Source of the DNA: Anaeramoeba flamelloides
Taxonomy: Eukaryota; Metamonada; Anaeramoebidae
Reading direction: 5' to 3'
Assembly (NCBI GenBank): GCA_027625915.1
Contig: JANTQA010000057.1
Coordinates: forward strand, 9,796,001-9,860,000
Length of the DNA: 64,000 nt
Below are positions 1-64,000 of the stretch, one piece after another. Numbering within the stretch: the first letter of the stretch is position 1; every line of letters begins with the position of its first letter. The notes beneath the pieces were generated by a model. The model did no database searches. It was not told where the DNA came from and worked only from the letters and a program-made list of their open reading frames with translations. A program made the translations under genes and the position numbers.

Positions 1-2259
1 CATTGGCCAGACAGTGTAGTTACCTATTGCCCCGAATTAAAAACATTATTTACTTGTGATGTATTTGGAAGTCATTTTTCTGATGAAAAGATGTTTAAAG
101 ATCGGATTGTTGGCAAAGAAGAATTAAATATATTAACGAAAGAAAGGGAGAAATTCTTTCAAGTGATTTTTAAGCCATTTTCAAATCATGTTCAAAAATT
201 ATTAAAAAAAACAAAGGATATTAAAATCCAAATTCTGTGCCCGTCGCATGGCCCAATCTATCGGGATAATGATGTTCAGGAAATTATTGGGTTGTGGGAT
301 GATTGGTCAAAGCCAGTTAAACAAGAAAACAAAATCATAATTGCGTATATTAGTGCACATGGCTTTACAAAGGAAATTAAAAAAGAAATCAAAAAGGGTC
401 TCCTGAAAAATGAACAAATGCAAGTTGTTTCCTTTGATTTGAATAAATCTGAGAACACAGCAGAGACGGTTTTAAAGGAACTCGAAAGTGCCAAGTGTAT
501 CCTCTTTGGCACGCCAACGTTGAATGGGGACGCGCATCCCTTAATATGGGAAATTTTGTCAAAGATGAGTCCAAAGGTCCATGGCAATGGCAATTACTTT
601 GGTGGTGTGTTTGGGTCATATGGTTGGAGTGGTGAGGCGGTAGAAAATGTTACACAAAGGCTGATTCAATTAAAATTGAAAGTGTTGCCACCGCTAAGAA
701 TTAGGTTCCGGGCAAACCCAGAAGAAAGGGTATTTTGTACAAATTGGGGTCGCACAATCTCCAAAATACTTGGATCCAATAAATTTGAAGAAGACCTGCA
801 AAATGATTCTTATTTACAATTTAAAAAATCAATCGCTAAAAATAAATTAAAATTTTCAAAAATTATTGCATACTCTAATGAACAACAAAGAGTAAATGTA
901 AATAATAGATCGTTCATTAGTAGTAGCTTCCATTGTTCCCCAAGATCCAATAATAAATTGAAACTGTGGAAATGTATCATTTGTGGCGAATTAATAAAAT
1001 CAAAGTTTATTCCGAGAATTATATGCCCCGGGTGTAGTGCGGGTCCTGATATTTTTGTTTGTATTGGGGTAATAGAAAATGGTGGTGATAATGTTGATCA
1101 AAATGATTCCCAAATAACAAATAATGAATTTGCTGGATATGAAACTTTTCAAAGCGCTTTGCAAACAAGTGAAAATGGGCAACAAGAAATAACCGGATCG
1201 CATCACGATGGTGTTCTTACTGATAGCACTAATAGTGACAAATCCCAAAAGCATGAAAGTAACAAAAGTACTCTGTTGAAAAGAAAAAAATACATAAGAT
1301 ATTCCTCGATCGCAAAAATTTCTGAAAACTCATCAAATCAGATAATTAAAGAAGGAATCAAATCTGATTTTAAAGGGCACATTGTTGTTGTGGGCGCATC
1401 TGCAGGTGGTGTTTCTGCTGTCAAAACGATTAGGAAATATAATAAAGTTGCACGGGTAACATTAATATCAAAAGAAAATTGCATGCCATATTACCGGGCG
1501 CTCTTAACAAATGCGCTATCAGATTTCAGAACTACCAAGAGCAATAATTTCCAATTACTAACAAAGGAATGGCTGGTTGAAAACTCTGTAGATTTATTAA
1601 AAAATGCGGTCTTGGTAAAAATCCGAAGGAAAAAAAAAAAAATCACAGTGAAATCAAGAATCCAGCCAAATGAAAAAATGAAAAAAGATTGCTATACTTT
1701 GACATCAAAATTTTTAAAAATCAAATATGACAAATTGATTTTAGCCATCGGGGCAAAGCAAACCATACCAAAGGAAAAGAAAAATAGATTATCAGTTTTA
1801 TATCCAAAGATGTTTAAAAAAAAAAATAATATGGACAATAATTTAATTCTCAAAGATGAATTCATACATAGTAAATCAAATGTGTTTAGTTTCCGAGCCC
1901 TGGATGACGTGTATGAATTAAATTTATTTTTAACAATTGGAGACCATAAAAAGGCTATTATCATCGGGTGTGGCCCTCTGGGCATCGAAATAATGGACCC
2001 CTTAACAAAAATGGGCATTGAAAGGATCGACATTATTGAAACGAGGGATAGAATAGTTTGGAGCCGCTTTGATGAGAGTGCTTCAAAAATGACAAAGGGG
2101 CTTTTAAAACAAAAGGGTGTTTCCTTTTATCTTGGCTATGAAATGGTGAGAATATTAGATCAAGAGGAATTCATAAAATTGGAACAGATCCAAAATAAAA
2201 AAAAAAATCAATCAAATATATTCAAAAAGTCAACCAAAGTTAACTTGAACAATGAAGAA

Positions 2260-2303
<44 letters not shown>

Positions 2304-3834
2304 TAAAAATAATAATAATAAAAATAATAAAAATAAAAATAAAAAAAAAATATCCAATTTTGATAAATCCATGGCATATGGGATAGCTATACAATCCATT
2401 GATCTTGAAAAAAAGGAATTAATTTTATTAAAGACAGATTTGATAATCTTTACTTCGGGTGTAACCTCGAATATCGCCTTGGCTAAAAAAAGTAAATTGG
2501 ATTACAATAAAGGTATAATCGTAAACCCCCATATGCAAACGTCGGACCGACATATTTACGCATGTGGTGATTGCATGGAATTTGATGGGTTGGCCGAAAA
2601 ATATTGGAAGCGTGCAATAATCACGGGTAAAATTGCAGCCAAATTTGTACTTGGTTTGCCCAACACCTTACCTTACATGAGAGAGATCCCTCTTTATTCA
2701 ATGACAGCCTTTGGTACCCATTTCTTTTGCTCGGGGACAATCACAGATTACAGGTTAGATTGTCTTTCACGTTCGTCATTCCAAAAGAACGAATATTTAA
2801 GAATATTCTTTGAAAAGAATTTTGATCAGTTCATCATTGTTGGTGGGATTTATATCGGAAAGGATCCATTGATGATTTTAGATTTGGAAACCTTTATTCA
2901 AGCCAGAACAGAGCAAAAAAGGGTAACAAAAAGATTAATAACGTTTCACCAAACTAAGTCATCAGTAATTGCGCCCAAGTCTGGGAAGAGAGGGTTTGGT
3001 GAGAGTATTGAAAATGCAGCTTTAATACGTGATATTATGAAAATGGAATTGAAGACAAATGAAAATAGAATGAAAAATGAAAATAATAATGAAGATGAAG
3101 ATGAAAATGAAGATGAAAATGAAAATGAAAATGAAAACGAAAATGAAAACGAAAATGAAAATGATAAGGATTTGAAGAAAAATAATATGAAATTACTTGG
3201 GTATGAAAATTATCTTAAAACCACAAAAAAGATGAAAAATTCTGAAGAAAATGAAACAGAAACAGAAACAGAATACAGTTCTGATTCTGTCAAAACAAAT
3301 AGTAGTGATGAAAATATTGAAGGTTATCGTAATATGGTAAAAGATGACCAAAGGGCGATTTCCAATGATGCAGTTGATTATAAACTGTTCACGAGGCTAA
3401 TATTCCCAAATTTAAAATATTTGACTTCAATGCCCAATGCTTTAAATCAATTTAGATCCTTTTTGAAACTGGAATTTGCCGATGAGAATATCGACTTTTG
3501 GAATGAAGCGGAGCAGTACCAATCATACAAAAATGGACACGAAGATCAAAAATATATTGCTAAAAGAATTTATGATAAATATATATCGGCAAAAGCCGGC
3601 CGGGAAATCAATATAGAACATGGAATTAAAGTAGAAATCTCAGACAAAATTCGAGAGGGGCTGATCGATAGGGATCTTTTTGTTGGTGCCAAAAATTGTA
3701 TTGAAAATTTGTTATTAAACGATAAATTTACTCGTTTTTTAGAATCCAAATTTGCAAAGCAAATATTACAAGATAAATTAAAGCTACTAGAAAGAATATA
3801 TAATCAAGAAGTTTTGGAGGTTAAAGATTTTTAA
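1..3834 (+). CDS. Flavodiiron-flavodoxin-rubredoxin-NADH oxidoreductase chimera with C-terminal RGS domain (5' partial)
   Basis: The frame is open from base 1, so the 5' end lies outside the window. Upstream of the first ATG (91) it already reads HWPDSVVTY and LFTCDVFGSHF, the end of a flavodiiron metallo-beta-lactamase core; the main iron-binding motif is off-window. Next come a flavodoxin (about 325-790; SAHGFT phosphate loop, NGDAHP, FGSYGWSGEAV), a rubredoxin-like knuckle (964-1071; Cys codons at 973, 982, 1024, 1033), and a two-dinucleotide-fold NADH:rubredoxin oxidoreductase (1378-2900; FAD motif GASAGGVSAV, NAD motif GCGPLGIE, then YACGDC). Family knowledge: such proteins reduce O2 or NO using NADH in the cytosol of anaerobes. 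An Asn-rich loop (2253-2360) and an acidic linker (3040-3180) lead to an RGS domain (about 3390-3800) with ADENIDFW and FTRFLESKFA. The diiron-to-oxidoreductase order matches class F flavodiiron proteins; the RGS addition is not something I know from the family. A single exon is visible. Confidence 0.95.
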
Positions 3835-5189
3835 TTATTTTGTAGGTTGTTATATGTCTTAATATACACGAGTGGTACTTTGGTTTTAAAGAATTTGTTT
3901 TGATGATTATAAACATCTAAATTTGATTAGAATATTGTTAAAATCAGCTCTTGATTCACTATTTTGGTTTAACAAACCACCAGAATCTTTTGCTAAAAAT
4001 TGAAAAAAAATAAAAATATTTTCTACATTTTATTAATTTATTAGTTATTAATTTCAAAATAATTTACAGATTAGTACAAAACGGTGAGTGGATTTGCTTG
4101 TTTTTTTCTTGGGGAATTGAAACAAAAAAGAAAACCGTTTGATTTTTTTGGAAAAATTGAAATTTCATTTGAAATTTTTTCTTGAAAAAATACATCTCTT
4201 TTTTTTCTGTACCATCGGGTGGAACACACTCCAACAAATTCTAACAATTTTAACCCCAAAATTGAAATTAAACACAGCTTTCCATGAGTTGAGAAAATAA
4301 ATTTCTCTTTTTGTTATTTTCTTTAATCAAAAAAAAAATAATAATAATAATAAAATCCAACTACTATCAATTATTCAAGTTGCAAATGGTTTTATTTACG
4401 ATGTGTGAATTTGTAATTTTTAAAACCTACTTGGTAATAAATAATCTCAAAAAGTAAATCTCATCAAAGGAAAATGGGTGCCAAATTCTTGATTTCTATA
4501 AAAGATTTGATTTTTAAAAGAAAATTTTACTTCAAAAAGGGCAATTAAATCTTGTTTTCCAGTCTTAATCTAAACTAAATAACTTTTTATCCATTAGAAT
4601 TTGAATTTGAAATGGTGGTTTTCCAAAAAATTATTGCAAAAAAAAAAAAAATACCTTCTTATTTTTCGAAAAGTTTTCTTATTTCAGTACATTTCGGTTT
4701 TCAATACAAACCTATTTATATATAAATCCCTTATGATCAAAAATACAGAGTATCTAAACTTTTTTAACCTTGTTAAATTCAAATTTCAGTAAGCGGCTCT
4801 CCAATCAATTCCAAATTAAAAGATTTTTAATGATGTTTCCACAATAAGAAAAAAATGTTTCAGTTTATTATCTTTGATTTTTTTTTTTCTTTTTTAGTTT
4901 ATTGATAATCAATTCCCTTTTCAATTTTTAATATTCGCATAAGAGTCAATATTATTTTTGGTGTGGATTAGTGAAAATTAGAAAAAAAAAATATTGAGAA
5001 TCTTGCGAAAGCTATATTGTTATATTTATTACTTTGAAAAAAAAAAAAATCTAGTTTTCTGACCCAAATTTGATCAAATTTAGAATTGTGGTGGGGGTAA
5101 TTTTTTTATAAAATAAAAGAAAAGTTCAAACATAAATTTTTATTATTGAAAAACATTCTTTAGAGATAAATCTTGCCTTTCGAGTATCC

Positions 5190-5233
5190 AAAAAAAAAAA
5201 AAAAAAAAAATGGGGGGGGGGGGGGGGGGGGGG
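5190..5233 (+). repeat. Homopolymer junction A21-T-G22
   Basis: A run of 21 A is followed by one T and 22 G. In a window this poor in G+C the G run is the only long G tract, and it could form a G-quadruplex-like structure. It could also be a cloning, tailing or assembly artefact. Confidence 0.9.
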
Positions 5234-5913
5234 TTATTGAATCAAAACTGGGTACAAGGGTTCTAAAATAAGATATATTTGTATTTATGAAAAATTAAAA
5301 GAATCATCTAGAAGATAACATGGTACGTTTGTAAGAAAAATTTAAAAAGTGGTTTATTATTTTATTAATAATAAATAAGTTAACCGGGCATTTCAAGTAA
5401 GGTAAAAAAGAAAGAAAAAAAAATAAATTTTAATTAATTAACATGAAATTATTAAATAATAGTAAAATAATATTATAAATAAAATGAATTGTCGGTTAAA
5501 GGTATAACGCTATTAGATAAAAATTTATATAAGGGGTACCAATAAAACCCAAAATTCTCTTTGTTAAAATAGAATTTTGAAAAAACAAATTTATTAAAAT
5601 TATTTTTTGAGACCTCTCGAAACCTTGGTTTTTTTTAAATATTTATCAATATTGGTTATAATTATTACAAAGGTATATATATATAAATAAATATTATCTT
5701 GAAATACAAAGTGGATGGGTTTTTTTTTATATCTTAAAAAAATAATCTCCATAAAAAAAGGTAATAAATTTCGAATTTAATTGATTTTGTTTAGGAATAT
5801 TTTCTATGGAATTTCAATTTTTAACATTAATAAATTAAAGTTTTACATTTTTTTATCTTTTTTTAAAATTTTTTGGGAATCTACAACTTAAGATCACCAA
5901 TAAAATTTTTAAA

Positions 5914-6093
5914 TAGTGTGTATAAACACTAAATCTGTTAAAGAGGGAATTTTACATTGGTTAAACATGTGTCTTCTCATTTAAAAGGTGTCTAAAACAA
6001 GAAGCGTTTTGAGAAGATTCCATTAGCAAAATTTTAAATCCAATTTAGTTACTTCAAAATACTCTCTTTAACAGATTAAGTATTTTTACACTA
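5914..6093. mobile_element. 180 bp TIR element (MITE-like), single copy
   Basis: The left end reads TAGTGTGTATAAACACTAAA and the right end, reverse-complemented, TAGTGTAAAAATACTTAA; both then continue with the identical 14-mer ATCTGTTAAAGAGR-like sequence, giving imperfect ~35 bp terminal inverted repeats bounded by TA. No coding capacity. This fits a TA-targeting non-autonomous DNA transposon; I did not find a second copy in the window. Confidence 0.6.
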
Positions 6094-6139
6094 AACTCCT
6101 GAACAGCAAATCATCAACTTAAATGATCGGGATACACTA

Positions 6140-6480
6140 CCCACACAATTCTATTTTTAAAACTTTCTTTTATTGATAATCTCCTCAAAACCAAACTTCA
6201 AATTGAAGTAAAAATAATTTATTGTTTCTTGTATGAGAATTAAAATGGGAATAATATTTTCACATTTTCAATTTCCTTTTTTAAATAGAGTTTTTAAATA
6301 ATAACCCTCTTCTTTGAGAACTTTATTTATACAAGAAAAAAAGCTGGAAAAGGAAGTGAAAATTTTTTCCTATTTATTATTCAACCACCAGTATTACTTT
6401 TATATTCAGAATCATCTCTTTTTTCACATGAAATTTACTTGAGTGGGTTCCAAAGGATTCTGTCTTGAAGAGCAAAGAAC
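6140..6480 (-). repeat. Diverged fragment of dispersed family R2
   Basis: Resembles the R2 copy at 47578-48118 in the same orientation: a stretch like CAATTTCCTTTTTTAAATAG, then GTGAAAATTTTTTCCTATTT and a CCAGTA motif follow in the same order and spacing. Boundaries are approximate because the fragment is decayed. Confidence 0.45.
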
Positions 6481-7297
6481 CTTAAATTTTAATTAAAAAA
6501 ACAAAACTTTGTCAAAAGTCTTATTTCCAATAGTTCGACAAAATAAGATTTTGAAGGTTGTTTTGGATCAGTTTTCGTTTAAAATACTTGTCACTATTTG
6601 AAAAAACAATTGAGTTAAAATTTTTTCAAAGAACATTTGGAAGATCCAAAACCTGAAAGACTTATAGTTGAAAAGTCAACAGTAAGATCATGAAATTTTG
6701 ATTAAATTTTTGTCAAGACTGAGCTGTTGCTCAAATCAGAAATACAAATTACTTTTCTTTTCAATAAAAATATCTTGAGAATTTAAACCTATTTTAAACA
6801 TGGGTGTAAATTTGTTCTCCAACCTTTTGGTAAATTTCAATAGAACTTGTTTTTTTTTACAAAAAAACGTAAAAAAAAAAGAAACTTAAAATAATTCCTT
6901 TTCAAAATATTTTTTTTTTTGTTATTCAAAAAGGTTTACAACAATAAAAAACGATTTTTTAGATAAAATAAAAAAAGTTCTCTCAAAAATCCGTTAAGCA
7001 AATTTTTCAGAAAGTCTTCAAAAATGAAAACTTTATTAACTTCCCTATTGTGGCCTTTTTTTACTTACTTTAATTTTTCAAAAAAAAAGAAAAAAAGTTC
7101 AAAAATGAAAAAAAAAAAATTTTTAAAAAAAAAAATTGGAGAAGTCAATTGGAAATTAAAAACTTCATTTCGAAAAATAACTTTAAGTTTGTAAACTTGA
7201 TTTTAAAAATGATTAAAAAATTTTCATTTTTTTTTTCATAATTTTACAATTTTTTTTACTTTTTCAAGAATAAAAAAAAACAACAAAAAATCAAATA

Positions 7298-7897
7298 ATG
7301 TCGATACTCCCCAATGATCCACTTGAAAGAAAAAGAGACGAACTCGATCCCTTTGGTTTAATAGATCCCAACGAAGATTCTGAAAATAAAAAACGACGAG
7401 TTCTTGATAACACAACTAACGTGTCGACCTTAAACACAACTAATATCAACACAAACATTAACCTAAATCCAAACACAAACTTAAACACAAACACCAACAT
7501 AAAAACAGCCACGACCCAAACAATTGTACAAACCCAAAATAGTGGATCTATAAACACAGCCACTAATACAACCCCGAACACAAACACTAATACAATTCCT
7601 AACACTACACAAATAAACACAACAACAACTACAACCACAACAACTACAACAACAACGACAACAACCACCCAAAAAAAACAACCACGAAAAAAAATCGTTT
7701 ATTATGAAGGCGAAATCTCGTCCCCACCAACAGAATCCGATCCAGAAGATGATGACTTTGCCCCAGACAAATACCCAGAGCCAGAGTCAGAAGATTATGA
7801 TGAAGACGAAGACGATTACTCTGACGAAGACGATTATGACGAACCATATTCAAACGAACCAACTTCAGAAGAAAGCTGGGAAGAAGGAAGCGATTAA
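7298..7897 (+). CDS. Thr/Asn-rich protein with acidic C-terminal tail, function unknown
   Basis: Starts at an ATG directly after an A-rich leader and encodes 199 residues in one exon; local G+C is clearly above the flanks, supporting real coding. Residues 1-36 are charged, with a possible nuclear signal KKRR at 31-34. Residues 37-107 are an Asn/Thr low-complexity region and 108-124 an unbroken Thr run. A basic patch (QKKQPRKK, 125-132) precedes a strongly acidic, Tyr/Ser-containing tail (about 138-199). I recognise no family. The basic patch plus acidic tail would suit a nuclear or histone-binding protein, but this is only composition. The next gene downstream (8539-8168) is convergent, 270 bases away. 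Confidence 0.75.
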   Translation: MSILPNDPLERKRDELDPFGLIDPNEDSENKKRRVLDNTTNVSTLNTTNINTNINLNPNTNLNTNTNIKTATTQTIVQTQNSGSINTATNTTPNTNTNTIPNTTQINTTTTTTTTTTTTTTTTTQKKQPRKKIVYYEGEISSPPTESDPEDDDFAPDKYPEPESEDYDEDEDDYSDEDDYDEPYSNEPTSEESWEEGSD

Positions 7898-8167
7898 AAG
7901 ACAAATTTGTCTTGATCTTTAATTTTGAGAATTTCATTTATTAAATTAATTTTTGCCTACTAGTTCTCCTTGAAAAAGATCATTTTGTTTAAATTTTATA
8001 AAAAAGTATTAAAACAAAAAAAGATATAAAACACCAAGCTTAATTATTTCTATTAGTGAATAACTTAAGGTTCTTAAATAATACAATACAATATTTTTTT
8101 TCATAAAATATGGAACAATTTGATTAAAAAGAAAAACACCTGTTTTATGTTATATTTTTTTGTTTGG

Positions 8168-8539
8168 TCATTTGTTTTCCCAATGTTCTATTTCTTTTTT
8201 ATATTTGGCTTCGTCCATGTCTTTTAATGATTTATTTTCCAACTGAAGAACTTTTCCAATAAAATTCTTTTCCAATGGTTCTTTGCTGTGAAAAAAAAAA
8301 AATACACATTTCAAACAAGTAGGGATTTTTTTTTTTAAAAAATCAAAAATTTATTTGAGTGCCATTAGGAAAAATGATTAAAATTACCAGAATTTTTTGA
8401 AGATATGAAGAATCCAAAAGGGGACTAAAATCTTTTTAAAACCAGAACATCGAAATTAGACTCACTTTTTTTTCAATTTCATCTCAATAGTTTCAGAATA
8501 TTGATATAGAACTGAAAAACTTAATATCAAGTACTTCAT
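8168..8539 (-). CDS. Small two-exon gene, 63 residues, function unknown
   Basis: Not visible as a long ORF; assembled from exon 1 (8539-8466) and exon 2 (8285-8168). The intron (8465-8286, 180 nt) has a perfect GTGAGT donor and a T-rich CACAG acceptor. The joined length is 192 nt, exactly 64 codons with stop. An in-frame TAA lies immediately before the ATG. The product begins MKYLILSFSVLYQY and has a charged C-terminal half rich in Lys/Glu, including KNFIGKVLQLENK and a terminal KEIEHWENK. The balanced codon use of exon 2 is unlike the surrounding A/T noise. I do not recognise the family; upstream non-coding or coding exons cannot be excluded, since a TTTTTCAG lies inside exon 1 and could be an alternative acceptor. 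Confidence 0.45.
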
Positions 8540-8680
8540 TTACACTCTGGAGGATGCTGAGTTATGATGTTATTTTACACCCACTTCCCAAAAAGAATTT
8601 CCAGTTTATAGAAATTGGACAAAAAAAATACTAAATTGAAAGTTAAAATTAATAAAACCAAAAAAATCAAAATTTCGAAA

Positions 8681-8881
8681 TACAGCCAGTTCTACTTTTT
8701 AGACACAAATTATCAACGTAATTTAAGGTACAAAAAAAACCTAAAATTAAGGCACATTTTTTGGAATTTTTTATAACTCAAATTATTTTACTAAAATTTG
8801 AATTTTGTGTAAAAATTTGAGAATTTTTTTGTTATTTAAATTTGGTTGAAAATTTGTGTCTAAAAAGTTGAACTGACTGTA
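8681..8881. mobile_element. MITE family M1, copy 1 (Tc1/mariner-like ends)
   Basis: Near-palindrome of 201 bp bounded by TA, with ends TACAGCCAGTTCTACTTTTT and, on the other strand, TACAGTCAGTTCAACTTTTT. It is the most diverged of five copies (others at 48124, 48598, 63361, 63904). The TA target duplication plus CAGT-type terminus is typical of Tc1/mariner-derived non-autonomous elements; no transposase is encoded. Confidence 0.75.
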
Positions 8882-10090
8882 TATTTTTGAAGGAAAATTT
8901 TTTTAAAAAAACTGATTCTAAGGGGTTATCAAGTTCAAGTTTAAAAACATTTCAAAATTTTAATAATAATTCTAAAAATATTTAGAACACCCCTGCAACA
9001 TTTTTGTTTCTTTAGATTGTATATGGAAATTATGATAGAGAAGTCAAAAAAAATACCCACAAGATTTTTCAATTGTTAACATTAGTAAAAAGTTATGTAA
9101 TTTTTAATCTTTTCACCCAAACCCCATTAATAACTAACTACTCTTTTTTATGGTCTAATTAATAACCACCTCAAGTTCATTAACCCGGGGGTACCAATAG
9201 CACACCCATGCAAGTTTTTGATAACCATGGGTAGATAAACTTACCTTGGAAAAAAAAAAAAAAATGAGGATTTTATAGAGGTTTACTAGAGTCCGGAAAA
9301 AGATAATTTTTATTCGTGTTTTTAGATTGATTGATTAGTGTTTCGAACAAATGCGATTTAATTAATCATCTTTCTAATAAGAAGATGATTTATCATTTCA
9401 AAAGTTTATTTCAAATAAAAGGATTTTTTTTTAAATATAAGCAATTACACAACACTTTTATTAATATTCGAAATAAAAAATCTTGTTAGGGATTTTTTCC
9501 ATTTTCGATATTTTTTTCACTAATATATATTAAAATAAAATTTTGATTGGATCTAAGGTAAGTTAAAAATGGTGAAAATTGTTAGGATTCTGAAAAGTTC
9601 TCATTTTTTTTTTTTTTTTTTGAAAAAGAAATCCCCAGATGGTAAATACAACTACATTATAGAACTGTTTCAAGATTTTTTTAATCGATATTTTCATTAT
9701 TTCCGGATCGGCTTGTGCCCCCCCCAATAGAACCCTATTATGAAGAATTTATCTTTTTTTTATTTTTTCATATTAAACATTATATTTATATCAAGCCTTT
9801 TATTGGGTTTGAACCTTGGTTTTGATATCAGCACCTTTGTCCCCGAAACCCACAATCCTGTTATTCGATTATATTTTTTGTTTAATAAAATTCATTATAA
9901 GATTTACAATTTAAAATGGAAAATACAAAATGAAAAATTTCTTTAGCTTATTATGAATATATTTTTTCTAAAACATACATGAAATAACCCTGATTAAATA
10001 ATAAGGATTATATCCAGAAGCAGTAACTTTCGAGATACACATTGTCACAAACACGTACCGTTTATTCATTTTTGAAACCACTTCTGATTA

Positions 10091-10634
10091 TAAACCCCAT
10101 TCCAAAATTTTGGAAAAACCCAAAATCAAAAGTAGGCAAAAAAAAACCCAATTTATTATATTTTTTCAAACCTAATATAAAACCACACCAAGTTACCCAG
10201 TATTAATGCTTATAAAAGTAATTATTTTCATCCAAATAAAAGAAAAAAAAAAAAAAAATACAATACAACAAAAAAATAATCTGTTTGTTTATAATAATGA
10301 AACGAGTGGCACAAGAAAAAACATATAGGCAAATTTGTTGAAATTACACCAACAATATTTGATCTATCAAATGATAAGATACCATCTACTAATTGCCTGC
10401 GATTTTCCAATTTAAAAAACTCAACACTAACTTTCTCTCAGACATTAAAAAAAAAATCCAGATCTAATGAAATAGAATAAGCAACTGTGAAAAAAGGAAA
10501 TGAAACTTAAAAAAAAAAAAACAAAAAATGAAATAGTTTGTAAAAACAAAATTATTTCCCAATTAAATGTAAAGCGTGGTATTGTTTTTCTTTCAACTAT
10601 TTAAACTGTACCCAAAATTTTGGAATTTAGTTTG
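10091..10634 (-). mobile_element. Dispersed TIR element R1, copy 1
   Basis: Begins TAAACCCCATTCCAAAATTT and ends with the inverse of TAAACTAAATTCCAAAATTT-like sequence, i.e. ~23 bp terminal inverted repeats. The interior matches, in reverse orientation, the copies at 26676-27200, 37028-37556 and 63052-63790 in motif order (for example the CACACCAAGTTAC and TTGTTGAAATT segments). No coding capacity. Confidence 0.7.
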
Positions 10635-12225
10635 TGTTAAAGAATTTGATTTATAACTCATTCTACCGAAATGATCTTGTTGTAATTGAAATTAAGAAAA
10701 TTAAAGAAAGAATATACACTTCAAAAAAGTTTTTAATCCTAATTAAATTTCTTTTAAATCTTAAAAAAGTCGGATAATTTTTCTTATTTTTACAAATATT
10801 TTAATTTAAATTTTTAACTATTTTTTGAAAAAATATTACACGGATTCTACAGGTTTGTTTTATTGTGAAATTATATTTTTTTCAAAAACATTTAATCTGA
10901 TGCAGAGCGAATTTAGAAGAGATTACATAACCACACTTCAAATTTAAATCGTACTTATATCAAACAAATGTGGACTTTTATTAATAGTATTTTATACCCA
11001 GTTTCGTTTTTTTAATAAATCATAAAGAGTCATTATATAAGAAAATACCAAATAATATAAAAAAACCGAAATAGAAAAAAATAGAATTTAAAAATAAGTA
11101 TCCTATAAAAATTTAAAGTTATTACATAAACGTAGATTAGTCGACCTGAATTTGATGATTATTTATAAAAAATCCACTTTCGGAATAAAATATCACACTT
11201 TATCCATAAAAAACCATTATAGGGCAAAATCATATATTTTTTTTATGCCCATTTTACCCAAAATTTCATATATATTATCTTTTTCTATTAAATTATGTAT
11301 CAAATCTTTTCAATTTATTTGAGTTCATATTTCCAATTATAAAGAGTTTTTTAAAGAACTTAAATTATAAAAGATAATAAATGTATTTGAAAATTCAAAT
11401 TAAGATACAAAAAATGGAGATGATATAATTTCTTTTAACAAATACACCTTTTACCATTAATAAATCATTATATTAAAAATTTTCATTTTCAAAAGAATTT
11501 AAAAAAAATTTAACCAACTTTTCAGTTGAAGGTTATTTTTTTATTTTAGTTTTTTTTTTAGAAATTTATTGTTTTTTAAGGAAATTCTTCAATGAATATC
11601 AACTCCCATTTAAATTTAATGTTTTTTTTTTTTTTTTTTCCAAATAAATGTTTCTCTCATTAAATAAATTCTCAAATAATTATTTGTATTTAAATTTGTA
11701 TATATAACTTTCATTCAATTCCAAATTAATATGTTTTTATTTCTGTTTCGCATCTATAAAAAACTTTTCTATTTACCTTCCCTGAGTTTGTTTTCTTTAT
11801 TTGTTTTATGATCCACAATTCTCATCAATTTTAGAAAATATAAATAAAAAATAATATTATTGTCAATGATGTTAACTAAAAATATCAAAAAAATTATATA
11901 ATAGAGAAATTGTAGCAAAAAAAATTATAATTTCAAAATTGAAAAAAATTATAAAAACAAGAATCTCAGAATAAATAACCCAAAGAAAAAAGATAAAAAA
12001 AATTATTTTGTACATAAAAATTTAAAAATTAAAAAAAAATAAAGATTTTTAAATTATCAAAGTAATAGGTTTTTTTATTTTTAAAAAAGAAGGAAAATCT
12101 TGATCCCAAAAAAAAAAAATTAGTAAAATTAATAAATTAAATAAATAAAAAAAATATCTTTTGAAAAAAATGATGGAATTAAGAAATGAAGATATTAAAG
12201 TAAAAATAATAAAATATTTTCTTGT

Positions 12226-15200
12226 TTAATAAATCCCTTTTAATTCTTTTAAGAATTTTTTTTGATTTTGTTTTTTTTTTTGTTTTTTAATTAAAGATTT
12301 AGATTTACTATTATCAAAAAACATCATTTCAATTTCATCCCAGTTTTTTTCTTTCATTCTTCTTTTAGTGACATAATTTTGGTTTCTGAATTTTTTTTCA
12401 GTTTTGATTCTTTTGGTTCCAAGTTTTAATGTGCCAAGATAATTTAAAATTGTTTCAAATCTGATTAATTGGTCTTGCTCCCAGACACCTTGATATTTAT
12501 AGCGTCCCCATATTGCTGCATGTAAACAGGTTTCACTGTTTTTATTTATATTTTTCATGTTTCCTCCGTTTGCTTTTAAAAATTTGATGATTTTCAAATG
12601 TCCATGGAAAGTGGCATAATAGAGTGGTGTGTTTCCATATTTGTCTTTGACGTTTGGATTCACAGATTTTTTTTTTATTAAATATTTTAATGTTTTATAA
12701 TTTCCAAAAATTGAACAAGAATGAATTGGGGACTTCCCTGTATAATCATTTCCATTAATTGGTAGTTTTTGTTTTACTAAATATTTGAATGTTCTTAATG
12801 ATCGCTTTGCTATTTCCTTTTTTGTTATTTCTTCTTTTTTTTCCATATTATCTTTAATATTTTCTTTTTCTTCTATTTTTCCTTTTTCTTCTTTCTTCCT
12901 TTTATCTTTATTGCCAACTCGATTTTTATTTCTTCTTTTATCTTTTCCATCTTTTTTTTTCTTATTAGAATCATCAGTTTCCGATGAAGACAAGGACGAA
13001 GATCCTGCTGATGATCCGGTTGATTTTTCTGTTGATTTTTCTGTTGAAGATGCTGTTTTATCTGTTGATTCTGATGAAGATTTATATCTACTTTTTGATC
13101 TACTTTTTGATTTTTTGTTTTTCTTATCATCTTTATCCTTATTATTTTTTTTACTCCTCTCCTTACTCCTTCCCTTCTCCTTGCCCTTTCCCTTCTCGTT
13201 CTTATCCTGACTTTTACTTCGTTTATTATCTGTTGTTAATTTTGATTTATTTATATTTATCGTTATAACTGTTGGCTTCTTGATTTGACTATGAGTTCTT
13301 ATTGCTAGTGCCTTTTTTAACCCGATTTCGTTCTCCTTTATTTGTTGTTTGGCTAATTGTTCCTTTTCTAAATTTTCTTTTTCAATTAAAATAGGGGTAT
13401 CAAGGATTTTTTGATGCTTTTCCATTTTTTCACGGAATTTATTTTCTTGATTTTTTAAATAAAGCTTCATTTTATTTTCTCTTTCATGTTGTTTTTCAAA
13501 CCATTTTTTTTCTCTTAAATTCCTTTTTGCCTTTTTAGTTTCTTTATTCTTATTACTTAATTTTTCTAATTTGCTTTTAAAGTTTATTAATTCTTCTTTT
13601 CGTTCTTGTTCGGGTATATTTTCTTTTTTTAAGATAATTTTCTAATTCAATCAAAGTTTGGATTGTTTCTTCCATTGTTTCAAGAACCTGGTTTTCCATT
13701 TTTTCAATTTCTTCGTCTAATTGTTGTTCTGTTTCATAAATTTTGATTTTTTTTTCCTTGGTTGGTATTTTAGATATATTAGTTAATATTGCTTCTAATT
13801 CTTGAATAACATTCTCATTTTGTTGTTCTTCTTGTTCATCATTGTTGATTTTTAACAATAATTTATTTATTCTGATTATTTTTTCCTGGATTTCTTTTAT
13901 TTTTTCTTTCTTGATATAATTTCTTTCTTTTTTTATCTTTTGATATTTCTTTTGGTTAATTTTTTTTTCTTTTTTTTTTTCCCTAATTTCTTTCCTTTTT
14001 TCTTCTCTTTCTTTCCTTCTGAGAAGTTTTTCTTTTTTTCTTTTTTCAGATTCTTCCATTTTTAATTTTTCTTCCTTTTCTTGTTCTTCTTGGATCCTTT
14101 TCATTTCAACTTGGATTTCCGTATTTAATTCTTCTTTTTCCTGATTAAAGATTTTTAATTTTTGATTTTTTTCTGCTAATTTTTCAACAAATTCTTTATG
14201 CTCATTTTTTTTTAAGGTCAATGATCTTATTAACAGATTTGAAGCGTCATCAAGAATTTTTATTGGATCAATTATACTTTTTTCAATTCTTTCTTCCATT
14301 TCTGGTTTAAATTGTGGATAATGTTCTTCACTGATTAATATATTATCTTTATAAATATTTATATTTTTTTCTAATTTGTTTAATAATTTTTTTATTTCTT
14401 CTTCTTTGATCTCATTTTCATTTTCATTTTCATTTTCACCTTCGTCTTCAAATTTTTGTTTTTTTTTTTTTTCAATACCAAATAGAATTTTTTTAATACT
14501 CTTATTTGACCTTCCTTTTTTCATTTTTCTTGATTTAATCAATTGCTTGTGTAACAATTGCTTTTCTTTTTCAATTTTTTTTTGAAAATTTTCTATTTTT
14601 TCTTTTTTGTTGTGCAAATTTAATTTTATTTTCTTTCCTTTCTTTTCTTCTTCTTTTTTTCGCTTTAATTTTTTCATCTCGAAGTTTTTTCATTTTATTT
14701 AAGAGCTTTTTTTGTTTTTCAATTTTTTTATTCCTGATTTCCTTTCGTTTTTTTCTTTCTTCATGTCTTTTTTCACTTCTTATTTCATATTCTTTTAAAC
14801 TGTGAATGAATTTTTCAAGTGCTTCTTTTTCCTGGGTTTTCAGCTTTTCTTTGCTTTTTAATTTATTGATTGGCTTTTCAAATTGATCAATAATAGTTAA
14901 AAAGTCTTCAAAATCTTGTTCTGATTCTTCAATTAAATCTAAATCTAATTCAAATTGTTCATAGAATTCTTTTGACTGCTTTTTATCATCTTCAGTTCTT
15001 TTTGTTTCATCATTTACCTGTTTGATTTTTTTTTTTATTAAATTTTCAGTTTTTTCAATAATTGGCTTTAATTCATTCAATAATTTCTCTTCTTCTTCCC
15101 CTCTTTGAGATTCATTTTCTTCATCATTTTCGTCTTCATTTTGTAATTTGTTGTTTAATTTGTTAATAATTTTATTTGCCTCTTTTCTTTCTTTTGTTTG

Positions 15201-16517
15201 TTCTCTGATTAACTTTTTTCTTTTTGATATCATTTTTCGATATTCCTCTTTTTTTCTTTCTTTTTGTAATTTTTTTTCTTCTCTTTTTCTTCTTCTTCTT
15301 TTTCTCCTAATTTTTTGAATTTCTCTTTTTGATAAATTTTTATTAATTTTTTCTTCACTTGAAGAATAAGTCCCATCATTTTCTGATGATGACGTTTCTG
15401 AAGTTCTTGATCTTGATTCTGAATAGGACGATGATCCTGTTCTTGATCCTGAATAAGAAGATGATTCTGATCTTGATTCTGAAGAATTATTTTTTTTTTT
15501 TGATCTGGATCTGGATCTAGATCTGCTTCTGGATCTTGATCTTGATCTGGATCTGGATCTGGATTTTGGTTTTGTTTTAGATTTAGATTTTGGTTTTGTT
15601 CTTGTTCTTGATTTTGATTTTGGTTTTAGTTTTGATTGGGAATTTGACGTTAACAGTTTTTTGCTTTGTGGTATGTGAGATTTTGATCTTGGGTTTTTGT
15701 TAGCTTTTTTAGAAACTCTTGTCCTACTTTTTCGTACTTTTGAGACAGAGCGATCCAAATCCTTTAATTGCTCATAATCTGTCATCCTTGAACGAGACAC
15801 CCTTGTTTCAAAAACCATTTTTTTGACTGTGTTGCCTCCCTTGCCATCTTTTTCAGATTCTGTAACCATAATCGCTGGGATGTTTTTTTCCGTTTCAGAG
15901 TCGGAATCGGAACTGTCTGTGCTGCAAGATTTGCCTTTCTTGTCCTCCTCAATCACCCATATGGCCAACATTCTTGAACCAACAGTCGAGATTTTTAATA
16001 ATTTTGAGTTTGTTGGGAGTGTTGAAACGGCTCCTCTTGACAACAGTAATTGCGTTTTTTTTTTCTCGTTACAAAAGATGCTCATCTGGAATGGCGTCCT
16101 CCCAGACGAGTCTTTGATCGTCAAATCACATTTGCTTTCAATTAAAAGATCCAGTATCTCTGAAACATCGCCACGGCAAAGAATTAGTGCATGCGTAGGA
16201 GTCATGTTATTTGAGTCCAGCGAATTAATTTCTGCTCCTTGTTTAATTAATTCAGCCACAACCTCTGTTTGCCCTTTTAAACATGCAAAGTGCAACGCAG
16301 TCCTTGAATTGGGCCCTTTCAATTTAATGTCAGCTCCTCTTGAAATCAGGAACAAAGCCATCTTGGGCTGTTGCCTTAAAATGCTCATATGTAATAACGT
16401 GTATGGGGTTTTTGGTACTTTCTCGTTAACACTTATTTTTGATTCATTTAACAGCCTTTGGAATTCTTCATATTTTCCCTCTTTAATAATTAAATTCAAA
16501 TCAAAATTATTTGTCAT
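12226..16517 (-). CDS. Ankyrin-repeat protein with RS-rich and coiled-coil centre, spread over three reading frames
   Basis: Three overlapping minus-strand frames read as one protein of about 1,430 residues: 16517-14571, about 14684-13577, and about 13642-12226. The ATG at 16517 is the first in frame and is followed within 40 residues by ankyrin repeats (about residues 38-165; SRTALHFACLKGQTEVV, SGRTPFQMSIF). Then come an Arg-Ser dipeptide tract (about 15500-15600), long Lys/Glu coiled coil, and a second ankyrin block near the C-terminus (12790-12450; GNTPLYYATFHGHLKIIKFL). Each frame change is +1, and the overlap windows contain no GT on the coding strand, so a GT-AG intron cannot begin there. 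Both windows contain A7G (plus-strand T7 at 13624-13630 and at 14653-14660). Homopolymer indels in the assembly, a decaying gene or programmed shifting are the options. Role: probably a scaffold; the RS tract suggests nuclear location and SRPK phosphorylation, which is inference. Confidence 0.8.
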
Positions 16518-17786
16518 TGTTTTGTTTTTGTTGTTCTTTTTTTTTTTTATTTTTCTTTGTTTTTGTTTTGTTTTGTTATGTTCTTTTTTTTGTTTTGTTA
16601 AGTTTTGTTGTGTTCCCAACTGAATTCAAAAAAAAGATCGTTTTATATTTTGAAACTCAATTCAAAAATGAAAAAGGAAAAGAGAAAAAAAAATTTAAGA
16701 AAATGAAAAGTTTGAAAATTTTTTTTTTTATCAAAAAAATAAAGAATGAATGAAAGGGAAATAATTAATTAAATGTAAATTGTCTTGATATTTGTTTCCA
16801 AGCTTGTTTTTTATTTTTAGGATTTTTAGACCTAAATTTCAAAAGGTATAAAGAATAAGTTGTAACAGATTTTTTTTTGATTTTTCTTCTAATTATTTAT
16901 CATAAATGATTACTTTTTAATCTTAAAATAGAAACAAACACTTTTTATAAATAATTAATACAAAAATTGTTTGATTTTTTTTTTCAAATAAGGCAAATGA
17001 AAAAGAAATTTTGATAAATTGAAGTTGCAATTTTTAAAAAAAAGAGAGAGGTTTTAAAAAGTTTTTGAAGTGTTACTAAATTTGTTCGATCCTAAATTTT
17101 TTAATTTGGTTGATAAACAATTCTAAATCTTTTTCAATCAAAAATTGATAAATATTAGGGCTTTTATTTATTTAAATTTTTTTTTTATAACAGGCACACT
17201 TTAATAGTTTTGAGTAATCTTGGTTTAGGATTTTCCTTTTTGAGTGGTTCTTTTAAATACAAAAGCCTTTTTTTTTGTTACTATGGAAGAAGAAATTCGA
17301 AAAATTTTCATTACATCTTTGGTGTTGGCTGTTATAAAAAAAAATTTCAAAAATAATAAAATTCAATTTTTTTGATCAATCTAAAATTTGATGATTTTTT
17401 TTATTTGGTTTAAGGAAAAAAATTTTTCCTTAAATTTTAATCCTTTATTTTTTAATTTAAGGAGTACTTTCCTTCAAACGGAAAAAAGCGAAATTATATG
17501 AAGAGTGTAGATCCAAGTGGTTTGGTTCTTGGTTAATCCATCACTTATTTTGAATTTTTAACTTTATTTCAAAAAGGAATTTTTTTAAAATTCATTTTTT
17601 TATATCTAAATTCCTTAAGAAAAGTACCTTTAGATCCAGAAACACTTAATAATAAAAATAGGAACTATATATTTTTTTTGTAGAGATTTTTTTTTGTTTT
17701 GGTTTTCACTTTATTAAAAATTATTCAAAATGGTTTTTTACTTTATTTAGATATTTGGAAAAGTACCATTAAAATCTACTTCTTTA

Positions 17787-18260
17787 TAAACAAAATTCCA
17801 ATAATTTGGAGATAGTTAAAAGAGTTTAAAGAATAACAATACCACACCTTCCTTCTACTTTTGAAATAATTATGGATTTACAAAAATATTTATATTATTT
17901 TTTTGTTCCAATATTTTTTTGTTTTCATATAATTTCTGGACAATGTAATCAGTTTCTTTTCATCCAGAATTTTTTTCTAATGATTGATTACAGTTAAAAT
18001 TGATTTTAGTTGATTAAAAAAATCACATACCAAAGCATATGATATCTAACCTTTGATCAATTAATATTTGTTGGTTAAATATCAACAAATTTATCAATAT
18101 AATTTTTTGTTATATTTTTTTTTCAAAATTTTCTAAAACAAATTGATTATTTTATCTTTTATTTTTTTTCCTTCATTTAAAAATGTTTAAATTTTGAAAC
18201 AATAATAATTTGTTACTTAAACATGATTGAATATGAATATTTAAAAAAATACAAAATATT
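17787..18260 (+). mobile_element. Dispersed TIR element R1, copy 2 (3' end unclear)
   Basis: The left terminal repeat reads TAAACAAAATTCCAATAATT. Interior landmarks in family order are AAGAATAACAATACCACACC, ATCTAACCTTTGATCAATTA and ATCAACAAATTTATCAATAT. The matching right-hand end GGAATGGGGTTTA seen in other copies is not found, so this copy is probably truncated. Confidence 0.55.
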
Positions 18261-21149
18261 AGTTTAAAATACTTCTAATCACTGTGTCTATTAGACACTC
18301 TTTAAATTAGAACACAAAAATTTTGAAGAGTCAAAATTTTATATGTATCAGACAAGTTTTTAGCATTTATTTCTTAATAATAAATCTCAAAATACAAAAT
18401 ATTGAGTTTTTTTCACTCTTTTTGTATTTTTTTGTCAATATAAAGTTTTGGAAATATATTTTATTTTGGGGATTTTGAAACAAAAATAGACCCCTTTATA
18501 GATTTAAAATAAAAAAAAATTATGTATTCGTCTGTGAAATATATTTTTCTAAAACAGTTTAAATTGCAAAAAATTACCTCTGAGTATTCTATTCTAAACA
18601 TATTGTTAATCATAACAATTTTTTTCTGCAAAATTCCTAGTTCAAAAATTTCACAATGAATATATTTTTTGTATTTTTTTTTTTTTTTTAAATATCAAAT
18701 TTAACCACTGACTGAAACAAAATTCCATAAAGATGTAAAAAAATAAAACAGAATTAACAAAAAAGCCGAATAAAGAGTCAAAAAAAGAAGAAATAAAAGA
18801 ATTTGGTTATTTTATAAAAAAAAAAAAAAAAATGAAACCAGTTCTCCGAAAAAGGAAAAAAAAAAAAAAGTGGTAGAAATTTTTTAAATCTACAAGTGAA
18901 AGAAGAAATTAGAATAATAATTATTAGTTATAAACTATTGGTCTCAAAAATTAAAATAAAAATAAGGTACCCATATTTTAATACTTTAAATGGCAGTAGA
19001 TATTTAGAAATATGAAACAAACACCCAAAAGATTAATGATATAAAACACATACAAGTATCCAGATTCCACACCTTTGAGCAATTTTAACTTTTAAAAGAA
19101 TTAAAAATACCCATAAACCTATTTTCTTTTAATAATCTACACTTCAACCAAATTGAAATTGTTATTATCTTTTTTTTTTTATTAATAATAATTCAAAAAT
19201 TGATCCTTTTTTTTTTTAACTGGTTTGTTTGATAATCAAACATAATTTTCAAATTTTTGAAAAATTATTCTTTCATTAAAATATTTATTTAAAAAGATTT
19301 TAACTATTTCAATTAATAAAATAAAGGATATTTGAATATGGTAATTGATAAAATTTTCTCTGTTTAGACAAAGAGACAAAGAAACCACAAAAGCCATAAT
19401 TTTTACTAATCTTTTTGAATATTTTATGTTTTATAAAAGCAGAAGAGTTCCATTTTGTTTAAAAATAATTGGTACTTTAAACCCTTTTATATCAAATTTT
19501 ATTTTTTCATCATTCTCTATTTTTTTTTTTTTTTTTTGGAATAATGAATTTTCCCAATTTATATTTTCCATTCAATTTTCCAATTGCTATAACCCGAATT
19601 AAAATTTTAGAATATTATAAAAAATGATGAAATAATCAAGAAAAATAATTTAATATATTCTTTTTCGGAAAGAAATTAAAAAAAATATTATCCATAAAGT
19701 ATTTTTATGTCGAAGATCAAATTATCAACAAATTACGAAAATTTTCTAAAAATAAAAACTAATTTCAATACTTTTTTTAAAACTTAAATTATTATTATAT
19801 TCAAGTACACGTTCAATTATTTAATTCAAATCAATCGAAAATTACCGATTTAAAGAAAAATAGATGAAAAGTGATCGGAAAATAATACACATTTATTTTT
19901 CTAATTTATTAAACAGCATAGTTAAATTTTAGCAAGGATTAAAAAAAATTTATCCAAATTGTAAAAATACTAAACGAAGTTAATAGTTTTATTTTTTTAA
20001 CAATTTCGATTGAATTGAATATTCTTCAAATAATTAATTATTAAAAAAATGAATCTAAGAATAAAAATACTATTTATTAAACACAAATTCAGACAGTGCT
20101 GGGATTTTCAAGTTTTTGAATAAAATTATCAATGAATTTTTTTTATCTATTAAAAGTTCAATTAATTGTTCCTCAAGTGTTTTGGATTTACATATTGAAA
20201 GTTATTTAAGTAACACTTTTAAAACTTGGAACTCTCTTCTTTTTCAAAAAAAAAATATTTTTGTATTATTTTTTAATTTCAATTTTCCTTTTAAACAATA
20301 AATAGGTGAAATTTTGAACTATTTTGAGATTTAATTAGATGATAAAATGAAAAGAAGACACTAAAAAAAATAACCTGAAAATTGAAAAAAAATTTTGTTT
20401 ATGAAGTAATTTACTATTTTATACATTACATATTGGTGAAAAAAGATGTTTATATATATATATATTAGTATTAAAATACGAATAAATATGTTGATTTTTT
20501 TTTTTTTTTTTTTGAAGGATTTTTTATCTCTTTTAAAATATCTTTAAAAAACTCTCAAATAATAAATATAAAAAGGATTTTATTACATTGGAATTATTGG
20601 GTCTTAAGGTTTTTTTTTTAAAAAAATACACTTTTTTAAATTTGGAATTATTGTATATTACTGTTACCAAAAAAATAAACCTCTTTTAACGCTTTCCATT
20701 TTATTTTCACAACAATTAGATAATTTATCCAAAAAAAAAAAAAAAAAAGCCAAGATAGAAAAAAAATTATTCAGACTATTTTTATCCATTACAGAAATTT
20801 TGCTCATATTTTATTTCAGACTAATTTTTTTGAACATAGGAATTAATACTTAAATAATTGGATCATATTTAAAATAATTTTTGATGTTAGACTTTGAATT
20901 ATCGTAAATAATAAAAAACATTAAATACTTTTATTTCAACAATTCCTTTATTTATTTCATTTTTTTTTCAAAATTAACAGATTTTTTTTTCATTTTTTCT
21001 TTCCTGAAATTATATTTGAATCTCTCAATATTCCAATCATTTTTTTTTTTAATAAATTTAAAGAACCCTATTTTTTTGTTTATAAGTTTACATCAAATGA
21101 TTTTTATGCTCTTTTTTTTTTTCAAAATAGTAATTTAATATAATAAATC

Positions 21150-21480
21150 ACAAGTTTAATTTTGGTTGGAAAAAACAATACCCTTTTTTTCCTAATTTTT
21201 CTTTTTCAATAAATGTTTTGAAAGAAATAGTTTGTAATTTGTGGGCTTTCTTTGAAAAAGAAATCGAATTTTAAGTGGAAGCTTTTTTTGGTTTATTATG
21301 CAAACAGCAGGTAACCACTGATTTATTTTTGGTTATGAGTTCATTACAAAACAAGGATTAGTTACACTCCATAAGTATAAATAATCAATTGAATGATTTA
21401 TAATCAACAAAATTTCAGGATCGATTTAATAGAGTTAGATAATAAATACAATGTAAATCAATAAATTTCTGAGAAATAAT
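21150..21480 (+). repeat. Diverged fragment of dispersed family R2
   Basis: Collinear with the R2 copy at 42280-42833: GTAATTTGTGGGCTTTCTTT-like sequence, a CAGGATCGATTTAATAGA segment and ATCAATAAATTTCTGAGAAA appear in the same order. Ends cannot be placed. Confidence 0.4.
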
Positions 21481-21625
21481 TAATCTTACTGTTAAAATCA
21501 AACTGCGCTTTTCATAATTGAATCTCAAAAAGTTCAATAAGGAAGCTTAATCAAAAGTTGAGTAATATCATTTTTAATTGATTTTGTGAAGAAAGATTTG
21601 GTGCTTTTATAACTTTCCAATGAGT

Positions 21626-22055
21626 TAAGGATTATCTAAAATAAAGGCACCATATAGAATTTACTAATTAAAATATTTATTGACTAAGACTCTTTATTTC
21701 TTGAGATCAAGAAGAATTAGAAAATTTCAAAAATTTAGGAAAAGATAATTTTCTCAGATCAGATACTTAATTGAAGTATGATAGTAAAAACACACAACCC
21801 TATCATTTTTCTTCTAATTGAAGTTTTATCTAGTTCGCAATAAAAACCTTTGAAAAAAAGGACTTAGATAAAACAGAAAAAGTTGTGGTTTATACTATCA
21901 TACTTCAATTAAGTATCTGATCTGAGAAAATTATCTTTTCCTAAATTTTTGAAATTTTATAATTCTTCTGGATCTCAAGAAATAATGATTCTAATTCAAC
22001 AGATATTTTAATTCGTAAATTCTCTATGGTGCCTTTATTTTAGTTAACCCTTAAG
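21626..22055. mobile_element. 430 bp foldback element, single copy
   Basis: Two arms of about 175-185 bp (21626-21798 and 21881-22055) are close inverted repeats, sharing AAAATAAAGGCACCAT at the outside and GATCAGATACTTAATTGAAG nearer the centre. The ~80 bp core is itself partly palindromic (GAAGTTTTATCTAG against CTTAGATAAAAC). No coding capacity. It looks like a MITE or foldback transposon rather than two separate insertions, because the symmetry runs nearly to the centre. Confidence 0.75.
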
Positions 22056-22877
22056 AACTACGTTGGCAATTGATCAATTTGTCTCAACACCTTTTGATCC
22101 AATCTCATTTAAAACACAGAGTCATGATCTTCATAGAAATATTTTCCAATTTGGATCAAAAAATCATTTTATGTCATTTTTTTTATGAAAAATGAAAAAG
22201 AAATTTTGAGATACGTAAACTCAAACACCCTTGTTAAGGATGGTAAAAATGAAAAAGAAAAATAATCACGATTTTTTATCATTATAAAAAATGAAGATCA
22301 GTCCAAACAAACAAAAAAAAACAACTCTAACTTTCGAAGATCACAATTCTCTAAGATTTTTGAATGTTGGGTTCCTTGTTTTGTTCTAAGCTATTTCCAA
22401 TAATATAGGGCATTTTTTATTTCAATAATTATTTCTTAATATTAATTCAATTATACAAAATGTACAACAATAATATGTTTTTTAACATATCATACTTAAT
22501 TTCTTGTATTTTGAAGTTTTATTAATGGATTCTAAATATTTTTTTTTGAATTAAAATTATTTTGCAAAATTTTTAATTTTGAAAAAATGTTAGAGTCAAA
22601 TTTCTCATTTCATTATTTTTTCGAATTGTTCATTTTTTTCATTTTTACTTTGTTATTATTATTGTCCAAAATTTAACAAAGTTCAGAAGAGATGTGATAA
22701 GAAATCAACCAAAAATTCTTTTGATTCTAAACAATTGAGTTGACTTCGATGGACTTTGGTGGAAAAATTGCTCAGAACAGTTGTACACTTCAATTAAAGA
22801 GGTGAGATAAACAAAAAAAAAAGAAAAAATAAAAAGGTTTTTTTTTTTTTTTTTTCATTCAGTTTGCTTTTTTTAAA

Positions 22878-22914
<37 letters not shown>

Positions 22915-23830
22915 ACAAAAAAAGTTAATGGGAAAAACAAAAAGTTAATGATCAAATGAAAAACAAAAAATCTAAAGATCAAATCAAAAATATATTGAAG
23001 TATGATTTTACACATTATCAAAAAAAAAAATTGAAAAAAAGATCGAACAAAAGATTGTTAAATAGACATTATTAATTTTGGATATTTTTTCAAAAAATTA
23101 GGGGCAATTTTTTTTTTTTTATTTTTATTTTTTTATTCTTCGAACTTTGATCAATAAACACAAATTTTAATCAAGAGTTTTATTATTATTAATGGCTTCG
23201 TTTTTTTTTGTCTAAAGTTTTGAGTTTAATAACTGAATAAAGAATTTATTCTTATATTGATAGATATTTTTTTGCCCCACATTTTTGGATGGAGCTTAGT
23301 AATTTGTCAACTAGATTAATCCATAAAAAAGGGGTTGAGTGTTTCTCTTGTTTTTTGTTTGGTTCTTGTTGTTTTTCCTTGAATTAAATCTCCCCACCAT
23401 GAATAAGAGGAGATTGTCTCCTCGAATTGTTTTTGGAACAACATGATCCATGTTAAACACAAAATATTGTTTTTTTTTATATTTCTTTGTCAAAGTTTTC
23501 TTCGTTTGGATCGTTTCTCTCAAATCCCAATTGGTGTATCGAGGAAAATTGGCGTGGTGTGTTGTGGGAAAGATTTGGTGGTTCTTAGCATTCAAGTATC
23601 TTTTGAAAATTAAATTTACAAAAATTAGTCAGTTTTTTTTATTTAAAAAAAAAATATTGTGTAAGTTGAGAAAAAATGATCTGTTCGATTTTTGGAAATG
23701 AGGATTTTAGTGGATTTGATACAATACCAAGCACATTATCGTACCTATTAACCAATTTGTTCTTTGTTTGGAAATAAAAAAGAACCTTTCAACAATAATT
23801 CATCAAAATTTTAGAATTTTCTCCATTTTG

Positions 23831-23940
23831 AACTTTTAGGTTTAAGTGGCAAACCTTCTCATCTTCTCTCACAGACTACAAATAAATCAAAGAAGCAGCT
23901 AATCATCGTCTACAGGTTTGCCACTTAAACCTAAAAAGTT
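23831..23940. repeat. Inverted repeat with 26 bp arms and 57 bp loop
   Basis: The left arm (23831-23856) starts AACTTTTAGGTTTAAGTGGC; the right arm (23914-23940) is its reverse complement with one extra A. The arms are more G+C-rich than the flanks. The direct repeat ATTTTCTCC occurs six bases before the left arm and directly after the right arm. It may be a small insertion or a structured RNA; nothing decides. Confidence 0.7.
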
Positions 23941-24821
23941 ATTTTCTCCAAAAGCTGTTTTTTCGCAACCTTCTTTGTTATTTTGAGATACGCTGAGAGA
24001 CAACTCGAGTTAAAAAATGTCTTTTTTTTCTACTTACATCTCATTGAATAAATAATTGCCAGAGTTACTAACTGACAGAATCATCTTTTGTCACACGGGG
24101 CATCAAATTTCAATACCAAACGTAGTCCTTAAACAATTTGGAAAGTGAAATAAAAATTTTGTTTTATTGATTGGAAAATCAATCAACAAAAAACAGTCAC
24201 CAACAGAATTAAGAAAGAATAAAAAAAATAGAAAAGAAAACAAAAATAAGGCTATTTTTATTCTCACCTTAAAAAATAAATCTTAAATTGATGAAAAAAT
24301 TGAAAGAAAAGTCTTTTAAGAATTTGAAAGACAAAAGGAAAGTGAAAAAATTGGGTTTATATTGAACTCTTAATAAGAAATGAGTGATGGTTATTAATTG
24401 TTTGAAATTTTTCGAAAAAAGTGAAATAAAATTTAATTCTGAATCGACATTTTGTTAAAATTATTAATCCTTACATACCCAAGTAAAAAAGGAAATTTTG
24501 ATTTTTCTGTGGTTAAATTCACAATTTGGTCATATTTGGAAAAGTGTTTTGTTTCATATTTGAACAAACAAGTTGTAAATCTAAGATATTTTTGTATAAA
24601 ATTGGAAAAAAAAAACTTGATGGATTTGGTTCAAAAATTCAAAACGGAAAATTAACAAAAAACAACACATTTTGATCAGATCAAATGCAGTGATTAAAAG
24701 AACATCATTTCTTCTTTTGGTATTTCCTATTAAAATAGAATAAATCTTTTTTTTCAAACATTATTTATTTAAAAAAGAACTTTTTTAAAATTCATATTTA
24801 TCATTTTTTTTTTGGCTTGAA

Positions 24822-25889
24822 ATGTTCACAGAAGACAAAACAGAATATTTTGATGAAGAAGATGAACTCTTAAAAAAAGTAAAGAAAATGGCTAAAATGA
24901 TCCGTAAAGCCAAAAAAATTGTTGTCTATACAGGTAAGTAATTAGAAAAACAAAGGAAATAAAAAAAAAAAATATTCAAAATCTTTTTTTTTTTGATCAA
25001 TTTTTACTTCATATAATAAATCTTTTTTTGTATTGTGATCTCAAAAGGAGCTGGTATCAGTACTTCTGCAGGAATACCAGATTATCGAGGACCGAATGGT
25101 GTTTGGACATGTAGAAACGAAGGAAGAAAGGCACCACGTGTAAAAAAAGCGTGGAATTTATTGGAACCAACTTTTGCACATATGTCAATTGCAACTTTAA
25201 TTGAAAGAGGGATTGTCAAACATCTGGTGTCGCAAAATGTGGACGGTCTTCATGTCCATTCGGGCGTCCCACTTGGCAAAATCTCTGAGCTACATGGAAA
25301 CACAAACAAAGAATATTGCCAAGACTGCAAAAAGGAGTATTTCAGGCCATTTTGTGTTGCAGAATCTTCAACAATGAACCATTTAACAGGAAGGATCTGT
25401 GACGAATGCGGAGGCTCGTTAATGGACTCGATCATCAATTTTGGTGAAATATTGAATCCTGAAATCATTTCCAGAGCATTAAATGAAGCTCAAAATTCTG
25501 ATCTTTCGCTCATCTTTGGGACAAGCTTAAGAGTTGCACCTGCAAACAAACTACCAACAATCCCTGTTGAAAATGGAAATGGCAAAATGGCCATTTGTAA
25601 TCTCCAAAGAACACCACTTGATAGCTATTCAAAGCTATTGGTTAGGGGCAAAACTGATAAAGTCTTTAAATTGTTGATGAAAGAATTGCAAATCCCTGTT
25701 CTATCATTTAAAGAAACACTTGAATTAAGAGCTAAGGAAAGAAAAGTCAAGAAATTAAAAAAAAAAAAAAAAAAAAAAAATAAAAAAGAAAATGAAAAAG
25801 AAAAAGTAAAAAAAACAAAAAAAGTGAAGAAAAAATTAATCAAGAAAAAAATACCAAAAAAATCAAACCCTAAATATTTATGGAAATAA
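24822..25889 (+). CDS. Class IV sirtuin, SIRT7-like protein deacylase
   Basis: NAD+-dependent lysine deacylase. Exon 1 (24822-24933) and exon 2 (25048-25889) flank a 114 nt intron with donor GTAAGT and acceptor AAAAG; joining restores YTGAGISTSAGIPDYRG at residues 36-52. The 317-residue product carries SQNVDGLH, the catalytic His120 in ELHGN, zinc ligands Cys128, Cys131, Cys155 and Cys158, INFGE, FGTSLRV and CNLQRTP. The wording RGPNGVW and NLQ-TP-D with a C-terminal Lys-rich tail is closest to SIRT7/SIRT6 (class IV); SIRT7 is nucleolar and acts on chromatin, so a nuclear or nucleolar place is likely by homology. The tail contains a run of about 24 A in the DNA. Another frame after the stop (25840-25995) encodes a plausible acidic ending, so the true C-terminus is uncertain. 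Confidence 0.95.
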
Positions 25890-26143
25890 TAAATTAGAAA
25901 AACCAAAAAAAGTAAAGTCGAAACAAAAACCTATAAAAATTGGCTTTTATGGCCGAGTATTTGGTCAAAATGTTGATGATGATGATTCTGATTAAGTGTT
26001 GTTGTTATTATTATTTCAACATTTTTTATTCTTATTATTTTTTTTTTACCCATTAATGATGTCTTTTATTTTTGATTTCTTGAAATTGAATTTTGAATAT
26101 CAATAAACCCTTAAAATTTATTTTTTAATTTGATTTATTTATA

Positions 26144-26598
26144 TACAGCCGTTCCAAGGCTACCATAAAATTTTAAATAAAACACAATTGAGTTTTCTAT
26201 TCTGATTTTCTATTTTCAAAAAATTGGGAAATAAGAGTTATTATTCCAAAAAAAAATTTCAATAAATGAGCTATTATTCAAATTTAGAAATAATTAATAA
26301 AAAAAAAATTGAAGGTTCATGAAGCACTTAAAACTATTGTTCAAAAATGGTAAATTTTTAAAGATCAGTAAATATTGATATTTTTTTTGAACTTCTTTGG
26401 ACTGATAATTTTGAACTTTCTTGGAATCTTGAATTTTTTTTTTGTTAATTATTTCAAAATTTGAATAATAGCTCATTTATTGAAATTTTTTTTTTGAATA
26501 ATAACTCTTATTAGGGAATTTTTTGTAAATAGACAATAAGAATAGAAAATTCAATTGTGTTTTATTTAAAATTTTATGATAGACTTGAAAAGACTGTA
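26144..26598. mobile_element. 455 bp TA-flanked foldback element
   Basis: Ends read TACAGCCGTTCCAAGGCTAC and, from the other strand, TACAGTCTTTTCAAGTCTAT, then both continue CATAAAATTTTAAATAAAAC. The arms are about 170 bp and include TCAATAAATGAGCTATTATT in both orientations. TA borders and a CAG-type terminus again suggest a Tc1/mariner-derived non-autonomous element, but the sequence differs from MITE family M1. Confidence 0.75.
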
Positions 26599-26675
26599 AG
26601 TTGTAGAATTACTCATTATCTTTCTTTAGATATATTTGTTTTTAAATATTATAATATATATATTCTAACTATATA

Positions 26676-27200
26676 TTAAAAAATTATTACACATTTTAAA
26701 CAGCTGAAAGAATAAGATCACTACATTTTACATCAAATTTCAAAATAATTTTGATTTTACAAACTATTTCATTTTTTGTCTTTTCTATCTTGTATTCATT
26801 CCCTTTTATCCAGTTACTTAATCTATTTCATAGATCTGGATAATTTTTTCGATCGTTGATAGAAGTTTAATTTTGAGTTTGTTGAATATAGAATCATAAC
26901 ATATAATTAGTTGAGAAAATCTTATCATTTGATTGATCAACAATTGTTGGTGGAATTTCAACAAATTTATCAATATAATTTTATAGTCAGCTGCTTGTTT
27001 TATCATTTTGGACAAACTGATGGTTAGTTTATTGTTTTCTATATTTCTTTTATCTTTGTTTAATAAATATTACTCATAAAAGCATTAATAATAAGTAACT
27101 TAAGTATGATTTAATCTTACGTTTGGAAAATATACAATAAATTGAATTTTTTTTTTTATTTTTGATTTTAGGTGTACCTAAATTTTTGGAATGGGGTTTA
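26676..27200 (+). mobile_element. Dispersed TIR element R1, copy 3
   Basis: The right end GGAATGGGGTTTA is intact at 27188-27200; the left end is decayed but the interior (TTTAAACAGCTGAAAGAATA, TTGATCAACAATTGTTGGTG, ATTTTGGACAAAC) follows the family order seen at 37028-37556. Confidence 0.65.
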
Positions 27201-29906
27201 TATTCAAATATTATAAATTGAGAAAAATGATTCTAATTTGAAAATTTAAAATCAAAGTTAGATTTTGATTTTCTTGTCATCTTCGCTATTAATTTGGAAA
27301 ATTTGGGATTTTTTGAATTACGACCATTATCAAAGGATTAAAATTGATAGATTTTGAAAACTTACACTATATCACAATAAGAACCGTTCTGGGTAATCAA
27401 TTGTTCATATATTTATGGAGTAAAATGAGAAAAAAATTTATTTTAATTTCAAATAAAAAATTTTCAATTTCAAGTATACCTTGAAATTCCATTTTTTTGA
27501 TCAAATTAAGATATTAGTTAAAATTCTAAAATTTAAATATTTTCAACAAAAAAGGACTGAAACCATACAAATTATTAATAAATTTTCCAAAAAGAGAATT
27601 CATTTTTTTCGAGCTGATAAAGAAATCTTTTTACTAAGTTTGATTAAATCTTTATAAAAATATTTTTTTTAAAATTTTTGGAAAAAAAATAAATCAGATC
27701 TACTTCGCACCTTAAGGACTACACTAAAGTTCTGGAGAGTATTTAATTATTGTATTGTTTTTACTTTTACTTCTCAAAAAGAATTTTCATTCTGAAAAAA
27801 AATGATAAAAAATAACTTGTTTTCAAAAATCAAACCAATAAATAAATAAAAATTTTATTCATAAGGATTTGTGAATGAAAATTTGACAAAAAAATGACAT
27901 TAAGGGAATTTCAAGAAAAAATTCAAATTTAAAAACATTTCAAACTAATACAAATAACAGAAAAAAATATTTGGAACAGAACAGAAATTATTTATGTATT
28001 TAAAGATTTGGAAATGAAAAGTATGAAATTGTATAATAAATTTTTTTTTCTCGATTTAAGAAAGGGTAAAATTAGTGAAAATTGTTGGGATTGTGAAAAA
28101 TATCATATTTTTTGTATAAGAAATTCGAATATGTAGATTGAACTGAGATTATATAAACATTTCTAGAGTTTTTTCATCAACAATTTCACTGTTTTCACAC
28201 GAAAATTTAGTCTTTTATTTAAATATTGTTCTATAAACATTTCAAAAAACAATCAAATTTCTTTTTTGATAAAATCATTTATTTAATTAACCAATGTTTT
28301 AAATTTAAAATCATTTTTCTGTGTGCTCTAATCAGTCTTTATGGGTTGGTAAATCTCACAAATTTTAGTCCAGTTAGATCTAAGAAGTAAAAAATGGAAT
28401 ATTTTTCCTAAAATTGTAAGTTTGTATCAAAAAATGAAAAAGAGGTTCGGAAAAAATCTGCTTTTTCTTTAAATTTACCTTTAGAACAATTTTTAAAGCC
28501 CTCACACCTTTTCTAGATTTTTTTATATTTTATCATAATCAAAGGAAGTAAATTAAAAGTGTCTTAAAAGTTTTTTTAAAGGCTCAAAATCTAGTAAATT
28601 TGCATTTTTTCGATGAACAAACCTTTGTTATTTCCTAAAAAGAGATATTTTGAGAATAATCCACGTAAGTCGGTTTGGTATTGTATCGAATTCGCCAAAA
28701 TTCCTATTTCCGAAAATTGGAAGATCATTTTTTCTTGAAATGAAACATAATTTTATTTTTAGTTTACAAAAACTGAATAAAATTTGCAAAGAGAATTTCC
28801 ATTAGATCGTTTCAAGTAAAATTCCTAACAGCTTTCTCACACAACCTCATTACAATTTATCTTGATACTAACATATAGGCCTTGAGAGAAATAATAAAAT
28901 CAAAAAAAAAATATCATATGAAGATAAAATAGGTGTTTTGTATGTTTGGAAGTATCCTATCTGTTCAAAAATATAATCTACCAAATACTATATCACAAAA
29001 GAGTTGTTGTAAACTTCACTTTTTCAAAAAACAAAAAGAATCAAAATAAATAAAATGAAAAGAATACCCCAACTCTTTTGTTGGAATTAATCTGATTTAT
29101 CAAGACACAGAACAACCCAAGTAATTTAGTGATCAAAAATCAAAGAAAATGTGATCATTTAAAGTTCGACTTATTTATTGAAAATGAATGAAATGATTGT
29201 CATTTTTTTAAGTTAGAAAATCTCAGTTATTTTTCTTTTTCATTTTTATGTTTCTTTGCGAGGTTTTCGAGTTTAATTATCTGAAATTTTTTGATTATTT
29301 TTTCATTCTAAAAATTCCAAAATACTTTTTTGATCTTTATTAGAGAATATTTTGAAGATCATGAGTTCTCCTTGTAAATGATATTGAATAAAAAGGCATT
29401 GAGGGTATTTAATAAAAACTGAATCGGAGTAGTTAAGATAGTACAATAATTGTTACATAATTTTTTCTAATAAGGAAAGTCATATTGTTTCTAAATTTGT
29501 TTTAATTTGGAAATCAAATTTCAAACTCAATTTTTTTGAGAAATAATTTGAGACGAATATTGGAACGGGTCAACTAAAATTAAGAAGTAAAGTAACACTT
29601 CCTATTTAAGTCTCCGAAGAATATTTGAATTGAGAATAATTATCAATGCGAAATTTGACCCTTTACAAAAATAAAAAGAAATAGAAAAAAAGTTCACTTA
29701 TTTTACTTTGTTGTTAAAAGTTAAAAAAAAAAAAGGTTGAACTTTATTGTTAAATTCAAAACAAAATCTTGTAAAAAACATGTAAAAAATTTTTGGAATA
29801 TAAATTTGAGGCAAAATAAAAAGTTAAAAATTAAAAATCTCATTTTTTTTCATTTTTTATAAAACAAAAAAAATTTTTTTTTCAACTTATTTCTTTTTAG
29901 TTATTG

Positions 29907-32900
29907 ATGTCTACAAAAAGCAATAGTAGTTTCAAGGAAAAAAGAAAAAGAAATCAGGAAGGAGATGTAAAACAAAAGAAAAGAATTAGTAAAGGAAAAG
30001 GAAAAGAAGGAAGAAGTCTGAATGGGAGAGTTGTAAGAAGAGGTAAAACTCTAAAAAAAAAAAAAAAAATTGTATCAAATAAATCAAAAAGTAAAGTCAA
30101 TGAAAAGAAAATAAAACGAAATTCCAAAGTGGGAAAACGAGAGTCTACAAATGGCAAAATTGAGGATCAAGATTGGGTTGAATTAGGAAAAACAACACCC
30201 AAAAAAACTATAAAAACTGCAAAAACAAAAACAAAAAGAGCAACTGCAACAAAAACAAAAGCAAAAGAAAAAACACCAACAAAAGCAAAAACAACACAAT
30301 TCAAGAAAAAAAAACTTCACTCAAGAACAATCTCAAAAACCACAAGACCAAAAAAAAGAAAAAACAAAAAACTTATTTCAATCAATAAAACAAAAAGTCA
30401 ACCTAACTCACCGATTGTGAAAAGAAACGAAAAACTGAAAAAGGTTACAAAGCTTTACAGCGATAAAAAAAGCAAAAAACAAACACAAATGGATCTATCA
30501 AAATACTTTCAAAAAAGAACTACAAAAACAACAAAATCAAAATCAAAAACAACAAAATCAAAATCAAAATCAAAATCAAAAGCAAAAACAAAAACAACAA
30601 AAACAATCACAAAAACTAAGAAACCAATGCAAACCAAACCAAAGATTGTTAAAAAAAGAACGATAATCAAAAAAATCAATTTGAAGAAGAAATTTTTAAA
30701 TCCAAAAAAAAATAAAACAAAAACAAAAACAGAAACAGAAACAGAAACAGAGAAGAATAAAATAGAACACAAGTCCTCTCAAAAGCAAACCTTTGTTGAA
30801 CCCCAATTAAACAAAGAAAAAGACAAAGACAAAGACAAATACAAATACAAAGAGGAAGAAGAAAATGTAGAGCTTGGACTACTGACTTCAAGTGAATCTG
30901 ATGAAGAAAATCCAGATGATTATCGAAAAGGAGGTTACCACCCAACAAAAGTCGGTGAGATTTTCAAAAAGCGGTATAAGGCACTATTTAAGATCGGGTG
31001 GGGATACTTTTCCACAGTCTGGTTAATTGAAGATATCAAATATGGAGGTAAACTGGTGAGAACAAAGACTGGCAAAATTATCAAAAAAGAAAAATGTTTG
31101 GCTTTGAAAATCGTCAAATCTTCAAAAGTTTTTGCTCAAGTTGCCATTGATGAAATCAAAATATTAATGAAAAGTTCTTCAAACAACACAAACCAAGCTT
31201 CACCCGTTGTAAGGTTACACGACCATTTTCTACATCAAGGACCAAATGGCAAACGTAATATTCTTTCCTTTTTCTTTTTCTCATTTCTCTTTACCTTTTT
31301 ACTTTTTGCTTTTTACTTACTTTTTCTTGAGTGAAAATTTTTCAAAAAAAAAAAAAAAAAGATACCCCTTAAAAAACTTTTCTGGATTTTGACTTTTTTT
31401 TTTGAGTATTTTTGGAGAAAAACAACTAAACTTTTGTTTTAAAATTAGTCCATTTTTTTAAAGAGTTTGCTTGACTTTTTTTTTTGGTTTTTAAAAATTT
31501 GAGATAAAAAATTTTTTTTTTTTTTTTGTTGAAAAGATGAAAGCCCGAACAAGTTAAAATATAACCAAAACAGTCCAATCCAAAATCAAAACAAATCAAT
31601 TCAATTTTTACTAAAATCAAAACGAGACCCCATTTTGGTTGTTTAAATATTACAAACCCAATTTTGAAAAAAAAAAAATGTCATTTGTTTTTTCTCATAT
31701 TTGAAGTCTTCTACTTTCAGATTTCCTTACACAAACTTTAGTCAATTGGAATTCAATTCTCTACCACTTAACCAAACTTTTTTAGAGCTCTCCTAGTTTT
31801 ATTTTCTTCTATCTCAATTTTTTTTTTGGAAAACTTCAAAAATCAACAAAAAATTCAAAATCTTAAAATTAGAAATCTAAAAAGTGCAAATAACAAATCA
31901 CAAAGAAAAAATAACTGATAATAATCATAACAAAATCCAATTAATTACTAGGTTTTGATACAATTTATTGAAAAAATTAACCAACTTCCACTTAATCCAA
32001 CAATATTTCTAAATTTAAATTAATGATTAAGATATATAGATCTAGTAGAATGTTTACTTTTTTAATGTAAAAGAAAAAAAATCCAAAAAATAATTTTTAA
32101 TTAGCGATTGAAAATAAATAAATAAAAAATTAATCATCAAGAAAAATAAAATATCTAAAAATTAATCGTCAATAAAACATTAAATTATTTTGATGAAATC
32201 AAAAATTATTAGTCTTGATATTTAATTTAATGCTCTTATTTGCAAAAAAGATTTGAAAATTTTTATTTATGTTTTTAATTTTAACAATAAAATTAAAATC
32301 TTTTTTAAAAAAAAAAATAATTTACCAAGAGCAAATTTATTATTTTTAATATTTGATTTTATCTTTTGTAAAATTTCAGAAAAGAAATTTTTCAAAAAAT
32401 CTTTTTTTTTTTTCTATTAAATTTTATTTCAGAATAATAAAGACAGAAAATTAAAATATCTTTACAAATAAAACAATTAAATTGATTTCTCCTTCGATAT
32501 ATAACAAACACTAAACCAATATATTTTTCAATTTTCTTATCCTCATTACTAATATGCTTATTTCATATATTTGTATTATTTTCAGATTTTCTGAATTTTT
32601 GTAATTACTCAGACAATTTTACAGACTTTTGGTCAAATGAAAGAAATTTAAAATTGAATAAATGATCAAATATTCCAAAAAAAATTTATAAAAATACAAA
32701 AAAATAATTTAAACAATGAAAAGAAAAAAAAAAAATATTTTTAATCAAATACAAGAGAAAGAAAAGAAAGAAAAGCAAGAAAAGCAAAAAATAAAAGAAA
32801 GTACAAAATATAAAAAACTTATTTTTTTAAAAAGTTTTGTTTTTTTACCCCGAGTGTTTAATATATTGTTGGTTATTTGCTTTTATGTTAATTTTTTCAA

Positions 32901-35324
32901 AAATTTCTAAATCACCAACATCAAAATACAACATTTTTTTGTAATACCTTGCTCATAAAAAGTTAATTCTAGTCCAAGGAATTATTATCTTATTTATCAA
33001 AAGTTGATCCCCAGACAAGCCAATTCTATATAAGAAGAAGTTAAATTGTAACTACCATTTCTCTTGTTTGATGCTTTGCGAACTATATTAGAACCACAAA
33101 ATTGATTATTTTTCTTATTCTCTACTTTTTAATAAAAAAACAAAATAAAAAGAATTACTTTTTTCAAAGAATTAATTCCCTGAATCCCTATTTTCAAAAT
33201 AAATCATTCAAATTTTAAATCATATATCTCTCAAACATAAACTCTTTTTCAAATAAAAGGGAATATAAAATTTCAAGAATTATTCATAATTGAATCAAAT
33301 TAATTGTAGTATCATTCTAAAATATAATAAACTCTTTAAAACATAAAAAAAAACACTCTTCTGAATATTCAGAACTCATAAAAACAAAACAATAAAAATT
33401 AAAATTAAATATTTTAAAAATTGATGTGCCCTTAAATTTGAATTGAGAAATCTCGCTTTGTAAATTATTAAAGAAAAAAAAATTATCAAACCAATAAAAA
33501 CCTTTGAACAAGGTGAATTGGGAAAAAGTTCCTTATCTTTCTATTGATAACTCTTTACAAATCAAACTTTTGTTCTTTAAAGTCTCATTTTCAAGGTAAA
33601 GTAGAAATTCATATGGTTCTTTCGTTGGAATTGTTTTTTTTCTTTATTTTCTCTTTTCTTTGTTCCATACACCAACCCATTAATGGTCTTTTTTAATTTC
33701 TATATCTAGCTCATTCGAAATCAAACTTAAACTGTTTCCATTTTTACACTGGCAGATTATTTTCAAATTGTTTTCTTCTTATCTCGTTTTTTTAATTTTC
33801 CAACTGTTCACTATCCATAAATAAAAAACCAAAAAATGAAAAAATGAACAATTCAAATGAAAATCACCAACAAGTAATTATATTATTAACAATCAAATTT
33901 AATAGTATTGATGATTTGAGAGGTGTGCCCTTTTGTTTGAAAAAGAGTTTATGTCTAATATTAAATAATTTTTATTGAATTGTTTTTTTTTTTATTATAT
34001 ATTTTTGTATAAAAAATTTATGATTTTTATTTTTTTTTTTCATTTAAATCATTGATCTCTTAATTATCTTTATATTTGCTTAATTTTTTTTTTTTTATTT
34101 TTTTTTATCATAAATGAACTATATTTAATAGATATTTGTATGGCCTTTGAATTTCTTGATCAAAAAAACCTTTTAAGCTTAATTAGACAATATGGAGTTA
34201 ATGGGCTACCTATACCGATTGTTAAAGAAATCACTAGACAAGCCTTGAAAGGATTAGATCATTTACACTCAAAGTGTAAAATAATTCATACTGATATTAA
34301 ACCGGAAAACATCATGTTATATAGTAAAATTGGTAACATTCCGACAAGGTTAAAAGAAAAAATGGAACACGCACAAAAAAGAACAGAATTAAAAAAACAA
34401 TTAAATTTACAAGGAAAGAAAATAAATCAAAATCAAAATACCAATAAAAAACAAAGAGGGAAAAGCAATAACAATGATCCAAAACAAAATTCTGAAGAAC
34501 ATTCTGAATCTGATAGCAACTCTGACGATTTTATGAATATTACAAAAACAGGGGGAGAAATGACTCAACAATTTATACATCGACAAAGTAAGACTAGATT
34601 AATAAAAACTTTGAATAAAGAAGGAAATAATTATCTGCTCAAGAAAAAAAATAAGAAATTTGAAAAATCAGGTTCAGGATTATCTTTAACCAAGAAAGAA
34701 CAAGATTTACTTTTGAATGGGTTAAATAACAATAACGAAGATGAACATGAACATGAAAAAGAAAAAAGAAAAAAAAGAGAACAATTTTTAAAAAAAGTAA
34801 CGCCTGATAGAATCAAATGCAAAATTGTTGATTTAGGGAATGCATGTTGGTATGATAAACATTTTTCAAGTGAAATTCAAACGAGAGAATATCGAAGCCC
34901 AGAAGTAATTTTAGGACATGACTATGACTGGACAGCTGACATTTGGTCCATGGGATGCATGATTTTCGAATTATTGACGGGCGAAGTTTTATTTTCACCA
35001 AGCAAGGGTGATGGCTATTCAAAGGACGAAGACCATTTGGCTTTAATAATGGAAATGTTTGGTAAAATTCCCAAAGACATGCTCTTAACTGGTAAAAATT
35101 CAAAAAAGGTTGCAGATCCAAACGATGGAAATTTGAAAAGTGTAAAAAACTTGCATTTCTGGCAATTGGAAGATGTTTTAATTGAAAAATATGAATTTAA
35201 TCAAAAAACATCACAAGAAATCGCCAATTTTTTAAAGCCAATGTTTGAATACGATCTCAAAAAAAGAACTTCGGCAAAGGAATTATTAAAACATCCTTGG
35301 TTAAAAATTGATAAAAAAATTTGA
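29907..35324 (+). CDS. SRPK-type serine/arginine protein kinase
   Basis: Exons 29907-31254 and 34132-35324 join to 846 residues. The split codon c/at (His) restores NGKHICMAFEFLD, a typical SRPK segment. The N-terminal ~330 residues are Lys/Thr-rich with nuclear-signal-like stretches and a PIP-box-like QMDLSKYF (194-201). The bilobed kinase starts near residue 345 (ATP loop IGWGYFSTVW, ALKIVKS lysine), continues with HTDIKPEN (502-509), then a low-complexity spacer of about 170 residues, then DLGNA instead of DFG, TREYRSPEVI and DIWSMGCMIFELLTG. The spacer and DLGNA are hallmarks of SRPKs, which phosphorylate RS-domain splicing proteins in cytoplasm and nucleus. The ATG at 29907 is the first in-frame start. 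The intron between the hinge-side strands is 2,877 nt, with donor GTAATA and acceptor AATAG. Confidence 0.95.
31255..34131 (+). other. 2.9 kb intron of the SRPK gene
   Basis: Bounded by GTAATA and ATTTAATAG; the flanking exons restore the kinase frame exactly, so the boundary is well supported. The interior is A/T-rich on both strands, with no long ORF, no recognised repeat family and no inverted repeat of note. No second gene is visible inside. Confidence 0.85.
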
Positions 35325-35460
35325 TATAAATATTTATTACTTGATTTCATTTTCTTTGTTTTTCAATTTTTTATGTTTTTATTTTATTTTACTTATTGAT
35401 TAATTAAGTGTTTTGATGATAGCATACATCATCACGATATTAGTAATAAATTCACGATAG

Positions 35461-36164
35461 TACACTACAAGGAAAATTTAAATAATGAAAATTAAAGTTA
35501 GCCTAAACTATACATTGGATTTCAGTTATACTTGTTTTATAAATTATTTTTTCAAAGTTATCATAATTTTATGTAATAAAAATAGGATAGCTTTTAAACT
35601 CATGAAAATCTGAATACCCCCCTTTTCAAAAATACCGACTTTTGAAAAAAACACCTATTTTCAGGGTATTTTTTTATTGGAAAAAGTTGAAATGAATTAA
35701 TTTTTGATTGAACATTAAGATTGAAAAACGAATAAATGTTAAAGCAATTTGCCGAAAACAACAGGGAACGTATATAAAAACTCAAACATGGAAAAAAATA
35801 AAATGATAAAAAATATTCCAAAAACAAATAAAAAATCAGATTTTCAATTTAATTTAGCGATATCTTTTAATTGAAATATTTTGTGCTATTTTCAAATTGA
35901 AAAATATGTTTCCTTTTAGACTATTAAAAAAATACTTGAAAATTATCTCTCTACTAAGTCAATGAAAAAATTCAAAAATTTTTTAATTAAAAATGAAAAA
36001 AATATTACTGAAAAATTTCATTTTTTTTTTCAATTCCTATTAATATCTATTAAAGTTGTAAACCTCATTGAAAATTGTTATGTATAATAATGTTTATTAT
36101 ATGAGTGTATTTCAAAAATACAAAATATAGAGATTTTTTTTGAAAAAATTTTCCTTGTAGTGTA
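35461..36164. mobile_element. 704 bp element with CACTACAAGG-type terminal inverted repeats
   Basis: Exact 19 bp inverted termini TACACTACAAGGAAAATTT at 35461-35479 and its complement ending at 36164. The terminus CACTACAAGG resembles that of CACTA (EnSpm) transposons; the flanking TA could instead be a TA target duplication. No transposase frame is present, so it is non-autonomous. Confidence 0.65.
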
Positions 36165-36345
36165 TTATAAGGAATCGTGATGCGATTAGTCTTACTTTAT
36201 CACGAGAAATCATAAAATTGCGATATTTCATATTATCACTTTATTAGCAATAAATTTGTGATTATCTTAAAAAATCGTGATTAATCCAACTTTATTACAA
36301 TAAAATCATAAAATCACAAGAAACCACAAAATCGCAATAATCTAC
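36165..36345. repeat. Degenerate ATCACGA/TCGTGAT repeat tract
   Basis: Irregularly spaced copies of ATCGTGAT, ATCACGAGAAATCATAAA, AAATCGTGAT and AAATCACAAGAAACC-like units. A shorter stretch of the same motif lies on the other side of the 704 bp element (35425-35460), which suggests the element inserted into the tract. Confidence 0.5.
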
Positions 36346-37027
36346 AAAAAGGAGAAAAAATAGAAAATTAATTTTTTGAAATCTTAAAAAAAAATATCTT
36401 GAATCTTACAAAAGCCTCAAGACTTTTACAATGCTTTTCCCCTTTAAAAATGTTAGAAAGTTTTTACAAGGGTTGTGAATAGTCTTCAAGTGTTTGTAAT
36501 TTTGAAAAACAGAAATATTTAATGAAAGTATGTTTTTTTTTATATTTGAAAACAAATTATTTATTTCTTTTCATTTGATTTTTTACTTACAAAATATAAA
36601 ATCTCAAACGAATTTAATATATCAAACATATAAAAATCCATTCAAAAAATGTATTTGAATATAAAAGAGGTGTTTTTTTTTTTAAATGGGGATATTTTCT
36701 TCACAAGTTAAATAACCAAAAAGAAGAAGGAGGAAATTTTCATCATTATTGGTGATCGATACAAAAACATCTACTAAACTCTAGTCAGTTTTCTGAAAAA
36801 TTCAAAGATACAAAAATAAGAATAAAAGAATAACAAAACTAAGGCCCAAAGAAATTTTTATAATTGGTGATAATATGAATTGATATAGTGAAAGATTTTG
36901 AAAGGTTATCCAACTTCTTTAAGCTTTCTGGGAATATTAAAAATGATTTAACTGAAGAACACCTTCTTTTGAGTAGACCTGAAGTGTTGACTGTTTTATA
37001 AGCATTTTTATTCATTACAATTGATAA

Positions 37028-37556
37028 TAAACAAAAATCCAAAAATTTTTAACACACTTTAAACAGTTGAAAGAATAACAATACTACATTTTGTATTCAA
37101 TTTCGAAATATTTTTGATTTAACAAACTATTTCATTTTTATCTTTTTTGTTTTGTATTCATTTCCTATTTTCAAGTTATATAATCTTTTTCTTTTTTACT
37201 TGAAATTTTTTCTGATGATTGATTTTAGGGTATATTTTGAGTTTGTTTAAATAGAAAAAACACATACAATTGATCTAATAATATCTAATTATTTGATCGA
37301 TCAACAATTGTTCGTGAAATTTCAACAAATTTACCAATATATTTTTTTGTTCCACACTTTTCATTATTTTGGACAAATCATTTTTCTATGTTTTATTTTT
37401 TTTTATATTTTATTTGGATAAAAATGATTACTTATAAAACATTAATAAACTGTAACTTGGTGTAGTTTTATATGATGTTTAGAAAAATCTAATATATTGG
37501 TTTTATTTTGCCTATTTTTGATTTTGAAAGTGTCTAATATTTTGGAATGGGGTTTA
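37028..37556 (+). mobile_element. Dispersed TIR element R1, copy 4 (best preserved)
   Basis: Starts TAAACAAAAATCCAAAAATT and ends TTTTGGAATGGGGTTTA, 529 bp. The ends are imperfect inverted repeats. The interior matches the reverse-orientation copy at 10091-10634 along its length (for example AACTTGGTGTAGTTTTATAT). No coding capacity. Confidence 0.7.
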
Positions 37557-37724
37557 TTTTACAAATAAAAAAAACATCAAGAAAACCACCAATAGGTTTT
37601 TTTAAATTTAAAAAACAGTAAAATGCAATTTCAAAATTCTTATTTAGAATTTAACAAAAAATGTAAAATTGATTTCAAAGAATAATTTTTTTTATCTAGG
37701 AAATTTATTTCTTTGGTATATTTT

Positions 37725-38322
37725 TTAAATACATCTATCAAAACAATTCAGAATCAATTTACATTCAGAAATTTTCTTTAACCACCTTTCCAGTTCTTGT
37801 TGTGTTTCTGCAACTAAAATAACATTTTGAGTTGTACTTTTATTTGTTGTTCCTGTATTATTTTGCGATGATGTATAATCAATAGAAAAAGCATGTGTTT
37901 TTTTTTTCAGATTATCTTTAAGTGGTTCAATAATTGCATCGGCTAAAGGAATTGTTTCAATGATTATAGTTGAATTTTCATTTTTATAAGTAAATAAATA
38001 ATCAAAGGAAAGGTCAACCCATCTTTGTTTTAGCCCATAAAACGCTCCGCATTGTTTTAATAAGTAACCAGAATGATATGAATTAAAAAAGGGAAGTGGA
38101 TTTTCGATTACCTGAAGGTAACAATTTGTTAATCTATCAATGGGGATTTTTTCATTCCCTGAAATCTCCTTACAAAATTTTTGAAATTGAGATATTCCCC
38201 GAAACGGATTTCTTTTATCAGATGGGATAATAAGAGCTAGCCTAAATGCAATAACAATAACAGAATCTATTGTATTTATAATAATAATAATATATTTACA
38301 TAAAAATAAAATTTTAATCTAT

Positions 38323-38354
<32 letters not shown>

Positions 38355-40205
38355 GGAGAATTATGATTAAATTTTATTAAAACACCCCTTTCATACCCAA
38401 TAATAATTCTTGAAATATACATCTACAATTAAATATGTATTTAATCATATTCATATTTTTTTTTTGTTTTTTTTTTAAATATACAATTCATTTCTATTGA
38501 ACTTTATAAATAATATACTTTGCTTTGAAAAATATTCAAAATCGAAATTGTTTTTTTTTCTATTAAAATTTTTTTAAAATCAAATAAAAATATTTTTAAA
38601 CAAGAATATAATGTTAAATCAAACAATAAATTTAATATTCACAAAGATAAATTTTGGAAATCCCTAATAAAATAATTGTTTTTTTTTTTTATTTTATTTT
38701 CTTTACATTTTTTCCCTGACATGAATCTTCATTATATTAGGAAGAAGAGTTACAAAGGAAAAAGGTCAAGTGTTTACATGCTAATACTGATACACTGAAA
38801 CACGAAAGTATGAGCAATTTGAAAATAAAATCTAAAAAAGCAAAGGCCAAAAATATACATAGGTTTAAAATAGATCAGATCAAAAATCAAAAAGAAATAG
38901 AAATTACAATAATTAAACAACAATTCACAAATGAAACTTCATGATCAATTATCAAATTAAATTAAATTTACCAAAAGTATCATGGCTGTGATTTTGAGTT
39001 TTCGTTATTAATTAAAGATAGCGTTGGTTTTGGGAATATTTGATAGATCCTTATTTTTTTTGATTTTTTACCAATCGCCTATCATAAACCCTTTTTAAAT
39101 TTCTTCTTTTTTTTTTTTTTCCTTTTCAATTTTTTGCTTTTTAAATTTTTTAAACATAAAACATTTTTGGGTTTGTCCTTCCCTTGAATAATTGTGAAAT
39201 CTATGATTTTATGCTTAAATTACCTTTGAGGAAATTTAGCTAAAAGGGCATTTAGAGTGTAATTTACACTTCTTCAACAATTAAAAAAAAAATAATTGTT
39301 TTTTTATTTTTTTTATTGAGTTTATTATAAGTAATAATAATTTGAATATAAATTGGTTAATTTACATTTTTCGAATAAGTCCAGTAATTTTTGATTTTTT
39401 TCAGGGTAAAATAAAATGAAAAATCAATTTTTTATTTTTTCACTATTTTATCACAAATATTTTCCTGTTTTAGATTCAAAACTAATTCATCTGAAAATTT
39501 TCAATACTGTTAATTGTATTTATATTACGAAGTTTAAATTATAAAATCTAGATTTTCATGAAAACAGTTAAATAATTGATAAAATAACTTTTTAAACTCA
39601 GAAAGTTGTTTTTTCGTCACTTTTCAAATTATTATTATCTTTCAATGAACATTTTTTCACTGTTTTGCTTTCCTTTTTATAAATAATAATAAAGAATAAA
39701 ATGATCTTTGGTTCTGGAGTAAAAAAATCATTTTTTGAATTATTATTTTGAATACTCTTGAGAATGTTAATGTTTTTTTTTTTTTGAGAGAAAGTTTTAA
39801 ATTATTTAAATTTAACAAAATTCAAAACCCTTATTTTATTACACATAACAGGCAATGAATAAAATGGGATTGTGAAATGAAATTTCATTAACAAAACAAG
39901 AGAACAACTTAAAAATATGGTAAATAGTGTGATATAAAAACATTTTAGTTATAATAATTCCTGACAAAACACTTGATTTGAATTTTTTAAAATATATTTT
40001 TTTCAGTAACTTTATACTCTCATTTTATTAATAATTAATCACCATTTACAAAATTATGATTGGCTTAATCTTTAAAACACTATTGAAGAGATATTTATAA
40101 ATATATATATATATATATATATATAAACACATTGTAACTTTTTATAATAGATTAAATATTTTAGTATTCGTAAGTCCGTATATTATGATAGATATTTAAT
40201 TTAAA

Positions 40206-40241
<36 letters not shown>

Positions 40242-43200
40242 ATTTTATACTAATATCGGAATATAACCCTTGGTTTTGTATTTGATAGCTAATACCAAAT
40301 TGCCAAAAACATTGCTCAATTACATCAATATCTAATGGTATTTTTACACTCCCTAAAAAATCTCTATTAAAAGAAATAAAATAATATATTTTATTTTATT
40401 CAGAATATTTACATTTTTATATTCGCTTGATTGTAAAAAAAAAAAAAAAAAAAGATAAAAAAAAAAACCTTAATGCATCAGCTAAAGTTATGTGTTGAAA
40501 TTGAAATAATCTTAAAAAATAATTTAAAGTGTTTCTGGAAAAAATATCCCTATAAAAATAAATCATTAATAATAAGAGAAATTTTGTTAAAATTCATTAT
40601 AAAATTAAAAATTTAAAAAAAAAAAAAATAATTTAATGTTTAACAAATATTGAACTATTTTTTATTTTAGATCTTTATATTTGTAAATATTAAAGAATAA
40701 ATAGCATATAAATATGAAATTTTATTATTGAAAATTTGAAAAAGAAATTATTTTGTTTCAAATTTGTACTTGAAACAAAAAAATGAACCATATATTAAAA
40801 ATTATTACTCACCTGAAATAATAAATTGAAAAAAAAAAAAAAAAATATTCTTTTCAGTATTTAAGAACAACAAATTATTAAATGTTACTAATAATTCTAT
40901 TTTTAATTATTCTAAACATACAAAAAATCTGATATTTTAAAAAAAATAAAATAAAATCAAAAACCTAAAAAAGTGAGTCACATCTTTTGAAATGAACATT
41001 GAATTTTTTTTAACTTAACTTTGAATGAAAAAAAGATTAACAAAATTTTTTTGTTAATAATTTATTTATTTTAAAAGATATTGTATAGTCTCATTTTCTT
41101 AGTGTTTATCGATATTTTCAAAGAATTTTTTTTTTTTAAGTTGACTTTTTAATAAGAAAAAAAGAAAAAAAATCAAAAAAAAGAAAAAGAATAAAAAAAA
41201 GAAAGTAAAAACTAAAATTTAATGAAATTAGAAAAAAATTATTTTGATCTAAAAATTGAAAATTTATTTTGATAAGAATATGTGATTAACCTACAAAAAT
41301 ACTTCAGTTAACGTTTTAAAGTGAGTCAACATTTTTGAAAAATAGTTTATATTTTTTATCCAAAAAAAAAAAAAAAACTTTAACAGGGGTACATTTGGTG
41401 TTTACTTATATTTGGTATTTTAAGTGATATGATTTAACATAGATTCGTAAATAATTAAAGTGTGTTGTTATTGGTGTAAATTACAATAGTACTCAAATAT
41501 CCAAATAACGATAAAAAATCTATTATGAATATTATGCACAATAAATTATTTCATTTTTTACTAATTATCACAATTAAAAATTTTCCTTTTGGTAATTTTT
41601 TTTTTTTTAATTTCCTTTTCCAAATCTAATAAAAAAAAATAAATAAATAAAAATATTCCTGTAATTTAATAAAACATATTTAGAACATTCCAAAAGTAAC
41701 TATTTTGTCAATTTTTTAATAAATTCCAAGATTTAACTCAAAAATTGATGAAAAGCCACCAAATAAGACTGATTCATTTTGTTTCATTTTCATTAATGTA
41801 CTTGTAACATCAATACATTTCCAATATGAGAGAAATAATTGGTAAAAAAATTTGTCAAAATAATCTATTGAGTTAATTATTTAATTTTTTTTAGCAAATT
41901 TAAATTTTTTAGTTACTAATCAACATTTCTCCACAAATTTAAGAAAGATATTTTTCAACTTTGAAGTCTGAATATTGATGATTTAACCTTTAAATCCGTC
42001 TTGGAGAAATTGAGATTTTTTTAGAAAATTCTTTTATTTTTTTACTTAATACAAGGACCACTGTTAATTGATTATACCATTTTTTTAGTTTCATTACTAA
42101 TAATCAAATTTTTAGATACATTTGAACCATGAAGGCGCACTATTGCGAATTAGTTTAAATAACAAAATAATTTTATTTTAAGCATCTCTGTGGTAGATAC
42201 TATACCCCTTAAATAAGAAAATTAATTCCATTTAATTTTCTTTTTTATTCCAATAAAAATTGTATGTTTTTGAATATCCACTTAAACTAAACTTTGTTCC
42301 AGTCAAAGAGGCCCAACATTTTTTTCAAATATCAATTATTTTATATAATTGGCCTTTGAAGAACAAATAAAAAATAAGCAGAATAATACAATATCAAAGA
42401 ATTGTTGAGATCGGCCTAAAAGAAAACTAATTAAATCAATAGATTTTCTGAAAAAATTGAAAAACTCAAATTCTTATGGTCCTATTGAGAAAAACAAGAA
42501 TGTTCGTTTTGAACTTCTACTGGTATTTGAATAATAAATAGGAAACAATTTTCACTTCATTTTCCATACTTTTCTTTTACAAATAAAGTCACCAAACAAA
42601 GTGTGTTGGGATTTGTGGTCTCTATTTGAAAAAGGAAATGAAAATTAAGTGTAAAAATTTTTACTTTTATTAATCAAATATCAGGATCAAAGATTGAATA
42701 AAATTCCAATAGAAATCAATATGATTTCTCAACAATCATTTTAGATGGTTTCAATAACATTAGAATAAAACATTTTTACCAAGTGACTATTGATCTTGTA
42801 ATAAAAAAAAAAAAATTTGCAACTGAATTAGGCTGTAAAAAAAAAAATCGAAAAAAAACAAAAAAAAATGTACAAAAATGATTTCAATTTTGAAAATTTC
42901 CGAAATAAAATAATTCTTCTAATATCTTTGCAAACTCTTTAAACACATGTATTTCAAATTTATTAAAACTGGTACACTTTGACTGAAAAAATAGTTTATG
43001 TTTTCAATTCTATTGGGAAATTTGTTGAGATTAAACAAGTTATGAAAACGATTTTTTCAATCAAAAAGAAAATAAATAAACAACCAACTTTTCACACCTC
43101 TAAAAAATATCAGATAAAATCGAGATGAGAAATTTTAATATTTTTTTATTTATGTAATAACATACCAATAAACTAATTGAATCATTATCAAGAATCAATA

Positions 43201-46059
43201 AATGGGCAGTTTATCAATTTTTTATATTTAAATACTTTTTTGAAGATTGTGTTTTAATAAAGATATTTTAAAATAAATTTGCCCCTCTTTTTTGGAAATA
43301 GCTAAGATAAACTTTCTGAAAGGAAATTTAAGACTGAAATCATATATTTCACGATTATTAATTAAATGAAAATAATTTCAAACTATATTTGATTTATGAG
43401 CAATTCATTAAGAATTTTCTATTTTAATTTGCTTCAAAATGTTAATCTATCATTTTCATAGGAAGTACACACCCAATAAAAAAGAGAGTTATAGAATAAT
43501 CATAAATTAAATTCAATTGAATGAATCAATTGTTTATCAAAAGAAAACAATTTATTTCAAATTGAAGAAAGTTAATCCTTTGGAAATATAAAATAAGAAA
43601 AAGATTAGATTTTTTTTTTAAAAATAAATTTTGGGATTGAGATTCTTTTTGTATTTTTTTTTTTAAATTGAATTTTTTGTCATTTAGAACGTCTAAATTT
43701 TTTTTTTGTTAAATGAATTTTTGTCGTTTAGAATCCTTTTGATTTTTTTTTCTGTTAATTGCATTTTTTATCATTTAGAGCCTTTGAATTTTTTTTTTGT
43801 TAATTGAATTTTTTTGTATTGAGATCCTAAGAAATTGTTTTTTTTAATACAATTTTTTGTCATTTTTAATATTAGCCCCATATGAAACATATTGATAATT
43901 TCTTTTTAATTTTTTGAACCAAAGGAAGTTCAATTTCCTATTCTGATTTTTAGTAAGTCATCTCGTTAAGTATTAATGAAATTCACACTAAGTGACTATA
44001 CCCTTAAAAATTGGAAAAAATAACAAAAAAAATAGGAAAAAAATCACTGATTTTAAATTGCTTTAGTGACAAAATTCATTCACTTGTTAATAACGAAGAA
44101 CAATGTGGCTGACTATCAGAAACTTGAATTTTTGGTCATTGATATTATTAAAGACTGTAAAACTAATAAAACTAATAAGAAAAAGTCTTACTTCTTTAAA
44201 AAAAATTCACCTAATTTTTCTCTACTTATAGATGAATTTACATAAAAAAATTTTGCTATTTCGAAAGGCTCTTTTGGGATTATGTTGTTTAAAAAAATAT
44301 ATTCCAACCCTTCTGTCACATCTTCATTAATTGTGTTAATAATTTCTCCACTGGCTCTTTCCACTGTATTTGTAGATATTAATGAGAGTTTTTCTTTAAT
44401 AATGCCAATATCTGTTTTTATATCAAAGTTTTCTCTTGTTTTTTGAATTTTTAATTGAAATTGATTTAAATCTTTAGAATTTATCTCGTCATCAGATTTA
44501 TTTATATTTTCACTTCCAGATTCAGATTCATATCCCAACTCCGATCCCGTGTCTGTTTCAGTTTCAAGTTCTGTGCTTGTATAAGTTTCATATTCTGTTT
44601 CTGTTTCATACTCAGTTTCGGATTCGGATTCAGATTCCGATTCCGATTCCGATTCCGATTCCAATTCTGATTCCAATTCTATTTTACCAATAAATTTCTC
44701 ATTATTTTGTTCAACCATATGAGATTCTTTTTGAATATCCTCATTTTTGGTTTTGTTTTGATGTTTAATATTTTGTTCTTGTATAGTTTTGGTGTTATTG
44801 GCAGGTTTGGTTAATTTATTTGGTTTCTTTGGTAATATTTTGGGTTTTTTTTGTGGTGGCGGCAACGGAGGAGGCATTTTTTGGGGTTGTATTGGTGGTG
44901 TTTTTTTTTGTATCTTTTTTGTTTCGATACCTTGATTTTTTTTCGGGTTTTTTAATATTAAAATTCGTTTTTTCTTTTTCTTTTTTCTTATCTTTTTTCT
45001 TTTTCTGATCTTTTTCCTTTTTCTGATCTTTTTCCTTTTTGTTTTGCTTTTGTTATTTTTTTTTAAAGGGTTTAAATAATTCACAACTGATTTTGGCCAT
45101 TTTAAATTGTTTTTCAAATTGTTTTGATCTGTTTGAAGGAAATTAATTCGTTTTTCAATTACCTTTTGATGTTCAGCAAGATCTTGACTTATTGATTTAA
45201 GATCATTAGGATCAATAATTCCATTTTCATGGTCAATATTCCCCATAAAAGATTCAATATTTAATGTCAATTTTAATAACTCACCTTCTTCGTTAAGTAG
45301 TGTATCGATTTCAAAATCAATCTCATCAAAAGTAAAAGTTTTTGGATCTATTTTGAAAAGATTATTATTTTCAATTTTTGTTTCATTAAGGATTTTTTCC
45401 AAATCGAATATTTCATTTTCGACAATTAATGTTTCACTCAGATCGAGACCATTATTGCTATTGTCACCACTGTCTTCGATCTGTGATGAAAAAGTTTTTT
45501 GTGTACCAAGGGTATGATTTTTTTTTAATGCGATTGATTGATCTTGCTTGATTAATGTACCTTCTTTTTGTTTTTTTTTATTGTTATTTGAATTTTTAAA
45601 GGAAACAATTTCAAATCCAAGTTTTTGTTTGATCACTATTTGTTGATCTTGGTTTTGTAATTTATTTCTTTTTTTTGTTCTGTTGACGATTACATATTCG
45701 TTATCAATTTGGGTTTTGTTTTTTTTTTCTTTTTCCTTTTTCTTTTCTTTTTCTTTTTCGTTTTCCTTTTCTAATTCCTTTTCCTTTCCTTTTTCTTTTT
45801 CAAAATTATTTTCTTTCAAATGGTTTTTTTTCCTATTTTGATATTCAACCAAAACAAAATCTTCTTTTTCAATGTACTTATTTTGAATTTTAGTATTTTC
45901 AGATGGACTTTTTACCATAACAAAATCCTTGAAATTTTTTTGACTTTTTGAGATCGTTATTTCGTTATTTGGGTCGTTTTGTTTTGTTATTTTTGAAAGA
46001 ATCTCTTTTTGTTCCTTTTTTTGTTTTTTTAAATCTACAGAATTTGGTTTTTGATCCAT
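37725..46059 (-). CDS. Divergent Sec7-PH protein (Arf-GEF family)
   Basis: Four exons: 46059-44192, 40549-40469, 40363-40251, 38266-37725; joined length 2,604 nt (867 residues), every junction in phase. Donors are GTAAGA, GTTTTT and GTATAA; acceptors TATAG, AATAG and CAATAG. Exon 1 encodes a low-complexity N-terminus with three acidic-aromatic motifs (DFVMV 45-49, DFVLV 67-71, EYVIV 121-125), a Lys-rich tract, a Pro-rich stretch, a Ser-Glu repeat, and the Sec7 start (PFEIAKFF, REKLGEFF). Exons 2-4 continue Sec7 without gaps (LADALRDFLGSVKIP, then IAFRLALIIPSDKRNP), followed by a PH domain (SGYLLKQCGAFYGLKQRWVD to ELERWLKKIS). Sec7 domains catalyse GDP/GTP exchange on Arf GTPases at membranes, and PH domains bind phosphoinositides. 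Both Sec7 signatures are altered: the catalytic Glu position is Asp, and NTDLHN reads PSDKRN. Confidence 0.85.
38267..40250 (-). other. Intron 3 of the Sec7-PH gene (2.0 kb)
   Basis: Read on the minus strand from GTATAA (40250) to CAATAG (38267). Contains a T29 tract directly after the donor (A run 40210-40238 on the plus strand), an AT dinucleotide run (40100-40124) and a 30-base T run on the plus strand (38326-38355). No ORF or recognised transposable element. Confidence 0.8.
40795..41352. repeat. Dispersed family R3, copy 1
   Basis: About 560 bp running from TTACTCACCTGAAATAATAA near the left end to AAAGTGAGTCAACATTTTTG at the right, with an internal AAAAAGTGAGTCACA at about 40968. The same three landmarks occur in the same order and spacing at 46848-47425. 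The two ends are weak inverted repeats (ACTCAC against GTGAGT). Confidence 0.65.
42280..42833 (+). repeat. Dispersed family R2, copy in intron 1
   Basis: About 555 bp from AAACTTTGTTCCAGTCAAAG to GCAACTGAATTAGGC. Reverse-complement matches along its length to 47578-48118, including CAAAGGTCAATTATATAAAA-type, CTATTTATTATTCAAATACC-type and AGATCAATAGTCACTTGGTA-type segments. No coding capacity. Confidence 0.65.
43640..43870. repeat. Minisatellite, unit about 55-60 bp, about four copies
   Basis: Units share a T-rich block, then (A)ATTGAATTTTTTGTCATTT, then AGA-cc-TT and a second T run. Copies are diverged at roughly one base in five and differ in T-run length. It lies inside intron 1 of the Sec7-PH gene. 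Confidence 0.65.
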
Positions 46060-46847
46060 TATTATTCTTCGGATGCCTAAAACTTATCCCGTTCCTTGTA
46101 AAGAAAAAAAAAATTCTAAGCCGAAAAATTGTAAAAAAATGTAATATTTTGAAACCTTTTTTTTTTAAGGTAATGAGTTAGGGAAATGAGTAAAAAGATT
46201 ACCTTGTGTGACTGTGGTTATTTTCATTATTTTGAGTCTCTGTTATTTGATCTGAAACTTCCTTTGTCTTCTAATCATATCTATAAAAAGAATTTTTCAT
46301 CAAATATCTTCAATTATCGGAATTTGGGAATTAAGACTGTATGTATTGTTCTAAACTATTTTCCAGTCAAAGCGGCTCTGTTTTAATAAATTGGATATTA
46401 TGTGTTTAGAGGTTTTGAATGGATATTAGAAGAATTATTTTATTTAGGAAATTTTCAAAATTGAAATTGTTTTTTTACATTGTTTTTCCTTTTTTTTATT
46501 TAATTTAGATCAATAAATAATTTTTTAATAGTCTAAATAATTGGTTATCCATTTCTAATAGTTATTAAATTTACAATTGTTTTAAAATATATAATTATAA
46601 CCTTTTAATTGTGAAAAAAAAAATTCGAATTTTTTACTAGAAAATTTGAAAAACAATCTTAACAGACTATTGAAAATTGGGTTTTCAAACTTTAATTTGT
46701 AAAATACCTTGAAAAATAATTTTGATCCAAGATCTTTTATTAAACAATAGTTTTTATAATAAGTGAATTTATCAAAAAGTATAAATAAACAAATTTTTAA
46801 TTTTTTTTTTGAAACAATTTTTTCATGGTAGTGTACGTGAAAATAAA

Positions 46848-47425
46848 CTAAACACTATTTCAAAAATTGTTACTCACCTGAAATAATAAATTTGAAAATA
46901 AAAAATTATTCTTTAGTATTCAAGAATAATAATTAACTAAATATGATTTATAATTCTCTTTTAAGTCATTTTAAATATATAAAAACCTAATAATTTAATA
47001 ATTAAAAAAAAATAAACTTATCAACTAAAAAAAAAGTGAGTCACAGTTAATAAAATGAGCATTACCGATTTTTTATTTCTGAAATTTCACAGAAAAAAAG
47101 TTAACAACCATATTCTTTACTAATAATTAAATTCATTTTATAAGACATTATATAGTCTCGTTTTTCTAAGTGGTTATTTCGCTTTTCAAAGATCTTTTTT
47201 TTTCCATTTAATCTTTTACAAAAAAAAAAGAGAAGAAATTAAAAAAAAAAGAAATGAAAATAAAAATTTGAAAGAGAAAAACAAATATTTGCAAAATTAG
47301 AAAAAATTATTCTTGTTCTAAAAATTTGAAAATATTTTTAGATAAGAATACAGGACAAACCCTCAAAATAACTCCCATTAGCTTTATAAAGTGAGTCAAA
47401 ATTTCTAAAAATAGTTTATAAACTG
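46848..47425. repeat. Dispersed family R3, copy 2
   Basis: Same orientation and landmarks as 40795-41352: TTACTCACCTGAAATAATAA, internal AAAAAAGTGAGTCACAGTTA, and TATAAAGTGAGTCAAAATTT at the end. The start CACTATTTCAAAAATTGTTA is a weak inverse of the end. Confidence 0.65.
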
Positions 47426-47577
47426 TTTTTCAGTAAAAGGGAACCGGTTTTAATAGATAAAATATATGTGTTTAAAGGATTTACATAGATATTAGAAGAA
47501 AAATTTAATTTGGGAAATTTTCAAAAATGAAATCATTTTTTCAGATTTTTACACATTTTTATTTTTCGATTTTTTTT

Positions 47578-48118
47578 TAAAACCTAATTCATTTGCAAAA
47601 ATTTTTATTATTACAAGATCAATAGTCACTTGGTAAAAATGTGTTATTTTAAGGTTATTGAAACCCTGGAAATTATTTTTGAGAATTCGTATTGATTTCT
47701 ATTGGATTTCTATTCGATCTTTGATCTTGATATTTGTTTAATAAATGTGAAAATTTTTCTGTTCATTTTCATTTCCTTTTTCAAATAGAGACCACAAATC
47801 CCAACACGCTTCATTTAAGGACTTGATTTGTAAAAGAAAAGTATGAAAAATGAAGTGAAAATTGTTTCCTATTTATTATTCAAATACCAGTAGATGTTGA
47901 AAACGAACATTCTTGTTTTTCTCAATTTGAAACTAAGAATTTGAGTTTTTCAATTTTTTAAAAAAATTATTGATTAATTAGTTTTCTTTCAAACATATAT
48001 CAACAATTCTTTGATGTGTATTATTCTTCTTTATTTCTTATTTATTTTTCAAAGGTCAATTATATAAAATAATTGATATTTAAAAAAAAACATTTTACCC
48101 CTTTGACGGAAACGGAGT
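47578..48118 (-). repeat. Dispersed family R2, copy upstream of the Sec7-PH gene
   Basis: Inverted relative to the intron-1 copy (42280-42833) and collinear with it throughout. It ends six bases before an M1 MITE (48124-48300). Confidence 0.65.
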
Positions 48119-48123
48119 TTATA

Positions 48124-48300
48124 TACAGTCAGTTTCACTTTTAAGGCACAAACTTTCTACGAAATTTAAGGCACAATAAAAATCTCAAATTAAGGCACAA
48201 AATTCAAATTCTAGTAAAAATAAATTGGAAAAAAAAAATTACAAATTTTGTGCCTTAAATTTCGTTGAAAGTTTGTGCCTTAAAAGTGAAACTGACTGTA
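48124..48300. mobile_element. MITE family M1, copy 2
   Basis: 177 bp, TA-bounded, ends TACAGTCAGTTTCACTTTTA on both strands. Each arm holds three AAGGCACAA units about 25 bases apart. The centre is a short A/T tract. It is among the best-preserved copies. Confidence 0.85.
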
Positions 48301-48597
48301 TATATATATTAAGAGTTTAGAATAAATAAATTTGTCATTATTTTGTAATGTGGTTTTCTATGAGTTATTTTATAACTTTTTGTTTTTATTTATAAATTGT
48401 ATTTCGCTATACTTCCTTCATTGAAAACAATATTCCTTACTTATTCAAGAAAACAATTGTTTTTTTAAATCATTTGAAAATATGTCGAATTTTGAACTTT
48501 ACAAAAATGGTAAAAATACATCAAACCCAACAAAAAATAATTTGATTTGATAACTTTTAGAAATAAGCCAAATATCATAGTAACTGTTTTGGAAAAA

Positions 48598-48798
48598 TAC
48601 AGTCAGTTCCACTTTTAAGGCACAAATTTGCAACAAAATTTATTGCAAAAAAAAATCTCAAATTAAGGCTCAAAATTTGAAATTTTTTTTTTTTACAATT
48701 TATTTTACTAGAATCTGAATGTTGTGCCTTAATTTGAGATTTTTTGTGTGCCTTAAATTTCGTTGTAAGTTTGTGCCTTAAAAGTGGAACTGGTTGTA
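48598..48798. mobile_element. MITE family M1, copy 3
   Basis: 201 bp, TA-bounded, left end TACAGTCAGTTCCACTTTTA; the right end reads CTGGTTGTA. The same three-unit arm structure as copy 2, with one unit changed to AAGGCTCAA. Confidence 0.85.
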
Positions 48799-50742
48799 GT
48801 GAAACAGGAAAAGAAGTAAAACATGTTTTTTAATTGAGAACCTTACTGAAAATGAAAATTAAAATCAATATAAAGAAGAAACCAATTAAAATCCAAGAAT
48901 AACCCATTATATTATTTTCAATCGACCCTACAAATAAAATTTATATCTACTTGATTTATTGAAATTGTTGGTGTGATTTTGGATATCTCAAAAATAGTCA
49001 ATTTTTTGAACAAATTTTTAATAATTGATCAATCAATGAAAAGCCCATACTGGAAAGATAGTATTTAATAAACTGTTATTGTGGCGAATACTTCATTTTC
49101 TCTTGATTTATTTATTTTTTCTTTTTTTAATTGATTTTACTTTGAATTTTCAGTAATGTTCACAATTAAAAACCGTGTTTCACTTTTTTTCCAGTTTCAC
49201 TTTTTTTCCAAAAAGGTAATCAATTTTTTATGATATTTTTCAATTTTGAGATTTAGTAATTTTTTTTTCAAGAATTGGTGGAAAATTTTTCACGGAGATT
49301 TTTTCCTGTTACTATTCACTTAATTCAGTAGGTCCAATTTTTACCATTTTGAAAAACTTTAATTGTAGAAAAAAATACTGAATAAATGATTTTTTCAATT
49401 TAAATAAGAATCTAGAAAACTTAGAAACCAAAGTCATCATTCGCAGTTCTATTTATGAATTGAAAAGAAAATGAACACAAAGTAAACTAGAGTTGGATCT
49501 GTAATTTTTCAATTTTTGAAAATTTTTTTTTGATTAAATATTTCGTTTTATTAAATTATGTCTTGAGATTTAGAAATATGTTTATGGGAATTCTTGAAAT
49601 TATTCAAAGTATAAAAAAAAATTATCAAAAAGGTGTTTATTTTAAACAAATATTTTCTTTTAGATTAATAAACAATGATAATATTTATTCCAAAGAAACT
49701 TGTTGAAATCAAGAATGAAAAAAAAAAATTAAAAAAACATTATTTTTCGGAGATTTATTAACTCTGTCTTCTTAATTTGTATGAATACAAACAATTTGTT
49801 AACTTGTATTTCTTACCCCATTACATTTATTATTACTTTACAAAACATTTTTTTACAAATTTGTTTAAAACAGTCCTTTATTGACTATTTTTAGAAAAAG
49901 AAGATAAACCCAAGAATATTGTTTCAAAGATTAATAGAAAGGTGTTGAATTCTCAGAAATGAAAAAAAAACAACTCCAAAAGTTTTAACCGAAAAGAAAA
50001 AGAAAAATTGATTAAAAATTGGAATTCATTATTTAGAATTATTTTGATTTTAATAATTAAATCGAAAATTAAATAATAATCAAATCAAACAAAAAAATCC
50101 ATAGAATAACTCGATATTTCCGAAGAATAATCCAAAAAATAAAGTATTTTCTCAAATAAAACAAGAATTAGATGAATCAAAAGAAAATAGGATTTTTAAA
50201 TTCATTTTGGAATTCTTTAGAAATAAAAAGTAATTTGTTAATTAAAAAAATTTATTAGCAAACTTTATTCTCATCAAGAATTTAATATAAAACTAAGTAA
50301 AGAAGAAATAATTATACTAAATGTTCAAGTAATAATCTAAATATAAATGATTTTTATTTATTTTTTCTTGATGAAATCTCTAATTATTTTGATTTTTTTG
50401 ATTTAAATTTTTTAGTTGGTCTGAAAATATATTTTATAAGGGTATTTCCCACTTTCGTATTTATTAAAATATCAATATATTGGGTTAAAGAAATGATTTG
50501 AATTATTCAGTTTCGTATAAACTGTGACACTCAAAATTGGATGAATTTGCTCACCCCCTTAAAGAATAATTATTGAAAAATATTTTTTAAAATAAACAGA
50601 ACTACTGTTAAATTGGTAGACTTAAACATGTGTAAATCTAAAAGAGAAGATTATTTTAACTTTTTCAATCATACATTATGAAAAAATCTTTGACACATTT
50701 TCATTTTTTTTTATTACGATCTTGACAAAATAATTATTTTTA

Positions 50743-51254
50743 ATGCCAAACAAAAGAATCACACACAGACGCAAACACGCATACAACACAAACAGAAATA
50801 GAGTACGTGTTGTAAAAACACCAGGCGGTAGACTTACAGGTCACTATATCCTCAAACGTGGAAAGGTTCCAGTTTGTGATGAAACAGGCGAAAAACTTAG
50901 AGGTGTAAGGCGGTCTTTTTTTCTTTTTTCTTTTTCTTGATAAAGCAAGCAATATTTAATAAAAAATTTTTTTTCTTTTTTGTTTTGATTTCTTTTGTAT
51001 ATTTTCGCAAACCATTTGTTTATTCTTTCTTTTTTGTCTTTTCGTTTTTCCTTTTTATTCCCTTTAAAAACCAAAAGATCAAATCTTATAGACCAATTGA
51101 ACGCTCAAGAGCAAAAAGAAGAACAAAAACCGTTTCAAGAGCTTATGGTGGATGTAAATCAGCAAACTGTGTTAAGGATCGAATTATTAGAGCATTTCTC
51201 AGAGAAGAACAAAGGATTGTTAAAAGAGTCTTGAAGGCACAACAAAAAAAATAA
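50743..51254 (+). CDS. RPL34: 60S ribosomal protein eL34
   Basis: Structural protein of the large cytosolic ribosomal subunit. Exon 1 (50743-50904) and exon 2 (51078-51254) are separated by a 173 nt intron with donor GTAAGG and acceptor CAAAAG; joining gives 112 residues, the normal family length. Recognisable segments are [20 protein letters not shown] and [11 protein letters not shown] at the N-terminus, [16 protein letters not shown] across the splice, KTVSRAYGG, and [20 protein letters not shown] at the C-terminus. The ATG at 50743 is the family start. Codon use is the most balanced in the window, as expected for a highly expressed gene. It is isolated, with repeats on both sides. Confidence 0.97.
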
Positions 51255-52975
51255 TGAAAAAAAAGATTTTTTTTTTGAATTTCCGATCATTTTGAATGTG
51301 AGTGTGTTTAAACAAATTTTCACAAATAGAGGCTTCTATGGTTAGTAACTTTTCAACACACTTTTCTTTTCTCTTTAATAAATAATAATTTTTTTTTTGT
51401 TTTTGAAAAATTTTTGCTTTTTACTTTTTTATGTTCTTTTTTTTTGAATTTTCCTAGAACATCACTTATACCTTTAACAAAATAACAAACAAAATAACTT
51501 GCAACAATAATTCTTTTGAACTTTTATAGATCTGTTGTTAATTACAGAAAAAAAAAAAAAAAGAATTTTCTAAAATTCAAATCCAAAACGAACGTGTACT
51601 TTGAAAGACGTTTGGTCCATCACCTTTTCTGAAACCTTCTCTTACAACTCAAAATTCTGAGACTGATAAACTCATAAAAGTGACAGAAAGTTTTGTTTCA
51701 TTTTCCGTTTTTTTTTCAATTAGATACTCTGCTTTCACACACTTCATTTCAAAGAAGATTTTCCAAAAGCAACTTATTTTTATCCAAGTTTCTGAGCATT
51801 TAAATTAATAAAATTCTTTCTTCTCCTGCGCCTAAAGCGAGTTAAAAAAAAAAGTCACAAAATGATAACTTGAACTAAAAAATTTCAAAGATTTTTTGAA
51901 ATTCTCAGTGTACTAAAATTTGAATTTAGGAAGTAATTATTATTGGAAAAGCTTATATTGGAATTTTGTTTGTATTTTTTACCAATATAAATACCCTACT
52001 CATTTCTGTTGATACCAAAAGAGACGTTTTCGACGAATTAATTTTTTAGATTTCACGAATTTTTTTTTATGAGCAAGGTGAATTTTTATTTTTTAAGAGG
52101 GCATTAACGAGAAAAGAAAAGTTAACATAAAGTTATTCCAAAATTTTTATTTGTTCATGGCTTTTGATTTAAATTTCAGCTTTAAGTAAAAAGATAATTT
52201 GTTTACAATCATTTTAAACAACTAAGTACTTTTTTTTTTTTTGAAGATTTACAGAATTAAAACTTTTTTAAAGTTTTATGTTATAATACAGTCAAAACCT
52301 ATTTAAATTATTTAGAAATAATTGTGATCCACCGAAATATTAATAAGCAGCCGTGTCGTCAAGTGCTGAAAGTTGCAATAGGGTGCTAAGTTTTTTTTTT
52401 TAATTTTTGAAAAGAAATTTTACAAATTTACTTTTTAGTTCATAAATTATAAAAAACCTACCGACGGTTTTCTTGAGGTTTTTTGTTTTATCTGAAAAAT
52501 CTATTGATTTTCGTTAGGTTTTTTTTACTTTTCGAAATAAACTGAAAATTTATTAAAATTTTCTGTTGATTTCAAAAAGTAAAAAAAACCTAGAACATTT
52601 CAGAAATAAAATAGAAAACCTCAAAAAAACCTAGAAAACTTCACAAATAAACCCAAAACTCAAGAAAAGCTAACGGCGCTTTTCCAAAATTCAAAAGATT
52701 AATAAAAATGATTAGATTTTGTTCAATTCTTGTAAATTCTGGAAAAGTTAAAGGAAAGTGCCTACCAATGCCTATATTTTCCAGAATTCAAAAGAATTGA
52801 AAAAAATCAAAGATTATCCTCTATTATTTTGAATTTTGGAAAACCTAACGGAAAGTGTCATGCTTTTATTTAAATGAGAAATAAATCGAAAATTTTTGGA
52901 ATTTTCTTTTTATATCTCCAATTAAATAAAATAACAGTGGTTTTCCAGAATTCAAAAAAATGGGGTAACTATCAA

Positions 52976-53795
52976 ATCTAAAACCCGGAAATTTCTGAAA
53001 CCCGGTAATTCCATTTTTCTGATCAATTGTAAATATTATTAAAATGTCAAAAATATACTCCCATTTTACAGACAAATAACCCAATTACCCAGCGACTTAT
53101 AACCGTTCCAATTGGAGTATTGGCTAAATATTCTGAATTCATTAATTTTAACTCTTTTGTGAATTCAGAAATCAAAAAAATCCAAAATTTGTAAAATTAA
53201 TTGAGAACATTACAGAAAATTGAAAATCAAATTTATTGCGATTTTCCCTTTAGATAAATTCTAAATTTATTAAGAATCATCTTTATAAGAATTATTTTGT
53301 TATTGCATTTATGAAATAAGAGTTTTATTTACTTTATATCTTTCTTTTAATAATTTTTTCAAAATTTTAAATTTCTATTGAGAACCTTAGAGGATTTATT
53401 TTTTGAAAAAATGGTTTTGATAATTTCATGAAAATTTACAATAATCAAACATCTCTCTCAAATTTAAATTCATTCAAATATTTTAAAAGTATAAAAATGT
53501 TTTTTATTTCAAAATTTAAAATTAAAAGTGGATTTTCATCTTCAGTAATGTTCTCAATTAATTTTACAAATTTTGGATTTTTTTGATTTCTGAATTCACA
53601 AAAGAGTTAAAATTAATGGATTCAAAATATTTAACCAATAACTCAATTGGAACGGTTATAAGTCACTGGGTAATTGGGTTATTTGTCTGTAAAATGGGAG
53701 TATATTTTTGACATTTTAATAATATTTACAATTGATCAGAAAAATGAAATTACCGGGTTTCAGAAATTTCCGGGTTTTAGATTTAATAGTAAAAG
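52976..53795. repeat. Inner palindrome 1 of the large foldback
   Basis: Arms of about 250 bp. The left arm begins ATCTAAAACCCGGAAATTTC and the right arm ends with its complement. TTGTGAATTCAGAAATCAAA and its complement lie nearer the centre. The loop of about 320 bp is A/T-rich. Confidence 0.75.
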
Positions 53796-54105
53796 ATAAG
53801 ATTTTTCTATGTTCTTTTTAATTTCAGTTATAAAAAAATCAAAACTAAAGACTTTTTTGTTTGAGGTTTTCTGTTTTATCTGTTAAGTTTTCTAGGTTTT
53901 TTTGAGGTTTTCTACTTTATCTCGAAAATCTATTGATTTTCTAAATAAATAGAAAACTCAAAAAAATCTAACGAAAATCAATAGATTTTCAAAATAAACA
54001 GAAAACCCAAGCAAACATAATGGTGCCCTTCTAAAAATCAAAAGATTAGAGAAAAATCTAAAATTTTACTCAATTCTTTTAAATTCTGGAAAATATAATA
54101 GCGGT

Positions 54106-54672
54106 TAAGGTTTACAATCCCTGGAATTTGTAAAAAGATTATATTACCTCGTTTTCAGTGACTTTTTAATTTTGTTCTTAGCTGATCGATCTTGGATTTG
54201 GTATGGGTTTTAAAAGTGGTTCAAAACGGCAATTTTTGACAATTTATTTTTTTTTTTTCTGAAATCTGAATTGAAAAGTGTAACGCCTAATAGATTTGTA
54301 GGTGTGTTTAAGAATAAATTTAAATTTTTGGGTTTTAGAAGAAAATTTTTAAATATTTTTTGTCAATTAACTTGATGAAAAAAATTTTGTTTTTAAAAGT
54401 ACCAAATAAAACCTAACCTAATTAAAAATTTCAACCAAAAACACAAAAATCACATTTTTTTATAACTTGGGTTCCATCCATTTAATCTTAAACACTTCAA
54501 TTCAGATTTCAGAAAAAAAAAAAATAAATTGTCAAAAATTGCCGTTTTGAACCACTTTTAAAACCCATACCAAATCCAAGATCGATCAGATAAGAACAAA
54601 ATTAACAATTCACTATACCCAAGGTAATATAATCTTTTTTCAAATTTCAGGGATTGTAAACCTTAAGAGGAA
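54106..54672. repeat. Inner palindrome 2 of the large foldback
   Basis: Arms of about 175-185 bp. Shared inverted segments include AAGGTTTACAATCCCTG at the outside, and GATCTTGGATTTGGTATGGG and AAGTGGTTCAAAACGGCAAT further in. The loop is about 210 bp. Confidence 0.8.
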
Positions 54673-55982
54673 TTTACCCCCCCTTAAATTACAATAAAAA
54701 GGGTATTTTTCTTCAAAATCGGCCTCTACATAACTTTTAACAGTAGATTCTTCACTTTATTACAACAGAAAACCCCAAGAACACTTAGAACACTTAACAA
54801 ATAAAACAGAAAACCTCAAGAAAACCGACGTTTGGATTCTTTTTATTTCTGAAATTAAAAAACACCTAGGTACTCTACGGCACTTGACGATCCTCTACGG
54901 ACATTTTCATTATTTATCATCAGTTATTTTTTTCAAGTATTTGAGTTTTTTTAGATGATAAGTACAGTGTTTTCAAAACTATTAGTTATTATCTATTCAA
55001 AAAAATATCCGAAAGTAGAATTAAATTAAAATTCATTTTTAGATCCATTTAAAAAATTTTACTCCAAAATAGACTTTGTTTCTGGACAAGAGACTTTTAA
55101 AAATCGCAGTTTTATTAACAACAATAAATACAACACAACCAAGATTGTTAAGAACTGGAATATTGATTATATTGTAAATATACTTTAACATCCATGAAAT
55201 GATAATCTAGGTAAAACGTTTGTTTAACTTGAAATTTAAAATTTTATTTTTTCATAGAAGTGTACAGTAAATTCAAAAATTTGAAATATTTTGACTTTTG
55301 TTGTTTAGAAATCTTTTAAATCATTTTTGTTGGTTAAGGTATTGTATTTCAGTTCTAAAGATCATTAAAGGAATTTTGTTTCCCAAATTCATAAATCACA
55401 TTTTTTATACTTCTTTTTTATCAAGAACTTTGATTTTTGTTCTTTTGAAATCATACCTTTTGGATATATTTTGAGGAGAAAATTCAAACAAAATTCTCAA
55501 ACTCTTTAAATCTGGACTATCCTTAATAAAAATAGGTAAAGATAATATTTTCTTTTAGAAGTTTTTTTCAAACCATGTTTAATTTTTTGGTCTTATAAAT
55601 GTTCTTTGTTGATCAATAAATTATATTTCATAAATCTGTATCCCAAAAAATAATAGAACTGTAACATGGTAACTTTTAATCTGATCCAATCCGAAGGTCA
55701 AGAAGACAAATTTAATTATTCACTTCCAAAAATATCATTTTTACAAAGCTTTCACCAATTGATCTTGTTGGAAAATGCTCAAAGATTTGTTTATTTGATT
55801 ATTTGTTTTGTCGTGTTCATTTTAAAAGTTTCATTTTTTATCAAATAATTTTTTTCTTTTTTCACAAAAATAGAAAAAATTTCAAAACATTTTTTATTGG
55901 GGATAAATAAAACTAAATTGAGAAACAAACTGACATAAAGATTTCAGAACTAAGAAAAAACTTGTGATCAAATTTCAAAATT

Positions 55983-56916
55983 ATGAATAAAGTCCAAAAA
56001 GAATATTTTGGACTTGAAAAAAACAAATTTGAAAAGACAAACCAAAATTCTCTTGTAATAGAAACAAATCCAAAAACAACAACCAACAAAGAAAAAAAAC
56101 AAAAAGATTCTGAAAACAAAGATCGTGAAGAAGAAAAAGAAAAAGAAAAAGATCAAGAAAAAGAAAGTGAACAGGAACAATTAACAAAAAAAGAAAAAAT
56201 CAAAAACAATAACTTGTTTTCCAAATTAGATGAAACAAAATATTTTGATTCTTCTATAGTAATTCCATCATCGCTAGCCAACTATCAAGAAAAAAGAGTT
56301 GTCCAAAAACTATTTTCTCAAGGCTTTGCTGAATTTTGTTTTCAAATGATTTTAAATCATGATCAATTCAAGACCAACACAAGCCATACGAAGTTTGGTG
56401 TGAACCAAAATAAATTGGTCTTATTAAAGTTAACAGTGACAAACTTTTCGATTGTTTATGATCAAAAGGTAATTTATCAAACAAAATACCAAAAAGTTCC
56501 AAGATCAAAAATTATCTTGAATACTCACTTACACAACAGTTTTGTTTTTTACATTGACGATAAGACAAAATTTAATTTCTTAGCGAATTCCGCCTTTGAA
56601 AGAAATTTATTTAAGACCACGTATCAAATGTTTCATTGGTATAATGGGAAGTATATTGAAAATCATCCAATAAATGGACACATTCTTTCCTATGCTGATG
56701 AAATGGATGCAGTTTCTTTAAGGTGTATAAAAAATGGAAACGCAATTTTTAATATTTGGTCGATAAGTGATACTGATCACAATAAATTAATAAATACAAC
56801 TTTAAAATTAGAGACAGATTGTTTAATTTTAAGTATCGACCCTGAAACTGAAGAAGAGGAGGAAGAGGAGGAGGAGGAACCCCCCCGGAAGCAACAGCAA
56901 CAGCAACAACAACAGC

Positions 56917-56948
<32 letters not shown>

Positions 56949-59900
56949 AAACAAAAACAACAAAAACAAAAACAACACAAATCATCTGATCAAGAAATTG
57001 AAATAAATAGCGACAGCAATTTAAATCAAAACAACGAAACAAAAAACAAAAAAGACCATAAGAGTCTAGGTTTGGATAAACTAAACAATTTAATTATTTA
57101 TTGGGATAAAAATTCCATTCAAGATTTAACAGATTCCACAAAAAAGGATTCTCCAATAGAGCTGTTAATTGGGGAGGTTACAGAAGGCTTTATCATAAAA
57201 TTAAAATGTGAAAACGAAATTACACGAGAATTGATTAGGAGATGTATATTTGCGTTTTCGCAAATAAAAACAAAACCATATTTATTCGTAGACAATGAGT
57301 ACACATTAGAACCTACCGTTACAGATGAATTAATACCTAAATTAAATATACCATCACGCTCAAAAGCAAATAACTCACAATTGCAGTCTGACTTACCAAT
57401 AATAACCCCATCTTTATTAAACGCTTGTTTGAAAAATTCAAAAAAATATAATACAAATCCCAATTCAAATCTTAATTCAACAAATAATTTTTCCTTTCCT
57501 GATCACAGTTCTTATTACAACGATTACAACATCTGTGAAAACAAAATCTATTCAAATTCTGTTTCTGAAAATATGTTATATTTCCCCAAAAAAAAGTCAT
57601 CAAACAATTTATTTTTTAAAACCCAATCATTATTTATTGGTCGATTTGACAAAAAGGGCAAAGGGGAAATTTTTCAAAATCACTTAGAATTACCAGTATC
57701 GTATTATGAAACAATTTTTTCACCGTTTTTTAAAAATTATTGTGATCTGAAGCATAATTTTTATCGGCTATTAAACCAAAAAATAAAAAAATATCTAAAA
57801 ATGGAAACTTGTAAATTCGCTGTAAAAATCAATTGTATTTATGACGAATCAAAAAAAGTGATTATTCCAATGAATTTAAATAGCGAATTGCAAATTTCTA
57901 AAAATCAAATTAAAATTGAAGTCATATCAAACAATTTAAAACAAAAAAATAACAAGACAATTAAGAAAAGAAAAAACATTACGAAAACAGACGACAATAA
58001 TATTCTACTAGAGTGTAATTTTTCTTCTCAAATTTCTGCGCACATTGATCCAATAAATTTAAACAGGTTTTTAATTAATGTCAGAGATTTAAAATTGAAA
58101 TTTATTTTTCAAGTAAATAGTCCAGTCTCTAGAGATGTTATTTGTAATTTAATCTATTGCAAACTAAATTATTTATATCATGGAAATTATTTTGAACAAA
58201 CTAATTACAATCAACAACCAATTAATATAACCAAGAGCCGGAAGAATAAAGAACAGAAAAGAAACGATTATTATAAAAAGTCCAAGGCAAAACCTTTATT
58301 ATTTAATTATATAAGAATATATACATTAAAGCCAATTTATGGAGCAATACTGTTACCCATGAATAAATCATTTGTTCGTAATAATAGGTCTTATGAAAAA
58401 CAAACTTCATTATTTGATTACCGAGATAATCATGAGCGTGAATTTCCAAACCAAACTCAATATCGTGCATTACTATTTAATTCTTTACAGGAGTTTACTG
58501 GTTTCATATTGGTTAATTTATTTTATGATCATTTCCAAATAATTTGCAATGAAAAAACAACATATTTTGATATTTGTAAAAAATATTCCATTTATTCAAA
58601 AATTTATAAATTTAAAAAAACTAGTAAATGGTGTAGATTTCATATTGATGAAAATTCATTTATAATATTAAAATTTGAAGAAAAAAATACTTTTAAAGTA
58701 TTTTTTCAAGATTTTTTGATAAAAAAGAAGAAAAACATTCAAAAAATTGTGAAACAGTTTCATAAGCAAATTTTTTCTAGTCAAATTTTAACAAAATTGG
58801 GGTATATTGATGGCAAAATGATTTTTTATAATGATTGTTTTTTAATTAATAGTAATATTGGGAAGCAATATTTTGATTATTTGCCAAATATCTCACTAAC
58901 AAATCATAAGTTTGATCAAAAAATAATAAAATTGAAAATCAATAATGAAAAAAATATGATCATTTTTTTTAAATTCCAGAAATTATCTGTTGCAAACAAT
59001 TTTTTAAAAACGTATAGAAATTATAAATATAGATACTTATCCCAGTCCTTCAGTAAAAAAATTCATTTATTTAATATAAAATTATTTAATAACAATTTAA
59101 AAATAAGAAAATCAAAGAATCATTATGAAAAAAAAATAAATACGAAAATAAATTCAAAAAATAAAACAAAAATACAAGATAATGTTCTTATGAAAAATGA
59201 TGATGCAATTTTAATAATAAATCCTAAATTGATTACAATAATTAAAAAAACTAATAATGATCAAAGTGTGTATACTATCGAAAAAATTAATATTAATTTT
59301 CCAAATCAAATAATTAAAAAACCTATTAATTTGTTAATAAAATTTTTAAAAAATAAAAAAATAATATTTAGTATAAAATTTAATGATTCTGATGATTTTA
59401 CAAAATTTTTAAATTTATATCAATCTTTCACTAAACAAATATTAAATATTAATGATTGTTCATTTAAAAACTCTAATTATTTTGTTGTCATGCTTTCTCA
59501 AGCGGGTAAAAATAGAAACTATAAAAATGGCAATAATAAAAATGGTAATGATAAAAATGCTAATGATATGCCCAAATTAAAAGCATATTTAACATTTAAA
59601 AAAAATAATTTGCTAATTGAATCATTTTATTTTAAAGAATTGTTAATAAAAGAATTGTTAATAAATATTAAATTTATTCAAATGAATCCATATCTGGTGT
59701 TATTATTCAAAAAGCAAAAAAAAATCTATTTGGAATTTTATTCAAAAAGAAATGAACATGAATTTATTAACAAATTCAATTTATTGAAAAATAACTTTAT
59801 TCAAACAAACCAAATCAATACGCCTATTAATAAAAACATAAATTCTGATAATAAAAGTTTTGATGAACAAATAAATGAAAGATTTATGATGAAAAAAAGA

Positions 59901-61748
59901 ATGTTAAGTGAGAAACAATTAACTAATTTAAAGAAAATAATTAAAAAGGAATATAATCTTCAAATATTAAATTTAAAAAACAATATCCTTAACAATATTA
60001 GAATAGTGTTTTTTAAGGATCAAATGATATTTCAAATAAATAATTTTGATGATTTTATTATAAAATTAAAACATATTAAATTTGTAAAAGAAGAGAGATC
60101 TGAAAATATTTTAAAATTCTATTTCAAAAACAATATTAGTAATTTGTTTTTGGAAAAAGAAAATTTTATTCAATTTCCAGATCAAATTAAATTAAATGAA
60201 TTTTATTTGTATTATTTATTCAAAATTTCATTATTAAAATTAAAAAAAAATCAAAAATCACATTTAAATTCTCAAATAATTAACAGTTTAAATCTTAAAC
60301 CGAAAAGATTTTTTTTTGAAAGTTCGCTCAAGAGTAAGAAAAAATTATGGAAAATAAAGTTTTTAGATTCCTTTTATCAATATGAAAAAATCCATTCAAA
60401 GAATACTTTAAATACGAATGTTAATCAAATTATAAATTTAAATAATAATGGGGGTGATAATGAGGGTGATAATGGTAATGAAAATCAGAATCATAATGAT
60501 AACGGAAATCAGAATGTAAATATAAATAATAATGTAAATAATAATGGGGGTAATAATGAGGATGGAAATGGGAATGAGAATGGGAAGGAGAATGTAATGG
60601 AGAATGGAAATGGAAATAATAATGTAAATAATAATGGGGGTGAAAATGATAATGGGAATGAGAATGGGTATGGGTATGGATATGAGAATAATAATAAAGA
60701 AAATGGGTCCTTTTTATTTATAAATATTGATAATTGTGAAATTTTAATCATCACAAAAACAAAAAAAAGTTCAAATCAAAATGAAATTTATTCAATAACT
60801 CAAATATCCGATATATTGTGTAAAATGAACAATGTAAATAGAAAGGATCTTTCGTTGCAAATTATCACATTGACACAAGGACAAATAATGCTAAATTTAG
60901 AGCTTGTAAGTATCGAAAGAAGAAACGAGTTATATAATAAAGTAATTGAATTCAAAAAAAAAATAAAGAAAGAAAAAAGTAAATCATTGGCTTTAAATAA
61001 TTTTTTACAGGATGAAAAATTTTATATCTTATCAAGTACTAATGACCTACCAAATTCTTTATTTGGTAACCTTTATAATAAAGAAAATACAATTTTTCCA
61101 ATTTATTATTTGGATAATAATTATTTAAAATTATCTTCTGGTCAAATTATTATTAATCCCAAAAATTTGAATATTATTTTTCAAAAAAATGATAAATTCT
61201 TTTTTAAAATCGATAACCAATATTTAATTAGAAAATGTACTCCTTATATTGACCCCCTTTTCAAAAGGGTGTTATTACTTAAATTTTCAATCAATACATC
61301 TATTGGTAGTATGAATGATGGGATTAAGAAGAAGAAATTGTTTATCATTTTAATTAAATTCTTATCAAGAAAGAACAGATTTTTATTTTTTGATTTTATT
61401 ATTCATATGAGAATCCAAAAAAGTAAAAAATGCTTGAAATCCTCAAATAATTTCTCAAAGCAATACATGAATTTCCAAAATTTCCAAATTTTTTTACTTT
61501 CGAAAAACAAGGTTGAAGTAGATAGAGGTCATTTGATTATTAACCATAATATAATTATTCTACAGCTAACAAAAGTTAAACAAATTATCCGTTTGGAGAA
61601 GAATTCCAGGATTTTGAAAAATCAAAACCAAAAAAATCTCGTAAGAGTTATGGTTTCAAAAAACCAAAACTTTGATTTTGCTTTAAAAAATGAAAGAGAA
61701 GCTAGAAGATTCAATATTGTAATTCGAAAGATTTTAGAAGATCTTTAA
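55983..61748 (+). CDS. Giant single-exon protein with tandem PH-like modules, function unknown
   Basis: Encodes 1,921 residues from the first in-frame ATG, with no sign of an intron. A Lys/Glu-rich N-terminus (56090-56200) is followed by beta-rich segments that each end in an amphipathic helix, the pattern of PH or GRAM-like domains. Helices that I can place include FERNLFKTTYQMFHWY (about 56600), TRELIRRCIFAFSQIK (57220), SRDVICNLIYCKLNYL (58130), VANNFLKTYRNYKYRY (58990), DFTKFLNLYQSFTKQI (59390), HEFINKFNLLKNNF (59755), RRNELYNKVIEFKKKI (60920), RFLFFDFIIHMRI (61375) and REARRFNIVIRKILEDL (61695). That suggests nine to eleven modules. Low-complexity inserts are an acidic run followed by poly-Gln (56850-56960) and an Asn/Gly repeat (60425-60700). 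No catalytic motif or membrane segment is seen. If the modules are PH-like, lipid or protein scaffolding is the likely role; this is inference. Confidence 0.8.
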
Positions 61749-62501
61749 AATGAAAATGATCCCTTAATAAAAGAATTCTCGTTGATTTTTTAAAGTATTG
61801 TTCATAATTTTTTTCATTTTTTTTATGTGTTCGTGGTTTTGTCAGTGATGTTGATTATATAGGTATGATTTTGAAGTATTATTTTTTTGATTTTGTTTTT
61901 TTTTTTTTTTGTATTTGATTTTTTTTATTATTTTTCATTTCCAATCATAAAGAAAATCCACGGAAAGGGGGGTTTTATTATATGATTCCAATTTCTTTTA
62001 AAGGTTTTGAAAAATAAAATATAGAATTTATTAATTATATCCTAATTGTTTATAAGTTATTTATTTTTGTATTGTTATTAAATTTATTTAAAAAAATTAT
62101 ACCTAAATTTTTTTTCAAAATATATCAGAAAAATAAATCAAGTTTAGTTTAACAATTTTTTTTTTTATTTTTACTTTTAAAAAACTTCTTCCTCACACTT
62201 TTTTTAAATTGACAGAAATATTTCTGATCAATATTGTTTGATTTCAAAGTTTTTTATTTAAAAGAATGACAATAATAAAAAAAAACAGATGATATAACAA
62301 TATATTAATCAATAACATCTCCCTGATAAATTAATATTTTTATACAAGTTCATATATCCCTAAGTAACCCCGAATTTGCCGAAATTTCATCATGTATAAA
62401 ATAAAAGATGTAAAATGATATTCAAGTACCAATAAATTTATTATCTTATTTGTCTTTAAATAAGATTTGAAATATAATAAAAAGTTAAAATATACTTTAT
62501 T

Positions 62502-62750
62502 TTAAAAATTTTGACTCTCTTTATAATGTGAATGGAAGTTGTTTTGAGGTTTTATCTCAATATTCTGACCAAAAAAAATATTTTCAATTTTATTATCGGG
62601 ATTTAATTTTTTCTTATTTTGCAAATTTTTGTTCGGCTTTTTCAAATTAATGTTTTTCTTTTTCTTTTTTTTTATTTTATTTTTCTTTTTCTTTTGATAC
62701 TTTTTTCTTTTGGATTTTTTTTTTATGTTTCTTTTCTTTTTTTTTGATAC
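62502..62750 (-). CDS. Lys-rich coding-like terminal exon or gene remnant
   Basis: On the minus strand one frame is open for about 80 codons before TAA (62504-62502). It encodes a Lys/Asn-rich stretch and then a mixed end containing NPDNKIENIFFGQNIEIKP and FHSHYKES. An ATG at 62754 is in a different frame and stops after 25 codons; AG at the same place could be a splice acceptor. The mixed ending argues for past or present coding. No upstream exon could be identified, so it may be a 3' exon, a frame-broken small gene, or a remnant. Confidence 0.25.
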   Translation of the reverse strand, partial: VSKKKKRNIKKKSKRKKYQKKKKNKIKKKKKKNINLKKPNKNLQNKKKLNPDNKIENIFFGQNIEIKPQNNFHSHYKESQNF

Positions 62751-63051
62751 TCATTTTAACAAAAGATCATTTGGAAAAAAAAGAGAAATCTTCCAAAAGG
62801 CCAATAATCACTAACAAAATTGAGACTATGTAATGTTTTTTAAAATGAATTTAATTATTATCAAAAAATCTTGTTGTTCAACTTTTTTTCAAAAAAAGTT
62901 TAGTAATAAAAAATTGGTAATTCTCATTTTAAAAATTGTGACTCACTTTTTTTTTAATTTTTTTTTTTATTTATTTATAAAATATCAGGTTTTTAAATAT
63001 TTAGAATGATTTAAAGCCGGTTAAAAATCAGATTTAATTATTTATGTTATG

Positions 63052-63790
63052 TAAACTAAAATTCCAAAATTTTCCACACAGCTAAAACGTTCCAAACAAT
63101 CACAATAATACAATTTCATTCAAATTGGAGATAATTTTGATTTTTGAAAAATATGAAAATCATTTTTTCATCTTTTAGTTTTTCTTTTCATTTCATTGTT
63201 TGAATTATGTAATTTGTTTGGTTGGATCAAAAATTTTTTCATCCATTGATATTATGTTAAAGTTGAGTTGTTCCAAATAGAAGAACTCAAATAAAATTAG
63301 TTGGTAGTATCTAACCTTTTGATCGATCAATATTCCTAATAGAATTTCAACAAATTTGACTAAAGTCAGTTCCACTTTTAAGGCACAAACTTGCTACAAA
63401 ATTTAAGGCACAAAAAAAATCTAAAATTAAGGAACAAAATTCAGATTCTAGTAAAATAAATTGTAAAAAAAAAAAAAATTCCAAAATTTGTGCCTTAATT
63501 TGAGTTTTTTTTTGTGTCTTAAATTTCGTAGCAAGTTTGTGTCTTAAAAGTGGAATAGACTGTAATGTATTTTTTTGTTTTGCACTCTCCAAAATTTTTA
63601 ACACATCCATAATTTATTTGTATTGATAATTATTTATTTATTATTTTGTGAGTATTGTAATTTATAAACAAGTGTTAACATTTCAATTTTTGAAAGGTTC
63701 TAATTTGGTAAATCTTCTTGAATTGATTAAATAAGTTTTTTTTTTCACAAATCGAATTTTGGTGTGTTAAAAATTTTGAATTGGGGTTTA
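63052..63790 (+). mobile_element. Dispersed TIR element R1, copy 5, interrupted by an M1 MITE
   Basis: Left end TAAACTAAAATTCCAAAATT, right end TTTGAATTGGGGTTTA. Without the 63361-63564 MITE the length is about 537 bp, matching the other R1 copies. The MITE sits just after the family motif ATTTCAACAAATTT. Confidence 0.7.
63361..63564. mobile_element. MITE family M1, copy 4 (nested in R1)
   Basis: 204 bp, TA-bounded, left end TAAAGTCAGTTCCACTTTTA (one change from the family start), right end GGAATAGACTGTA. Three AAGG-type units per arm. Its insertion inside R1 shows it moved after that R1 copy had settled. Confidence 0.85.
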
Positions 63791-63903
63791 ATACTAAAGG
63801 AGATATATTGCTTTCAATTTATTATTTCAGGCTAGTCACATTTTTGAAATAGTGTTTAATACATTTTTTTTCTTTTTTGTCTTTAATCCAGATTTAAATT
63901 ATA

Positions 63904-64000
63904 TACAGTCAGTTTCACTTTTAAGGCACAAACTTTCAACGAAATTTAAGGCACAAAAAAATCTCAAATTAAGGCACAAAATTTGAAATTTTTTTTTTTA
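63904..64000. mobile_element. MITE family M1, copy 5 (cut by window end)
   Basis: Starts TACAGTCAGTTTCACTTTTA and shows the left arm with three AAGGCACAA units; the right arm is outside the window. It lies 340 bp from copy 4 and is nearly identical to copy 2. Confidence 0.85.

Follow-up and report, generated by a model that had tools for sequence, protein, structure and literature searches.

Class F flavodiiron proteins (FDPs), which include FDPF1-3 of Trichomonas vaginalis and the multidomain protein of Clostridioides difficile, combine in a single chain a flavodiiron core, a flavodoxin domain, a rubredoxin domain and an NADH:rubredoxin oxidoreductase (NROR) domain. The T. vaginalis proteins are described as NADH-driven, water-forming oxidases of 871 aa with the NROR domain at the C-terminus (PMC9364112), and the C. 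difficile protein is titled an NADH:oxygen oxidoreductase (PMC6033852). The Anaeramoeba flamelloides gene analyzed here shares with these proteins the order of the four modules, the diiron ligands and the two CxxC pairs, but differs from them in that an RGS domain is added to the chain. With proteins of the RGS2/RGS4 type it has in common the RGS box (72.5 bits) and the core residues that contact G-alpha. The small R4 proteins contain little outside the RGS box, and to our knowledge proteins of the RGS2/RGS4 type are devoid of any flavodiiron or oxidoreductase part.

The ODP of Treponema denticola, which is not known to have electron-transfer modules or an RGS domain, has a fold that is related to the flavodiiron part of the new protein through the Pfam ODP family, albeit by a weak match. 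This protein is described as a diiron O2 sensor that works together with a chemoreceptor (PMC7666581). In animals, O2 and NO act on the levels of RGS4, RGS5 and RGS16 via ADO, a separate enzyme, with O2 setting the half-life of these RGS proteins by oxidation of their N-terminal Cys (PMC12403002). The A. flamelloides protein differs from the ADO pathway in that an enzyme of the O2/NO-reducing type is part of the same chain as the RGS domain.

While the individual modules and the class F order are already known, the joining of an RGS domain to a class F chain appears to be new. The full-text literature, outside which most subscription papers lie, yielded no paper combining flavodiiron proteins or rubredoxin with an RGS domain and none pairing flavodiiron proteins with Anaeramoeba. 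Of six papers in which flavodiiron proteins occur together with a regulator term, five appear to concern cyanobacteria and one Pseudomonas, and apparently none of them deals with RGS proteins. Predicted proteins of the fused type may nevertheless have been deposited already without being noticed.

Domain and exon structure of the fused gene

The window, i.e. the whole stretch of 64,000 nucleotides that was analyzed (C57:9796001-9860000, in a 254-Mb genome of 76 contigs), is AT-rich. The genome report describes Anaeramoeba genomes as AT-rich and credits A. flamelloides with more than 1100 ribosomal protein genes (PMC11550330). Positions 1-3834 of the + strand form a single open frame of 1277 codons that closes with a TAA stop, which bears out the sequence-only reading of this DNA, where one uninterrupted frame had been seen to pass through all the domains. 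The frame opens one codon upstream of the window start, giving 1278 codons in total, as expected for an exon edge, and a predicted splice site would place the start of the exon one base upstream, at C57:9796000.

The N-terminal part of this exon (1..312; this and the following features are all on the + strand) encodes the second half of the flavodiiron β-lactamase-like domain, with metal-ligand positions at H1, D20 and H83 (aa), the first of which corresponds to H146 in the numbering of D. gigas ROO. It is followed by the flavodoxin (FMN) domain (313..774; aa 105-258). Both parts emerge clearly from comparison with PDB sequences, in which the best match, over aa 1-255, is E. coli flavorubredoxin (E 2e-26) and other flavodiiron proteins come next, despite the fact that their Pfam matches lie under the curated cut-offs (ODP β-lactamase, aa 1-84, E 1.2e-5; Flavodoxin_5, 0.0072). 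The rubredoxin-like domain (967..1056), with its CxxC pairs at aa 325/328 and 342/345, is likewise matched under the cut-off (RUBY_RBDX, aa 323-352, 0.0022). The NROR domain (1363..2865), delineated by alignment, accounts for two further Pfam matches of the 1277-aa translation, one to Pyr_redox_2 at E 2.2e-38, most closely over aa 460-734, and the other to Pyr_redox (1.9e-11). In this copy it displays the FAD motif GASAGG and the NAD motif GCGPLG, and contains an Asn/Lys-rich insert near 2251-2350.

The end of the NROR domain and the linker to the RGS domain occupy 2866..3411. The acidic linker that had earlier been placed at 3040-3180 and likened to a flexible join is indeed present, as an Asn/Glu-rich repeat at about 3055-3165, but it is specific to this copy: the five paralogues described below have shorter linkers without the repeat, and among the six fused proteins the linkers before the RGS domain vary widely in both length and sequence. 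The RGS domain itself, previously proposed for about 3390-3800, was recovered by a Pfam HMM search at 3412..3753 (aa 1138-1251; PF00615, E 5e-20), scoring 72.5 bits where the curated threshold is 23.9. Taken alone, it matches RGS2 (4.3e-15) and RGS4 (6.6e-15) among the PDB sequences. A short charged C-terminal tail (3754..3831), evident from the frame translation and the alignment, completes the chain. Judged from the domain order and these Pfam and PDB matches, the composition of the fused protein is close to certain. The chimera of class F type that the sequence-only reading had described, in which flavodoxin, rubredoxin-like and NADH oxidoreductase domains lead into an RGS domain, is thereby upheld; its flavodiiron core is also present, with the correction that only the second half of the β-lactamase domain lies within the window.

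The first half of the core, including the HTEPDH metal motif, is found outside the window in an upstream frame at about C57:9790746-9791212. This frame runs to C57:9791212, where it meets a GT, and a predicted splice would continue it in phase at the window edge across a GT-AG intron of 4,787 nt. For seven related genes of this genome an intron of the GT-AG type is predicted to interrupt the identical codon. In two shorter flavodiiron genes an AG occupies this intron position, with no 5' site found for them. A search for the start codon of the window gene in the HTEPDH frame yielded none. An additional exon further upstream is likely, since this frame lacks any ATG before the domain begins and is preceded by a TAG that offers, in its AG, a possible splice site. 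The predicted intron before the HWPD motif measures 2.8-4.8 kb in the six RGS-fused genes as against 319-323 nt in the two class F genes of this genome that lack an RGS domain. The intron of the window gene contains only short ORFs, the longest being of 132 aa.

The fused family, its ligands and its contact residues

When the genome was searched with the flavodiiron-flavodoxin part of the window protein, 12 matches were recovered, its own included. Five of these (C1, C61, C70, C13 and C9) belong to genes that also encode an RGS domain and share the order of domains, with RGS Pfam matches of 82.3-97.1 bits. C1, C61, C70 and C13 are single frames of 1059-1083 aa counted from HWPD. C9, on the - strand, consists of two frames (3427-5154 and 1961-3466) whose junction falls in a stretch of 16 A inside the NROR domain, and this switch may be either genuine or an artifact of sequencing. 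Two further matches, C33 and C48, are class F proteins without an RGS domain that end after the NROR domain; the fusion is therefore not universal in the class F family of its own genome. The remainder comprises two shorter flavodiiron proteins (275 aa from HWPD) and two distant matches (25-26% identity). The window protein is 39-46% identical to its five fused paralogues in the β-lactamase domain, 46-56% in the flavodoxin, 43-62% in the rubredoxin, 44-48% in the NROR and 42-45% in the RGS domain. The RGS domains of these paralogues are also the five best non-self matches of the window RGS domain (40-45% identity, E 1.1e-32 to 4.2e-26), the next best of 122 genome matches reaching 4.6e-12 at 30% identity. 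It had been envisaged that the two halves might always be separate genes in relatives, with an assembly join at this locus; a check on the paralogues of the same genome found five more fused loci, and the fusion was not refuted. On this comparison it is near certain that a class F flavodiiron enzyme is fused to an RGS domain in one chain.

A tree of the catalytic part groups the six fused proteins in a single clade (100/100), whose sister group is the pair of RGS-less class F proteins from the same genome (100/100), apart from 23 bacterial rows. The latter are every second one of 45 class F-length frames, which were obtained from 80 loci, the best 80 of at least 574 stretches that two peptide patterns had picked up and that were then confirmed. 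The window protein, placed beside C1 and C61 with support of 93/86, has an end branch of 0.77 and has diverged further than any of the other five. Nine rows, including the fused proteins of the window, C9, C70 and C13, have a letter make-up that departs from the rest of the alignment. A label-shuffle control of the tree was weak, a single change being reached in 45 of 500 shuffles. This topology is suggestive of one fusion event followed by duplications, which forms part of the explanation preferred below. The 45 bacterial frames end 692-784 aa after HWP, whereas the five single-frame fused exons extend to 1059-1277 aa. A bacterial origin of the fusion was rejected: judged by length, none of the 45 class F-length frames from these best 80 of at least 574 stretches is long enough to accommodate an RGS domain.

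Purifying selection on the RGS and the catalytic domains is observed in two close pairs of fused genes. For C1-C61 and C70-C13 respectively, dN/dS is 0.06 and 0.09 in the RGS domain; for window aa 956-1135, which precede this domain and include the NROR end, the values are 0.11 and 0.10, and in the catalytic domains of both pairs it ranges from 0.04 to 0.22; these values are only rough, because dS in the close pairs is 0.73-2.09 (1.05-2.09 for the RGS domain and the stretch before it). The window copy, when compared with C1 and C70, has pN below pS in each of six stretches, and gives no firm dN/dS on its own because dS is high or saturated. The possibility that the window copy is a pseudogene was also rejected, as its ligands are kept, its frame is open and pN stays below pS in all six stretches.

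The HxExDH motif and the later His, Asp and His are present in all eight class F proteins of this genome, the HxExDH of the window gene being contributed by its upstream frame via the predicted splice. The four rubredoxin Cys and the glycines of the NAD motif are also kept in 8/8. Of 150 columns conserved in bacteria, 106-111 are retained in the RGS-fused proteins versus 126 of 150 in the plain class F proteins of the same genome. An alignment with 47 rows that lack an RGS domain (45 bacterial and the two from this genome) has 135 conserved columns; at 77 of these every one of the six fused proteins agrees with the outgroup, and at 18 every one departs from it. The changed columns include the Gly two residues past HxExDH, which is found in 79 of the 80 bacterial loci and is Leu in all six fused proteins, at a point where the alignment has a two-residue gap, as well as a Tyr-to-His change at aa 120, taken to be in a putative FMN-side loop. 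At aa 82, another of the 18, two outgroup rows also differ, and the two plain class F proteins of this genome share the same Ser. Because the fused enzymes are more diverged, with changes near HxExDH and at aa 120 among others, their catalytic activity may be altered or lost.

At the other end of the chain, 14 positions of RGS4, taken as its contacts in the RGS4/G-alpha-i1 complex, were compared across the six RGS domains. E87, N88, N128, L159 and D163 are identical to RGS4 in all six, and the first two correspond to the Glu-Asn pair that the sequence-only reading had singled out for contact with G-alpha. E83, S85 and R167 are identical in five of the six. The rest are less well kept (E126 and S164 in 4/6, Y84 in 3/6, D130 in 2/6, S131 and R166 in none). 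The window RGS domain retains eight of the 14; among the six differences, Y84 is replaced by Phe, S85 by Ala and S164 by Lys.

The genome contains 124 matches to G-alpha, a count made exon by exon and hence higher than the number of genes; a single match, below the cut-off, was found among 14 prokaryote controls. There are at least 150 matches to the RGS domain, all above the cut-off (150 of 472 candidates having been scored), with none in the 14 controls. Open frames were found at six of 16 other RGS loci examined. The RGS and G-alpha matches, together with those to the ribosomal L14 family (16 to each half, 32 in all), represent large expansions in this genome.

Possible links between the flavodiiron enzyme and G-protein control

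The explanation that we prefer, and that we consider somewhat more probable than its negation, is that of a bifunctional class F flavodiiron-RGS protein, derived from one fusion event with ensuing duplications, in which the shut-off of G proteins most likely depends on local O2, NO or NADH. In such a protein NADH would reduce the FAD of the NROR domain, from which electrons would pass by way of the rubredoxin iron and the FMN to the diiron site, there to reduce O2 (or NO). The RGS domain at the C-terminus would bind activated G-alpha and speed the hydrolysis of GTP, and the fusion would make this shut-off respond to O2, NO and NADH in the surroundings. The sequences themselves show that the two parts are fused, that this arrangement is conserved and that ligands and core contact residues are retained, while we infer catalysis, GAP activity and their coupling, including its direction. 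The G-alpha and RGS matches of the genome and the oxidase activity of the T. vaginalis class F proteins speak for this explanation; the divergence of the fused enzymes, the six contact positions at which the window copy departs from RGS4, its long end branch and the frame switch of C9 speak against it. Both ends of the protein are likely to be functional, and control of the GAP by O2, NO or redox state is plausible; the catalytic and RGS parts could also have been joined for localization only. A more specific version, which we put forward only tentatively, has the fused protein sensing O2/NO on behalf of heterotrimeric G proteins in a hard-wired manner, where the turnover or redox state of the chain would gate the GAP directly, as an independent counterpart of the animal ADO-RGS system. 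With the same reserve, such a putative sensor would have been maintained as six diverged loci in an apparently anaerobic amoeba.

The best explanation and its rivals overlap, and the likelihoods that we attach to them do not sum to one. The RGS domain might act as a targeting handle by which an ordinary scavenger of O2/NO is held close to active G-alpha, at the membrane or the leading edge, with no redox signal passing to the G protein. The completeness of the cofactor ligands, the abundance of RGS domains in this genome (at least 150 matches) and the variable length of the linkers, as is seen in tethers, are in keeping with this idea; indeed, the variability of the linkers is evidence against a rigid allosteric path and is no less consistent with a tether than with a rigid switch. 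We regard it as somewhat unlikely all the same, given that the kept contact residues and the dN/dS of 0.06-0.09 in the RGS domain fit a working GAP equally well, and that a plain tether has no need of the changes near the metal and flavin motifs that are peculiar to the fused clade. The 18 of 135 columns altered in all six proteins, with the Gly to Leu replacement after HxExDH among them, might instead point to the flavodiiron part being a low-turnover sensor, in which O2 or NO at the diiron site, or the reduction of the flavin, switches the RGS domain in a manner akin to ODP. The ODP is itself described as an O2 sensor for chemotaxis (PMC7666581), and the window protein resembles this family over aa 1-84, at 1.2e-5 and below the cut-off. 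Against such a sensor stand the retention of all ligands and of the four electron-transfer modules and the purifying selection on the catalytic domains in the two close pairs. Moreover, an NADH-driven chain is not obviously needed by a pure sensor, and we hold this alternative to be improbable.

Only a single genome was examined, which would leave room for the fusion being a chance neighborhood of two genes or an assembly join. This is very unlikely, because five other loci of the same genome share the domain order, with RGS domains 40-45% identical to that of the window and four of them in one frame. Such a join or pair of neighboring genes was rejected on the strength of these paralogous loci and of the selection that acts, in both close pairs, on the sequence leading up to the RGS domain.

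A bifunctional flavodiiron-RGS protein would tie an enzyme of the O2/NO-removing type to G-protein control within one chain. In animals the connection of O2 and NO with RGS proteins runs through regulated proteolysis; a fusion of the two functions in a distant protist would show that such a link had an independent origin. The fused protein would also offer a compact system for in vitro tests of the redox control of a GAP.

Other features of the window

The window contains no RNA genes at the Rfam gathering scores and no tRNA according to ARAGORN. On the + strand, 55983-61748 is an open frame of 1921 aa to which Pfam assigns nothing within a limit of E 0.01. Two frames that combine ankyrin repeats with extended charged and repetitive regions are located on the - strand at 12226-13470 and 14571-16619. 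A frame for a protein kinase is found at 34140-35324 (+; Pkinase, E 2e-34). The frame upstream of it (29904-31334) has no Pfam match; its end resembles the start of a kinase domain, apparently SRPK-like, and it may be an earlier exon. Finally, a frame for a sirtuin of the Sir2 family is present at 25035-25889 (+; PF02146, E 5e-28).
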